Assembly: GCA_017893485.1 (NCBI GenBank)
Contig: JACEHZ010000369.1
Span: forward strand, 62,001-126,000
Direction of reading: 5' to 3'
Length of the DNA: 64,000 bases
DNA from: Hemerocallis citrina
Lineage: Eukaryota > Streptophyta > Magnoliopsida > Asparagales > Asphodelaceae
The notes below the pieces were generated by a model, which made no database searches, had not been told where the DNA came from, and worked only from the letters and a program-made list of their open reading frames with translations. Shown in pieces: positions 1 through 64,000 of this stretch. Numbering within the stretch: the first letter of the stretch is position 1; each line of letters opens with the position of its first letter. A program made the position numbers and the translations under genes.

Positions 1-2
1 GT

Positions 3-1379
3 CTGCTGAAAGCATTGATTGAAGCCAGTAAAGGAAGACACTGTATGGAGATTACAGCACAACACCTCATTTTAGAACTGTCGTATATATGGAAGATACT
101 GCGTGTGGAGGCCTTTTAAATCTTACAGCCTAACCCTTTCTAGATGATGTCCTAAAACCAGTGTTGATATAGAAATCTATCAGCTTACTTTCTTCAAGGT
201 ATTGTTTACATTTCTTTGAATTGGACTCTAAATGTCTTTTTAAAGTTACCTGAGTAAAACAGATATCTTCTTGTTAATTTTTGATTTTGATATATTTCTG
301 TTTAACTCATTGTTATTATATTAATATTAGTATGCCATGTCTGGATGTAAAATACTAAAATGACAGTAACATTTGTTATTGGTCATTTTCATGTGATTTT
401 GATTAACCTAATAATAATTTGTGGCGGTCGTAGTTTTGTATCTACTACGCTGTTGGCCAACTGTTCCTGGTAAGAATGGTTGAAGTGCATACTGCATAGA
501 AGTGTGTTAGATATGCCATATGCCATCGTTCTACTTAAATATGCAGTAGTACCACTGTCATTAGGATTATCTTACGGAACTTAGTAGTTGTTCTGTCTTG
601 TTTCTGTTTTGTTTTTGTTTTTGTCTTGTTTTTGTTTTGTTTTTCTTTTTGAAGCTGGTGACAGTCAAAATGCTTTATCAATTTGCTTTGTTTAAGAATG
701 AGGATTTCAATACAAGACAAAAATTAGAGAAACTTGACTCCTTTTTCACAGATTTTTATTTGTTTGATGTGCAGGTTGATTTTTATCTACTCAATTCTGG
801 GACCCAACCTGATGGTATGAATCAGGGAATTTATTTGGTACGTCCAGTGACAGTCAAATAAAACCTCATTTCCATTAAATTCAATCATGACCGTCCAGTG
901 AGTACGGATCATATGTAGCAAAATCTTGATTTGGAGCTAAATTGTCATTTTAATTATAGTTCATGCGCTTGTGGTTGGTTCCACCCTTACTTTTGAAATC
1001 CTCACACTGCATAGGTTTCATGATTCTATATAGTTTCAGTATTTTATCTTCACATGATATGTATTTAAACAAAAGTATTTAAACTTCATCGTCATTGCTC
1101 ACAAACCAGTATTTTATCTTCACTTCAGGTAAATCACTTTTTCTCATACCAGTTTAAGCTCACAAACCATCAATAAACTTCATCGTCGGCATTTCTTCTT
1201 CTGTTTCTGATATACCTCATGCTTAAACCCTCTTTCATTTGTAGGGGATATAGAAGTTTCGGCATTTCTTTTTCTGTTTCTGATATACCTCATGCTTAAA
1301 CTCTCTTTCATTTGTAGGGGATATAGAAGTTTCTCCAGATGCGAACGGATCAGTGGTGGATTCGGTGGTTGGTGTATGA
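3..1379 (+). other. possible 3' exons of an unidentified host gene
   Basis: No family is recognised. Three short stretches look exon-like. Positions 3-120 are open in one frame (LLKALIEASKGRHC...) up to a TAA. Positions 775-837 (VDFYLLNSGTQPDGMNQG...) lie between a GCAG acceptor and a GTACGT donor. Positions 1318-1379 follow a TTTGTAG acceptor and encode DIEVSPDANGSVVDSVVGV before a TGA. The 5' end would lie left of the window. The pieces may belong to one gene, to several, or be chance. A T-rich run (TTTTGTTTTTG repeats) lies at 596-650. Confidence 0.25.
1186..1331 (+). repeat. 73-bp tandem duplication
   Basis: Two head-to-tail copies (1186-1258 and 1259-1331) differ at only a couple of positions. 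Each copy ends with a pyrimidine tract, TTTGTAG and GGGATATAGAAGTT, so the duplication doubles a plausible 3' splice site just before the candidate terminal exon. Confidence 0.85.
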
Positions 1380-1480
1380 ATATAACTTTGTCTACAGATT
1401 ATGCATGTAACTTTGTCTACTGATGAGGCAAAACCGATTATGAATGTAACTTTGTCTACATATTATGAATGTAAATTTGT
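1370..1480 (+). repeat. short direct repeats, ATGAATGTAACTTTGTCTAC type
   Basis: About four imperfect copies of a 20-25 bp unit (variants of TATGAATGTAACTTTGTCTA) occur in a row just after the candidate terminal exon. No coding potential. 1481-1729 is AT-rich with nothing else recognised. Confidence 0.6.
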
Positions 1481-1729
1481 GGATGATTTTGAATGAATAG
1501 TTTATTTATTAAGTTGGAATAAAAATTTTATTCTATGTTTTTTTTATTGTTTATTATGCTTGAATCATAGATTTGTGGAAGATTATTAAAATGATCAAAT
1601 TCCTAAAAACTATACGATTGTGAATTGAATTATATGTATTTTGATTTGATAAAATAAACAACAATTATCCAAGTAAGAGGGGGAAAAAAAACAACAACGT
1701 CGTAGTTGGTGAGTTGTTACCAAACCATC

Positions 1730-2018
1730 ACTAAAACCTATAGCAATGGAGTTTCAACTGTGGGTATAGCAAAGCAAAAGGTGTCTTTAAAATCTATACC
1801 AACAGATACGAAACCGTGGGTATAACACCGATACCTATACCAACGGGTGAAAAAACCGTCGCTATAGGCTATAGTGACGGCATTTTGCCGTGGGTATAGC
1901 TAATTAAAAACGACGGAAAAATATGTCCGTCGGTATAGGTTTTACGGGCTATACCTACGGTTTTTTGCGCTATACCCACGGATTTTTGCTGTCATTATAT
2001 GTCAAATTCCTTGTAGTG
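1730..2018. mobile_element. CACTA (En/Spm) transposon terminus with subterminal repeats
   Basis: The right edge ends in CCTTGTAGTG, the inverse of the canonical CACTACAAGG terminus. Inside it are about ten copies, in both orientations, of a CTATACC(C/G)ACGG motif, the dense subterminal repeats expected of CACTA elements. A CACTA at 1730 is not followed by the expected CAAG, and the 3-bp flanks (CAT left, TTA right) do not match, so the true left end is not established. No transposase is present. This may be a small internally deleted element or just one end. Confidence 0.6.
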
Positions 2019-2021
2019 TTA

Positions 2022-3060
2022 AGGGGAGTTTCGCCTTCCATAACACCTGTGCCCAGTTGGGTCTGCATCATCGATAGTGAATTCGATGATACAGAGATCT
2101 GACCGTGAAAGTTCCCTTGGCCTCGAGTTCCCAGCGCATCTGATCTGGGCCTTGAGTGCACATTGTACCGGTCCGTGTGATGTGTGCTTACAATTCAAGC
2201 AGTTACAGCTGTAACTCTGGGGTAAGAGTTCCTCGGAACGACGACTTCCAATTTTTCCTCTTCCAAGTCTCGGCCACAGAAATATTTGGTCGATTCATTT
2301 TCTCATACAGCTCTGGGAAAGTTTTCTTAAGGGTATGGGCACCACACTATTTGTCCCACCAAAATCTAGTGGACTGTCCATTACCGATAGTCGACGTAAC
2401 TGCTGAATTGAACGGTCCGCTTGCTTTGGTAATTCCTTTCTAGAATCGTGAAACTTTAAACCCTACTCGGAAGCCTGAACTTCTTGTACCTTTTCCCCGG
2501 ATGTGTGGTTGAATAAAATCCTGCCATCCTTCCCCGCTGTGGTAAAATACCTTCCACCACCATTTCCCCAAAAGGACAAGGTTCATATCTCTAAGGTCGA
2601 TGATGCCTAGCCCTCCATGCTTCTTCTTCATGCAAGCAATACTCCATTTGATCAGGTGGTAACCTTCCCTATTCAAATCTGCCCCTTTCCACAGGAATCT
2701 TTTCCGGATTCGGTCAATCCTTTGGATAACTCATTTAGGAAGCTCAAAAAATGACATGTAGTGAATGGGCAGATTAGACAACACTGAGTTGATGAGTACC
2801 ACTCTGCCCCCGAGAGATAGCAATTTTCATTTCCAACCAGATAGTCTGTCCTCCACCCTGTCTATGATAGGCAGTCAGTCCGACTTAGTGAGCTTCCCTG
2901 GTCTGAGTGGGAGCCCTAAGTATTTGATTGGGAACTCATCCGTCATACAGTTTAGTATGGTGGCATGTTCCCGTGTTTCGACATCGGATAGAGTAATTGG
3001 AATCAGAGCACTCTTGTGGAGATTTATCCTGAGGCCTGACCAGGCTTCAAAATGGTAGAG
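2022..3060 (-). pseudogene. LINE ORF2, C-terminal region running into zf-RVT
   Basis: Over several frames the minus strand reads PIKYLGLPLRPGKL..., then ACMKKKHGGLGIIDLRDMN and LLGKWWWKVF (2440-2676), FWWDK then a stop and CGAHTLKKTFPELY (about 2300-2400), and finally RWELEARGTFTVRSLY and VLWKAKLPL (about 2030-2150). The last two are the start of the zinc-binding RVT region. The Cys/His cluster that should follow is missing because the element ends at 2022. Confidence 0.75.
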
Positions 3061-3064
3061 TGCC

Positions 3065-4278
3065 CCTTTAAAGCAGACTGTTTATGACCTGATCCCGTTA
3101 CCAAAAAGTAGGGTGTTATCAGCGTACTGAAGAATCGTGCACCCTTGATTAGACGCGCTACTGGCTGCTGTTGTTATCCATCCTTTTCTTCAACAGTTCT
3201 CTAGCATACCCCTCAGCACATCCGCTACTATAGTGAATAGAAGTGGTGATAGCGGATCCCCTTGCCGGAGTCCTTTCTTGCAAGGGAACGGCAGCCCCGG
3301 CCACCCATTCACCGATATTGCAGTTTTACTAGTATGCAAACACTGCCTAATCCATCTTATCCATTTATTCCCGAATCCCCTTCCTCTGAGAGCTTCCAGC
3401 AGGCACTCCCACTCGACGAAATCATATGCTTTTTCAAAGTCCTGTTTTAGGAGGAAGTTCTTGGAGTTGCTCGTATGGCAGCGGTGAATAGCTTGTTCCA
3501 CGGTGGCCACACAGTCTAGAATACATCTGCCCTTGATGAAACTCGTCTGAGTTTTGCTTACTAAGCTGTCCATTATACTTCCCAGGAGGATGGCCAGGAC
3601 CTTAGTGATTATCTTAGCCGAGCAGTTTATGAGGCTAATCGGTATAAAATTCCCCACTTTCGTAGACTCCTCCCGTTTAGATATGAGGACTACTTCAGCA
3701 AAATTGAACATGCCCAATCTGAGATTGTTGTTAAAAAATTCATCCATCAGCACCATAATGTCCCCTTTAATTTCTTCCCAGAACACTTGGAAGAACATCA
3801 TTGGAAAGCCATCTGGCCCAGGCGACTTGTCTGCTCCCATTTGATTGATGGCCTTTTTTACTTCCTCTTCCGAGAAATGAGCTTCCAAAGTGGATAGTGC
3901 TTGTGTTGAATCGTTCTGGTATGCCTGCTAGTAATCATCCCTAAGTGGGATCCTGAAGTCATTTTTCTTCCCAAAGAGGTCCTTATAGTAAGCTTGAAAG
4001 GTTGTGGAAATCACATTTTCGTCTTGCGATATCCCAGTGTCCGTCTGTATTGACAGAATTAGGTTGGACTTGCGTCTTGCGCTTGCCACTCGGTGGAAGT
4101 AGACCGTATTCCCGTCTGCCTCTTTGAGCCACGAAATCCTTGACCTTTGTTGCCATTTGATTTCTTCCAACTTATAAAGATTGGAAATATTCTCTCGGAG
4201 TTCTAGTAGCATGTTTCTTTCATCTTGTGACAGGACTCTCGTTTCTTCCAACGTTTCTAGTTCATCAATTCCTTCCAA
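3065..4278 (-). pseudogene. LINE ORF2, linker and reverse transcriptase domain
   Basis: 3928-4278 is the linker with ISWLKEADGNTVYFHRVASA, the usual segment before the RT. 3190-3888 holds RT fingers and palm: KSPGPDGFPMMFFQVFW, ISLINCSAKIITKVLA, TSFIKGRCILD, DFEKAYDFVEWECLL and GLRQGDPLSPLLFTIVADVL. A stop follows at 3190. The next segment (about 3110-3150) reads CTILQYADNTLLFG, so the catalytic YADD motif is YADN. These defects make it inactive. Confidence 0.88.
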
Positions 4279-4323
4279 AAAGGCATCCTTTGCATGCCAG
4301 ATGGTCGAAAATCTAGACCGATT

Positions 4324-5187
4324 TCATCTACGCAGCTGCTTTCTCAATCTGCAAATTTTTTCACACCATCGGGCTGCAACGTCCGTACAAGTAGTTGGGA
4401 GTGCCCAGTTTTCCATCACCATGTGGTGAAACCCCTGAATTTCTAGCCAGACCTTTTTAAATCTGAATTTCCTAGGCCTTTGAGCTCCCCGTACCCCTGT
4501 ATCAAGTAGGATCGGAGTATGATCTGACGTAGGTCTAGGGATCAATCTGGCGGTTGCTAATGGAAACTTAGCCTCCCAATTCATCGATACTAGTATCCTG
4601 TCCAATTTGGCCATGATCGAAGCAGCCTGCATGTTAGACCATGTGAATAGTCTATCATTAATTGGGATATCTATGAGCTCTAGTTCCGTGATCACCCTAT
4701 TGAACTCTTCTCTGTGCCTGTTGCTGGAACCTCTTTCCTTGTGCTCGAAGGCAAATCTAGTAATATTGAAGTCCCCCCCAATAATCCAGGCTCCCGACCA
4801 CCGGTGTCGAATATCGACAAGCTCATGCCAGAAGGCATCACGATCTGTAGCCACATTCGGTCCATAAACGACAGTGACTGTCTGCACCCAATTATCAGAT
4901 TATCATTTCAGTCGGATAGACAGGGAAAACGTTCCAGTGTAAACCTCGGTACAAGTGAGAGTGTCCGAGTTGAACCCAATAGCAATTCCCCCCGAGGCTC
5001 CTGCGGACGAGCGTAGCACCCATTCCTTGATTCTGTTGCCCCCTATCCTTTTGAGTTTGGCCCTATGCACAAGTTTGGTCTCCTGTAATCTTACCACTTC
5101 CGCCTTGGAGTTGTTAATGACGTCCCTAACCATATCTCTTTTTCCCCTATCCCCCAGCCCCCTCACATTCCAGAATAGTGTATTCAT
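4324..5187 (-). pseudogene. LINE ORF2, endonuclease domain (frameshifted)
   Basis: The apurinic-type endonuclease/exonuclease/phosphatase fold is split over two frames. The first part starts MNTLFWNVRGLGDRGKRDMV with the QETKL motif (5187 to 4903). The second holds VVYGPN, IIGGDFNITRF, the LFTWSN motif and the terminal SDHTPIL motif (4887 to about 4490). These match the catalytic landmarks of the plant L1 endonuclease that nicks target DNA. A frameshift or stop lies near 4900 and another near 4320. Confidence 0.85.
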
Positions 5188-7613
5188 TGGGGGATCATGT
5201 CTGGGTCGACCATGGGTGTGGGTGTGGGACAGGTTTCAACTTCACAGACCTCTATCAACCCAGAGGTAGCTCCTAGTTCTTTATGACAACTAGATTTAAC
5301 CCTTTCAGTTTCCCAACCCCTAATTTTATTGAGAAGTAAAGCATTACGTTCTGTGTCACACACCTCCAAACCACAGGTTTTAGCTAGGAAAAAAACTTCA
5401 GAGTCTGACATGAAATTTAATATAGAAGCTAAAAAATTTCTCGTACCTCCGTCGTCGAATTTTGCAGCTTTTGCTACCGCTGCTATCTCCAGATAGTCAT
5501 CCAAGGACTCCACATGAGCCCTCTTAGGCGACCGCTGCACTCTGAACCCAACTGTCCTGTGAGATAAAACAATACTGTCTCCCGGTGCTGACTCTTGAAG
5601 TGTGGCCAAGACTATCTCTAGCGAGATCTCCCTTTGTGTATCAGCAATAAACTCTAGATCCTCTGACTCCTCGTCTGTAAATGAGAAATCTTCATCCAGA
5701 TTTAACCGCCCTTCCAGGTCCTCATCACTATCTGCTGATTTTCCAGTTGTAGAGTAGACTCTCTCATTGTGGACTCCTCATTGAGCCCACAGATTACCGA
5801 TGACTCTTCAAGAATAGCGGAGTTTCCTATGGCGGACCCCTCGATGGGCCCACTACCCGTCTGATTGCACAAAATTAAAGTGTTACATGTCTCAGGGGCT
5901 AAAATAAACGTTTTGGACCCTTCTTTAGGCCCATTAATGCCTATAAAACTCTTATAAACTAGCTCACCCACTTGAGAAGCATCTGCTTTGTTTCTATCGG
6001 CTCCTCCGCGGTGTAAGTTACCGCTAGTTTCGAGAATCGAGAGATCAACTCTTTTACTAAGGGCAGTACGCTCAACCCCCCCCCCCCCCCGCCACATGGC
6101 ATTACCAGAGTGGTTGGCATAGCGGCAGCTGCAGGCGGCGTGGGTTTCGATGTTTTGGGCATTGTGACCACAGCGTTGAGCGCCAAATCGAACTTTTCTT
6201 TCTCCTTAAGTTTCAAAGCAGAGGGGGTTTCTCCTTCTTCGTTGGCTTCTTTACCATTTGTGGGTTTCCTCAAAGCTTAAGCGGCAGAGGCCCCTTTCTT
6301 CTTGCTCTCCTTTGATCTATCTTCTCTGTGAACGAACAGCTCTGTGCTCGTCGCTTTCCCCAAAATGGTCTCTGTATCCTATCGCCCTTGACCCAAAGAA
6401 GCCACCTTTTTCCTTTCTAGTGCTTTCCAAACCTTTTCTACCCACTCCCTGGCGGATGGCGCTTTCTCGCTTGACATCTTTCCCAAGCTGGCACTGTCCC
6501 TCACCAGCTCTTGTCCCGAAGCATGCATGTTGTTACGGAGTTGGTATTTGCCATTTTTAGGGCCTGCAAGCCCTGTCCCCCCTCTCTACTCCACCATATG
6601 TCCCTCTTCGCCTGCATGCCTCGTTTGACCACTTTGTAGTGATTGATTGCCGTTTTGAGCTATCTGCTGCTCCCTTTTTTTCTGATTTACCCCTGATACT
6701 GTGGAGTTTACCAAATCTGGATGTGGGTCATCTTGGCCGTTGGATCCCTTGTTCTGGCTTCGTGCTCGACCACCGGCGTCCCGCCCTGATCCCTGCCTCT
6801 CTGATCCCTCCGCCGTAGGCTCCCGACAAGCTTCCATCTCTCTCGTAGCCTTGATCACCTCTCGATGGGCCCGCTCCACTTCGTGTGTCCCGTCTATGGT
6901 GAGCTCCCATGTTGGCGAAGCCACTTGTTTGTAGCTATGGCCATCTCTGAGAGAGGATGGAGGCGAAGGGGACGTGATGGAGGTGGGTTCCGTCTCCCTA
7001 TCTGCGCACTTGTCGAGGACAAAGCGGAGGAGATATGACTCCTCATAGGAGAAGACTTTTGCGAATCTTGGCATTAAGGCGATGTCCCTAATTATGATCA
7101 GTACCCTAGCCGATACTATCTCCGATCGGCGAACAGTTTTCTCGTCGACTTCTTCCAATGTGCCGAAGTCTGAGACTATCTCTTGTAAAGCCTCCTTTTT
7201 CCAAAAATGCAAGGGTACGTTATGAATCATACCCAGTATCTATCCCCCTAAGGTCGCTCAGCACTAAAGTTCGGTGACCAAGCTTTAAAGTCCATCATGA
7301 AATGCCCAAAGTCCACCATTGCCATACCGGTGACCTCTATCATCTTTTGCGGTGAAGGGAATAAAATAAAAAACTGGAGGGGACACATTCTCTTGACAAC
7401 CCAGTCACGGTGCGCTTTCATTGGCCATCTCGCTTTCAAAGCTTGGAGAACATGGGCCTCCGATGGCCGTCCTTTTGTCACGCGTGCGACAACGCACCCT
7501 TGACTAAGCCATTTTTTCTCATTTTTTATTGTGGCGAGGCTATTTGCAAGCTTAATCGTTGCTGGGTTGTCAGACGATCTACCCCTGGGTACTCGCCGCT
7601 CTTCGTACTCCAT
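5184..7613 (-). pseudogene. LINE ORF1, broken, DUF4283-like
   Basis: The first piece (7248-7613) starts MEYEERRVPRGRSSDNP and the next (6586-7230) starts MIHNVPLHFWKKEALQEI. The IHNVPLHFW and LQEIVSDFGTLEEVDE segments match the N-terminal region common in plant LINE-1 ORF1 proteins (DUF4283). A stop separates the two pieces. Later pieces (5959-6273, 5702-6097, 5184-5609) are low-complexity and change frame around a C homopolymer at 6076-6090. No clear zinc knuckle was found. The expected role is RNA binding in the retrotransposition particle. Confidence 0.65.
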
Positions 7614-7640
7614 ATTGTTATGCTAGCTACTCTCTATATT

Positions 7641-7918
7641 CTAACATAGTAGTATAAGGTATTCTCTCTTTATTTTTTTTTATTGTTCCTTATATAATAT
7701 AAATAGATTTAAATTTTTGAGATAAATGTCGTGTTATTCTTAAATATTTATTCATTTATTAAGAGAAATTTAATTTTATTATTGTCGCTTCATATTTTTA
7801 AAAGTCTACTAATTACATAGAATAGTAAGTATGACATTTTACAAGTTTCATGGTTATCAAGTATTGTAACTTAAGTCATAATCTTTTTTTTTTCTTTTCC
7901 AAGGTCCAAATATATAGT
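7641..7918. other. AT-rich spacer, nothing recognised
   Basis: This AT-rich stretch lies between the 5' end of the LINE and the start of the gypsy-type LTR at 7919. The last five bases, ATAGT (7914-7918), are the left target-site duplication of that element. Confidence 0.6.
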
Positions 7919-8540
7919 TGATATTGGTAAAAAAAATAGAGCCACTACATCGCGACACGCATCTCAAAGCTTCTCAAAGGCAGAACAGTAATTTTCAGCA
8001 ACAACAGGCCTACAAGAAGAGCATGGGCCATCTCTATACCAATCAAGCTCAATCATGCCTACTATTAAGGCTTACTTACAGTCCAAGAAAGAGTAATTTC
8101 CAGCTAATTAGGTCTGTCAATCAAATTCCCCATCTAAAACATGATTATTAACTAATTCTATTTAATCACGATGAGAATCTCCTGTTTAAAGTTAAAGAAC
8201 TGTTTCAGGTCTATCTTTTCGAACTAACATATAGCCTATAGATACTCTCCTGCCTGAATAATCAATAATTTTTACTAAAAATCGAATCTCCTTTCTGAGT
8301 TACTAATTTGACCGTCAGAGGGTTTTTCGCCCAGACCACCTCCGGTGTTTAGACTTTGTGCAGGTTCGTAGGACGTTTTCAATTGTCCAGATTCAAGGCC
8401 AGACTTTCTCAACCATTCAAATTCAGATTCAGATCGAGGAGTCTTCAGCCATCCGATCGACGGTACAGATCTTTAGCTTTCCTCATAAAAAAGAACTTAT
8501 CATCATATTGTTCCCACACCACAAAAAAAATAGCAATACA
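7919..8540 (+). repeat. 5' LTR of non-autonomous gypsy-type element
   Basis: It starts TGATATTGGTAAAA and ends AGCAATACA. It aligns along its length with 23300-23942: both share AGCCACTA, CGACACGCATCTCAAAGCTTCT, CAGCTAATTAGG and AGATCTTTAGCTTT blocks. The likely TATA region (about 8228-8245) is more decayed than in the 3' copy. Confidence 0.88.
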
Positions 8541-8556
8541 TTGGCGCCGTCTGTGG
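8541..8556 (+). promoter_or_regulatory. primer binding site TTGGCGCCGTCTGTGG
   Basis: It lies immediately after the 5' LTR. The sequence is the type used by TAT/Athila-related plant gypsy elements, not the initiator-Met type seen in the other elements here. Confidence 0.8.
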
Positions 8557-8798
8557 TGAAGCACAAATCTACCTCTCCGATCAAATCTCGCCGATAAGAA
8601 ATCACTTTCTTCCATGCCTCTAGCAAGAAAGACGAAGACGTCAGTTACCGCCCACCGCCAAGGGGTCCTCCTCCTCCGTCGTTCCAACCCCCTCATCTTA
8701 GCCTTCGTCCTCTTCATGGTCGCTGCCTCCAGAACAACCTTCTATCGTTGCCGGCACCATGCACAGGTACCTCACCATCAGAGCTACCATCTTCCACT

Positions 8799-10068
8799 TG
8801 TTAGGGTTATATACTGAAAGCATCACTTTTGTATTAACTTTATTTCCTTTTTTTTTTTGAATGAGAATCATATGAGCATATGTTTGCGTATTGTATTTAT
8901 TATAATATTAATGCAAGTATCTGATATTCTATAAGGTTGATAATATGGTGTGAGGAGACACACAGAAGATCATATTATCAGTTCCCTATGGAATATATAA
9001 ATAGTTCACAACCTAGACGGACTTGGACAATCCATGGAAAGGTTGTAGTGTAATCTGGTATTAGTCTATCTTGACTATAGGTTTACACTAGTACACTTTG
9101 TGTGTATTGAATAGGACCACTTGAGGTTGTTCTCTTTGTACTGACTACAAAAGAGAACAAACACCTCTGTTATTATGGATGCTTATGCTCTTAATCCAGA
9201 TATAATAACAGATATGTATATGCAGTGTGCATTACTTTGACTCATAAAAGAGTGAGATTCATTATGGATCAACAACCTCTATGAATTGGGTAATAGCATT
9301 GTATGTATGATGGGCTGTTGATTGTAAAAGGAATCCATGTCCCGATACGTCGGGTTGATGATGTCCCCTTAAGGAGCTCATAAGGATTGTCATGTAAACC
9401 CTGCAGGTGGATTGCATCCGACATGACAAATAAAGTTGAGTGGTACTACTTAAGGATAAAAGATGTTGATCAATATAGTTGTCAGTAACTTAATTTGATC
9501 GACGGACATTCGATATCTTAACATGGGGAGCTGAACGAGTATATAATAAAAGGAGCCCATAAATATAATTTGGGATTAGGAAGGTAGTGCAACAATAGCT
9601 CTTTAGTGGACCGAGCTATTGTTAATGGGCCTGGGTTGTGTGTTCGGGCTGAACACGGGATACCCAGATTCGTTAGGAGACCTAACCCTAATTTCTCCTC
9701 ATGGTCCCTACCGTAGCCTTATATATATATCCTCTATTCTCTGGCCGTCATATCTTTATCAGAGATAAGAAGTTTTCTCTAAATTCGTGATCCACATAAG
9801 GAGAGAAAGAGAGGTCAGCCAAGGAGAAGAAAGGTTGGTAGACCGTCGCCCACACGTCGTCCAACCCGAGGAAGGAATACGTGCAGAAGATCTTGGGGTC
9901 GCTGACTGCTCGAGGTTGCTAGAAACTATCGTCTTCTTCTCATCGCATGTATAATTCGTGAACCCTAGATTCCGCTATAAAGGGTTAGATCACGTATTAA
10001 ATCTGTTAAGCTTTTATGATCGATATGCACACCAATCCGTGGTCCTGGGAATCATCGCAGTTCCATCA
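8799..10068 (+). repeat. 5' LTR of copia element
   Basis: It is a TG...CA-bounded LTR of 1,270 bp, near-identical to 18299-19570. A TATATATATA box at about 9719-9730 probably sets the transcription start near 9750-9760, which puts R in the last quarter of the LTR. Confidence 0.94.
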
Positions 10069-10070
10069 AT

Positions 10071-10083
10071 TGGTATCAGAGCC
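10071..10083 (+). promoter_or_regulatory. primer binding site (initiator tRNA-Met)
   Basis: TGGTATCAGAGCC lies two bases after the 5' LTR and is complementary to the 3' end of plant initiator tRNA-Met, the usual copia primer. It primes minus-strand cDNA. Confidence 0.93.
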
Positions 10084-11300
10084 GGTATTGGATCTGCGTA
10101 TTGATTGTTACATCCATGTTGTCCAATAAAACTTGCGTTGTATGATAGTCGGTAGATGTAGATCTGTTCTAACTCGGTTTTGCAGGCATCATAGATCCAA
10201 CTATTATGGTCCAATGCATGTTTTGTTTGTGTTGTTGTTGTTTTGTGGATGTAATTAATATCACGAGGGTTGATCGTGCTTATAATTTTAATTCTTCAAT
10301 CTAGATTATGTGTGAACTCCTTCGGGAGGCATAGGATTGATGTAATTTTAATTTTTTTTTCGATCGATCGTGATGGCGGTGGTGGCTGTTTCTGACGCCG
10401 GAGGATATGCTGTTTTTAGGCAGTCCGGAGATCGACAGATGGTTTTCGATGAAGAAATCGGCAGCCAAACCTTTAAAAAAAACGGGGCACTGCCCCGAAC
10501 CCCGCGACCTGACCGGGCAGGTCGAACCCCGGATAACTCTGCGCAGGATTTGGGATTCGCACAGTCGGGGAAGAATCAGGAAAGATGGCCATAATAGTTG
10601 GATATTTATTTTCAAATTTATTGCCATTATTGCTTATTCTGATTATGCATGTTTATTATTTTGTGATTTTTTTTGAAAAACTAGGATCACATTAATAATG
10701 GACAACATGGACATAAATTAACTAGTAGAAAAACTCTCATTGTTAAATAACTAAGTGGGAGAGGGAATTCATTTAACATGAATCCCACGGTCTCCATTGT
10801 TGGTTTGTAGATGATATAATTATACTTGCGTGTTGGCTTTAGTGCTTTCCTCCATATCGGATGAGTATAATTATGGATCACCAGTACAAACTTCCTTAGG
10901 GATAATTGTAGAAAGTTACCTCGTATGTGTTCACTTCTCCATCTGAAGGAACTCAATACAAGATAATGGACTTAGTATTAAGCAATGGTATACACTTAGA
11001 TACAAATAATGGTATCCTCCCCATCGGAGTCACTGCTATTATTTGTAGGACCAGAGCAAAACCAACAGATTAATTTTATTTGTCATAAAGTTGTGTTGAC
11101 ATGATAGTAAAATTAATAGGAAAAACCTACTTGAACAAATATTGAATTTGTATACGTCCACACTATCGTGGCATGCTAAATTCATGGTGTTTAAGGTGTT
11201 GGTGAATTTTTTTTTATTGTTTTGAGGGAATCAATATTTAATTAATTCAAAAAGTTTTGCCCTACATAATTTTTTTTATGTGATTCTCAGGATTTCAAAA
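10084..11300 (+). other. copia 5' leader, no gene recognised
   Basis: This untranslated leader lies between the primer binding site and gag. It has no plausible protein. It contains CGGGGCACTGCCCCGAACCC-type GC-rich inverted segments near 10485-10535 within otherwise AT-rich sequence. Confidence 0.6.
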
Positions 11301-11990
11301 ATGGGCTCTTTCAGTCCACTTATGGTGATTCTTAAAGAAAACAAACTTACTGGATTGTTGGTTATATTGACTGGAAACGTAACTTGGATATTGTCTTAAC
11401 TGCTAAAGAGTACAAATTTGTACTCAATGAGGAATGCCCACCTAAGCCTGATGCTAACTCTGATGAAGAGGTCAAAGAGGCTTATAAGAAGTGGAAAAAG
11501 GCAGATGAGATGGCGCGTGTTACATTTTGGCATCTATGTCAAATGTACTACAACATCAGCATCAGGCCATGCCCACAGCTTATGATATGATGTACAACCT
11601 TAAGGAACTCTTCGGACATCAGAGTAGAGCAGCTAGGCAATTTGCTATGAAGAGTTTGATGAGAGCATCTATGGCTGAGGGGACACCAGTAAGGGATCAT
11701 GTTCTCAAGATGATGGGTCATCTAAATGAGATGGAGATCCTTGGTGCTGAAATCGATGGGGAAACCCAGGTCAATATCATTCTCGGGACTCTGCCTAAAA
11801 GTTTTGACTCGTTTTGCCTTAATTACAACATGAACAAAAGGTTGTATAGTTTGGCATAACTTGCAAAAGAACTACAGGATGCTGAAGTTCTCTTCAAGCA
11901 GAATGCCCATGTTTATGTGACTGAAAAGGACTCTACTTCTAAGCCGAAAGATGGTAAGAAGAAGAAAGTTCAGAAATAAGTACACTCAGC
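11301..11990 (+). pseudogene. copia gag, frameshifted
   Basis: It begins ATGGGCTCTTTCAG at 11301 and shifts frame near 11355 to read IDWKRNLDIVLTAKEYKFVL and KKWKKADEMAR. It shifts again near 11518 to read ASMSNVLQHQHQAMPTAYDM, LFGHQSRAARQFAMKSLM, VRDHVLKMMGHLNEMEILGA and LNYNMNKRLYSLA. A TAA at 11857-11859 interrupts it before AKELQDAEVLFKQNAHV. These are the hallmarks of the copia UBN2/retrotransposon gag domain that forms the particle shell. At least two indels and two stops break it. Confidence 0.87.
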
Positions 11991-12000
11991 AAAGAAGGGC

Positions 12001-12720
12001 ATGGGACCTCAAGGCGCTGTGAAAAAGCCGAAAGGCAAGTGTTTCAAGTGCAAAGGGTCAGGACATTGGAAGACTGACTGTCCACTTCTCAAACAAGAGA
12101 ACAAAGAAGGTATATCTCATTTACTAGTTGTTGAAATATGTTTAGCGGTGTTATCAACCGGCACCTGGTGTGTAGATACAGGAGCCGCTAATCATGTCTG
12201 CAATACATTGCAGGGGTTCCAGGAAACCAGACGGCTCAGTGATGGAGAGATATGCTTGTTTATGGGTGACGCTATAAGAGTAGCGGCCGTTGCAATAGGA
12301 GATGTATTTTATCTTTTGGTAGAAATAAGTCTTTGACATTGAGAGATTGTCTTTATGCACCTTCACTTAGAAGGAATTTAATTTCTGTTTCCATGCTAGT
12401 TAAGGATGGATATTCAGTTTATTTTAATGACAATATTGTTATTAGAAAAAATAAGCATTTTATCTGTTCTGGTGCATTGGTTGATAATCTATATGTCATT
12501 AATCCTATTTCGCCCACGATGCAACTTATGGAAATGAATAATATGTCTTCTAACATAAATAAGAGAAAAGAACCTTCTTGTATGAACCAAACATATCTTT
12601 GGCACTTGCGATTGAGGCATGTTAACCTAAGAAGGATTCAAAGACTGGTTAAAAATGGACCTTTGAGTTCATTGGAAGTGGAGGCACTACCAGTCTGTGA
12701 ATCCTACTTGGTAGGTAAAA
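12001..12720 (+). pseudogene. copia nucleocapsid zinc knuckle, protease and pre-integrase
   Basis: CFKCKGSGHWKTDC (about 12040-12080) is the CCHC knuckle that binds genomic RNA. WCVDTGAANHVC (about 12160-12200) is the aspartic protease active site (D-T-G). After a frame change near 12333, LRDCLYAPSLRRNLISVSML completes the protease region. YLWHLRLRHVNLRRIQRLV is the GAG-pre-integrase (HHCC) start. The expected CES/LVGKM end runs into the solo LTR at 12721 and resumes at 15701. Confidence 0.87.
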
Positions 12721-13240
12721 TGTATTGCCCTGATTTTTCAATTAATGAAATATTATTTATTTTGCACGTAGTGTGCACGTGTAATATTTTTGGCTCATAT
12801 TTTCATCAAGAAGAGTAAAGATATTTCAATTTGTGTTTTTAATCGTTTTGTACCAAAGCCTTATTTTAATAAAAAGCCCTTTTTCTTAAAGCCCAAAATA
12901 TAATGCATTCTTTTATTTTTAAATAACTATTGTTTTGGGCCATTTATTAAAGCCCATGGTTTAAATTTTATCTTTTTCTACAACTTGTAATGTGGAACAC
13001 TTTTTTTAAAAGTTTTTCATTTTGTATTTTGTACAAGTTTTATGGTGACTTGTGCTTGCACGTGCATTTCGCATACACGTGCATGAGCACCCTTTTCTTG
13101 GCCGGATTGGGAGAGAAGTGGATCAAGTCATGGGTAGTTATCTAGAGTGTGGGTAGTTATTACAACTCCCTAGTTCATCCTAGCCCTTGACCCTATAACT
13201 ATCTACTAAATCCTAGCCTTCCATCTCACCCAAACTGGTG

Positions 13241-13248
13241 TATAAATA
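13241..13248 (+). promoter_or_regulatory. TATA box in the solo LTR
   Basis: TATAAATA is followed by a C/T-rich stretch (CCCCCTCTCC) and TTCTACACTAA about 25-30 bp later, the usual layout for an LTR transcription start. Confidence 0.65.
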
Positions 13249-13625
13249 TCCCCCTCTCCTAAACATTTTCTACACTAAAATCCTTTGAAAGAAGATATAT
13301 ATATATATTATATTGTAGAGTTTGTGAGTGAGAGTCCCTTTGGAGGCCGATCATCTCTGCAGAAGAGCTTCGGTGAGGAGCAAGGAGCAAGGAGCAAGGA
13401 GTCGTGCAGTGCATTAGGAAGCTTTTCTGGATTCGGTTATTTTTCGTCAATAAGGTGGGTGTTTCTCAGAACTTCTAATGTAGAAAATATGTTATGGCTA
13501 TGATGATTGCTACCATGCTTGTGAAAAGTAAGTTTAAACATATTAGATTGCTCTGTGTATGTTTATGATGAAGGTCGTGAGGGACTAATAATGTAGTAAT
13601 GACACTGAAAATAAGACTGAAATGG

Positions 13626-14406
13626 GCCGGTACAGTCGACTGTCAGGTGGACAAGTCGACTGGTACGAGGCGAATATTCTCTCATGATTTATTAGAAAAT
13701 TTAATGGTGTACATGTGTACAAATTGAAGTGATATAAGGTTTGCTAAATTCATATCCCCCATGTTATATATGATGGAGGAGACATGAACAGATGAAAAAG
13801 AATTAGTGATAATTAGTAAAACTGGGAATAACCCGTACAGTCGACTGCTGATGTAAACAGCCAACTAGTGTATTGGAAATAGTCCAGAATTCCATGAAAT
13901 GAGGTATTTTTATTGTGAGGTTCTAGTGTGCTAAATTCAGATTTAGTATTCATCTCTGCAAGTAAATGATGAGCAAGTGAAAGTGCATGCTTAACATTTC
14001 CCTTGAGGAAAGAAAACATTGGTTAGGTGAAAGTGTATGTTATGATGTTAGTGAACAGCTAAGAAATTACATGTTTATGTAGTATGAATATATTGTAATG
14101 TGACACAATGATGCATGTGAACGGAAGAACAGATGGAATGATGATTCCTTAAATTTGAAATGTTAACCTGTTCAGTCGACTTAATGCAAGTAGCAAGTCG
14201 ACTGGGCTGAGTATTAAAATGTACTGTTGAAACCCCAGGACAGACGACTGATGGAATGACAGTCGACTGTCACGTGAATGATATTTTGAACATGGAAAAT
14301 TGCGGAGTAGCCGACTGGCCATGTGCAGCAGTCGACTCTCCTGAGCAGTTATGAAGAACTTGATTTGACTGAACAAGTCGACTGGGCTTTCTCCAAGTCG
14401 ACTGAC
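13626..14406. repeat. cluster of AGTCGACT/AAGTCGACTG palindromic motifs
   Basis: Within about 780 bp there are roughly ten copies of (C/A)AGTCGACTG or one-mismatch variants, often in pairs about 20-25 bp apart (for example near 13634, 13655, 13839, 14176, 14200, 14264, 14330, 14375 and 14396). The core GTCGAC is a 6-bp palindrome. Chance would give about one GTCGAC per 4 kb. Confidence 0.85.
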
Positions 14407-14897
14407 CAGAATATTCTGATATGTCAGAGATTTCATGTGGTTTCTGTTAAAAGTTGCGAATCTTATGGTTGATGTTGGTGAACTCTATTTGTTATTGCAT
14501 GAATTTACATGAAATGAATCATAGATTTGAATTGAGAATTAAATGAATATGAAAGCTAAGATCATGATAAAGAAAGTCTGTGAGACTATTAAATGAATTA
14601 TGAGTTGAAAATGCTCAAATTGAAAGTTGTGAATTGGAAATTGAAACAAAAGAGTAGCTAAGTCTTCCCCGGCATTGGAAATGGAATGAAATGAAATTTG
14701 AAAAGAAAGACCAAGGTTGGTCGTGTTGAAATGAATGAATAAGTCCGGCTTAGTGGAGAGGCTAACTCTAGAGCTTTGATTTTTGTTCATGATTCTAATA
14801 AAAACTAAGGATTAGTGCATAGTGAAGATGTGATGAAAGTGAGAGAAAAATACGAGTGTGAGAACTAGGGTTTACGGTGCGGGTGTGTGAGCCACAG

Positions 14898-15060
14898 AAT
14901 GCATGCTTGATGAGTCAAGACATGGCATGGGCACAACTCAGAATGATCGGACTCTAGTCACGCTTGTGGGATGTTTGGTGACTGCAAGAGGATCGTGTGC
15001 CATGAAGGAGGCTGAATTGCCACAGAATGCATGCTTGATGAGTCAAGACATGGTGTGGGG
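14898..15060 (+). repeat. direct duplication in the solo LTR
   Basis: CACAGAATGCATGCTTGATG followed by AGTCAAGACATGG(C/T) occurs at 14894-14932 and again at 15020-15058, about 126 bp apart. It shows local duplication inside the LTR. Confidence 0.8.
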
Positions 15061-15700
15061 TTCCCCTCCAGGTTTTCTGTACACGAGCTTGTACTCATAG
15101 ATCATCTAGGATACTCACCATAGTTACAGTAGTAGATTAAGTCATGGCGAGGGATTGAACCCTACAAAGATGAAGAACGATTAAGAGGCTTGCCCTCGGA
15201 CCTATGTAGTATGGGATGCATAGAATCCGAACAAGTGCGCATTAGTATCATCTAATATAAATAATTGCATTAAGGATTAAGTGCACGATCACGACACGAC
15301 ATCATTAAGATTTTCCCTTTTACTTTATTTTGATATGTGAACAAGTTTGTGATCTGTTAAGAAATGAGAATCGTTATACTGTTTCTGGCATAGAGAGGAT
15401 GGCCATGTATAATTATCGTCGGTTGAATAAACTGACGTACCCACAGTCTTGTATGCAGGATGAATGGCATGAAAAAGATTAAAGAGGAACAAATGCTTAA
15501 AGATTTCTCAATGTTGTTGTACATTTGTTTCATTGTTGTAAATTTTACTTCCGCTGTGCAATGTAAATGTAATATTGATGTAAACTCTGATGTAAAGTGA
15601 AAAGTTTGAATTTCCTTGTAAAATTGTACTAAAAGAAGCGAAAAGATCCTGTAGAACATCTCGAATTCAGTGTATTTGGGATTCGGGGCGTTATATAAAA

Positions 15701-16653
15701 TGACCAAAAGGCCTTTCAAGGCAAAGGGGTATAGGGCCAAAGATGTGTTGGAATTGGTTCATTCTGATTTGTGTGGGCCCATGACTGTCCAGGCTAGAGG
15801 TGGCTTTAAATATTTGGTCACATTTACTGAAGATTATTCAAGGTATGGATATATTTATTTGATGCGCCGTAAGTCTGAGTGCTTTGAGAAATTCAAAGAG
15901 TACAAGGCAGAAACGGAGAAACGTCATGGAAAATGTATCAAGTCATTACGTTCAGATCGTGGTGGCGAGTATCTCTTTGGGGAGTTTAGGGACTATTTGT
16001 CAGAGGCTGGAATTACATCCCAATTATCAGCACCTGGAACACCCCAACAGAATGGTGTAGCAGAAAGAAGGAATAGGACTCTTATGGAGATGGTTAGATC
16101 AATGATGAGTTATTCAGATTTACTAGATTCGTTTTGGGGATATGCCTTAGAAATTGCAGCTTATATTTTGAACTTGGTTCCTTCTAAGTCAGTACCAATT
16201 ACTCCCACAGAACTGTGGACTGGGCGTAAGCCTAGTCTGAAACATGTTCGGATTTGGGGTAGTCCAGCACACGTGCTGAATGGGAAAGCCGATAAGTTGG
16301 AATCTCGTACAGAAGTACGCTTGTTTGTAGGCTATCCAAGAGGAATGAAAGGAGGTTTATTTTATAGTCCTAAGGATCAGAAGGTCATTGTTAGCACCAA
16401 TGCTCGATTCTTAGAGGAAGATTATGTGATGAACCATAAATCCATAAGTAGAGCTGTTCTAGAAGAACTGAGAGGTGAGACGCCAAATACTTCAGTACCA
16501 ACAGTACAACAGGAAGTACCACCAGTAACTGCACAACGTGTCACAAATGTTACACCACAACCGATAGTGCCTCGTCGTAGTGGGAGGATTGTGATACAAC
16601 CTGATAGATATATGTTCTTGGGAGAGTCATCAGACTTTGTCCCTGAGGAATAA
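15701..16653 (+). pseudogene. copia integrase
   Basis: The frame resumes at TKRPFKAKGYRAKDVLELVH. Catalytic D (VHSDLCGPM), D (SLRSDRGGEYL) and E (PQQNGVAERRNR) are all present, followed by VRIWGSPAHV and the RLFVGYPRGMKGG C-terminal motif. A TAA at 16651-16653 ends it at FVPEE, just before the RT N-terminus. Integrase inserts the cDNA into host DNA. The domain itself is intact, but the polyprotein is interrupted on both sides. Confidence 0.93.
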
Positions 16654-17649
16654 GATTATGATCCCTGTACCTACAATGAAGCACTCCAAGATAAAGATGC
16701 AGAGTCTTGGCAAAAAGCAATGATATCTGAAATAGAATCTATGGATTCTAATCAAGTCTGGGAGCTTGTAGAACCACCTATTGGTGTAAAAGCCATTGGA
16801 TGCAAGTGGGTCTATAAGAGAAAAAGAGGATCAGACGGTAAGGTTGAAACCTTTAAAGCTCGGCTTGTTGCAAAAGGTTTTACTCAAAGAGAGGGTATTG
16901 ATTATGAGGAAACCTTTTCGCCAGTAGCCATGCTTAAGTCTATCCGGATTCTTTTATCTATTGCAGCTCATCTTGATTATGAGATTTGGCAAATGAATGT
17001 CAAGACAACTTTCTTTAATGGAAGTCTTGAGGAAGACATCTATATGAAGCAACCAGACGGGTTCATTGAAAAGGGCCAAGAGCATTTTATTTGTAAGCTC
17101 AAGAAGTCCATTTATGGACTTAAGCAAGCTTCCAGATCTTGGAACATATGTTTTGATCAGGTGATAAAATCCTATGGATTTGATCAATGTCAAGATGAAT
17201 CGTGTGTATACAAAAAGTGTGACGGAAACGTAGTGGTATTCCTAGTACTTTACGTGGATGACATCTTGCTCATTGGAAACAATGTGAAGGTATTATCTAA
17301 CGTAAGGGTATGGTTATCCAAACAGTTTGATATGAAGGACTTGGGAGAAGTAGGTCACATCATTGGGATCAAAGTTCTACGAGATCGCAAGAAAAGGATG
17401 TTGGGCTTGTCCCAAGCTTCCTATATCGATACTATACTAACTCGTTTTAGCATGCAAAATTCTAAGAAAGGTTTCTTACCTTTTAGGCATGGAATTGCCC
17501 TATCAAAGGAGCAGTGTCCAAGGACACCTAAAGAGATAGAGAACATGAAAGCAGTTCCTTATGCTTCAGCAGTAGGAAGCTTAATGTATGCAATGCTATG
17601 TACGAGACCAGATATCTGCTTTGCCGTTGGCATGGTTAGCAGATATTAG
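16654..17649 (+). pseudogene. copia reverse transcriptase
   Basis: It reads DYDPCTYNEALQDKDAESW, WELVEPPIGVKAIGCKWVYK, FKARLVAKGFTQREGIDYEE, SIYGLKQASRSWN and the intact catalytic FLVLYVDDILLIG (YVDD). It ends VPYASAVGSLMYAMLCTRPD followed by MVSRY and a TAG where copia elements normally have a Gln codon, consistent with one C to T change. Confidence 0.93.
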
Positions 17650-18236
17650 TCTAACCCGGGAAAGAGCACTGGACTGCCGTAAAGCATATTTTGAAGTACC
17701 TGAAAAGGACTAAAGATTACATGCTAGTTTACCAGGCAGATAGTTTAGTTGCCTTGGGGTATACAGACTCAGATTTTCAGTTGGATAGGGATTTCAGGAA
17801 ATCAACCTCAGGTTATGTATTTACTTTGGGAGGTGGAGCCACTATATGGAGAAGTATCAAGCAAAAATGTATTGCTGATTCTACCATGGAAGCCGAGTAT
17901 GTGGCAACCTCTGAGGCAGCCAAAGAAGCGGTTTGGCTCAGAAACTTCCTATTGGACTTGGATGTGGTACCTAATTTGCCTAAGGCTATTACACTTTATT
18001 GTGATAATAGTGGTGCAGTTGCAAATTCGAAGGAATCACGAGCCCATAAGACATGTAAACACATTGAGCGTAAGTACCACCTGATACGAGATTTCGTAAA
18101 GAAAGGAAAAGTTGCTGTGATCAAGATAGCATCAGCAGACAACCTAGCTGATCCCGTCACTAAGAGCTTACCAGCTAAGGCTTTTGATAGTCATGTTGAG
18201 GGAATGGGAGTCAGATGCGTAGCAGCATGGCTTTAA
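17650..18236 (+). pseudogene. copia RNase H
   Basis: A one-base loss near 17661 shifts the frame. The downstream frame reads HWTAVKHILKYLKRTKDYML, LGYTDSDFQ, CIADSTMEAEYVATSEAAKE, YCDNSGAVA and HKTCKHIERKYHLIRDFV, the acidic catalytic positions and conserved His-rich end of copia RNase H. It ends at TAA 18234-18236, about 50 bp before the polypurine tract. Confidence 0.92.
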
Positions 18237-18287
18237 GTATAAATGGGAGATTTGTAACAGTATACTGAAAAGCAATACTTTGAGTAT

Positions 18288-18298
18288 AAGTGGGAGAT
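18288..18298 (+). promoter_or_regulatory. polypurine tract of copia element
   Basis: AAGTGGGAGAT directly precedes the TGTTAGGG start of the 3' LTR and is the normal plus-strand primer site. A similar AAATGGGAGAT occurs about 50 bp upstream. Confidence 0.9.
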
Positions 18299-19570
18299 TG
18301 TTAGGGTTATATACTGAAAGCATCACTTTTGTATTAACTTTATTTCTTTTCTTTTTTTTTGAATGATAATCATATGGGCATATGTTTGCATATTGTGTTT
18401 ATTATAATATTAATGCAAGTATCTGATATTCTATAAGGTTGATAATATGGTGTGAGGAGACACACAGAAGATCATATTATCAGTTCCCTATGGAATATAT
18501 AAATAGTTCACAACCTAGACGGACTTGGACAATCCATTGGAAAGGTTGTAGTGTAATCTGGTATTAGTCTATCTTGACTATAGGTTTACACTAGTACACT
18601 TTGTGTGTATTGAACAGGACCACTTGAGGTTGTTCTCTTTGTACTGACTACAAAAGAGAACAAACACCTCTGTTATTATGGATGCTTATGCTCTTAATCC
18701 AGATATAATAACAGACATGTATATGCAGTGTGCATTACTTTGACTCATAAAAGAGTGATATTCATTATGGATCAACAACCTCTATGAATTGGGTAATAAC
18801 ATTGTATGTATGATGGGCTGTTGATTGTAAAAGGAATCCATGTCCCGATACGTCGGGTTGATGATGTTCCCTTAAGGAGCCCATAAGGATTGTCATGTAA
18901 ACCCTGCAGGTGGATTACATCCGACATGACAAATAAAGTTGAGTGGTACTACTTAAGGAGAAAAGATGTTGATCAATATAGTTGTCAGTAACTTAATTTG
19001 ATCGACGGACATTCGATATCTTAACATGGGGAGCTGAACGAGCATATAATAAAAGGAGCCCATAAATATAATTTGGGATTAGGAAGGTAGTGCAACAATA
19101 GCTCTTTAGTGGACCGAGCTTTGTTAATGGGCCTGGGTTGTGTGTTCAGGCTGAACACGGGATACCCAGATTCGTTAGGAGACCTAACCCTAATTTCTCC
19201 TTATGGTCCCTGCCGTAGCCTTATATATATATCCTCTATTCTCTGGCCGTCATATCTTTATCAGAGATAAGAAGTTTTCTCTAAATTCGTGATTCACGTA
19301 AGGAGAGAAAGAGAGGTCAGCCAAGGAGAAGAAAGGTTGGTAGACCGTCGCCCACACGACGTCCAACCCGAGGAAGGAATACGTGCAGAAGATCTTGGGC
19401 TCGCTGACTGCTCGAGGTTGCTAGAAACTATCGTCTTCTTCTCATCGCAGGTATAATTCGTGAACCCTAGATTCCGCTATAAAGGGTTAGATCACGTATT
19501 AAATCTGTTAAGCTTTTATGATCGATACGCACACCAATCCGTGGTCTTGGGAATCATCGCAGTTCCATCA
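18299..19570 (+). repeat. 3' LTR of copia element
   Basis: This 1,272-bp copy of 8799-10068 has a TATATATATA box at about 19221-19232. It is followed by the right CCACT target duplication (19571-19575). Confidence 0.94.
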
Positions 19571-19575
19571 CCACT

Positions 19576-21050
19576 GCCTCGCTGCGGCTATTGTTGTCGA
19601 TGCTCCACTTTCTTCTTCTCAGGTGTTAGAGAACCGGGCCTAGATCCATATAATAAGTTCCAACCCGATCCTGCTTCCAACCCGATCTGACCTGGTACTA
19701 CCAACCGAAACCGGTTAAATTCGACCTGGGTCCGATCCTGCCCATGACCAAGCCAAACCGAGCCAGATCCTGCCTTCGGATCCCAAACCAGCAAACCCGT
19801 TCTGACCCATTTGTAGAGCAAACCCACCCAGTCTCAACTTTGGATCCAAACCGAAACATACCCAATTCACTTGGAGTTCAAACCCGTAACGAATCCTAAT
19901 ATTTTCTGACCTCACCCGGCCAGCTGTTGTAGAAAACCAGAACCGTTAAGTTCTGATCTGAACCAACTCAAATCCTTACCTGTTAAAACATGGTTGAATT
20001 TGAATTGCACAGACAAAGACATTGTTGGCAAGTTTTTACCCTTAAGATGGATGAGTCATTAACTGACTTCTAAACAGAACTTGTAGATCTTCGTGTCACC
20101 TTCTAAACTATAGGTCATATGCCCCAATCGGACATCTGGAGCACCCAAAAAATTCATTATACTGCAACTGCGTGCAGAAATTTGAGAACGGGAAACTTCA
20201 TCAATGTTGGGGAATTCATCAAAATCTAGGATAAGTCTATCGGATATATAGTTTGATTTTATACCATGTTTAACTTCCTACTATGTACTGTAACTCAAAA
20301 TATAAATTAATTTCGATAAAACAAAGTAATGGCTTTAGTTGTAACGTATAAAATTCAACTTTTGAATTGACTATTTTTGATGATTGTAGGGAGCTTGAAC
20401 AGTTGCTTACAACAAATATTTGTTGGAGACTTTTGAATCCTCTCAACTTTGAAAGGTTAAACAATCTTGAAGGATAAATAAATATGGCAGGCTTCTTCAT
20501 CGAATCTGGATGATGATGAACAATGTTTCCAGCTTTATCAGGAGCTTCTTCCGCTACACGGGGTGACAGATCTTGTTCTTCCTCACCCTGCCTCTCTAAA
20601 TTTATCTTGTGCCGCTCAAAATTATCAATGTTTATATCAATTTTTATGATGCTTTAGCCATAATTCGAGTTTGTTCGAGGATAACTTGTACATCGACTAC
20701 CACGACCTACTGTTAAATACTGTAACAGAACTTCAAAGTGAGGAAACTCACTTACAATCTCTATTCACCATCAACATACATCCAATCAGAGTTCAGTCTG
20801 TGCCTCAACACGCCCCTTACATCAACAACTCTCCCCTACCGAGCACCATCAGCCTTCTGGTCTTGACTCTAGTAAGTATGGCCCTAATCAGAATTAGAGC
20901 CATAAAATTTATGGCAATACAAGTTTTTGGTGTGACTTCCATAAGAGTTATGGAAACCCAACTTCGAAGTGTTGTGGTCGACAACAAAACCATTATTCAA
21001 GCCTCAGTAGTTGAAGCTGATATCAAAGATCCTCCTATTGATCAATCTTA
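19576..21050 (+). other. internal region of the non-autonomous gypsy element, first part
   Basis: No gag or pol similarity was found. 19630-19900 is a degenerate run of AACCCGA/ACCCGATCC-like short repeats. An open stretch at 20671-21051 (starting MFEDNLYIDYHDLLLNTVTE) matches no family I know and may be chance. This block continues 8557-8798 across the copia insertion. Confidence 0.55.
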
Positions 21051-22640
21051 ATTGTTGGCACTCCTCCAACAACTCATTGGCTCCATACAATTAGTTCGGT
21101 GCTCCGCTCATTCGGGAGCTCCAACAACAACTCATTGACTCCATACAATGAGTTTGGTGCTCCGCTCGTCACTCGAGCTCCTCCAACAATGAGTTTAGTG
21201 CTCTGCTGGTCATATAGCTCCTCCAACAACTCATTGAATCCATACAATGATTTCGGTGCTCCGCTCGTCACTCGAGCTCCTCCGACAATAAGTACAATGC
21301 CTTGCTCGTCCCCAAGCTCCTCCAACAACTCATTAACTCCATATAATGAGTTCGATGCATCGCTCGTCTGTCGAGCTCCTCCAACAACTCATTGATTCTA
21401 GAACATGAGTTTGATGCTCCATTCGTCACTCTAGCTCCTCCAACAATGAGTTCGGTGCTCTACTGGTCATAAGCTCCTCCAACATCTTATTGACTCCATA
21501 CAATGAGTTCGGTGCTCCACTCGTCACTCGAGCACCTCTAACAACAAGTTCGGTGATCCACTGGTCCTAGAGCTCCTCCAACAACTCATTGATTCCATAC
21601 AGTAAGGTGCTCCTCTCATTGATTCAATGAGTATGGAACAACTCATTGATTCCATAAGTTTGGTGCTCCTCTCGTCACTCGAGATCCTCCAACAATAAGG
21701 TTGGTACTCTGCTCGTACTTAAGTCAACAACTCATTAACTCCACACAATCAGTTCGGTGCTCCGCTCATCGCTCGAGTTCCTCCAACAACGTATTAACTC
21801 CTTACAATGACTTTGGTGCTCATCTCCTCTTCCGAGCTACACCAACAATTCGTCAGCTCTTAAACAGCAAGTTCAGAGTCCACCTCTTCCCTAGAGCTGG
21901 TTCCACAACTCACTAACTCTTAAACAGTAAGTTCGGAGTCCAGCTCTTCAATAGAGCTACTCCTACAACTAGCTAACTTTGAAATAGGAAGTTCAAGTCC
22001 AGCTCTTCCATAGAACTGTTCCCACAACTCGCTAACTCAAACAAGAAGTTCAGAGTTCAGATCTTCCCTAAAGCTGCTCTAATAACTCGTCCAACAACTC
22101 GCTAACTCTCTAACAACAAGTCCGGAGTTCAGTTCTTCTCTAAAGTTGCTCCTCATAACTTGCTAACTCTCAAACAGCAAGTTCAGAGTATAGCTCAACT
22201 CGCTAACTCTCAAACAGCAATGTCGAAGTCCATCTCTTTTCTAGAGCTGCTCCCACAACTCGCTAACTATCAAATATCAAATTCGAAGTCCAATTATTCC
22301 CTAAAGCTGCTCCCGCAACTCGCTAGCTCAATTCAATCGATTAGGACACAAGAAAGCAAGAGTTAAGACAAAAACACAAGGGAAGATCTATATTTCACAT
22401 CAACACTCTTGTACAAAGTTTGAAAGCTAAGTGCATCAATGCTCCTTGACGCCACTAAGCTCTTCAATGCTACGATGCTCTGGACGCCACAAAGTTCCTC
22501 GGCGCTACTAAACTCCTCAGTGGCAAAGCTCATCCTCTTAGTTTCTCGGTTGCAAAGCTCATCTTCTTAGCTCATCGGTAGCAAAGCTCCTCGATGGCAA
22601 ATCTCCTCAGTGGCAAAGCTCATTTTCTTAGCTCCTCGGC
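21050..22640 (+). repeat. degenerate minisatellite array inside the non-autonomous gypsy element
   Basis: Three unit types follow one another. 21060-21830: about a dozen copies of GCTCCTCCAACAACTCATTG...CAATGAGTTCGGTGCTCC with variable spacing. 21830-22330: about eight copies of AACTCGCTAACTCTCAAACA followed by GCAAGTTCAGAGTCCAGCTC. 22480-22640: short GGCAAAGCTCCTCGGTG-like units. Reading frames do not persist between units, so this is probably not a protein repeat. Confidence 0.85.
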
Positions 22641-23299
22641 AGAAAACGACAAAAGACTTACCATCCGAGGAGCTCACCGCTTTTGCGAAATCTCCATCGT
22701 CTGACCGCCTCATGATTCGTTCCCATCGATCAAGACCATTCGTACTGATCCAAAATTTGTGTTATCTTCTTCAGCAGAAAAGTGTAAATGATGACATCAT
22801 CAAGCTCCTCGGTGCCAAAAAAGTTGGCTGACCTCCTCGATTTTTGCGCCCGTCTAATCCAGCCATCAAATCACCTCAGGTTTCACTCCCTCTTTTGATT
22901 TTTTAATTAGAAGTCCAATAAATAGTTATAAATTCAGAAATTTTAATTAGAAATTTTGAAAGAAAAAAAATTGAAAAATAATAAAAAATAATTATAATTT
23001 CAGAAAATTAGTTTAAAATTTCTGAAAAATAATTTTGTATTTAGAAAATTTAATTAAAAATCTAAAATGTAATTATAAATTCTGGAAAAATAATTAATAA
23101 TTGGGAAATGTTAATTAAAATTTTCTAAAAGTCCGAGAAAAAATCGTTGAAAGGCCCACAAAATTACTACTACCTAGAGGCAGCTCTGAAAAAGACTCTA
23201 GGCATCCCTGAAGATCCTATATACTCTCTTGTTTGTCCAAAATAGAGCAGACTACTCATCGAAGGCTGTGACTCTCAAACTTCAGGAGTGGGGGGCTTA
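22641..23299 (+). other. AT-rich 3' internal region and polypurine tract of the non-autonomous gypsy element
   Basis: 22900-23130 is AT-rich with repeated AATTTCTGAAA/AAAATTT motifs. A purine-rich AGGAGTGGGGGGCTTA at about 23284-23299 precedes the 3' LTR and is its polypurine tract. No gene was seen. Confidence 0.65.
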
Positions 23300-23942
23300 T
23301 GATTTGGGTAAAACAGAGCCACTAGATCTCGACACGCATCTCAAAGCTTCTTAAGGATGGAACGGTAATTTCACAGTAACAACATGCCAACAAAAAGACC
23401 ATTGGCGATCTCCAGACCCATCATGCTCAATCAAGCCCACTATTAAGGTTTGTTTACAACCTAAGAAAGAAAGTTTCCAGCTAATTAGGGCTGTCAATAA
23501 AATTTCCCATCTAAAATATGATTATTAACTAATTTTATCACATCACCATGGGAATCTCTACTTTAAACTTAAAGATACATTTTTCAGGTCTATCTTTGGA
23601 ACTCATTGTTTATAAATACCCCACCCCCACCCCCACCCCCCTCTAAATCAATCAAAGTTAATCAATACTTTTCCATTAAAACTTGAATCTCCTTTTAGAG
23701 TTACTAACTTGAGCGTCAGAAGATTTTTCGTTGGGACCCCCCCTGGTGTTTAGACTTTGTGCTGGTTCGTCAGACATTTTCAGCCATCCAGATCCAAGGC
23801 CAGACATTCTCAACCATTCAGATTCAAATCAAGGAGTATTTAACCATCCAACTTCAAATCTGGTCAACGGTATAGATCTTTAGCTTTACTCCTAAAAAGA
23901 ACTCATCATCTGATTCTCCCACACCAGATAAAAATAGCAACA
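23300..23942 (+). repeat. 3' LTR of non-autonomous gypsy-type element
   Basis: It is 643 bp, starts TGATTTGGGTAAAACAG and ends AAATAGCAACA. A clear TATAAATA (23611-23618) is followed by a CCCCCA repeat tract (23617-23642). The right target duplication ATAGT is at 23943-23947. Confidence 0.88.
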
Positions 23943-24519
23943 ATAGTTTACCTTCATTCTACTTTGATCTTGTCGTACGTCCCCAAGATGTGACCTAAAC
24001 TATGCCCAGTATTTGCATGAAACTAACAAATTAAATAGGGAAGAAAATGTTTTTTTATGAAGGAAAATGGGTAGTATAACCACCATGATTCATTAATAAG
24101 TTGGTAACGAAACAAACCTAGAAGATTGGGCAACTGTACAAGGAAAAATATATAGATGAAGTAAAACAGTAAAACCTCCAACATCCCTAAGAGGGTGGGA
24201 CAAATCCATAACTGACCAACAACATGCAGAGCCCGATCTCTATCTCCTCCTTGTTGTACTCCTCAACCCCCTTGGTTCCGTCATTGCTGTAGCCCAAAAA
24301 AAATAAGATGCATAATCTGAGTTAAATTACCATAAATACTATTACTAGTCCTACAAAAGTAAATGTTGTTTCTATCAAGCTATAAAACCCAGGTCGTTGC
24401 GGTGGTGGTAAATAACATTTAGAGATCTTGGGGGCTATCCACAAGTCTCCTAGGTCAACGGGCAGTCATTTCCGATGGCCCTTAGAACCTCGACCAAAAC
24501 TATTTTTCTCCTATGACAC

Positions 24520-25112
24520 TCAATAAATATGTTGTTTCTAATTTCAATGGTCGCACTACAAAATCTACAATTGGTGACTATGTTTGGTTGCCTTTTGACC
24601 ATGTTCTCACTTGTTAGGATCGTATCGTTAAGTACTAACCAAAGAAATACCTATTTTTAGGGGTGCTTTGACCTTCCAGATTATTGATGACCGGCTCAAT
24701 CTACATCCTATGAAATATATACGGTTATAGAGTGAGCGTACCGTAAAAGTACCATTCTTTTCAGGCCCCCGAGATTTCTAATTCGGGCCTTGTGGACATT
24801 TCATCCCCGACTGTGTTATATGGGCTTGTTCCCCCAGTCTAAGTTGGGACTCCTGGCTAAGGAAATATCTGAAAGTAGGCCTCCACGACCATCTTTCCAT
24901 GTTTTGGCAACTGTGATATGTGGCTGTGTGGCTTGTTCATATAGATCTGGGAATAGCTCTTTGAGGGTGCATGCTCCACATAATTTGTCCCACCAGAAGC
25001 TGATCAACAAACCATTGCCTACGAACAGTGGTACACAACCATTAAACATATCATAAGTTTTGGAAACCTCTTTCCAAAACCAAGAGACACCTTCGCTGTT
25101 TAGGTGGAACAC
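24520..25112 (-). pseudogene. LINE zf-RVT zinc-binding C-terminus
   Basis: 24816-25112 reads FWKEVSKTYDMFNGC and FWWDKLCGACTLKELFPDLY. Further along, about 24520-24640 reads ILTSENMVKRQPN, CRFCSATIEIRN and NIFIECH, matching the C-x2-C...E...H/C pattern of the plant RVT zinc-binding region. It is degenerate but recognisable. Confidence 0.75.
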
Positions 25113-25639
25113 TTTTCACCACCCCTTCTCAAGGAGGGCCAAGTTTATGTCTATCAGATCAATGATGCCCAGTCCTCCGTGTATTTTCTTCATACAAGTT
25201 TTTTCTCATTTAATAAATTGGTACCTTCCCCTGTCTCCATCGGCTCCTCTCTACAGGAATCGCTTCCAGACTAGATCGATCCATTGGATTACCCATCTTG
25301 ACATTTCAAAGAAAAATAGGTAATATTTTGGAAGGTTGGACAACACCAAGTTGATAAGGGCCACTCTACCCCCTAGAGCAAGGATTTACCTTTCCACCTA
25401 GATAATATCGCTTCTACTCTATCAATAATCGACATCCAGTCTGACTTCTTTGATTTATCTGGTCTAACTGGCAGCCCTAGTTGCTTGATAGAAGGGCTAT
25501 CAATTTTGCAATTTAGAGTGACTGCATGTTCTCATGTCTTCTCTTCGGACATAGCAATAGATATTAGAGCATTGTTGAGGAAATCAGCCCATAAACCTGA
25601 TCAGGCTTCAAATAATATAATGCGCCATTAAATGCGATA

Positions 25640-26746
25640 GTGTCCTCAGTATCTCTGTTTCAAAAAAGTATAGTATCATCAACATATTGTAAGATAGTAC
25701 ATCCTGGCCAGTTTCTTGCACTAGCTACTGGAACGATCCATCCTGCATATCTACTGTTATCCATCATGTACTGAAGGACATCTGCAATGACTGTAATTAG
25801 AAGGAGGGACAGTTGGTCACCTTGTCCAGTCCTCGTATACAAGAAAATGGTTGACCGACCACTCCATATACCAAGAGAGCCGTCCTGCTAGTGGTGCGAT
25901 AGTGGCAGATCCACCTGATCCACCTGTCTAGAAAACCTCTACCTTTAAGCACTTTCAATAAACATTCCCATTCAACTGAGTTGTACGCTTTCTCGAAGTC
26001 TAGTTTCAACAAGTAACTCATGTTGTTCGAGATGTGACATTGGTGAATGGTTTCCCCTGCTGTGGCTACACATTCCAATATGCATCTCCTTTTGATGAAC
26101 TGGTCAGTTGACAACTAATCAATCTGACCATCATCCTTCCTAATCTGTTACCGAGGATCTTGGTGATTATCTTGATCGAGCGGTTGAGGAGACTGATGGG
26201 TCAGAAGGCCCATGTTCTGTGAGAATCTTCCTTTTTTGGAATAATGATTACTTTCGCAAAGTTAAGTCTCCCCATTTTAAGTCTATGATAGTCAAATTCG
26301 GCCATGACCTTAATAAGATTTTCCTTAATGTCCTCCCAGAATGTATGGTAGAATAAAATTGGGAACCCGTTCGGTCCTGGCGCTTTCTCCCTACCCATCT
26401 GAGAGACTACCTCCTTCACCTCCTCCTCCGTAAATGGGGCTTCAATAGACCGCAGTGCCTACGCAAGGTCTTCTGATATGTCCTGCTAAAAATCCTCTCT
26501 AAGTGAAGCTCTAAAGTCGCTTTTACTTTCGAATAGATTTTTGTAATAAGACTGGAAAACCTATTTGAATTCTTCCTCTTCGTGTACCACACCTGCATCT
26601 ATCTGGACCAAGAGGATACAGTTGGATCTCCAACTCGCACTGGTTGCATGATGAAAGAATGTAGTATTCACGTCTCTCTCTTTTGAGGCACAAAATTCTA
26701 GATCTCTGTTGTTATTTGATTTCTGCCAGTTTGTACAGCAGGGCAA
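25640..26746 (-). pseudogene. LINE reverse transcriptase, decayed
   Basis: Fragments over several frames: EVVSQMGREKAPGPNGFPIL (26201-26419), FIKRRCILECVATAGETIHQ and DFEKAYNSVEWECLLKVL (25797-26114), and GCTILQYVDDTILF (25660-25842). YVDD is intact here, unlike the YADN of the first LINE. Reading-frame breaks occur about every 200-300 bp. Confidence 0.85.
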
Positions 26747-27466
26747 TGTCCTCTCTTAAATTTAGCAACCAATTTTGTTCATCTTGAGTGATCCATAGTC
26801 TCCTCTATTCTTTCTAGCTCATTAATACCCTCCAGAATAGACTTTTTAGCTCTCCAGATCATCGCGAATCTAATATGGTTTCATTTTCTAAGCTTTGTAT
26901 GGAGTCTACGAATATCTTCACACCAAACCGCTGCTGCCTTTGTTCCCCGGATTGGAAGAGCCTAATTTTTCAAAACCAAGTGGTGGAAACCCTGGATATC
27001 CAGCAAAGCCTTCTCATACCTGAATTTAGCCAGTTTCCTAGCGTTCAGTTCGCCAGACGAGAGAACTATGGGGACATGATCTGATGTTGGTCTCGATAGG
27101 GATGCTAGCGGAAATTTAGCCTCTCAGGCTAGCACTTTATCTAGTTTCTTCATTATAGAGACTGCTTGCATATTAGACCAGATAAATAGCCTATCTGGTA
27201 AGAGATGTCAACCAGTTCCAATTTTGTGATAACCCGATAAAGTTCTAATTCTGGTAAAAGAAAATGTTTGTGCAATGCATTCATCCGCACAGAATATACT
27301 CTTTCTGAACTTACAATTGGTAGCAAAAAAACCATGATGACTAAAATATTATGTATTTAAAATAGGGCTCTAGTGATTTTAATCAAGTCCATTATAACCA
27401 TTAAAGCCCGTTAAGGCCCATATTCGTACAAACAAAACTAAAGGCCAGCCCAATAGCAACAATTAA

Positions 27467-27474
27467 TATATAAA
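27467..27474 (+). promoter_or_regulatory. TATA box of the DUF2301-type gene
   Basis: TATATAAA lies about 75 bp upstream of the start codon at 27546. The region 27261-27466 between it and the LINE remnant is the only space left for a promoter. Confidence 0.55.
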
Positions 27475-27545
27475 GAGAGAAGCCCAGCCCAAAATGAACC
27501 AGTGAAAAGGCAAGAGGACTAGAGAGAAAATAGTCAAAGTACAAA

Positions 27546-27836
27546 ATGGTGCTCTTATCTTCCGCTAATTTCTTTATCCCTCTTCTTCTTCCACCCAAAA
27601 AATCGCCTATTAATTCGCTCCCATCGGTGACTCGGATCTTTAGTTCTCGATTGGCCTCCATTTCTTCTAGTTATTATACCCCATGGACCACACGTGCTTC
27701 TCAGTATCGGGTTCCGGGTCGAGTCGGGTCCGTAAGATGCGAAGCTGTAGGGGAAGATTCCGGTGGGGCCTTGGATGAGGCCGTCTATCAGGGGATCTAC
27801 GGCCCATGGAGTGTTGAATCTTCCGATGTCCGTGAG
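27546..27836 (+). CDS. DUF2301-type gene, exon 1 (transit peptide)
   Basis: It is 97 codons and starts MVLLSSANFFIPLLLPPKKS. It is the only ATG near the TATA box. It ends SSDVRE, then the donor GTTTGA at 27837, phase 0. Reading through meets an in-frame TGA three bases into the intron. Confidence 0.87.
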
Positions 27837-30800
27837 GTTTGAATCACTTGATTATTAGCACATGCAATTGACGTGTTTATTAAGTGCATCTTGTTATTAA
27901 TGTGAAAATTTGGCCGTACTGATCCACTTTTTGAAAATATTTGGCATTCTGACCCACTTTCGAAAATAATTAGCGAACTTATCCAATTTTGGACTCGTAG
28001 CAAAAAATGTTATTGGAAAAAATAAAACGGCATAGGTTATTTACATACCATTTTCCCAATAACCACATCTATATTTAAAAAAAGTGTCATGTTGTTATTT
28101 GGAGTAACGGCATAGATTATTTTGTTTTTCGACAGCTTGTAGTCCATTTAGAGAAAAAATTGCAAGTGTGAAAACCTTATAACAGATGCCGTTATTTCAA
28201 ATAACGACATTCTCAATACTGATATCGTTATTTGAAATAATGGCATCAGTTATAAATTTTTTTTATAAAAAAGTAACTTATTATTCATCATCTCTGACGA
28301 ATAAGTTAATTTAAAAAATATATATATCACTGGTGCCGTTATTCCAAATAACGTCATCAGTTATAATTTTTTTTTATTTTAAAATTAACTTATTATTCAT
28401 CCTCTTTCTTTTCAAACAACGGCAACAGTTCATTTCCAATAACGGCATCAGTCATTCGAATGCCGTTATTTGGGATAATGACATTATTTATAACCTTTTT
28501 TCACACTTAGAATTTTTTAAAGTTAGAAGATTCACACTCGTAAGAGAAATATACTGATGCCGTTGTTTCAAATAACGACATGGTAAAAAAAATGTAAAAT
28601 AGATGCCGTTATTGGAAATAACGGCACGTAAATAACCTATGCCGTTATTGGAAATAACGGTTTATGCTGACGTGTCCAAAACTGGGTCAGATCACTAATT
28701 GTTTTCGGAAGTGGGTCAGACCCCTAATTATTTTCAAAAAGTGGGTCAGTACGACAAAAAAATTCTATTAATGTTCTGCTGCACTGTCATCAGTTTTCAA
28801 TGTTATCACGTGCTATATATATGCGAAGTTGTAGATGCTTTTAGCATGTACAATTCGTGTACATTTCACTATTTCCTTGTATTTTGGTTGTGAGTAACCA
28901 ATTTCAAATCTTGCGTACAACTTGTAAGTGAAGTCACATATCTACATTGTCACTCCCTTTGGATTTCTTTATTAGATTGTTATTGTTAGAATATAAATAT
29001 TAAAACCCTCACCCTTACCACAACTTCGGAGTTTTTGTACATCGATAGGGTTATTAGGATCATTAATATGGTATCAGAGCAACCCAGGTTCGAATCTCAC
29101 CGGTTGTGCAAATTTAAATGCGGATTTAAAAAAAAATACCCCTGCATATAGTTTAGGTCTTGGCCCAAAAAGATGGTCTCAATCTGCGGAGGCGTGTTAG
29201 AATATAAATATTAAAACTCTCACACTTACCACAACTGCAGAGTTTTGGTCGATCGGTAGGGTTGTTAATAGTTACTAGAGTACATGTGCTTGAGGTCACA
29301 TATCTATACCTATATATGCGCACAGCCATGGAAGTGTTACATCTCCTGCAAGCCTCCTGTTTAATTGTAGTGGTAAACTTATATCAAAGAAAACAGGTAC
29401 GATCATGGAATTTTTTTCCTTGGAAAATTACAGTTATGGATTGTTGATGGTAACATTTATGTGGTAGTTCTGTCATGTTATGTTGTAGGCATGCATCAAC
29501 AAAAATTCTACCTATTCCGGTTAATATTTCAAAAATATTTATGTTGTAGTGTGTCATGTTTAGCACCGTCGCATTTACTCGTGACCTGGACCCGACCCAT
29601 GGACTCAGTAGCAGACCAGTAACTTAAATTTTAGTATATTAGAGCAACATTGTTGTATATGTTTCAAAAAGAAATTTTTTTTTGGATATAAAATAAAGTT
29701 CAATATGTTAATATTAACACTGTCATAATTATCTGTGACCCGGACCAAATCCGGGCCCGACACTGGACCGGAACCGACCCGATCCGAAACGGGCAACATT
29801 TCCGACGATTTTGGACCCGACCCAACTAACCCATTGACCCGGTAGTATATTAATAACTTAAATTTTAGTGTATTAGAACATGATGGTTGTATGTGTTTAA
29901 AAATATATTTTTTTATAGAAAATAAAGTTAAATATGTTAATATAACTTAATAGAGAGTGTACAATCTTTTCTTTTACTCCCGTTTTGCATCTCAATTCTT
30001 TATATTGTAAAATCAACATATCTAAATTCATTTACAAATTAATTAATTTTACTTTCACTTTCTCTGTGTAGCTAATTCATGTGATGTTCTAGAGAAAAAA
30101 TATGTTATGAATTTGAATATTAAGATCTTTAGTAAACATTAAAAAATAAAATTATTGTCGTGTATTTTTGGACACGTTGGGTACCCTGAAACCGATCGGA
30201 CCCAAACCGGACCCGGAAAAAATGAATAGACTCGAATCCAGACCCGAACCCGTTGTCATAAGGAAGGGTACAGGTATCTCACTACCCGACCCGATAACAT
30301 TGCTATTTAGTATAACCTAATAAAGAGTACAATTTTTTCTTTTATACCCAATTTGCATCTCATACTCTTTTTTTTTGTAAAATTAACCTACCTACATTCA
30401 TTTATATATTAATTAATTTTACCATTTCGCTATATAGATAATTCATGTGGTCCTATATATATATATATATATATATTCAAAATAAACAAAGCCGTTGTTC
30501 CGAACAACGGCTTCAGTGGTTTGCAATGGAGCATTGCTATATATATTGCTCCATTGCAAACCACTGAAGCCGTTGTTCGGAACAACGATAAACAAAGCCG
30601 TTGTTCCGAACAACGGCTTCAGTGGTTTGCAATGGAGCATTGCTATATATATTGCTCCATTGCAAACCACTGAAGCCGTTGTTCGGAACAACGGCTTTGT
30701 TTATTTTGAACATAAGTCGTTCTTTCGAACAACGACTTAGGTATATAACCTAAGCCATTGTTTTGGAACAATGACTTAGATTTATAACCTAAGTCGTTGC

Positions 30801-30856
30801 TGGCTTAAGTGGTTTGTATACCCGTTTGCACGGGACCCGTTGGCAATGGAGCATTA

Positions 30857-30914
<58 letters not shown>

Positions 30915-33900
30915 CTTTATTTCGTTGCAAACGGGTCTGTGTGCACAGACCCGTGCGAATGGCGATCTGGGTCGTGGATCTTTGATCCAGCAGCCCACAT
31001 TTTTTTCTTAAATTTAGCCTTAACCTGTTCTTGGGAACGACGGGTTAAGGCATATTTTTTTTAAAAATATGCCTTAACCCGTCGTTCCCAAGAACGGGTT
31101 TAGGCATATTTATAATTTGAGGCAATTTTGCCTTAACTGATCTTCTCTCGATCTCTCCCCACCCTCTCTCTCGTTTCTGCCGAACCCAGACCCAAAAAGT
31201 TCTAAGTAACCATAATCAAAACAGAAACCTCTCCTCCTCTGTCCGCTCTTCCTCATCCTCCTCCAAACATCCAAACCCTAGTCTCTCATCCCATCTTCGA
31301 AAGCCAATCGAAACTGTAGTTCAGCCACGGCACTTACATTTGCTAAATTCTGAGTTATTTTGTAAGGTATTGACTAATTCTTTGCCTTAATAGTTTTAAT
31401 TGTGTTGATTTTTAAATCTTTCCATAGTAAATTATTTAGAAAGTAGCAAAAAAATTTGTTGTCTAAGTAATTTGTAGATGTAAAATTGGGAAGACTTGTA
31501 ATATATTCAAGTGCCGATATTTGTAGATTTTTAAATTTTTTTGGTCTCTTTCCAATAATTTACCGTATATAAAAAAAGCCTAAAAAATTTGTAGATGTAG
31601 AAATTTGTAAGTAGTCATTTGATGAATTTACACGGTGCAAATGTAGTTCTAGTTGTTGTTGATTGGTCGACGATATTGTAGATTGAGTCGTTATTATAAT
31701 CGTTCCATATATATTAAATTACTTAACCTCTATGGTGCGGTTAGACTAGAAAATCCTTCAACCGACCTCCAAAAAATATGAAACTTTGGGAGTAGGATGG
31801 TCTCACGTAGCCCAAGCCTCCCCAACTTGTAGAAGTGAGTTTCGACTCACGGTTGGAGAGATACGGGCGTGTATCGCTTTTGGTTGAAAAAAACCTTGTA
31901 AAGCGATACACAGCCGTATCTCTCGAACCGTGGGTCAAAACTCACTTCCACAAGTTGTGGTGGCTTGTTCTACGTGAATTCAACCAAGTTGCAAAGTTTT
32001 ATAAATTTTGGATGTCGTTTGTACCGTTTTGTTACGTTCATCGCACAAGAAGTAAACTACTTAGAACTTTTGTAGTGCGGTTAGACTAGAAAATCCTTCA
32101 AACGACTTTCAAAAAATACGAAACTTTGCAAGTAGGTTGGTCTCATGTAGCACAAGTTATCCCAACTTGTAGAAGTGAGTTTCGACTCATGGTTCGAGAG
32201 ATACGGCCGTGTATCGCTTTTGGTTTAAAAAAAACAAATAAAGCGGTACACGGCCATATCTCGCAAATCGTGACTCAAAACTCGCTTCTACAAGTTGGGG
32301 TAGCTTGTGTTACGTGAATTCGACCAAGTTGCAAAGTTTTATAAATTTGGATGCCGTTTGTGTGGCTTTCTCATGTTAATCGAACTATAAGTAAATGACT
32401 TAAAACTTTTTTAGTGCGGTAGACTAGAAAACCTTTCAACCGACCTCCAAATACGAAATTTTGCGATTAGGATGGTCTCACGTAGCACAAGCCTCCCTAA
32501 CTTGTAGAAGTGATTTTCGTGTCACGGTTGGAGAGATACGGGCATATATCGCTTTTCATTGAAAAAACCCTTGTAAAGCGATACACGGCCATATCTCTCG
32601 AACCGTGGGTCAAAACTCACTTCCACAAATTGTGGTGGCTTGTGCTACGTGAATTTAACCAAGTTGCAAAGTTTTATAAATTTTGGATGTCGTTTGTGCG
32701 GTTTCTTACGTTTCTCGCATAGGAAGTAAATCACTTAGAAAGCTTTTAGTGCGGTTAGACTAGAAAACTCTTCAAATAACCTCCAAAAAATACGAAGCTT
32801 TGCGAGTTGGTTGGTCTCACCTAACACAAGCTACCTCAACTTGTAGAAGTGAGTTTTGATTCACGGTTCGAGAGATACGGCCGTGTATCGCTTTTGGTCC
32901 AAAAAAAACTAAATAATGCGGTACACGGCCATATCTCGCAAACCGTAACTCGAAACTCGTTTCTACAAGTTGGGCTGGCTTGTGTTACGTGAATTCGACC
33001 AAGTTGCTAAGTTTTTTAAATTTTGGATGTCGTTTGTGCGGTTTTCTCACGTTCATCGAACTATAACTAAATAAAGTTAGAACATATTCCTCGCATTCCG
33101 TAAGGGTTCGTGGCCCTAACTGTTATACTTTTTTTTTATCTTACATATGGACAGTCTTGAAGAAAGTTTCGTTGCCGGAGAAAAATATGTTCGTGCACAA
33201 GAAATTGGTGAATTTCGGTCTTATATTGACGAGCACATAAAACCGAAGATTGGTATGACATTTCTCACCTTAGAGGAAGCGGAGAAATTTTATTCCACAT
33301 ACTGTAGATGTGCGGGTTTCGCTATGCACAAGGGTGAAAATAAATACAAGAAAAATGATGTAGATAAATTATATGTATGTAATAAAGTCGGGGAGTCACC
33401 GAATAATCATAATGAAGCTAGATGGGGAACTACTTCTAGAACGGGTTGCAAAGCTTTCGTTCGTGTAAAACTAAACTCAGAAAGTAATTCGTGAATTATT
33501 TATTCATTTAATGAACCACACAATCACGGGTTTACTTCATCCGACAGCCGTCACTTGCTTCCTCGAAACCGTGTATTGACAAATTCAAATAAAAAAGTGA
33601 TTGGTCAACTTACCGAAGCTAATGTCCCTATATGCAAACAAATGCTTTTCTTCGAAGGTGCAAGTGGAGGTAATGAGAAAATTGGATTCACTGAAACTGA
33701 TATTAGAAATCTTAGGAGAGACGAGTTGGAAGGTTTGAAAGGACATGATGGGCAAATGCTAATTGAGTTCTTTGAATCAAAAAAGAAGACCGATCCTCTA
33801 TTTTTTTATGATTATCAAGTAGATCCCGAAGGGCGATTGTCCTATTGTATTTGGGTGGATGGTATCGGTAGGAAGAATTGTGAACTATTTGGGGATGTAG

Positions 33901-36900
33901 TTTGCTTTGATGCCACCTACAACACGAACCGATACGGGATATTGTTCGTACCATTTGTTGGAGTCAACCATTATTGGCAGTCAACATTCTTAGGTCGTGG
34001 GTTCATTCCAAATGAGAATGCTTCCTCATTTGGGGTCTGTTTGGTTCAAAGGAGGGGAGGGGAGGGAAGGGGAAGGAAGGGGAAGGACTTAATGAAAACT
34101 CTGTTTGGTTCAAAGGAGGGGAGGGGAGGGAAAATAATGATTTTCTTGTTTGGTTCACAAGGGGAGGGAATGGATTTTATAATAAAATTACTTTTATACC
34201 CTTTTGCATATAATAAGAAATTCATACAACCACTTCATACAATAAGAATTGAAACAACAACGAATTAGAGAAATCTAGCTTGTTCAAATTTTTTTGAAAG
34301 AAATTGTTAGATTACTTCACCTGCCTATATGCCTACTTCTAGCATGTTTGCATCACTACTTTGAAATATCTTAATACAAAGCTGTTGTTAAGAAAATGTA
34401 GGATCCAAACAACTAGCTATTTGTTGATAAAGATGAAAATCTGAGGAGACTTGCAAACACACTCCTCCTACTACTATACATTAGCATAGATGTAGTGCAA
34501 AGTCCAAACACCTGGATCCAACTGAACACTATGCCTGGTTGGGCAATTGTTGCATACTATTTCAAAAATTTGCCACATTCTGTAGTTTTTCTGTATGGAA
34601 TATTGGCTACAGAATAATATTTGGAGACCAGAATAATATTTGGCTACAGAATAATATTTTCTGTATGGAATATTGGCTATAACTATAACATAATAATAGC
34701 ACGAGTGCTCTGTCTGCACTTTGCCAGTTGCATTAGTGGATGAGAGTATATTGTCTTGCTTATGTCCGGCTGTGCTAGCTTATCTGCTTGGCTTTGGCAG
34801 TATGGATGGCACATTGATTTCTGCCAAGTTATAAATCCTTAGGACGTTTTTATTCCATTTTTTCTATTTGATTTCACTACTTTAGGATGTTTTGTGATTC
34901 TGTTATCATAATGATTATAATTAACTAATGTCTAACACTTGCAAAAACCCTCCTGACAATAATTATCCTAGATATGTCTGGTCTTCGCTCATTCACCCCT
35001 AAGCTTTCTACTGGTATCCTATCTCAACTTGGGAATGGACTGCAGGGGAACCGCAGCACGAGGAATATTCACATAAATGCCCCCAGCCAACAAAGATCAT
35101 AGAGCCTTCAGAACAAGAAATTGCTTGTGCTTTGAATTGTCGCTATATATTAAGGTCATTGCCTGTAGCAGTCCAATAATGTATGTGGTTCTGCATCATC
35201 AGGATAGGGAGAAGGAGAGAGCGGGAGAGAAACAGTCGGTAGGGAGAACGAGAGAGGTTTTTTTATTAGATTAGGATTTAGATTTTAAAGGGCAATTTAG
35301 TCATGTCACTTTAAAAAATTACCCCTATTTTCTCTCCCTTCCAAATCCCCCCACTTTTGGAGGGGAGCCAAAATTGGCTTAGGAGGGGTGTTGCACCCCC
35401 CCATTTCCCTCCCCTCCCCTCCTAAAAATTGAACCAAACAAGAAAAGTAATAAAAAACCCCTTCCCTCCATTCCCCTCCAACCAAACAGACCCTTGAGTG
35501 GTTCTTTGAAAAGTGGCGAGGAGTAATGGGTCACGATCCGTAGGGCATCGTGACAGATGAGGATCGTAGAATAGGTGCTAGATTGAAGAAAGTTTTCATT
35601 AACACTGTTCATAGATATTGAATTTTGCATATTTTGGATAAGTTGCTGTATGAGGTGCGCATGTCAAATAATATCAATAAGTTTAGGGATGCTTTGAAGA
35701 CCATCGTCTATACGACGAAATTTAAAACTAAATTTGAAGAGAAGTGGAAAATTTTGATTTCGCGATACAAACTTGAGAATAACAAATGGTTGAACGAAAA
35801 ATTTGAAATTTGCGAGAAATGACCTCCCGTCTACGCAAGAGATTCATTTTGGAGTGGCATGTTGAGTACCGTAGCGAATCGCTACATTCATCCTTGAAGC
35901 AACATACCCATAAGTACTCATTACATGAATTTGCCGTGATCTTTGATCGAGTTTTAGCAAAACAAAGACACGAGGAACTTAAAGAAACTCATCGAAATTG
36001 CGTAGAGTGACCAAAATTAATACCGAATAGGCATTGGAGTCACAAATGGCAGGAACATACACATTAAAATTTTTCTACAAATTCCAACAAGAAGTCCAAA
36101 AAAGCTTATTACTTAATGTGAATTTCATTCCGAGTATGGATACACCCGATAGTTCAGCTTTTTCTGTAACGATTTGTGAAAATTCAGAACCGGGGAGGGT
36201 GATTTCTTTTTGCAAAGTCCGTCAAACGGCTAAATATCCTTGCTCCATGTATGAATTCGTAGGCATTCTATGCAAACATCTATTGACGGTTCTTCGGTTC
36301 ACCGATCACACCGCTTTACCGGAGCAGTATATTTGTAGACGATGGACCCGGGATCAGTTGACAAGAAGCAATACACCCATTTTCAATAGTATGAGCGACA
36401 ATTTTGCCTCCCATTTTGTGAATTGACTTAGCACTCAAGACAGTTGGTCGATCTTGGTTCTTCAGAGGGAGCGTACAAGTACATGCTCGACCACATGCTT
36501 AAGGGCGTTGAAGGCGTTTCTCACATTCAATCCAGGAATAGCACACAACGCGAAGGTAGTGCACAACCGGATAGTGGTGGACATGCACATGCACCAGTGG
36601 GGGACCCTGTACAATGTACTATAAAGGGAAGGCATAGAGGGAAGAGATTGAAGTCCATACGAGCCAAAAAACGAAGAGACCAAGACTTTGCAGGACATGT
36701 CTTCGTGTCGTATGTCACGATTCACTAAATTGCCCTAAAAATATGGCAAGGTAATATATATAAGACTTAAGTATATATTAATTTGACTCAATCAATCTTA
36801 ACTTCTTGTTGTTGACACCAATTCATTCTTCTCATTTTTTTAGTGGATCGGTAGCACATGAAGAAGCTCCAATCGGTGGAGAGAGTGATGACAATGAAGA

Positions 36901-39900
36901 TGAAGATTCGTGCTAAGGTAATTTTTGTATTATGTATGTCATGTTTAACTTTGTGGACCTTCTTTCTACAATTTCTTTTTTTTTCCAATTGATGAGAAGA
37001 TAATTATTCATTTCTACAATTCCTTCTTTTTTTTGTAGGTTCGGAATGAAAGTTGAGCGTGCCGATGGAAGCTGTGGGTCATCAAAAATTTAATACCCTT
37101 TTGATTGTATATATATGCTCAATTTGTGTAATTTATGTATGTGTGCAATTTGTGTATTTATAAGTAGATTTTTGGTGTATTTAAGTAGAGTGCAATTTGT
37201 GTATATGTGCACTTTGTGTATTTGTGAACTGCTTTATATTGTTGTGAATGTTGATGTTGTAACTGGTTTGCGAATGTTTATGTATGTGTGCACTTTGTGT
37301 ATTTGTAAACTATATATCTCCTGTGGGTTTATTTTTATTTTTAAATTTCTTTGAACCTAACCCGTTATCAGCAATAATGGATTAGGTAGACTGAAAATGT
37401 GTACAAACAGCGAATTGGTGATCTGAATTTCTGAATTGTTGTGATATGAGTTTCTGAGTTGTTGTGATCTGATATATATTGTTGTATTGTTGTGATCTGA
37501 GTTTCTGAATTGTTATGAATGAACTCTTTTTGTGAAGTTGTATTTTCATCCACAAGCAGCAAATACACTGTCAATATATCTCGACCTAACCCGCTATTGA
37601 CCTTAATCCGTCATCCCCAATAACGGGTTAAGTTGAAAGATATGGCAGAACTTCATCATCAACAGACCAAGTATTCATTGAACACTATCAATATCTCTCT
37701 ACCTAACCCGTTATTGACGATCTTAACCCGTCATCCCCAATAACGGGTTAAGTTGAGAGATATTGGTAGAACTTGGTCATCTACAGACCAAGTATTCATA
37801 GAATACTGTCAATATCTCTCTACCTAACCCGTTATTGACGATGACAGGTTAAGTGATCTTAACCCGTCATTCCCAATAACGGGATAAGTAGAGAGATATT
37901 GGCAGAACTTGGTCTTCTACAGACCAAGTATTCATAGAAAACTGTCAAAATCTCTCTACCTAACCCGTTATTGACGATGACGGGTTAAGTGATCTTAACC
38001 CGTCATCCCCAATAACTTGCCAACTTGGTGAAAAGGACAAGTCCATAACTTGTCTACTATTACATTTCACTCTACAAAGTGAGTACCATATGTAGATAAT
38101 GTTTTATTACAGTAATTTTCACTCTATTACATTTCACTCTACAAAGTGGACAAGTCCATGACTTGCCTACTATTACAGTAATTTATTAGGCAAGTTATTG
38201 GGGATGACGGGTTAAGATCACTTAACCCGTCATCGTCAATAACGGGTTAGGTAGAGAGATATTGACAGTGTTCTGTGAATACTTGGTCTGTAGATGACCA
38301 GGTTCTGCCAATATCTCTCAACTTAACCCGTTATTGGGGATGACGGGTTAAGATCACTTAACCCGTCATCGTCAATAACGGGTTAGGTAGAGAGAGATTG
38401 ACAGTGTATTTGCTGTTTGTGGATGAAAATACTTCACAAAAAGAGTTCATTCATAACAATTCAGAAACTCAGATCACAACAATACAACAATATATATCAG
38501 ATCACAACAACTCAAAAACTATCACAACAATTCAGAAACTCAGATCACCAATTCATTCACATAAATAAAAACTCAGATCACAACAATATATATGATACGA
38601 CAGATAATATGACATTAATTACCAAATATTCATCTCAACAATTTATTCAACTACATTTGTGGAATTATTTCAAGTAGCAATTACAAGACATTCAGTACAA
38701 AATATTCATCTCAACAATGAAGTAGTCTAGATGGATCAATACATTTATCTTTATGGTTGACTTCCGTGGATGCCCGGTATTTATCTACAACATTTATCAA
38801 CATAGAAACAAACTTTGCATTAGTTATTTGAGGAATAAAATCATCAACCAAACACTAAAATACTAATAACGAATCACTTGTTACATACTACCTTTTATGA
38901 CCACGTGGTTTGCGACCACTGGGTGTAAATTGATCAGGCAGGTTCCTATTTCGTTGAGGATTTCGTCGTCTACCTTGCGTCTCGGGGGATTGAGGGTCAT
39001 CTGACCACTGCTCCGCATCTTCTTCAGGTGGTTGCTGTTGTTGAACTTGTTGTGGCTCGGCGATGTGAATTTCAGGCCTTGTCACGCTCTTTCGCCTAGG
39101 AACTGCCACGTTGGCTTTTAAATATGCATCAAGTTGCGGACCTTCACCCACCTCTTTAAGACTACGGCGGCACGGCTTTAGCATCTCCTGCATTAATTCC
39201 TTAACGCTCACGGGTACCTTACTCTTCAAGAAGCGAGTAGCTATCCGAACGTTTTCCCATGTGTTTTCAATCTACATTAGGTTGAAATTTTCAATTTAAA
39301 CATGTACACTAAATGTATCATCCCATCCTCAAATAACAATACATGCATAGTAAATGTATGAAATTGCGTGAAATTTTAGTAACCAAGTTCCAATACGTCG
39401 ACGCCTTTGATTGATACATCAGCTGGGAAGAAGAATATGCTGGTGGTGGTTCTTCCTCGTTGGGGGAATCGGAATCTGCACACCGGCTGGTACAGCAGCT
39501 TATGGAGAAACATACAACCGTGTAATGCGCCTGTACCACGTCATGTATACATGTTGGAAAGAGTCATCGAACGGTATAGCGAAGAACATCATATTCGGTG
39601 TCATCTGATACCGCATGGTGTTCCAGTTGGCCACATGGACCCGGTGGAAATCAGTCCAATCGAAGTTGGGCACTCGACCTGTTCCTCTCACCTCGTGCAA
39701 TTTTTTATCATAACACCGGACTTTGGAAATCTTCTGCTGATATCCGAATTGGCGCATCACTCTATCCGGATACTGGAACTCAACAATAGAAAAATTTACA
39801 AGTGGTGCAGCCGTCAACCAAAGGGCACCAGCCAAACAAACCGGTGGAACCGTTTCCAACCTGACGGTCGAGTACGGTTTCCAATTGATGAACTCGTTCC

Positions 39901-42900
39901 GCAAGTTATCTAACTCATCTCTATAATAGATAAGTGATTGTTGTGGGTTATCGACCCACGTGTGCTGTCCCGCCTAATATACCCCTAAAGGAGGTAACAA
40001 CTTTGGAACCGGTGGGTCGGCAAATCAATCCGGTGTTGGTTCAATAATATGGGGATGTCCGATGTGGATTCGTTTCCAACTCCAGATTTGCAATAGAAAT
40101 ATCGGGCCACCTATTTGTACGGCACTTAATGCACATGCGCATAAATTCCTATACAGTAGCGCCAATGCCGCACTTCCCCAACTGAAATGGCCGGCAAAAC
40201 CAAAATTTTCCAACAACCGTAAATACATCAGTGGCACGCTCGCACCGGATGAGTTAGGGAAGATCACTCCCTTGATCGAACTGAAAATGTACGCACGAGC
40301 ATAGTAACGTAGGGAAGTGATTTCCCGTCGAAGATTTCATCCCAAAATTCAGCTTCCGCTTTATCTTTCGCATCATCTAAGACTTGATCTAATAGATTTG
40401 GATCATATTCTTCGGGAGTATCTCTGAGGATTTCTCTTTCAACGGCCTCTCTTTTTTGGATCAACGACTCCTCAACATCGATACCGAGCAGATCACGAAC
40501 AACTGCTACTCGGTCAAAATCCATGTTCCCCGTCACGGCAACCATATCTATTGGTAGCCCAGTAATGAGTGCTACATCTTGGAAAGTGACGGTCATCTCA
40601 CCCACCGGTAGGTAGAATGTGTGGGTCTCTGGCCTCCATCATTCAACCAGAGTTGTAAGTAGAGGTCGGTTAAGCTTCACATCCCCAATAAATCGAGCTC
40701 TGTAGAAACCGGCTTCAACTAAGTACGGAGTGATACGGAGGTCCATGGGAAGAACCGCGTGCTTCCGGAAGTTGCACTTCTTTGCGGACCAAGTTCACAT
40801 GGCTTCGGATCGGTGTCTGGATTGCAACGAAAGTAAGCTTGAGTTCAACGGTCCAGGAGGTGCAACGGAAACCGAAGACGACGGACCGGCCTCGGCAGAT
40901 GTAGATTGACGGCCACCAACCTATACGAACAAAGATAAATGTTGTTATTATTGAGACAATATTACATATCCGTATTCAAAATCAATAATTATCAATCTTA
41001 CCTCTGTCATTGGTGCGCCACTAGCACTACCAGAAGGATTTCTCGATCACCTCGTTCTAGCCATTTATCTGTGAATAAAAAATTTAAGCTTAGTTGATAC
41101 GGGTTACATCCATTTATCTATCAGTAATAAACAAAGCGAAAATGTGTAAAAAATGCACAAAACACAACGAAAAATAGCAATACTATGTAACTTGTTCGAA
41201 TTCACGTAACACAAGTCACCCCAACTTGTAGAAGCGAGTTTCGAGTCACGGTTTGCGAGATACGGTCGCGTACCGCTTTATTTGGTTTTTTTACCAAAAG
41301 GGATACGCGGCCGTATCTCTCGAACCGTGAGTCGAAACTCACTTCTGTAAGTTGGGGTGACTTGTGATAAGTGAGACCAACCAACTCCCAAAGTTTCGTA
41401 TTTTTTGGAGGTCGTTTGAAGGGTTTTCAAGTCTAACCGCACTAAAAAAAGTTCTAAATCATTTACTTATAGTTCGATGAACGTGAGAAAACCGCACAAA
41501 CGGCATCCAAATTTTATAAAACTTTGCAACTTGGTCGAATTCACGTAACACAAGCCATCCCAACTTGTAGAAGCGAGTTTCGAGTCACGGTTTGCGAGAT
41601 ACGGCCGTGTATCGTTTTATTTGGTTTTTTTAAACCAAAAGCGATACGCGGCCGTATCTCTCGAACCGTGCTTCGAAACTCACTTCTACAAGTTGGGGTG
41701 ACTTGTGCTAGGTGAGAACAACCAACTCGCAAAGTTTCGTATTTTTTTAGGTCGTTTGAAGGGTTTTCTAGTATAACCGCACTGAAAAATTTCTAAGTCA
41801 TTTACTTATAGTTCGATGAACGTGAGAAAACCGCACAAATGGCATCCAAAATTTATAAAACTTTGCAACTTTGTCGAATTCACGTAACACAAGCCACCCC
41901 AACTTGTAGAAGAGAGTTTCGAGTCACGGTTTGCGAGATACGGCTGTGTACCGCTTTATTTGGTTTTTTTATACCAAAAGCGATACGCGGTCGTATCTCT
42001 CGAACCGTGAATCGAAACTCACTTCTGCAAGTTGGGGTGGCTTGTGATAGGTGAGACCAACCAACTCCCAAAGTTTCGTATTTTTTGGAGAGTGTTTGAA
42101 GGATTTTCTAGTCAAACTGCAGTATAAAAGTTCTAAGTCATTTACTTATAGTTCGATGAACGTGAGAAAACCGCACAAACGACATCCAAAATTTATAAAC
42201 TTTGCAACTTGATCGAATTCACGTAACACAAGCCATCCCAACTTGTAGAAGCGAGTTTCGAGTCACGGTTTGCGAGATACTGCCGTGTACCACTTTATTT
42301 GGTTTTTTTTAAACCAAAAGCGATAAGCGGCCGTATCTCTCGAACCGTGCTTCGAAACTCACTTCTGCAAGTTGGGGTGACTTGTGCTAGGTGAGAACAA
42401 CCAACTCGCAAAGTTTCGTATTTTTTGGAGGTCGTTTGAAGGGTTTTCTAGTCTAACCGCACTAAAAAATTCTAAGTATTTACTTATAGTTCGATGAACA
42501 TGAGAAAACTGCACAAACGGCATTCAAAATTTATAAAACTTTGCAACTTGGTCAAATTCACGTAACACAAGCCACCCCAACTTGCATAAGCGAGTTTTGA
42601 GTCACGGTTTGCAAGATACGGCTGTGTACCGCTTTATTTGGGTTTTTTTATACCAAAAGCGATATGCGGCCGTATCTCTCGAACCGTGAGTCAAAACTCA
42701 TTTCTGCAATTTGGGGTGGCTTGTGATAGGTGAGACCAACCAACTCCCAAAGTTTCGTATTTTTTGGAGTTCGTTTGAAGGGTTTTCTAGCCTAACCGCA
42801 CTAAAAAAATTCTTAGCCATTTACTTATAGTTCGATGAATGTGAAAAAACTGCACAAACGACATCCAAAATTTATAAAACTTTGCAACTTGGTCGAATTT

Positions 42901-45900
42901 ACGTACCACACGCCACTCCAACTTGTGGAAGTAAATTTCGACTTACGGTTTGCTAGGTACTGCCCGTGTACCGCTTTATTTGGTTTTTTTTTCAACCAAA
43001 AGCGATATGCAGCCGTATCTCTCGAACCGTAAGTCGAAACTCATTGCTACAAGTTGGGGTGGATTGTGCTACGTGAGACCACCTACTCGCAAAGTTTCGT
43101 ATTTTTTGAAGGTCGATTGCAGGATTTTCAAGCTTAACCGCACTAAAAACTTTCTAAATAATTTCGTATATATCGAACGTAAAAAGCATGGAAAAATATT
43201 CTTGGATTTTTTTCGTTGTATGACCAAAAAAAGTTGAAAATATAATTTTCTTACCCAACCACACCTATTTGGTGTAATCTTATGATAACTTTATAAATGA
43301 TTTCATCCCCTAACTCTCTTCTTCATACTAAGATCAACTTGAGTTATAAGCAGATGTAATACACAAACAAAAAACTTGTAGAAAATAATTAATGACTTGA
43401 AACCTCTAGTTATAACCTTGTCAGTGACTAAGATCAAACAGATTGTTTATTATCAGATATTATTGGTAAGTAATATAGTTATATCTGAATGTGAGTGAAA
43501 ACCATAAATTGGCACAATTGCAAGAACGCCAATAAAGCCTTTCTTCTTCAGCAAGCATTGACATTTATAGCACTTGGTGAGATGATCAATCTTAGAATAG
43601 TCTTGTTCGGTGTTCTTACTTGTATTGTCATTTCTAAGTTAGTTGGGATTTGAAGTAGGCTTGCTTAGGTAAGACTTGTTGGGGTACTGATGAGATGAGT
43701 GCTCAGGTCTAGGGGGGTCAAGGAGGGTCATTCTAGAGGAATGATCCATCGAATTGCTTGCCTTATCATGGGAACTTGCTTTAAGGAAATCCATATTGAT
43801 GACAAGGGCATAAGTTGCTGCTAATGAGTCCACATTTCTATGAATTAGCTCATTCCTCAATCAGCTCGTAATCCAGCCCTGATTCTAGAGAGAGTTTGTT
43901 CTTTGCTCTCTTTACCTAAGGCATTGCACCGAATAAGGAAGTCATCAAACTTATCAACATACTCTTGGGTGGATTTCCTTAATAGAGTTGGTTTCACGAA
44001 TCTAGTAATCGGGTGTGAAACGATAACAGTACGTATCTCTCAGTGAACTTCTTTTTCATGGCTTCCCAAGTGGATATGGGTGTCAGGCCTCGGCTTCTAC
44101 AAGCATGTTCAAGATTGGTCCAGTATTGTTGAGTTTTTCCAGTCAATTTTATCGTGGCAAATTTGACCTTCAAGGCTTCGCTCAAGTCAAACCACACGAA
44201 GTAGTGGACCATGGCACGGATCCAATCAAGATAAGCTTGGGGTTTCATGTGGCCTTCAAAATGGGGAACGTCAGCCTTAACGTTCTTGTATTGTTCATTA
44301 GGGTCACGATCTTGACGTCGGCCGTTACGATCATTCCCTTGAGAGATCTGACGATTAGCATGAAGTTCAGGGGCAACAGTTTGATTTAATTCTACTTTCT
44401 CAAGTCTCTGATTGATATTGGCAAGAGTTGCTTGAATAGAAGATAGGGTAGCGGAAATATCAGAGTTGTCCATCTTAGTTTGGGGAGGTCTAGGGTTCCT
44501 AATTGAGTGGTCTGGGAGGGACAAGAAAGGCTCTTCGGGATTTATGATGGTGCTGCGAAGACACATTCACCAATGGTGACAACTAGGGGTCGTGTGTGCT
44601 GAAATTTGGGAAAAACATGTCTAAATGCAATTAAGTTTTTTTTTTTTATAATCTGAAGTGATCTAAAAGAACGAAAGAAAATGAAATTAAAGACTCTAGA
44701 CAACCCTAAATGAATGCAAAAATTTAAGACTAAATGATGCAGGAACTAGGGTTTTACGAACCTTCGCTCTGATACCAAAATACTGTAAAACGTAATCCTA
44801 AATAGAGAGTTTCCAAGAATTTTAAAGGATTAATTTTACCAACATGTAATGCGGATCAAGTTAGAAATTAAAACAGTTAATCGGTTCAATGGATTTTCAA
44901 GAATTAAGTTATGTTTAACAGGCCCAATTAACAATTCAGTTCTAACAATCAGTAATTATATCCCTAAGCTCTCTAGCAAGTAAAAGATGCAATATTGATT
45001 TGTATTCTATTTAGGCAAGTAGAACACTCACTCTCAATATTTGTTGACGACAGTTAAATCAAATAATATGATAGAGACGATAGAGCAATAATACAAATAT
45101 TTAAGAAGTGAAAAGAGTTTACTGGGAGTTCGAAAAAAAATTAGCAACAGAAAGGAGGTTGTTGTTGTGCTGTAGGCGTCAGGTAGCAGGTGCTGGCTGT
45201 GGTTGATGGAGGCTGCACAAGGTGGAGCTTCGAGTGGTCGAAGAGGGTAGCAAGGAGCTGTTGGCGATGGTTGAGGGGTGCAGTGGGGTTCCAGTGATGA
45301 AGCGACAAGGGGGTGAGTGGCGCCAGCGGCTGTTGGTGGTGGGGTGAAAAGAGGCAGCGGCTACAGGTAGCCGCAACGGTGGAGCGCTCGGGGCTGTTGA
45401 GGGCTGTGAGCAAGGTGATGCTGAGGCTTGGAGATGATGGACTTGGGAGTTGCGGCTGAAGGGAGAAAGTCGACTAGAGGGGAACGGCTTCGGGGTGTAG
45501 GATCGAGACGACGGTTGTGGTGAGGTCGGAGATGGAGGCTAGGGTTTCGGTCAGGGCTTGAAGGAAGAAGCGGAAAAGAGGATTAGGGTTGGATTTAATT
45601 TTATTTGAGGATTAGAGTTTAGGATTTTAATTTGGGGATTAGGGTTTGGGAATTGAAGCGGATTTGGGGATTTGATGGTAGTTTTAGAGTTTATCACAAA
45701 CCTTAAAATTTTATTAGGATTTATCACAAACCCTAATAATTGGATCTTAATTGTATCACACAAAAAGAGATATGAAGAGCAAAACTTAACACGGTATTTT
45801 TTTAAAATCAAGAATAGCATAACTTCTCATTAATCTCAAGGTCTATATATATGCTCAAAACAAATTTTGATACAAATCTTAAAATATTCTAAAATCTCAG

Positions 45901-48900
45901 CAATATTTTAATGCATAAAAGAAAGATTACAAATCGTAAAACTACTACATATGGCTATAATTGCCAAAACAAAATAAAACAGATTTGATGTCCTCATCAG
46001 GTAGTTTAAAATTTAGGGATGATTTTTTAAAATCGTTGAGACTAATGTGAAAAACACAGAATATGAAAATATATAGATTTCGATCATGAAATGAAATGAG
46101 ATGTTTATGCATTGGTTTCTTATTGTCTTAAGTGGTATTTGGTAGTTCGAATTTGATATAAAAAACAATTTGAGAAACTTACGAAGTGTTTTCTTGTTTG
46201 CTCTTGCCCATTTTTGTTCTTGACGCCGGATTAAAAATTTTCGTTTCTCACATACATCAGAAAAGCATCAAATTTAATGTCCCTCCATCTCTCTCTGAAA
46301 TACTTGGAAACAACTAAAAAGAATTTCTTGCATGGGGCTGTGTGTTAAAGAAAGCATAAAGAAATCCTATTCTCACCTCTTCATCTCAATTCTTCTTTCC
46401 TTTTCTCTTTCTCTTTCTCTTCTTGTGACCTTTATTTTTCTCTTCCTTCTACCTTGGATCTCAAGTAATTTGTAAGTTTTTAAATTTGCAAAAGAAGCAA
46501 TTCGAAATTGTTTGGTAAGTCTTTCCCCGCAAAAAAAATATTTTTACTTATAATTGCTTTTCACTTGTTCACAATTGTTAGACCTTTGCGTTAATGATAT
46601 TGATCACTGTCAAGCCTCGCTGATGAAGAAAACCAATTCTTTTGTTTGATGCTTTTAGCATTCTCACGATCTAGGGTTTATTTTCAGTACTATTTAAGTA
46701 AAAACTATAATATGAACAACCATAATATTTTCACTACTTTTCATCTATAATATGAACAATGACATACTGCATATATTTTATTTGATCTTATTCCTTAAGA
46801 TGGTTATACAAACTCTAGTTTCTCAAGTTATGAAACTTTTTTCTTTTTCTTTTTCGCCGTGTACATTTTATGTGCTTGGATTTCTAGTTAATCTTAATCA
46901 GAAGAAGAGTGAGTTTGAGTGGGTAGGATTATTCCATATAGGCGTGGTTGGGTTAAATCATTTATATAGTTTTCACAAACTTGGAGGAAAAGAATTAAGT
47001 GGGTAAGATTACTCCAAATAGGAGTGCTTTGGTTTAGTTAAACAGTCTGATTCTTATGCTCAGCCTTGGTGGAGTTTAACTAAAATTCTCGAAGGAGATC
47101 TCATTGAAAATGTAAGCAAGCAAATCATATATTCCTTGCTATCTGTTGCTGCTGATTTCGGTGTGGGGCCAATCAGATGAATTTGTGGGTTTGTGAGGAA
47201 TCGAATGGGTCAAACATGACTACTTCCACTGTTGTTTGGCTGGCTTCTCGCTGCTCCCGTTGACCTGCACAAAGTTCGAAACACCGGGGTTGAATGAGTT
47301 ACTGGCATATCTCTATGGTTACAAGTGTAAAACTTCAGTTGAATGATTCATGTGGACATGTAGATGTAATTAGCTCATGAACATTGAACGGTTTTCCTCT
47401 AAATAAAACATGCTTTCCATTTGATTTTCCTTCTTCATTTAATAATCTTTTAAGGATTCTCATTTCCAAAAGATCCATCATTGGTTATGTCTAAGGCTCT
47501 TTCCTTTGGTTTTAAACATTTGCCAAGCTATAACTTTTTTACGCACATGCCTTGAATCCAATTTAAGAAATGCCATGAGATATATTTCATTTTGAATATT
47601 CACCTAACTGTTTTATTAACTTTTTTTCAGGTGATCTTGTATCGGTCAGGATTGGTAACTGCTGCTGCATCATTCATACTTTCGTCTTCCACTGCTTTTC
47701 TACCGGAAGGAAACTTTTTTGGAGATATTCTCAGGCAGTATATTGACTTCTTATATATTCTAGGAGCTAGCGGGCTAGGTCTTTCATTATTCTTAATCCA
47801 TATTTATGTCACTCCTATTAAACGCTTCATTCAAGCTTTGTGGGCAATTGGAATTGTTGGGTCTCTTGGAACATATTTGACACTTGCTAAACCTCTTGAT
47901 GAGAGTTTGGTACAATATGTCATAGATAACCCAACTGGTGTATGGTTTGTTGGGCCTCTGTTTGCAGCATTGACTGGTCTTGTCTTCAAAGAAGGTATTT
48001 CTGTTAGATTTCTAACATACTTTTCCATTTAAAATTCTTTGATTTGAACATGTGCTTTTTATGTGCTTGCATATGTTTGTGTCTGTGGCATTTGTGAGAA
48101 TTTAATGAATTTTGCATTATTTGTATCTTCCATTAATCATGCTCAAACTCATTTAAAAGTGTTCTGTTTTCATTGATGAAATGCCATTAGTCTGACCTGT
48201 TTTAAAGTTCCTTCCATTTTTTTGGTCACTATTTTTATTTTTCAAGTTATCAGGATGTTTTAAACTTATGATGTATCTGCAGCTTTCAGTTACAAATAGT
48301 CTTAATGAAGAAACTCGTTTTCCTAATAAATAATGGTACCAACGATATCTTGCATCGCTCAGGTCTTTGTTACGGAAAGTTGGAAGCTGGGATCCTAACA
48401 TTCATCATCCCTAGTGTCCTCCTCGGTCACCTGGTATGTAACCTGCTGTATACATTTTTTAATAAGTTTTTACTAACACAAAAAAAAGCTTCTCTCTCTA
48501 GAATTTCTAGAGAGAGAAGCTCTCCCAAAAAACCACACAAAACAAAACCCTAACTGTCAGGGATGCCAACAGTCGCTCCGTCACCGCCGGCACCGTAGGA
48601 AGCTGTGGACCATCGTCATATTGTATCGAGTCTGTAATGGGTTCATTGTCATTGTATCAGTTTTAGTGTCTGTTTGTTTGTTTGGGTTTTACGTGCTTTG
48701 AGCACTGTTTCCTTTCTTTTTTAAATTGAGAAGGGCGGGAGTGGTGGCGGGCAAGGAGAGTGCATTCAGCACGTGCTCTTTTCAAACTTTGTCGTATGTG
48801 TAACCGCCTCCACCTCCAGCTACTTAAGCCTCATTTGTAACAAACTCAGATTCAATGAATAAAGAGTAATTTCTTTTGCCTCAATCCACTTCATCTTCTT

Positions 48901-51900
48901 CCTCCCTCAATCTCAATCCCCAATTTCCCTTCCATGGCCAGATCACGAGTTCAGCACAATCCCACTCCTGACAATCTGGTATCAGAGCCAGGTACCGCCG
49001 AAGATGATGGCCGCACTGAGGGAAGTACGGAACTAGAAGGAGAGGTGGCGAATTTGAGAAGTAGATTGACGGAGAACCAGTTGCAGACGGGGTTCCTTAC
49101 GGAGAGAGTGGAAGCCATCACGACCAGCATCGGAGAGAGATTTGCAACGATGGAGTCCCGAATGGAGACGATGATGAGAATGATGCAGCAGATCTCACAA
49201 CCTCCTTCCAATTCGCAGCAACTCAGATCTCAACAACCCCCGTTGCTTCCCAACCCACCGCATCAGCAGTCCTTTAGGGAGGTAAGTCACGCCAACTCCC
49301 ACTCAGTAATGTTCACAGGCCAGAGTGATTTGGGAAATTTGATTAAAACCCCATTCAAAGTCGAATTCCCAATCTTCCAAGAGGGAGATCCAACAGAATG
49401 GATCTGTGGCGTGGAGCAATTTCTTGAGTTCTATGAGATTCCAGAAGCACAGAAATTGAAGTATGCGTCCTTGAATCTGAGGAGGAGAGCGGCGCAGTGG
49501 TTCCGCAGGCATCTTAAGCCTCGAGTGCATGAAATCACTTGGACGAAGTTTCTGGAAGAGCTGCTCACTCGATTTGGGCCTACTGAGTTCAACGATTACA
49601 GCGGAGTCTTGTCCAAATTGCAGCAAAAGGGAGATATCGAAGTGTACATACAGGAGTTTGATAAACTTTCAAACTATGTGGAAGATTGGACGGAGGCTCA
49701 TTACTTGAGCACGTTCATTAGCGGTTTAAGAGATGAAATTAGATGGGATGTTAAATCTCAGCGTCCCAAGAATGTAAATGAGGCCATAGGATTGGCTCGT
49801 GGGTTTGAAGAGAAGATGTCCTGTTTGAGAAGAAGCTATAAAACTCCTTTTGCTACCAAGACTCAGTTACCTATGTCTAATCCTACTCCTGCAAAAACTT
49901 CCTCCACATCATCTAATTCCATCAACCAGTATACTCCTCACAATCCTGCAAACAACCTTAGTCCCTCTAATCCTACAACCAGTTTTAATCCTCGACGTCT
50001 TAGCATCCAGGAGATGAGAGAAAGAAGAGCCAAGGGGTTGTGTTTTAATTGTGACGAGAGGTATTCACAGGGTCACATATGCAAAACTCAGAAGTTTTAT
50101 TATCTTGAAGCATTGGAGGAGGAGGAAGAGAGCTCAGATGATGTAGTACTAGAAAGTGAAGAACAACAGCTTATCTCCAACTCCACAGTTCCTAATTCTA
50201 CAAATGTAGTTCCAGAGATTTCCTTCCATGCCTTGGTTGGAGCGCAGGTTTCTCCTCAAACGATGAGGGTGAAGGGGAAGATTAATGGTAGAGAAGTCAG
50301 TATACTGATTGATACGGGGTCTACTCACAACTACTTAGACCCTCAAACTGCCATTAAGGCTAATTTGCTGATCAAAAGTGAACCCAAGTTTAAGGTCACA
50401 GTAGCTAATGGACAAGCGATGTATAGTGAAGGGAATGTAGAGAAGATCAACTTCACCGTACAAGGAATTAGTCTACAGGCTGATTTATTGTTGCTTCCAT
50501 TAGGACCAGCTCAAATGGTGTTGGGAGCGCATTGGCTGAGGTCGCTTGGGCCAGTGACTATGGATTTTGAAGAAATGACAATGCAATTTCAAAGTGAAGG
50601 CAAATGGCATAAACTAAGGGGTATTATCAATCTGCAGTTGCAGTTCCTTGAGGGGGAAGAGCTAGCTAAAATCAGCAGCTGCGTGTGCCAAGCTTACATG
50701 ATACAGCTGCAAGGGGAATTATCTGAAGTGGAAGCATTAGAAGAGGCAATGTGTGAACAAAACTTCCAAGGAAATGAGAAATTAGTGGTACAAAGTGAAG
50801 CTGATATACTTCATGTTTTACAAAGATTTCCAGAAGTTTTCACTGAGGAACCGAGTTTGCCACCTCCAAGGTCCATCGACCACCACATACCCATGATCGA
50901 AGGGCATACACCTGTATGCATCAAGCCGTATAAACACCCACACTTCTATAAAAATGAGAGTGAGCGGCAGATTAAGGAGATGCTCAACTCAGGATTTATT
51001 CGACCCAGTAACAGCTCTTACGCTTCCCCTGTCATTCTTGTGAAGAAGTCTGATGGAAGCTGGAGAATGTGCGTGGACTATAGAGCTATAAACAACCTCA
51101 CTCTCAAGGCTAAATTTCCCATTCCCATCATAGATGAGCTATTAGATGAACTGAGTGGCTCTAGATACTTCTCCAAAATCGACTTAAGGTCAGGATACCA
51201 CCAAATCAGAGTGCATGAGAATGATATCCCCAAAACGGCATTTCGAACTCACCATGGGCATTTCGAGTTCCTTGTTATGCCCTTTGGACTCACCAATGCC
51301 CCCGCAACTTTTCAAAATCTTATGAATGAGATATTCAAGGAATTCCTCCGCAAATTCATTCAGGTCTTCTTCGATGACATCTTAGTTTATAGTACTGATT
51401 GGGAGAGCCACCTTGTACACTTGGCACAGGCATTAAAAGTTCTAAGTGATCACCAGCTGATAGCAAAGAAGAGTAAATGTAGCTTTGGGAAAACATCTGT
51501 GAGCTACTTAGGCCATGTGATTAGCGCAGATGGAATTGCGGTGGACCAAAACAAAATTAAGGCAGTAGGGGAGTGGCCTGTGCCTAAGACTGTAAAGGAG
51601 CTGAGGGGATTTTTGGGGCTTACTGGTTACTATCGGCGGTTTGTTAAAGATTATGGTAATATAGCAGCTCCGCTTACTCAATTGCTCAAGAAAAATTCAT
51701 TTCAATGGTCGGAGAAAGCAACTCAAGCATTCCTCAAACTCAAGCTAGCCATGACTACTACTCCTGTTCTTCGTTCCCCAGATTTCTCAAAGCCTTTCAC
51801 CTTGGAAGCAGATGCATCTTTAGAAGGAATCGGCACCGTACTTGTGCAGGATTTGCACCCAATAGCTTTCATGAGTAAAGCTCTTAAGGGAAGGGCTCTA

Positions 51901-54900
51901 GCCATGTCGACATATGAAAAAGAGATCCTTGCTATATTACAAGCTGTGAAACATTGGAGACACTACTTGTTAGGATCCTCTTTTGTGATCAAAACAGATC
52001 AGCGGAGCATCAAATATATACTTGAACAGAGGATCAATACTGAAGTTCAAGAAAAGTGGATGTGGAAGCTGCTTAGGTATTCTTTCAGAGTTGAATATAA
52101 GAAGGGATCTGATAACGTAGTTGCTGATGGGTTGTCAAGGAGACAAGGTGAGCAAGATACTTACTGTGAGATCACTTTTGTAGTTCCTAGTTGGTTGGAA
52201 GAGTTGAAAACCATGGTGGAGAAGGACCCTTACTTCATTGAGCTAGTTGAGAAGTTACAAGCAGGAACATTAAACTCTACAGATTACAAAATCCTTGGGG
52301 GAATTTGGTATTATCAAGGAAAGATTTTAGTGAGTCCAAATGCAAGTGTTAAGGAATTAATTTTCCTAGATCATCATTCATCTTCGGTGGGGGGACACTC
52401 TGGATTTCATAAGACGCTGCAAAGAATTAAGAGGGCCTTTGTGTGGGAAGGAATGAGTAAAGATGTGAAGAAATTCATTAGAGAATGTCTTGTTTGTCAG
52501 CGCAATAAAAATGAAACTGTTTTGCCTGCAGGGTATCTTCAACCTCTTCCAATCCCTGAGAGAATTTGGGAAGATATTTCTATGGATTTTATAGAGGGTT
52601 TACCCAAATGTGCCGGTAAGAATGCCATCATGGTGGTCGTAGATCGTTTATCTAAGTATGCGCACTTTATTGCCATAGCTCATCCCTATACGGCACAAAC
52701 CATAGCTCAGATTTTTATAGACAATGTCTACAAGCTTCATGGAATGCCACGCAGCATAGTTAGCGATAGAGACCCTGTGTTCGTTAGTAAATTCTGGAAA
52801 GAATTCTTCACACTGCAGAACTGTCGTCTCCAGATGTCCACGGCATATCACCCTCAAAGCGACGGGCAAACTGAGATAGTAAACAAAGCACTAGAACTAT
52901 ATCTGAGGTGCTTGTGTGGTCAAAAATCTAGCGAATGGGTTAAATGGCTGAGTTGGGCAGAATTCTGTTACAATACTTGTTGGCATGTTTCGACGGGATG
53001 CACTCCATTTGAAGGTGTTTATGGGAGACCACCACCGTCGTTATTGCACTATGTTCCTGGTACATCAGCTCTTCCCGCTGTTGAAGATAGCTTGGTTGCT
53101 AGGGATGCTATCATTAAATTGTTAAAAGACAATTTGGTTCAGGCCCAGAGTCGTATGAAGTTTTTTGCAGATCGAAGGAGGACTGAGAGGAGTTTTGAAG
53201 TGGGGGATCTGGTACTGTTAAAATTGCAACCATACAAACAGGTGTCCTTGCGGAATGCCACTCCTCAGAAGCTGCCGTCGAAGTACTTTGGGCCGTATCG
53301 AATACTGGAGAAGATTGGGTCAGCTGCCTATCGCTTGGAGCTTCCACCATCTGCTACTTTGCACCGTGTGTTCCATGTGTCAAAGTTAAAGAAATGTCAT
53401 GGAGATCACCTCCCTAACATAGCAACGGAGTTACCTCATTGATGGGCTAAAGAATCTCAAGATGAGGAACCCGAATCCATACTGGAGAGGAGAGTGTTCA
53501 AGAAAAATAATAGAGTGGGTATTCAGCTGTTAGTGAAATGGAAGAATGAGGATTTGAGTGATGCATCCTGGATCGATATTGACGAATTCAGACTCAAATA
53601 CCCAAACTTCGAGCTTGGGACAAGCTCGATTCTATGGGGGGAGTTGTCAGGGATGCCGACAGTCGCTCCGTCACCGCCGGCTCCGTAGGAAGCTGTGGAC
53701 CATCGTCATATTGTATCGAGTCTGTAATGGGTTCATTGTCATTGTATCAGTTTTAGTGTCTGTTTGTTTGTTTGGGTTTTACGTGCTTTGAGCACTGTTT
53801 CCTTTCTTTTTTAAATTGAGAAGGGCGGGAATGGTGGCGGGGAAGGAGAGTGCATTCAGCACGTGCTCTTTTCAAACTTTGTCGTATGTGTAACCGCCTC
53901 CACCTCCAGCTACTTAAGCCTCATTTGTAACAAACTCAGATTCAATGAATAAAGAGTAATTTCTTCTGCCTCAATCCACTTCATCTTCTTCCTCCCTCAA
54001 TCTCAATCCCCAATTTCCCTTCCATGGCCAGATCACGAGTTCAGCACAATCCCACTCCTGACACTAACCCTAGATCTGAGTTTGGGGGGGGGGGGGTGGG
54101 GGCTAGGGTTTCATCGCCCCCTTCCCCCCCCCCCTCCGCCCTCGCTTCTTCTTCCCCTCTACCTCTGGCACCGACTCTCGTCGCCTCTCTGTCCTTCTTG
54201 TTTCTTCTCCTCAATCCCAACTTTTCTTTTGCTCGCCGGTCTGAGCCTCATCCGCGAGGCAGAAAGGAGGGGGTGGATGGTCGCGGCCACCACTTAGGGG
54301 TTGCTCCGACGTCGGCGTCTTGTGTGAGCGGCGATGGGTCCCGATTTGGCGGCAGTCTTGGCGGGGCCGACGACTGTGCACGAGGAGGTTGAAGGGATCT
54401 ATCGGGTGCGAGTGGGTGCGGGCATCGCGTTGGAGTCTTGGCGGGTGCGAGCGGCGATGGATCCCAATTTGGCGGCAGGGCGGGGCCGATGGCTGTGCGT
54501 GAGGAGGTTGGGGGCTCCATCGGGTTGGGGGCTACCGTGGAGGCATGTGGGGGAGAAAGGAGAGAGAGTCAGGGGGAAGGGAAGTTTTGATTTGATTTGG
54601 AATGCTGTCGTAAGGGGAATTTTGAATTTCAAATTAAGTTTTGAAATTCGAATGGACGTTGAGGAGTCCCTAACATCCAAAGTGTCCCTAATTTCTAAAT
54701 TACAACTGATTTACAATTAACAGCGAAATATTTCCTAACTGGTGTGGGCGACGGTGGTCAGACAATTTCAGGATTTGGGCACTTCTTTGACCTGGTTTGG
54801 TCAAAGTGAGGAGTGTCGTTGGTTTCTCTCACGTCAGGGGGGCTTGGAGGGGTCAGGTGTGACGCCTGCTTTCGTCGCGATTTGGCGGTGAGAGTCAACT

Positions 54901-57531
54901 AGGATTAAGCGAGGGGAAGAGAACGATGACTCAATCTGGATAGGGTGTTATCAGATTGGCGAAGTGCCTACGGTTTCTCTCTTAGAGTGCTTAGTGTTGA
55001 CGTTCGGCTCACTGCTGCGAGCGACGGAGGCGATCGTGCGATAGTTGGAGAGGAAAAAACGGTGTACAAGCAAGGGTCTGAGTGAGAAAGTGAGCTCAAA
55101 TTGGCACGAGCAATTCGTTGTGGCTCGGTCGGCCGATCAATAGGATTAGATTTCGTTGTTTTTGTTTGTTGGTTGGGGTGTATGAGTTCCGGAACCCAGT
55201 CTGTTGGGATCTGAGCTTCATAAGCCTTATTTTTTTGTTGTATGTTTTGTTAATTCCTTATTAATGAAACGCGGGGGGCATTCAACCCACCATTTAACGA
55301 TAAAAAAAAAAGTTTTTACTATAACTGTTTCACTTTATGATATTGAAATTTTATGTTGTTCTACGAATATAACTGTTGTCAAGTTGAAATTCTTTTTAGG
55401 AGTATTTTAAGATATGGAATTTCTTATAAAGAAAGAACAATTCTGCCAAGCAGAAACTAATCTCGTATAAATCCAAGTTGAGAACCAAGTAAAATTTTGT
55501 TGTAATATATTGCAGTGGTAATTTTCCCAACAAATATTTCACTGGTAATATTGGTGTACAATACCCATGGTTTGTAAATTTCATACTTTATCATGTGTCT
55601 AAAATCAGAATGACTTGATGAGTTTTTAACTTGCAAGCCTTCTTCGTTTCTGGTCTGCTATCATCTTTTTTTTTTATAACTAATAGATAGAGTCCACAGG
55701 GACTCCAGCCAAAATTAAAATAAAATATAAAGTAGCATACAAAGTATCATCAGGACTGGAGTTAAACAAAATAGTGATCACGAAGATCACAAACTCTTAG
55801 TCGCAGAATAAGAACAACATGGACAGTAAGGATCTACCCTAACTAAAAGGTCTTCTATCATCTTACTGAGAGTTCTCAACAATGAACTCAACCAACTAAA
55901 AGGATCTACCCTAATAGAACAATTCCTACTAAAAAATGAATGAATCAAACTCAAGCTTCCAATCGAATTCATGTTTAACTCTATTAGATCAATAGAAATA
56001 TCGTGCATGGATATGCAGTGAAATTTTGCATTTGACCATATGCATATGCTCAATTCACCGAGAGAGCAACTGAAACTTTCTGTACTATTCCACTTATTAG
56101 CATGAATATATGCTCGAATCATAGTCATGTAACGACTACAGACATCAACAACTAGTAAAGAATACCCTAAACTGATGCATGTTGGATGCCTGTATTAACT
56201 TGGCTAATAAAATAAAGATGAATTTAGTATAGAGGAATTTAATTTTTATGAACATATGCTTAATAGCTAAATTTTTCATATACCCTAACGTTTACCTACC
56301 TGTACCTTTATATACTCCATGCGAAAAACTTTACCTTTAAATACCCAAACGTTTCCCCAACTGTACCTTTCACTACCAAAAGTTACCATTCCGTTAAATA
56401 ATGGACGCAATACTCCCATGTGATGTGCATGTGATAATTTTAGGACGTTCTTGCCCCTGGAAAAGTAAAACTTTTCAGCAATAATATTAATTAAAATTGC
56501 GTTTGGTTTGTTGTTTTGAAAATAGTTTTCTGAAAACAGTTTTCTAAAAACACCCTTACCAAACAAGTTGGAGTTTTCAAAAACAGTTTTCTAAAAATGT
56601 AAGGTTGCGCTCGTGTAGAGAGAGAATGACTGAAGTTGGAGTTTTGTGAAAACTCTTTTCACAGAACACCCTAACCAAACACGTTTTTAGGTTTTGGAAA
56701 AAGAAAAAAAAAACTTCAAACCAAACAAACCCACTCGACTAGTCATGTTCCAAAGTTTAGATGGGAAAGGTGACATAGAAATGAGGTCAAACTTGGTTGA
56801 GGGAGGTTTTAAGCGTCTCAAGTGAAGGAGAATAGGGGGAAACTAGTCGTGTTCCATGAGGTCAAACTTGGTTGAGGGAGGTTTTAAGCGTCTCAAGTGA
56901 AGGAGAATAGGGGGAAAAGGGCATTTAGTATAACTGTACAATTGGCTTTTCACTTTTTCCTCTATGAAAGTGAGGTAGCGAAAGGTCCAGAAAAACGTTA
57001 GGGTATTAAGTTTTTCGCATGGAGGTATTTAACGGGAAAGGTGGGTAAAAAGTTAGCGCATATAAAGGTAATTTAGCCATACTTAATTGCTAAGAAGACA
57101 AGACAAGGTAATTTAGCCATACTTAATTGCTAAGAAGACATGACAATATATTTGGCACTATTATATGTACTTGCATCTAGCATTTCATAATTTACAATTT
57201 GAAATGTGCAGTCTGGAATAATGGATAATGGAGTCAAACTTAGCTTGCTGGGTGTTTGGATGGCGCTCTTTGTGGTATTTGCAGCAAGGAAGTTTCAGCA
57301 GCCAATTAAGGTAATCTCCCTCACTGATAATTTTCTAAGAAATGTGGATATGGTGCTTTTTCGAATTAATTGTGCAAATTGTATTTTCATACTTGTATTA
57401 TCCTTTTCTTTGGTCCGCTATAGGATGATATTGGTGACAAATCTGTGTTTATGTTCTATGCTCTCCCCGAAGAAGAGCAGAAGGCCCTGATTCAGAAACT
57501 TAAGCAGCAAAACTACCAGGAGTATGATTGA
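27546..57531 (+). CDS. plastid-targeted integral membrane protein, DUF2301-type, 5 exons with very long introns
   Basis: Exons 27546-27836, 47631-47994, 48363-48433, 57212-57310 and 57424-57531 join in frame to 310 residues, all with GT-AG introns. Residues 1-70 are Ser/Arg-rich with few acidic residues, like a chloroplast transit peptide. The mature part starts near YQGIYGPWSVESSDVREVI. About six hydrophobic segments follow (roughly 104-121, 134-157, 165-183, 199-216, 228-242 and 251-266), then a soluble tail DDIGDKSVFMFYALPEEE. The YQG.YG, R-E-VI-YR-GL, FKE and DIGDKSVF landmarks match the cyanobacterial and plant DUF2301 membrane protein family, whose function is unknown. Introns are 19,794, 368, 8,778 and 113 bp. 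Family assignment is from memory of conserved motifs; exon structure is read directly. Confidence 0.87.
27904..28765. mobile_element. MULE-type MITE with long terminal inverted repeats
   Basis: It is 862 bp, flanked by the 9-bp direct repeat TATTAATGT (27895-27903 and 28766-28774), the mark of Mutator-like elements. The ends form inverted repeats of over 100 bp built around GTACTGA(T/C)CCACTTTTTG and CTGACCCACTT. The interior carries repeated 20-25 bp palindromes of the type GCCGTTATTTCAAATAACG. No transposase is encoded. It lies just inside intron 1, 67 bp after the exon 1 donor. Confidence 0.88.
28984..29270 (+). mobile_element. TRIM (miniature LTR retrotransposon)
   Basis: Two short direct repeats start TGTTAGAATATAAATATTAA (28984-29060 approx. 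and 29195-29270). An initiator-Met primer site TGGTATCAGAGC follows the first at 29069, and a purine-rich GCGGAGGCG precedes the second. The internal region is about 120 bp with no gene. Flanks GTTAT and GTTAC match at 4 of 5 bases, so the exact borders are tentative. Non-autonomous. Confidence 0.75.
29580..30450. repeat. duplicated AT-rich segments with ACCCGACCC runs
   Basis: A segment of about 118 bp (29599-29716) is repeated at 29832-29948, and one of about 140 bp (29950-30085) is repeated at 30310-30450. Between them are clusters of GACCCGACCC and its complement. The class of the parent element is not established. Confidence 0.65.
30482..30704. repeat. two tandem perfect hairpins
   Basis: The second (30588-30704) is a perfect inverted repeat with arms of about 52 bp and a loop of about 13 bp around TGCTATATATAT. 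The first (30482-30588) has the same sequence but lacks the end of its 3' arm. Each arm also contains a shorter palindrome, CCGTTGTTCCGAACAACGG. 30705-30800 adds weaker hairpins of the AAGTCGTT...AACGACTT type. Confidence 0.92.
30860..30911. repeat. (TA)n microsatellite
   Basis: About 25 TA repeats. A shorter (TA) run of about 11 repeats lies at 30454-30476. Confidence 0.95.
31025..31098. repeat. inverted repeat around the AACCCGTCGTTCCCAAG motif
   Basis: CTTGGGAACGACGGGTTAAG and GCATATTTTT are mirrored by AAAAATATGCCTTAACCCGT and CGTTCCCAAG, a near-perfect hairpin with almost no loop. A C/T-rich 5'UTR-like stretch follows (31140-31330). Confidence 0.85.
31731..33090 (+). repeat. left array of the MULE: four ~340-bp palindromic units
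   Basis: Units start with T(A/G)GTGCGGTTAGACTAGAAA near 31731, 32073, 32412 and 32747, a spacing of 335-342 bp. Each unit contains an imperfect hairpin: ACTTGTAGAAGTGAGTTTCG...GAGAGATACGGCCGTGTATC facing its complement across a short TTTGGTT/AAAAAAAAC loop. Confidence 0.93.
33147..36930 (+). pseudogene. MULE transposase with FAR1-like DNA-binding, MULE and SWIM domains
   Basis: 33147-33540 is a FAR1-type WRKY/GCM-like zinc domain (FLTLEEAEKFYSTYCRCAGF, RTGCKAFVRVKL, EPHNHGF) with a TGA at 33492-33494 where a Trp is expected. 33555-34032 enters the MULE catalytic domain (LFFYDYQVDPEGRLSYCIWV, VVCFDATYNTNRYGILFVPF). The frame is cut by the element at 34033-35493 and resumes as EWFFEKWRGVMG and IVTDED. 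35810-36010 reads RSESLHSSLKQH and FDRVLAKQRHEELK. The SWIM zinc finger is about 36230-36300 (YPCSMYEFVGILCKHLLTVL). Two short 3' exons may follow (to 36930 and beyond 37039). It would bind the terminal repeats and excise the element. Multiple stops kill it. Confidence 0.85.
34033..35493. mobile_element. Tourist/Harbinger-like non-autonomous element inside the transposase
   Basis: It is 1,461 bp with terminal inverted repeats GGGTCTGTTTGGTT...ACCAAACAGACCC and a 3-bp duplication TTG (34030-34032 and 35494-35496), consistent with PIF/Harbinger. Inside each end are runs of GGAGGGGAGGGGAGGG (or its complement). No transposase is encoded. Precise removal rejoins ENASSF to EWFFEKW in the MULE transposase. 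Confidence 0.83.
37390..38560. repeat. long inverted repeat with nested AACCCGTTATTG hairpins, between the two MULE genes
   Basis: The left arm (about 37405-38012) and the right arm (about 38180-38560) are inverted copies sharing GATCTGAGTTTCTGAATTGT, CATCCACAAGCAGCAAATAC, CAATATCTCTCTACCTAACC and TTAACCCGTCATCCCCAATA. Within each arm, 2-4 tandem copies of a unit with its own palindrome (CCTAACCCGTTATTGACGAT paired with CCCCAATAACGGGTTAAG) occur. It sits where the 3' ends of the convergent genes would meet. Confidence 0.88.
38561..38887. other. AT-rich 3' flank of the PMD gene, nothing recognised
   Basis: No coding signal or repeat was found between the right arm of the inverted repeat and the PMD stop codon. 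It may hold the 3' untranslated region. Confidence 0.5.
38888..41064 (-). pseudogene. plant mobile domain (PMD, aminotransferase-like) gene carried by the MULE
   Basis: It starts at ATG 41064-41062 (MARTR, then a stop, SRNPSGSASG) with a GTAAG donor after PMTE. The next block (about 40920-40264) reads DLRITPYLVEAGFYRARFIG, LLTTLVE, WRPETHTFYLPVGEMTV and FQDVALITGLPIDMVAVTG, the classic PMD core with a stop replacing the residue before WRPET. 39500-39904 holds the second half of the domain. The last exon (39271 to 38888) reads IENTWENVRIATRFLKSKVP and ends in a basic tail GRKPRGHKR. PMD proteins act in chromatin silencing in plants and are also carried by transposons. At least two stops make this copy dead. 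Confidence 0.8.
41180..43150 (-). repeat. right array of the MULE: six ~340-bp palindromic units
   Basis: The inverted units end with CTAACCGCACTAAAAA near 41443, 41783, 42120, 42463, 42802 and 43144, a spacing of 338-342 bp. They are the reverse complement of the left array. The 60-90 residue open frames in each unit are the hairpin read through and are not genes. Confidence 0.93.
43181..43500. other. spacer between MULE and gypsy remnant
   Basis: AT-rich, with no recognised gene or clear boundary. The missing rest of the gypsy element should have been here. Confidence 0.4.
43640..44570 (-). pseudogene. gypsy gag fragment
   Basis: It includes a short coiled coil (SATLSSIQATLANINQRLEK) then VKADVPHFEGHMKPQAYLDW, ALKVKFATIKLTGKTQQYW and STWEAMKKKFTERYV, the standard order of a gypsy retrotransposon gag domain. 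Frame breaks occur near 43990 and 43860. A decayed zinc knuckle (CYKCQCLLKKK) follows at about 43540-43570. It would have formed the virus-like particle. Confidence 0.82.
44784..45999 (-). repeat. 5' LTR of the truncated gypsy element
   Basis: Bounded by TGATGAGG (minus start at 45999) and TTTTACA (minus end at 44784), next to the primer site. The C/A-rich open frames at 45141-45413 on the minus strand are compositional and not genes. Confidence 0.8.
46000..47630 (+). other. remaining part of intron 1, nothing firm
   Basis: AT-rich intron sequence upstream of exon 2, with a C/T-rich tract (46370-46440) and a roughly duplicated GTGGGTA(G/A)GATTA(T/C)TCCA(T/A)ATAGG (46919-46943 and 46999-47023). 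No gene or complete element was recognised. It may be the original, unexpanded intron. Confidence 0.5.
47631..47994 (+). CDS. DUF2301-type gene, exon 2 (membrane core)
   Basis: The acceptor is TTTTTTTCAG at 47621-47630. The exon reads VILYRSGLVTAAASFILSSS at the start and ends AALTGLVFKE plus one base, with donor GTATTTCT. It holds the first four hydrophobic segments and the conserved HIYVTPIKRFIQ loop. Confidence 0.92.
48363..48433 (+). CDS. DUF2301-type gene, exon 3
   Basis: The acceptor is ATCGCTCAG. The 71-nt exon reads (G)LCYGKLEAGILTFIIPSV and LLGHL, with donor GTATGTAA. It completes the FKEG codon across the intron. Confidence 0.9.
48555..48973 (+). repeat. 5' LTR of the chromovirus-type element
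   Basis: It is TGTCAGGGATGCC...CCACTCCTGACA, with TGTCAGG and CCTGACA as inverted termini. It contains the gag start codon (48934) near its 3' end. Confidence 0.95.
48934..53442 (+). CDS. gypsy gag-pol polyprotein
   Basis: It is 1,502 residues in one frame. Gag capsid about 135-290 (FKVEFPIFQEGDPTEWICGV), zinc knuckle about 369 (CFNCDERYSQGHIC), aspartic protease about 455 (ILIDTGSTHNYLD), RT with FFDDILVYS near 812, RNase H from about 955 (LEADASLEGIGTVLVQ), integrase zinc finger about 1146-1190 (HHSSSVGGHSGFHK...CLVCQ), and integrase core D, D and E near 1218, 1277 and 1306 (DRLSKYAHF, SDRDPVF, PQSDGQTEIVNK). It ends RVFHVSKLKKCHGD...ELPH. The start ATG lies in the 5' LTR. The next ATG in frame (about 49150) would lose part of the N-terminal coiled coil. 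It carries out reverse transcription and integration. Confidence 0.95.
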   Translation: MARSRVQHNPTPDNLVSEPGTAEDDGRTEGSTELEGEVANLRSRLTENQLQTGFLTERVEAITTSIGERFATMESRMETMMRMMQQISQPPSNSQQLRSQQPPLLPNPPHQQSFREVSHANSHSVMFTGQSDLGNLIKTPFKVEFPIFQEGDPTEWICGVEQFLEFYEIPEAQKLKYASLNLRRRAAQWFRRHLKPRVHEITWTKFLEELLTRFGPTEFNDYSGVLSKLQQKGDIEVYIQEFDKLSNYVEDWTEAHYLSTFISGLRDEIRWDVKSQRPKNVNEAIGLARGFEEKMSCLRRSYKTPFATKTQLPMSNPTPAKTSSTSSNSINQYTPHNPANNLSPSNPTTSFNPRRLSIQEMRERRAKGLCFNCDERYSQGHICKTQKFYYLEALEEEEESSDDVVLESEEQQLISNSTVPNSTNVVPEISFHALVGAQVSPQTMRVKGKINGREVSILIDTGSTHNYLDPQTAIKANLLIKSEPKFKVTVANGQAMYSEGNVEKINFTVQGISLQADLLLLPLGPAQMVLGAHWLRSLGPVTMDFEEMTMQFQSEGKWHKLRGIINLQLQFLEGEELAKISSCVCQAYMIQLQGELSEVEALEEAMCEQNFQGNEKLVVQSEADILHVLQRFPEVFTEEPSLPPPRSIDHHIPMIEGHTPVCIKPYKHPHFYKNESERQIKEMLNSGFIRPSNSSYASPVILVKKSDGSWRMCVDYRAINNLTLKAKFPIPIIDELLDELSGSRYFSKIDLRSGYHQIRVHENDIPKTAFRTHHGHFEFLVMPFGLTNAPATFQNLMNEIFKEFLRKFIQVFFDDILVYSTDWESHLVHLAQALKVLSDHQLIAKKSKCSFGKTSVSYLGHVISADGIAVDQNKIKAVGEWPVPKTVKELRGFLGLTGYYRRFVKDYGNIAAPLTQLLKKNSFQWSEKATQAFLKLKLAMTTTPVLRSPDFSKPFTLEADASLEGIGTVLVQDLHPIAFMSKALKGRALAMSTYEKEILAILQAVKHWRHYLLGSSFVIKTDQRSIKYILEQRINTEVQEKWMWKLLRYSFRVEYKKGSDNVVADGLSRRQGEQDTYCEITFVVPSWLEELKTMVEKDPYFIELVEKLQAGTLNSTDYKILGGIWYYQGKILVSPNASVKELIFLDHHSSSVGGHSGFHKTLQRIKRAFVWEGMSKDVKKFIRECLVCQRNKNETVLPAGYLQPLPIPERIWEDISMDFIEGLPKCAGKNAIMVVVDRLSKYAHFIAIAHPYTAQTIAQIFIDNVYKLHGMPRSIVSDRDPVFVSKFWKEFFTLQNCRLQMSTAYHPQSDGQTEIVNKALELYLRCLCGQKSSEWVKWLSWAEFCYNTCWHVSTGCTPFEGVYGRPPPSLLHYVPGTSALPAVEDSLVARDAIIKLLKDNLVQAQSRMKFFADRRRTERSFEVGDLVLLKLQPYKQVSLRNATPQKLPSKYFGPYRILEKIGSAAYRLELPPSATLHRVFHVSKLKKCHGDHLPNIATELPH
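48977..48989 (+). promoter_or_regulatory. primer binding site (initiator tRNA-Met), also coding
   Basis: TGGTATCAGAGCC three bases after the LTR. In the gag frame it is translated as part of LVSEPG, so the site is both a replication signal and coding sequence. Confidence 0.93.
53443..53688 (+). pseudogene. chromodomain extension of the polyprotein after a TGA
   Basis: Directly after TGA 53440-53442 the same frame continues WAKESQDEEPESILERRVFK, LLVKWKNEDLSDASWIDIDE and FRLKYPNFEL, a chromodomain as found at the integrase C-terminus of chromoviruses, which directs insertion to marked chromatin. The frame runs into the 3' LTR. The single stop is either a mutation or a readthrough site. Confidence 0.85.
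53645..54063 (+). repeat. 3' LTR of the chromovirus-type element
   Basis: It is near-identical to the 5' LTR. A short G-rich run (ATGGGGGGAG, about 53634-53643) just upstream is the polypurine tract. Its copy of the gag start (54024) reads MARSRVQHNPTPD into flanking DNA and is not a gene. Confidence 0.95.
55322..56264. other. intron 3 sequence with a short LINE/SINE-like insertion
   Basis: Most of this stretch is AT-rich intron. One retroposon copy (55668-55848) is described separately. No host exon was seen. Confidence 0.5.
55668..55848 (-). mobile_element. short 3' LINE/SINE-like retroposon
   Basis: About 181 bp, bracketed by GGTCT(G/T)CTATCATCTT (55652-55667 and 55849-55864). A T run at its left end is the poly(A) tail seen from the plus strand. 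The 3' end reads GGAGTCCCTGTGGACTCTAT before the tail. There is no coding region; it is probably a strongly 5'-truncated LINE. Confidence 0.65.
56265..57085. mobile_element. MITE with nested sequence and internal duplications
   Basis: The ends are inverted copies: ATACCCTAACGTTTACC and CTCCATGCGAAAAACTT on the left face AAACGTTAGGGTATTAAG and AAGTTTTTCGCATGGAGGTA on the right (56980-57080). Between them is GTTTGGTTTG...CAAACCAAACAAACCC (56502-56730), possibly a second nested MITE. A segment starting GAGGTCAAACTTGGTTGAGG is duplicated (56783-56842 and 56858-56920). The flanking direct repeat was not resolved, so the class is uncertain. Confidence 0.65.
57067..57146 (+). repeat. 40-bp tandem duplication upstream of exon 4
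   Basis: AAGGTAATTTAGCCATACTT followed by AATTGCTAAGAAGACA occurs twice in a row, about 65-145 bp before the exon 4 acceptor. Confidence 0.85.
57212..57310 (+). CDS. DUF2301-type gene, exon 4
   Basis: The acceptor is AAATGTGCAG. 33 codons read SGIMDNGVKLSLLGVWMALF and VVFAARKFQQPIK, the last hydrophobic segment, with donor GTAATCTC. Confidence 0.92.
57424..57531 (+). CDS. DUF2301-type gene, exon 5 (C-terminus)
   Basis: The acceptor is CGCTATAG. It reads DDIGDKSVFMFYALPEEEQK and ALIQKLKQQNYQEYD, then TGA. The DIGDKSVF motif is the conserved end of the cyanobacterial family; the charged tail is probably exposed to the stroma side, by inference. Confidence 0.92.
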   Translation, partial: DDIGDKSVFMFYALPEEEQKALIQKLKQQNYQEYD

Positions 57532-59199
57532 TAGATGATGAGATGGAACCAGACCTATTGTGGAGTTGTATGTATACAACAAGTTCAAGGAGCTCGTTAC
57601 TCCACGAGCTGTGCATCTTTTTCAGTCCAGTCTAAACAGCTATTTGCACCAGTAGATTGCTAAAAAAAAGTATAGAGGAGCTGAAACATTCACATTATTA
57701 CATCATGATATGCCTCAGCATGTAATTGCAACCATACCAAGTTCAGTTTTCAAAAATATTGAATTTATTAAAGGCTTATATATGGGTTCAATGAGAATTG
57801 GAACAGCTTTGTGATTTTGCGCAAAGGTTTATATCTGCTTCCAGTCCTGAGTGTTGTCCCTTTTGAGAGTGATACCTTGATCTTCGGTTGTATGTAGGTA
57901 AAGAAATGAACAACTATTGGCTTGATGTTGGGATATGAGTATGCATTCTGTTTGGCGCTTGCTTTATCTTAAGAGAGGGGTTGACATCTCTCCAACTGGA
58001 ACCTCACCCTTCAGAATTGACATCATCTTGATTGGCAAAATTGATGATGAGATAAGGTAACAGGAGGTTCGGATCAGGTCAGGTCAAGGTTGAAACTAAC
58101 TCGTAAAAGGCAGTTTTTTTACTACTGAAAAAAAAACTGTTAAATTATCAGGCCAGATTCCAAATCTAAATTCAATATGCATCTGCGCATGTTCCATATT
58201 GAAGAAGATACTACCGGACCTAATCACAACAATATACACTGTCTATTCAGCCAAATGCCGCGGAAGAACTTGATTTCTTAGACTAGCATGATCTCCTGTT
58301 ACTCCCAAAGTAAACACTTAATGAGGGCAGTCGAAGAAACCTTTGAACAAATGAAGGCTTGCAATGACCACTGTCATTGCCTCTATGTCCACCACCTCGG
58401 GCCTCTTTGAGTTGGCGAAAAGGCACATCAGTATGCAATGCTGAATAGATTTGCAGTATATGTCTATGCAGAAAATATGTTTGCCAGATGCTGGAGAATA
58501 GAGATACTGCAATTCTTTAAAGTGGAAAAGAAAAACCTCTTCTTCTGGAATTGGATGATCAATCCACAGACAATCTAAAGAAAGCACTTGTATATAATAA
58601 TGTTATATGGGATGAAGACTTGGAAGGCCAGAATGAGCCAAACTGGGTAAGCTTCGTCAGTGTTCTCGCAATACATTTTCAAGCATGATAAAGATATCAT
58701 CACCAACGACCCCCCACCCCCCCCAAAAAAAAAATTTTGAATGTAGCTCTATTTTAGCATGAACCACCACTTTCTAGGCCGTTGCTTGTCTCCTCTCCTC
58801 AACGAGGGGATTGAATATGGTAAAACAGACAGCATAAGATTGAAGGGCAACGCCATCCAATGATAAAACATATGATATAAGGGCAGAAAAACACAGGCGA
58901 AGATCAAAAGGATAATAACAGTAGAATGTCAAACTGTGTTTATCATAATATATGTCAATAACACTTTAAACACCTATTCAGTTTCAAAATATGAAAATAA
59001 CAGGCAATTTCTACCAGCACTGAAACACCTTTAAGACAAAACACTTTTAACAGACCCTTTTTCAGTTTTCAAAATAAGAATATACCAAGTACAACCTTAC
59101 CAAACCACCTTCCAACCTTCGACTGTTCTCCAATTCTCCAGTTACTAACAATGCAGAGACAGAAAACGAAAAATGAAAACTATTTCAACCTTGACTTTG
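57532..59199. other. intergenic region between convergent host genes
   Basis: It holds the 3' untranslated regions of both genes. A minus-strand open stretch at 58318-58587 (starting MLSLDCLWIDHPIPEEEVFL) matches no family I know. A C8/A10 run lies near 58710-58735. No mobile element ends were recognised. Confidence 0.5.
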
Positions 59200-60840
59200 T
59201 CAGCTATGAACTTTGCTCTGCCTGGTTACCCTTCTATTCTGGGTGCTGGGTGAGAGAGAAGCTGATGCATTTGCCCATGCTTGATTCTCTCTCTTACCAT
59301 CTCCTCCTTCAGAACCATCTTCCTTAACAATTGAATTTTCAGCTGTATCCTTCAGCTCTTCATTGGTAACTTCCACATCATTACTAGCTTCACCGCTCTT
59401 CTTTGTCTTCTTTCCAGCCCTCTTCCGCCCCCCTGTTTGCTTTCGCTTGCGAGAACCCTGTTTCTTAACTGGACTTTGACAGTCCCCTCCATTTTCCTCG
59501 GTCTCAGAATTTGCAGCATGAACCTCAGAGTCTCCATTTGTAGACTCAATCTTCTTTTCTTCCACTTCCATACCATTACCATCACTTCCTTCTTCATTCA
59601 GCTCCTCGGCCACAATGTCAGCATCATCATTACTTGACTTCTGTCCTTCCACAACATCACTTTCATCGCCAGTCTTTTCTACGACATCACTCCCTCCATC
59701 ACTTGACTCCTCAACATCCTCATCCTCCCCGGCATTCTCCTCCTCAATTTTCTTCTGAAGTGATTCAATCACTTCCATAAGATCCCGATTAACCTAAGGA
59801 TAAGAAATTGCCAATAGCATATGATGTTGGCTAAGATAGGAATATGTATATGAAGGACCCTAAACATAAACTTATCGATTTAAGATGCAATGTACTCTTA
59901 CACTTACCAATACTGCACACACAGCATTTACTAAGCATTTGATAGGGGGGGAAAGGGAATGCAAAACATTATAATACTATAACGGTTTTTGCACTAACCG
60001 TTTGGAAGGAAATCTCCACATAATTTGGCTAAGCAGAAACCCAAAAATGATGGAAAGAAATTTGTCAATCATATCTTATAAATGAACACGAAACAGAAAT
60101 CAAGAAAATTCCTAGCAGAACAGAAATAGTTTTCTGGGTACACAGTACTTGCGTTATTTTTTTCTGCTGGAAATTACAAATATAAATATGATTGTGTGAT
60201 GTAATTCATGACAGCTACAAGTTTTTCCTAACCAGAGCTGTCTGTCTAATACTTGATATAACAGGAACCAAATTAATCTAGTCAACTCATACCTGAGGAT
60301 TTTGTAAGAAATCTGAAATGTCATTGGGACAGCCGGGACACTTCTTGACAACCTTTTGTGCCCTGAGAGTACGACCTCCTCTTGTTCTCTCGCGTATAAA
60401 AGATTGATCAGCATAAGCCTCAAGCAGGCATAGCTTGCAGAAATTGTGGGCACATGGTGTAGTAAGCGGAAAAGTCATCACCTTCCGGCAAATAAGGCAG
60501 CTGAATTCTGCATAATTAACCAACTCTCATGAAACCATGAAATAAAATCACAGATACAACACAGACATGCATGTGCCCATAATTTCTGCAAAGAGGAAAG
60601 GCCACCTTCCATGGTAAATAAGGCAGCTGAAAGTTAACAAACTCTAGTGGAACTGTAAACAAAAGTCTCACACACAAAAATAATATGTTCACAAAAGTAT
60701 GGGGAAATACCTTTCAGGAGCTTCTCTTTCCCTGTGCTTGGAGAATGTTTCCTTCCACGCTTTCTTTCACCAGTCTTATCAGTTGTAAGATGCTTTTTGC
60801 TTTGAGGTGGAGACTTCATCCACTTCCAACCATGCCCCTC
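59200..60840 (-). CDS. ORTH/VIM: ORTHRUS/VIM-type E3 ubiquitin ligase, 3' three exons
   Basis: Minus-strand exons 60840-60711, 60507-60293 and 59793-59200 join in frame with GT-AG introns. The first reads EGHGWKWMKSPPQSKK, the linker that follows the SRA domain in plant VIM/ORTH proteins. The second is the C-terminal RING: FSCLICRKVMTFPLTTPCAH, NFCKLC and KKCPGCPNDISDFLQNPQ, with all eight zinc ligands. The third starts VNRDLMEVIESLQKKIEEEN and continues as a long acidic then basic tail (KKQGSRKRKQTGGRKR) ending at TGA 59202-59200. These proteins are UHRF1 relatives that bind hemimethylated DNA in the nucleus and maintain CG methylation. PHD, N-terminal RING and SRA exons were not found to 64000 and probably lie beyond the window. 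Confidence 0.88.
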
Positions 60841-61376
60841 CTATTAAAGGAATTTGTGGGAGAGGGACAGATTAGCGCAAAATGAGAGGAACTCCTATAA
60901 AGCAGCTTATGCACAAAATATGAAGCTTAACCTTTAATGATAAATGAGAGCACAGTTAACTACACAATTATACTCCAAACACAAAATTTTAGAAACCAAT
61001 GTTCACTGTCTTAGATGTCAACACTCATATTACCTGAAAAAGGTAAACTATTAGCTTCTTTTAATGGGTATAGTAGGTTCATTTTGGTTCCATCTCAGAT
61101 TATACCATGAAGGAAATCAGAAATGAGGTATTTCACTCTAGAATATGTAATCAACCGCTCCCCTTCGTGTAAGTTGTCCTTCCTGGTCTAGGAGGATATG
61201 GTAGCAAGCGTTTGCATGAATTTTTACCTTCTCAAACTTCACCCCCAACTAGATCATACCATAGCTAGGATTCAGAATGAAAGAAGTTGATTATGAATAA
61301 TTTCTTATTCAAGGTAAGAGACAGTCAAAAGACATTGTCTTTGGTACACAGGCACTTCTATTTGATAGACATTCTA
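60841..61376 (-). other. intron of the ORTH/VIM-type gene, no exon seen
   Basis: This is AT-rich sequence upstream of the linker exon. No SRA-domain coding segment was recognised on the minus strand. Confidence 0.5.
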
Positions 61377-61707
61377 CTCCCTCCGTTCCAAAATATAAGT
61401 CATTCTTGGTTTCTACACAACTAATAAGAAACAACCTAGGATTGGCTAAAAGTATTAGACATTCTTGATTATTGTGTAAAAGTACTAGACTTAAATGAGC
61501 ATGTGATTGTAAAATGTCATACTTACCCCTCCTCTATAAGTGAGCATGTCATTGTGTAAGAGTACTAGACAAGGGTAAAATTGGAAATCTCTTAGAAAAG
61601 TAATTAATGGACCTTCAACAATGACAAGACATCTACCTCGAAAACCTAAAGTGACTTGTATTATGAAAAAAAAGGTTAGAATGACTTATATTTTGGAACG
61701 GAGGGAG
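61377..61707. mobile_element. Stowaway-type (Tc1/mariner) MITE
   Basis: 331 bp with terminal repeats CTCCCTCCGTTCCAAAATAT...ATATTTTGGAACGGAGGGAG and TA on both sides (61375-61376 and 61708-61709), the exact Stowaway signature. It probably lies in an intron of the ORTH/VIM-type gene. Confidence 0.95.
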
Positions 61708-61709
61708 TA

Positions 61710-62435
61710 TTTGGTAGCCAGGTTATGTCGCACACGAGTCGAACGCTCATGTCAGACAAATGAATCGACACGACAGTCGATATTTTGGGCTAGTTTTCAA
61801 GATCACCATATTGGTGTCATGCCGCATCATGTCCGTTTCGGCATGTCTCTGTGCTTCTTCGGACATTGTCAAACATGGCCCAACACTTCCACAACTTTGG
61901 TATGTTCCTCATTTCTACGTACCAGGCCCTGTTGCAGTGTGAAATGTATGTTATATATTTAATAAGAATTTCATGCATTACATGTCAAATCCAGTTTCAG
62001 CTGATACCCCTAACCAGCCCAGCTGCAGCAAGGTTGTAATTTAGTTTCAATTTAGGGTAGGCGCATGATAACTTTACCTCTACTACATAAATGTTATGCA
62101 TTAACCGGACTTATTACAAATTCCAATAATAGCAAATGTGGTATGCAGGGCTATACAAATTAGGCTCTCCTACTGCATAAACCCTATATGAGTCGCATAT
62201 GTGGTTTTCCACAATTTTAGAAAAAGGGAGATCATTAAAACATGTTTTTAAAAAGATTGTATCTTCGTTGCGCATGATTTAGCCATTGTAACATATATGA
62301 CAATAATGTACATAACCAAAGATTTGGACAAACTTCCAAATTTCGGATCCAAACTCAACGACATGAATTATCTGTGGCATTAACAGGCGCATAAAGAATA
62401 CTGTGGCCCACATATTATTTGTGTCGAGGTTGCCT
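61710..62435. other. unassigned sequence
   Basis: A plus-strand open stretch at 61621-61962 spans the Stowaway right end and is not a gene. No other feature was recognised. Confidence 0.45.
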
Positions 62436-62720
62436 AAATGGTAGAAAAAATACAGGAGAACCTTTTGAGGTGGTTTGGGCACATACAACAAAAACTGATA
62501 ACCGCCCCAATTAGGAAAATTGATAGGAACGGCATTTAAGGGGGTAAATTCTAAAATGGACTTAGGGTAGAACCAAACAAACTTGGGTTGAAGTTAATAG
62601 GGATTTGGAAGGGATTTGGAAAGTGTTAATTTGACTAAGGAGGTGACCCTCAATAAAGATAAGTGGAGAAGAAGGCTTCATGTAGACGACTCCAAAATTT
62701 TAAGATAAAAGGCTTTGCGT
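62436..62720 (+). mobile_element. RTE-like LINE 3' remnant
   Basis: Over several frames the plus strand reads VEKIQENLLRWFGHIQQ, ITAPIRKIDRNG, then NLTKEVTLNKDKWRRRLHVD. The LRWFGH and KW(R)RR-HV motifs mark the end of the RT protein in plant RTE-like LINEs. It is a strongly 5'-truncated fossil. Confidence 0.68.
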
Positions 62721-63492
62721 TGTTGTAGATGTAGATATATACTTTGGGGATGTTAATTTTTTCCTGAAATCATCCTTAAACCAAACAGAACACGCATATG
62801 CAGCTGAATATGCGGCACATAAGACCTTGGTTAAGAACACTGACATGTTCATTTTAGGGTTCTTTAAAGCTAAGGATATTTCAGGAGGGATATCTGATAT
62901 AGTACGTTTAACTTTAAACACGAAAGGCGAGATCAAGGCATCATTATTGGTTATGGCAAAACACGGGGAAAATGGCATCACCAATGAGAAAATAGAGATA
63001 AAAATTAAATAATTTATCAAATATTAGATGGTTTCTAATTCGCAACTCAAGTGAATTTGTAGATGGTTCCAAAATGAAATCTTTTTTAGAACTATAATCA
63101 ATCAGTGAGAAATAAGAGAAACGCTCAATTCGAAAGAAGTACTGGTCCTACTGGAAAAGACAAGTAACACATGAGAAATACAAAAAGAGCAAGGTGAAAC
63201 TTAATGGTCATTACTCAATAGTCATAGAGGAGTTATATACAGAAGATACTAGTGATTGGTAAATGATTCAAAAAATAAAACACAGCGTAAAAAGATTAAC
63301 TTTAAAATTTCAGTTATCCTCATTAATGGTTATCAAGGGTGACCAGAGTCTGTAAATGTCAATAAAGATTACAGATATTAACAAAAAAAGTAATGTGATA
63401 AAGCTAGATTTTTCTTCATTAAGTAAAATATAATGAATTGATGAGGGGGACACATAATATTCCTCACTGAAGAATTATATCTTGGTTGTCAC
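62721..63492. other. unassigned sequence
   Basis: AT-rich. A minus-strand open stretch at 62700-63020 (starting MINYLIFISIFSLVMPFSPC) resembles no family known to me and lacks splice or promoter support. The last eight bases, GTTGTCAC (63485-63492), are the left target duplication of the hAT element. Confidence 0.45.
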
Positions 63493-63798
63493 TAGGGCTG
63501 CAAACGAATCGAGCTATTCGCGAGCTATTCGGCTCGAGCTCGGTCAAAGCTCGGCTCGAACCGAGCTCGAGCTCAAAACCGAGCTCGAGCTCAAAACCGA
63601 GCTCGTTTCGTAAACGAGCCGAGCTCGAGCTTCAGTTTTTTTTAGGCTAAGCTCGCGAGCTATTCGGCTCGAATACGGTCAAAGCTCGGCTCGAACCGAG
63701 CTCGAGCCGAGCTCGAGCTCAAAAATGAGCTTGTTTCGTAAATGAGCCGAACTCGAGCCTGAAGGTATTCGGCTCGGCTCGGCTCGATTGCAGCCCTA
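63493..63798. mobile_element. hAT-type MITE rich in GAGCTCG motifs
   Basis: 306 bp, TAGGGCTGCAA...TTGCAGCCCTA, with the 8-bp duplication GTTGTCAC (63485-63492 and 63799-63806), diagnostic of hAT. The inside is a dense array of GAGCTCGAGC, CGGCTCG and AAACCGAGC motifs in both orientations. No transposase. Confidence 0.93.
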
Positions 63799-64000
63799 GT
63801 TGTCACTAAGATGCTTAATTGAGTACGAGATAAGGAAAAAAAACTCAATCAGTATTGATATCGTCTGGCCAGAGCACTTGAGGCCTAAAGGCGCATCACT
63901 TTAAAACTCATATAGTACAACATCGTTTGGGCCTATATCTATGAGTTGAATGTAACATAGTTTGGATTATGAAATAGTCATACTTGAATAGTGTTTTATA

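Follow-up and report, generated by a model that had tools for sequence, protein, structure and literature searches.

The host plant mobile domain (PMD) proteins MAIN and MAIL1 promote silencing. The molecular function of PMD is called unknown in the available text of two sources (PMC8616336, PMC9899485), and the domain is also carried by Mutator-like elements (MULEs). An antisense PMD is tabulated for the MUDR, MUDRAVI2, MDR, MULE-Monocots and MULE-Solanaceae_1 groups (Dupeyron 2019, PMC6446971); all seven occurrences of PMD found in the available text of that paper stand in its table, and no discussion of function was seen in that text. PMD-C has been captured by MULEs twice, in grasses and in Amborella, with an anti-silencing role guessed at (Ikeda 2017, PMC5418596); this use of PMD against silencing is offered there as speculation and is suggested also in PMC8616336. 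For the anti-silencing protein VANC21, PDB entry 9lnj is described as a complex with DNA.

Within the window, the whole stretch of 64,000 nucleotides of Hemerocallis citrina DNA that was analysed, lies a degenerate member of a two-gene FAR1 (Jittery-like) MULE family present in many copies, the Jittery-like assignment being one of domain architecture, matched against a tabulated description. An outer terminal inverted repeat (TIR) is followed by an array and a plus-strand transposase gene, which converges with a minus-strand PMD gene that is backed by a second array.

Layout and decay of the window copy

The features are as follows (strand in parentheses; a dot marks unstranded features):

30860..30911 (.) (AT)26 tract, left (transposase-side) tip of the element; TRF
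30912..31734 (+) outer TIR, transposase side; matches outer TIRs of other copies, both sides
31735..33072 (+) transposase-side array, 4 palindromic units of ~340 bp (3.9 x 340 bp)
33147..34032 (+) transposase part 1, FAR1 domain and start of MULE domain; Pfam PF03101, PF10551, reading frames
34033..35493 (.) nested insert splitting the transposase, inverted GGGTCTGTTTGGTTC-type ends; reading frames, C1:216 alignment
35494..36426 (+) transposase remainder, SWIM zinc finger, with stops and frameshifts; collinear with the C1:216 copy
37567..38405 (.) interior region between the genes, inverted 136-bp repeats; related repeats in the C1:216 copy
38891..39271 (-) reading frame, C-terminal part of PMD (putative exon); reading frames
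39503..40920 (-) main PMD exon, four in-frame stops; Pfam PF10536, reading frames
41002..41064 (-) first PMD coding exon, between an upstream acceptor and a downstream donor; interrupted by one in-frame stop
41141..43184 (-) PMD-side array, 6 units, with the truncated right end of the window copy; repeats at 41182-43164, 5.8 x 339 bp

The original prediction of a transposase and a PMD gene converging between inverted arrays is borne out by the Pfam domains, by recurrence at 26 or more other places (below) and by the arrays, which match in inverted orientation at 82-92% over 143-391 nt (25 longest pairs listed). Each array unit is itself an imperfect palindrome, which that prediction had overlooked, with arms 72-76% alike over 267-290 columns in the three units tested. 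The left and right arrays therefore match in direct orientation as well, at 61-69% (ungapped), the inverted match being clearly better. Three to six such units lie at each end, inside outer TIRs, in the four copies measured, and 177 units were collected from 62 sequences, some of which overlap one another.

The element had been predicted to start at 31699, with the arrays as its termini. Instead, the terminal repeat runs on to the (AT)26 tract, so the arrays are subterminal. The tips of a full copy at 216 Mb of C1 form an inverted repeat of 351 columns at 85%, (AT)n included, in addition to the arrays; outer repeats occur at both ends of two further copies, and (AT)n ends all eight tips examined (five copies), with an (AG)n run within one of them. 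The PMD side of the window copy ends abruptly near 43184, where the outer terminal repeat of other copies is absent: alignment with the C1:216 copy finds no outer TIR past the PMD-side array. The MULE superfamily is marked by target-site duplications of 8-11 bp. None is readable in the window copy at the edges originally proposed, nor is one expected with one end missing. The flanks of the C1:216 copy share ATTTCCTATATAT, and its tips lie within (AT)n tracts, which mask any 9-bp duplication.

Both genes of the window copy are broken, as judged from reading frames and alignment to the C1:216 copy. The transposase, with its ATG at 33147 just inside its array, has an in-frame stop at 33492-33494 and is split by the nested insert (which, from its ends, we take to be Tourist/Harbinger-like); the C1:216 copy does not have this insert, and its alignment skips from 34032 to 35494. 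The SWIM domain of the window pieces scores just under the Pfam cut-off (19.2 against 19.6 bits); in another copy (L029), PF03101, PF10551 (7.6e-25) and PF04434 all exceed it, and the scans of these two copies list no MuDR N-terminal family. The description of the element as MuDR-like thus survives for its two convergent genes and fails for its transposase, which has the FAR1, MULE and SWIM architecture of Jittery.

The coding part of PMD opens at 41064, just inside the other array. Its first coding exon was recovered at 20 of 30 PMD loci (nine unmatched by the pattern, one spurious), with an AG acceptor in 20/20 and a GTAAG donor in 19/20. The main exon is interrupted near 40315; the C1:216 copy is ~66 bp longer at this point, and the alignment favours a deletion of that size over a simple frameshift near 40324. 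A sequence search of the PDB returned only three weak matches to clathrin light chain, and Rfam gave no match. Beyond the right array lies an isolated gag-like frame (seen by eye). A Ty3/gypsy origin of PMD was rejected: no pol frame of at least 170 aa and no LTR pair were seen around the gag-like frame, and PMD recurs with the transposase.

A candidate splice donor lies at ~31362, within the outer terminal repeat, and reads GTAAGG in 12 of 13 sequences (matches of the donor-region scan, hence chosen for their likeness). At both ends the array falls between a conserved donor on its outer side and an acceptor at the start codon, which makes it look intronic. We infer a leader exon upstream of the ~31362 donor; transcription of each gene would begin within the outer terminal repeat, with the array inside the 5' intron. 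This placement makes it doubtful that PMD is driven from its own repeat array, as had been proposed.

Recurrence and constraint of the gene pair

The convergent transposase-PMD pair occurs at no fewer than 26 further places in the genome (PMD within 20 kb, among the matches listed), beside the same arrays, as expected of a MULE with PMD as its convergent second gene; 26 of the 28 pairs among those matches are convergent. The layout is not due to chance, since the pair recurs at these other places and the full C1:216 copy aligns collinearly with the window, left tip through into the PMD-side array. Neither a consistent separation of PMD from the transposase nor independence of the arrays from both genes was found; this co-occurrence speaks against the arrays as an independent satellite, though solo arrays may exist. 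Among the matches listed, 182 of 208 transposase places have no PMD within 20 kb, and PMD-less copies may be common.

PMD is under purifying selection with a dN/dS similar to that of the transposase, so that both genes are constrained. Of 87 rows of PMD matches, 76 contain at least one stop and 11 are stop-free. In a tree made without Arabidopsis MAIN/MAIL1, the PMD clade of the element lies far from the eight best-scoring PF10536 loci of the H. citrina genome. By eye, these eight loci look like PMD-B genes rather than MAIN/MAIL.

PMD fold and a possible anti-silencing role

Structure comparison over Foldseek-ranked chains indicates that PMD models share the VANC core fold with VANC21 (sequence identity 9%). 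The modelled PMDs, P0010 and P0005, come from other sources and stand in for the element's own; the match was scored on the 254 and 120 top-ranked chains, and other folds may fit as well. Foldseek alone places PMD against VANC21 at E 6.7e-3 (TM 0.34/0.43, rmsd 13.3), and gives no match at E 0.001. DUF1985 is matched at E up to 0.1 by 9 of 30 PMD proteins (best 1.5e-6), a weak kinship; the window piece gives E 0.24. A shared fold alone shows no function.

Fold and position together suggest that the PMD protein may bind DNA sequence-specifically like VANC21, with the array units of either end as its putative sites, and that its binding would keep the element ends clear of host silencing, allowing the transposase to be made and to act. 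That a decayed FAR1-MULE-plus-PMD copy, whose PMD binds the arrays and shields the ends, jointly explains these observations we put at slightly better than even (~0.55). The resemblance of the models to a VANC21-DNA complex and the placement of PMD between paired arrays, located like VANC targets, offer a concrete protein-DNA pair. That the carried PMD counters host silencing, as originally proposed, we still infer, the predicted structures now lending support; it could also act in the opposite way, by analogy with MAIN/MAIL1, and promote silencing. The published VANC21 and VANC6 motifs number zero in the window arrays and zero in the interior, weak counter-evidence, because families may differ in motif. 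The DOWN motif CATGCAGTTT (available text of PMC9899485), allowing up to one mismatch, is absent from the window element and the C1:216 copy, counter-evidence that is weak for the same reason, and was dropped as a link to host PMD; 299,688 bases of loci hold one exact match (permuted motifs: mean 0.6, sd 2.4).

The convergent place of PMD, which is that of mudrB, and its purifying selection are also what an accessory transposition factor would show, one that, like maize MURB, assists the transposase at the element ends (in insertion, synapsis or nuclear entry) while silencing lies outside its role; maize insertion requires MURB (PMC9168764, available text). The predicted likeness of the fold to VANC21, with its known anti-silencing role, tells against this, as does the tabulation of the Jittery group with one ORF (PMC6446971), which implies that elements can generally do without a helper of this sort; we consider it unlikely, if the strongest competitor. 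Less probable still is a captured PMD that interferes in trans with the host MAIN/MAIL1/PP7L complex, as a decoy or by a dominant-negative effect, and does so independently of array binding. Transposon PMDs are related to host PMD proteins, these work in complex with PP7L (PMC7156037, available text), and counter-silencing by transposon PMDs has been proposed before (PMC8616336, PMC5418596), but a decoy leaves the paired arrays at both ends unexplained. The distance of the element's clade from the eight host-genome loci counts against it nominally and says little, those loci resembling PMD-B and not MAIN/MAIL.

MULEs often carry gene fragments, and the window PMD is broken, like most of its relatives; a passive passenger, transduplicated from the host and functionless for the element, might look like this. 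The conserved splice sites of its introns, the transposase-like dN/dS, the stop-free rows and the convergence of nearly all listed pairs largely refute that reading, which we regard as very improbable.

If PMD shields the element ends by binding the arrays, silencing by the plant and anti-silencing by the transposon would be tied to one ancestral DNA-binding domain. That PMD and VANC form a single fold family of DNA-binding proteins, put to two uses in MAIN/MAIL silencing and transposon anti-silencing, we hold tentatively, at somewhat short of an even chance; the paper behind 9lnj may already state the kinship.

Comparison with known systems

MuDR and the H. citrina element have two convergent genes in common; unlike the MURA type, the transposase here has FAR1, and the second gene is PMD (PF10536). 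The group had been suggested to be under-described, which holds in part: PMD in MULEs had already been reported (Ikeda 2017, Dupeyron 2019), and for the Jittery group (36) the table gives a single ORF without PMD, whereas the present element has a convergent PMD gene (PMC6446971). The element shares with that group and with Jittery-like MULEs a MULE domain flanked by FAR1 on its N-terminal side and SWIM on its C-terminal side. Grapevine Jittery-like MULEs can carry downstream ULP genes (PMC2528002, available text), so a second gene has precedent. The PMD-bearing groups of Dupeyron likewise combine a MULE transposase with PMD, on the opposite strand in some or most members; they differ in not being FAR1/Jittery and in having tabulated TIRs of at most 421 bp, arrays going unmentioned in the table (PMC6446971). 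The PMD-C cases are described as fusions with a transposase (PMC5418596), whereas PMD here is a separate convergent gene.

VANDAL21 resembles the element in a second encoded protein with what is predicted to be a common PMD/VANC fold, and in tandem repeats outside its coding sequence, which occupy introns and the region upstream of the transposase gene (PMC5735166, PMC10398659, available text); VANDALs are described as non-TIR or degenerate-TIR, whereas long TIRs hold the arrays here. Tandem-TIR MULEs (Ferguson and Jiang 2012, PMC3310237, available text) likewise repeat TIR sequence at both ends, as an external and an internal copy in mostly non-autonomous elements; the H. citrina element has three to six palindromic units inside a unique outer TIR, and belongs to a coding family.

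Layout and limits of the window copy

As originally noticed, a transposase gene and a PMD gene converge in the window, each starting just interior to an inverted array. The FAR1-MULE-SWIM transposase (+ strand) starts 75 bp interior to the left array; the first coding exon of the PMD gene (- strand) lies 77-118 bp interior to the right array, depending on the array end chosen. The arrays are inverted relative to each other, and an imperfect palindrome lies within each array unit (3 units tested). Both genes are broken: the transposase by a stop at 33492 and further stops and frame breaks downstream, the PMD gene by four stops in its main exon, one in its first exon, and a deletion.

Features of the window copy
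31735-33072: left (transposase-side) array, units of ~340 bp
34033-35493: nested 1.46 kb DNA insert in the transposase, with GGGTCTGTTTGGTTC-type inverted ends, missing from the copy at C1:216 Mb of the same genome
41182-43164: right (PMD-side) array, units of ~340 bp

The arrays had been taken for the ends of the element, which they are not: sequence beyond the left array is common to other copies. A complete 13.2-kb copy, located roughly at G000:C1:216337653-216350845 (G000 is the window's own genome), is collinear with the window from 30860 on and carries terminal repeats beyond its arrays (351 columns, 85% identity, (AT)n included). Copies at C1:122.45 Mb and C10:183.17 Mb have this outer repeat at both sides; the window copy is without it on the PMD side, where other copies have one. 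An (AT)n tract is found at all eight element tips examined (window 30860-30911 and loci L036, L070 and L072-L076), which may be AT microsatellites preferred as targets or else terminal microsatellites belonging to the element. ATTTCCTATATAT, common to both flanks of the C1:216 copy, whose tips sit in (AT)n, is compatible with a target-site duplication.

Hairpins with AACCCGTT/AACGGGTT-like cores lie at 31010-31115, in the outer terminal repeat, and at 37567-38405, between the genes. Elsewhere in the window, three elements were recognized by eye: a Ty3-type LTR element (48555-53944) with one 1527-aa open frame and 300-nt LTR stretches 99% alike, apparently young; a Copia-type element (8850-19420) with repeat pairs 97-99% alike, 9.5 kb apart; and a LINE-type remnant on the - strand (3190-7239) with endonuclease and reverse transcriptase frames.

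Transposase-PMD pairs in the genome

The window's own genome (3.775 Gb) was searched with two transposase queries, the transposase piece giving 133 scored matches among 10,233 candidates and the second query 99 among 12,028; these merge into at least 208 places, the window's own among them. Three PMD queries (90 rows of the first, spanning the query's second half or whole; 12 new rows of the second; all 87 of the third) merge into at least 175 places. At least 28 transposase-PMD pairs lie no more than 20 kb apart, with 0.39 expected under an even spread, and 26 of the 28 are convergent; these counts rest on the best matches of each query, and the window's own pair stands outside the 28, as its PMD is not among the matches listed. 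Convergent pairs rose from at least 13 with two PMD queries to at least 26 with three, and the remaining 182 transposase places therefore cannot be called PMD-less. At least four of the 26 (C1:122, C210, C3:282 and C6:281) are stop-free in the matched stretch of both genes, the transposase stretch at C210 and C3:282 being the first 295 residues only.

All 29 other transposase loci have the array directly upstream, as do 28 of 30 PMD loci (exceptions L039 and L065), both sets being best matches and not random samples; the identical PMD loci L040 and L041 may be one locus assembled twice. The proposed association of PMD and transposase with the same arrays recurs in the genome. The array was found near none of eight other PF10536 loci (three of them near-identical), and none of 66 other PF10536 rows checked, out of 117, lies within 20 kb of a transposase place.

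Identical scores were noted in both searches. Twenty of the 117 PF10536 rows score 275.9 bits, with open frames of 517-519 aa; this second PMD-bearing repeat looks like a recent burst of some other element. Six transposase rows score 922.7, with stop-free 803-aa frames, and are a recent burst within the window's MULE family.

The suggestion that PMD-bearing MULEs are an under-described group holds in part. PMD capture by MULEs and the anti-silencing guess appear in the available text of PMC5418596, and antisense PMD is tabulated for MUDR and other MULE groups, though not for the Jittery group, in Table 1 of PMC6446971. A FAR1-type MULE with PMD was not found in the literature searched by full text, which includes few subscription papers.

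Array units, splice sites and promoters

MULEs with two tandem TIR copies per end are described in the accessible part of PMC3310237. Across 177 units from 62 sequences, some overlapping, the conserved blocks surround CAACTTGTAGAAGTGAGTTT and TCACGGTTCGAGAGATACGG. In four elements, median unit likeness is 0.866 within one array and 0.854 to the opposite end of the same element; likeness to other elements is lower (0.823, 0.824). Small as it is, this difference suggests that the two ends evolve jointly.

In 28 of the 29 other loci, the transposase start immediately follows a pyrimidine-rich stretch and AG; AC takes the place of AG in the window and in L010, its 97% sibling. The PMD first exon was found at 20 of 30 loci (nine others were unmatched by the search pattern and one match was spurious), preceded by AG in all 20 and followed by GTAAG in 19. 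A GTAAGG donor is present in the outer repeat of 12 of 13 sequences matched (10 transposase side, 3 PMD side), a biased rate, as the scan selected for likeness to the donor region. These conserved sites suggest that the outer repeat contains a leader exon and that the array lies within the 5' intron; the promoters would therefore lie outside the arrays, and the proposal that each gene is driven from its own repeat array is doubtful.

PMD kinship, selection and function

In a PMD tree built without A. thaliana MAIN and MAIL1, the window PMD groups with 12 family copies in a single clade (support 100), very distant from the genome's eight best-scoring PF10536 loci. The sister set of this clade (97) consists of 13 database proteins, Triticum, Carex and Rhynchospora among the sources, which hints at a monocot host. 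Database PMD proteins fused to MULE parts (Vitis P0037, Cuscuta P0060) or to a SWIM finger (Actinidia P0031) are scattered across the tree, not close to one another; they are possible further captures, or could be gene-model fusions.

Nei-Gojobori dN/dS (30 loci per gene, pairs not independent) has a median of 0.277 for the transposase (356 pairs) and 0.334 for PMD (387 pairs); among stop-free copies only, the values are 0.257 (57 pairs) and 0.313 (20 pairs), and for pairs with dS > 0.4, 0.228 (16) and 0.199 (82). Array DNA put through the same estimator in three frames yields 0.764, 0.683 and 0.814. The values understate constraint during active life, because many copies are decaying.

The PMD might be a helper like MURB of maize MuDR, act as a decoy on the host's PMD complex, or be a passenger. 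The most economical reading makes it the element's VANC-like factor, with the array units as its targets. The family, the transposase-PMD co-occurrence, the selection and the fold of related PMDs are the observed steps of that reading; beyond them, PMD would bind array units, binding there would bring about anti-silencing, and transcripts would be spliced across the arrays. The available text of PMC5735166 and PMC10398659, which does not contain the term PMD, describes VANC21 as binding a 9-base motif in tandem repeats and demethylating there; these repeats lie upstream of VANA21 and within VANB21 and VANC21 introns. In the window family, arrays precede both the transposase and the PMD gene and are probably intronic.
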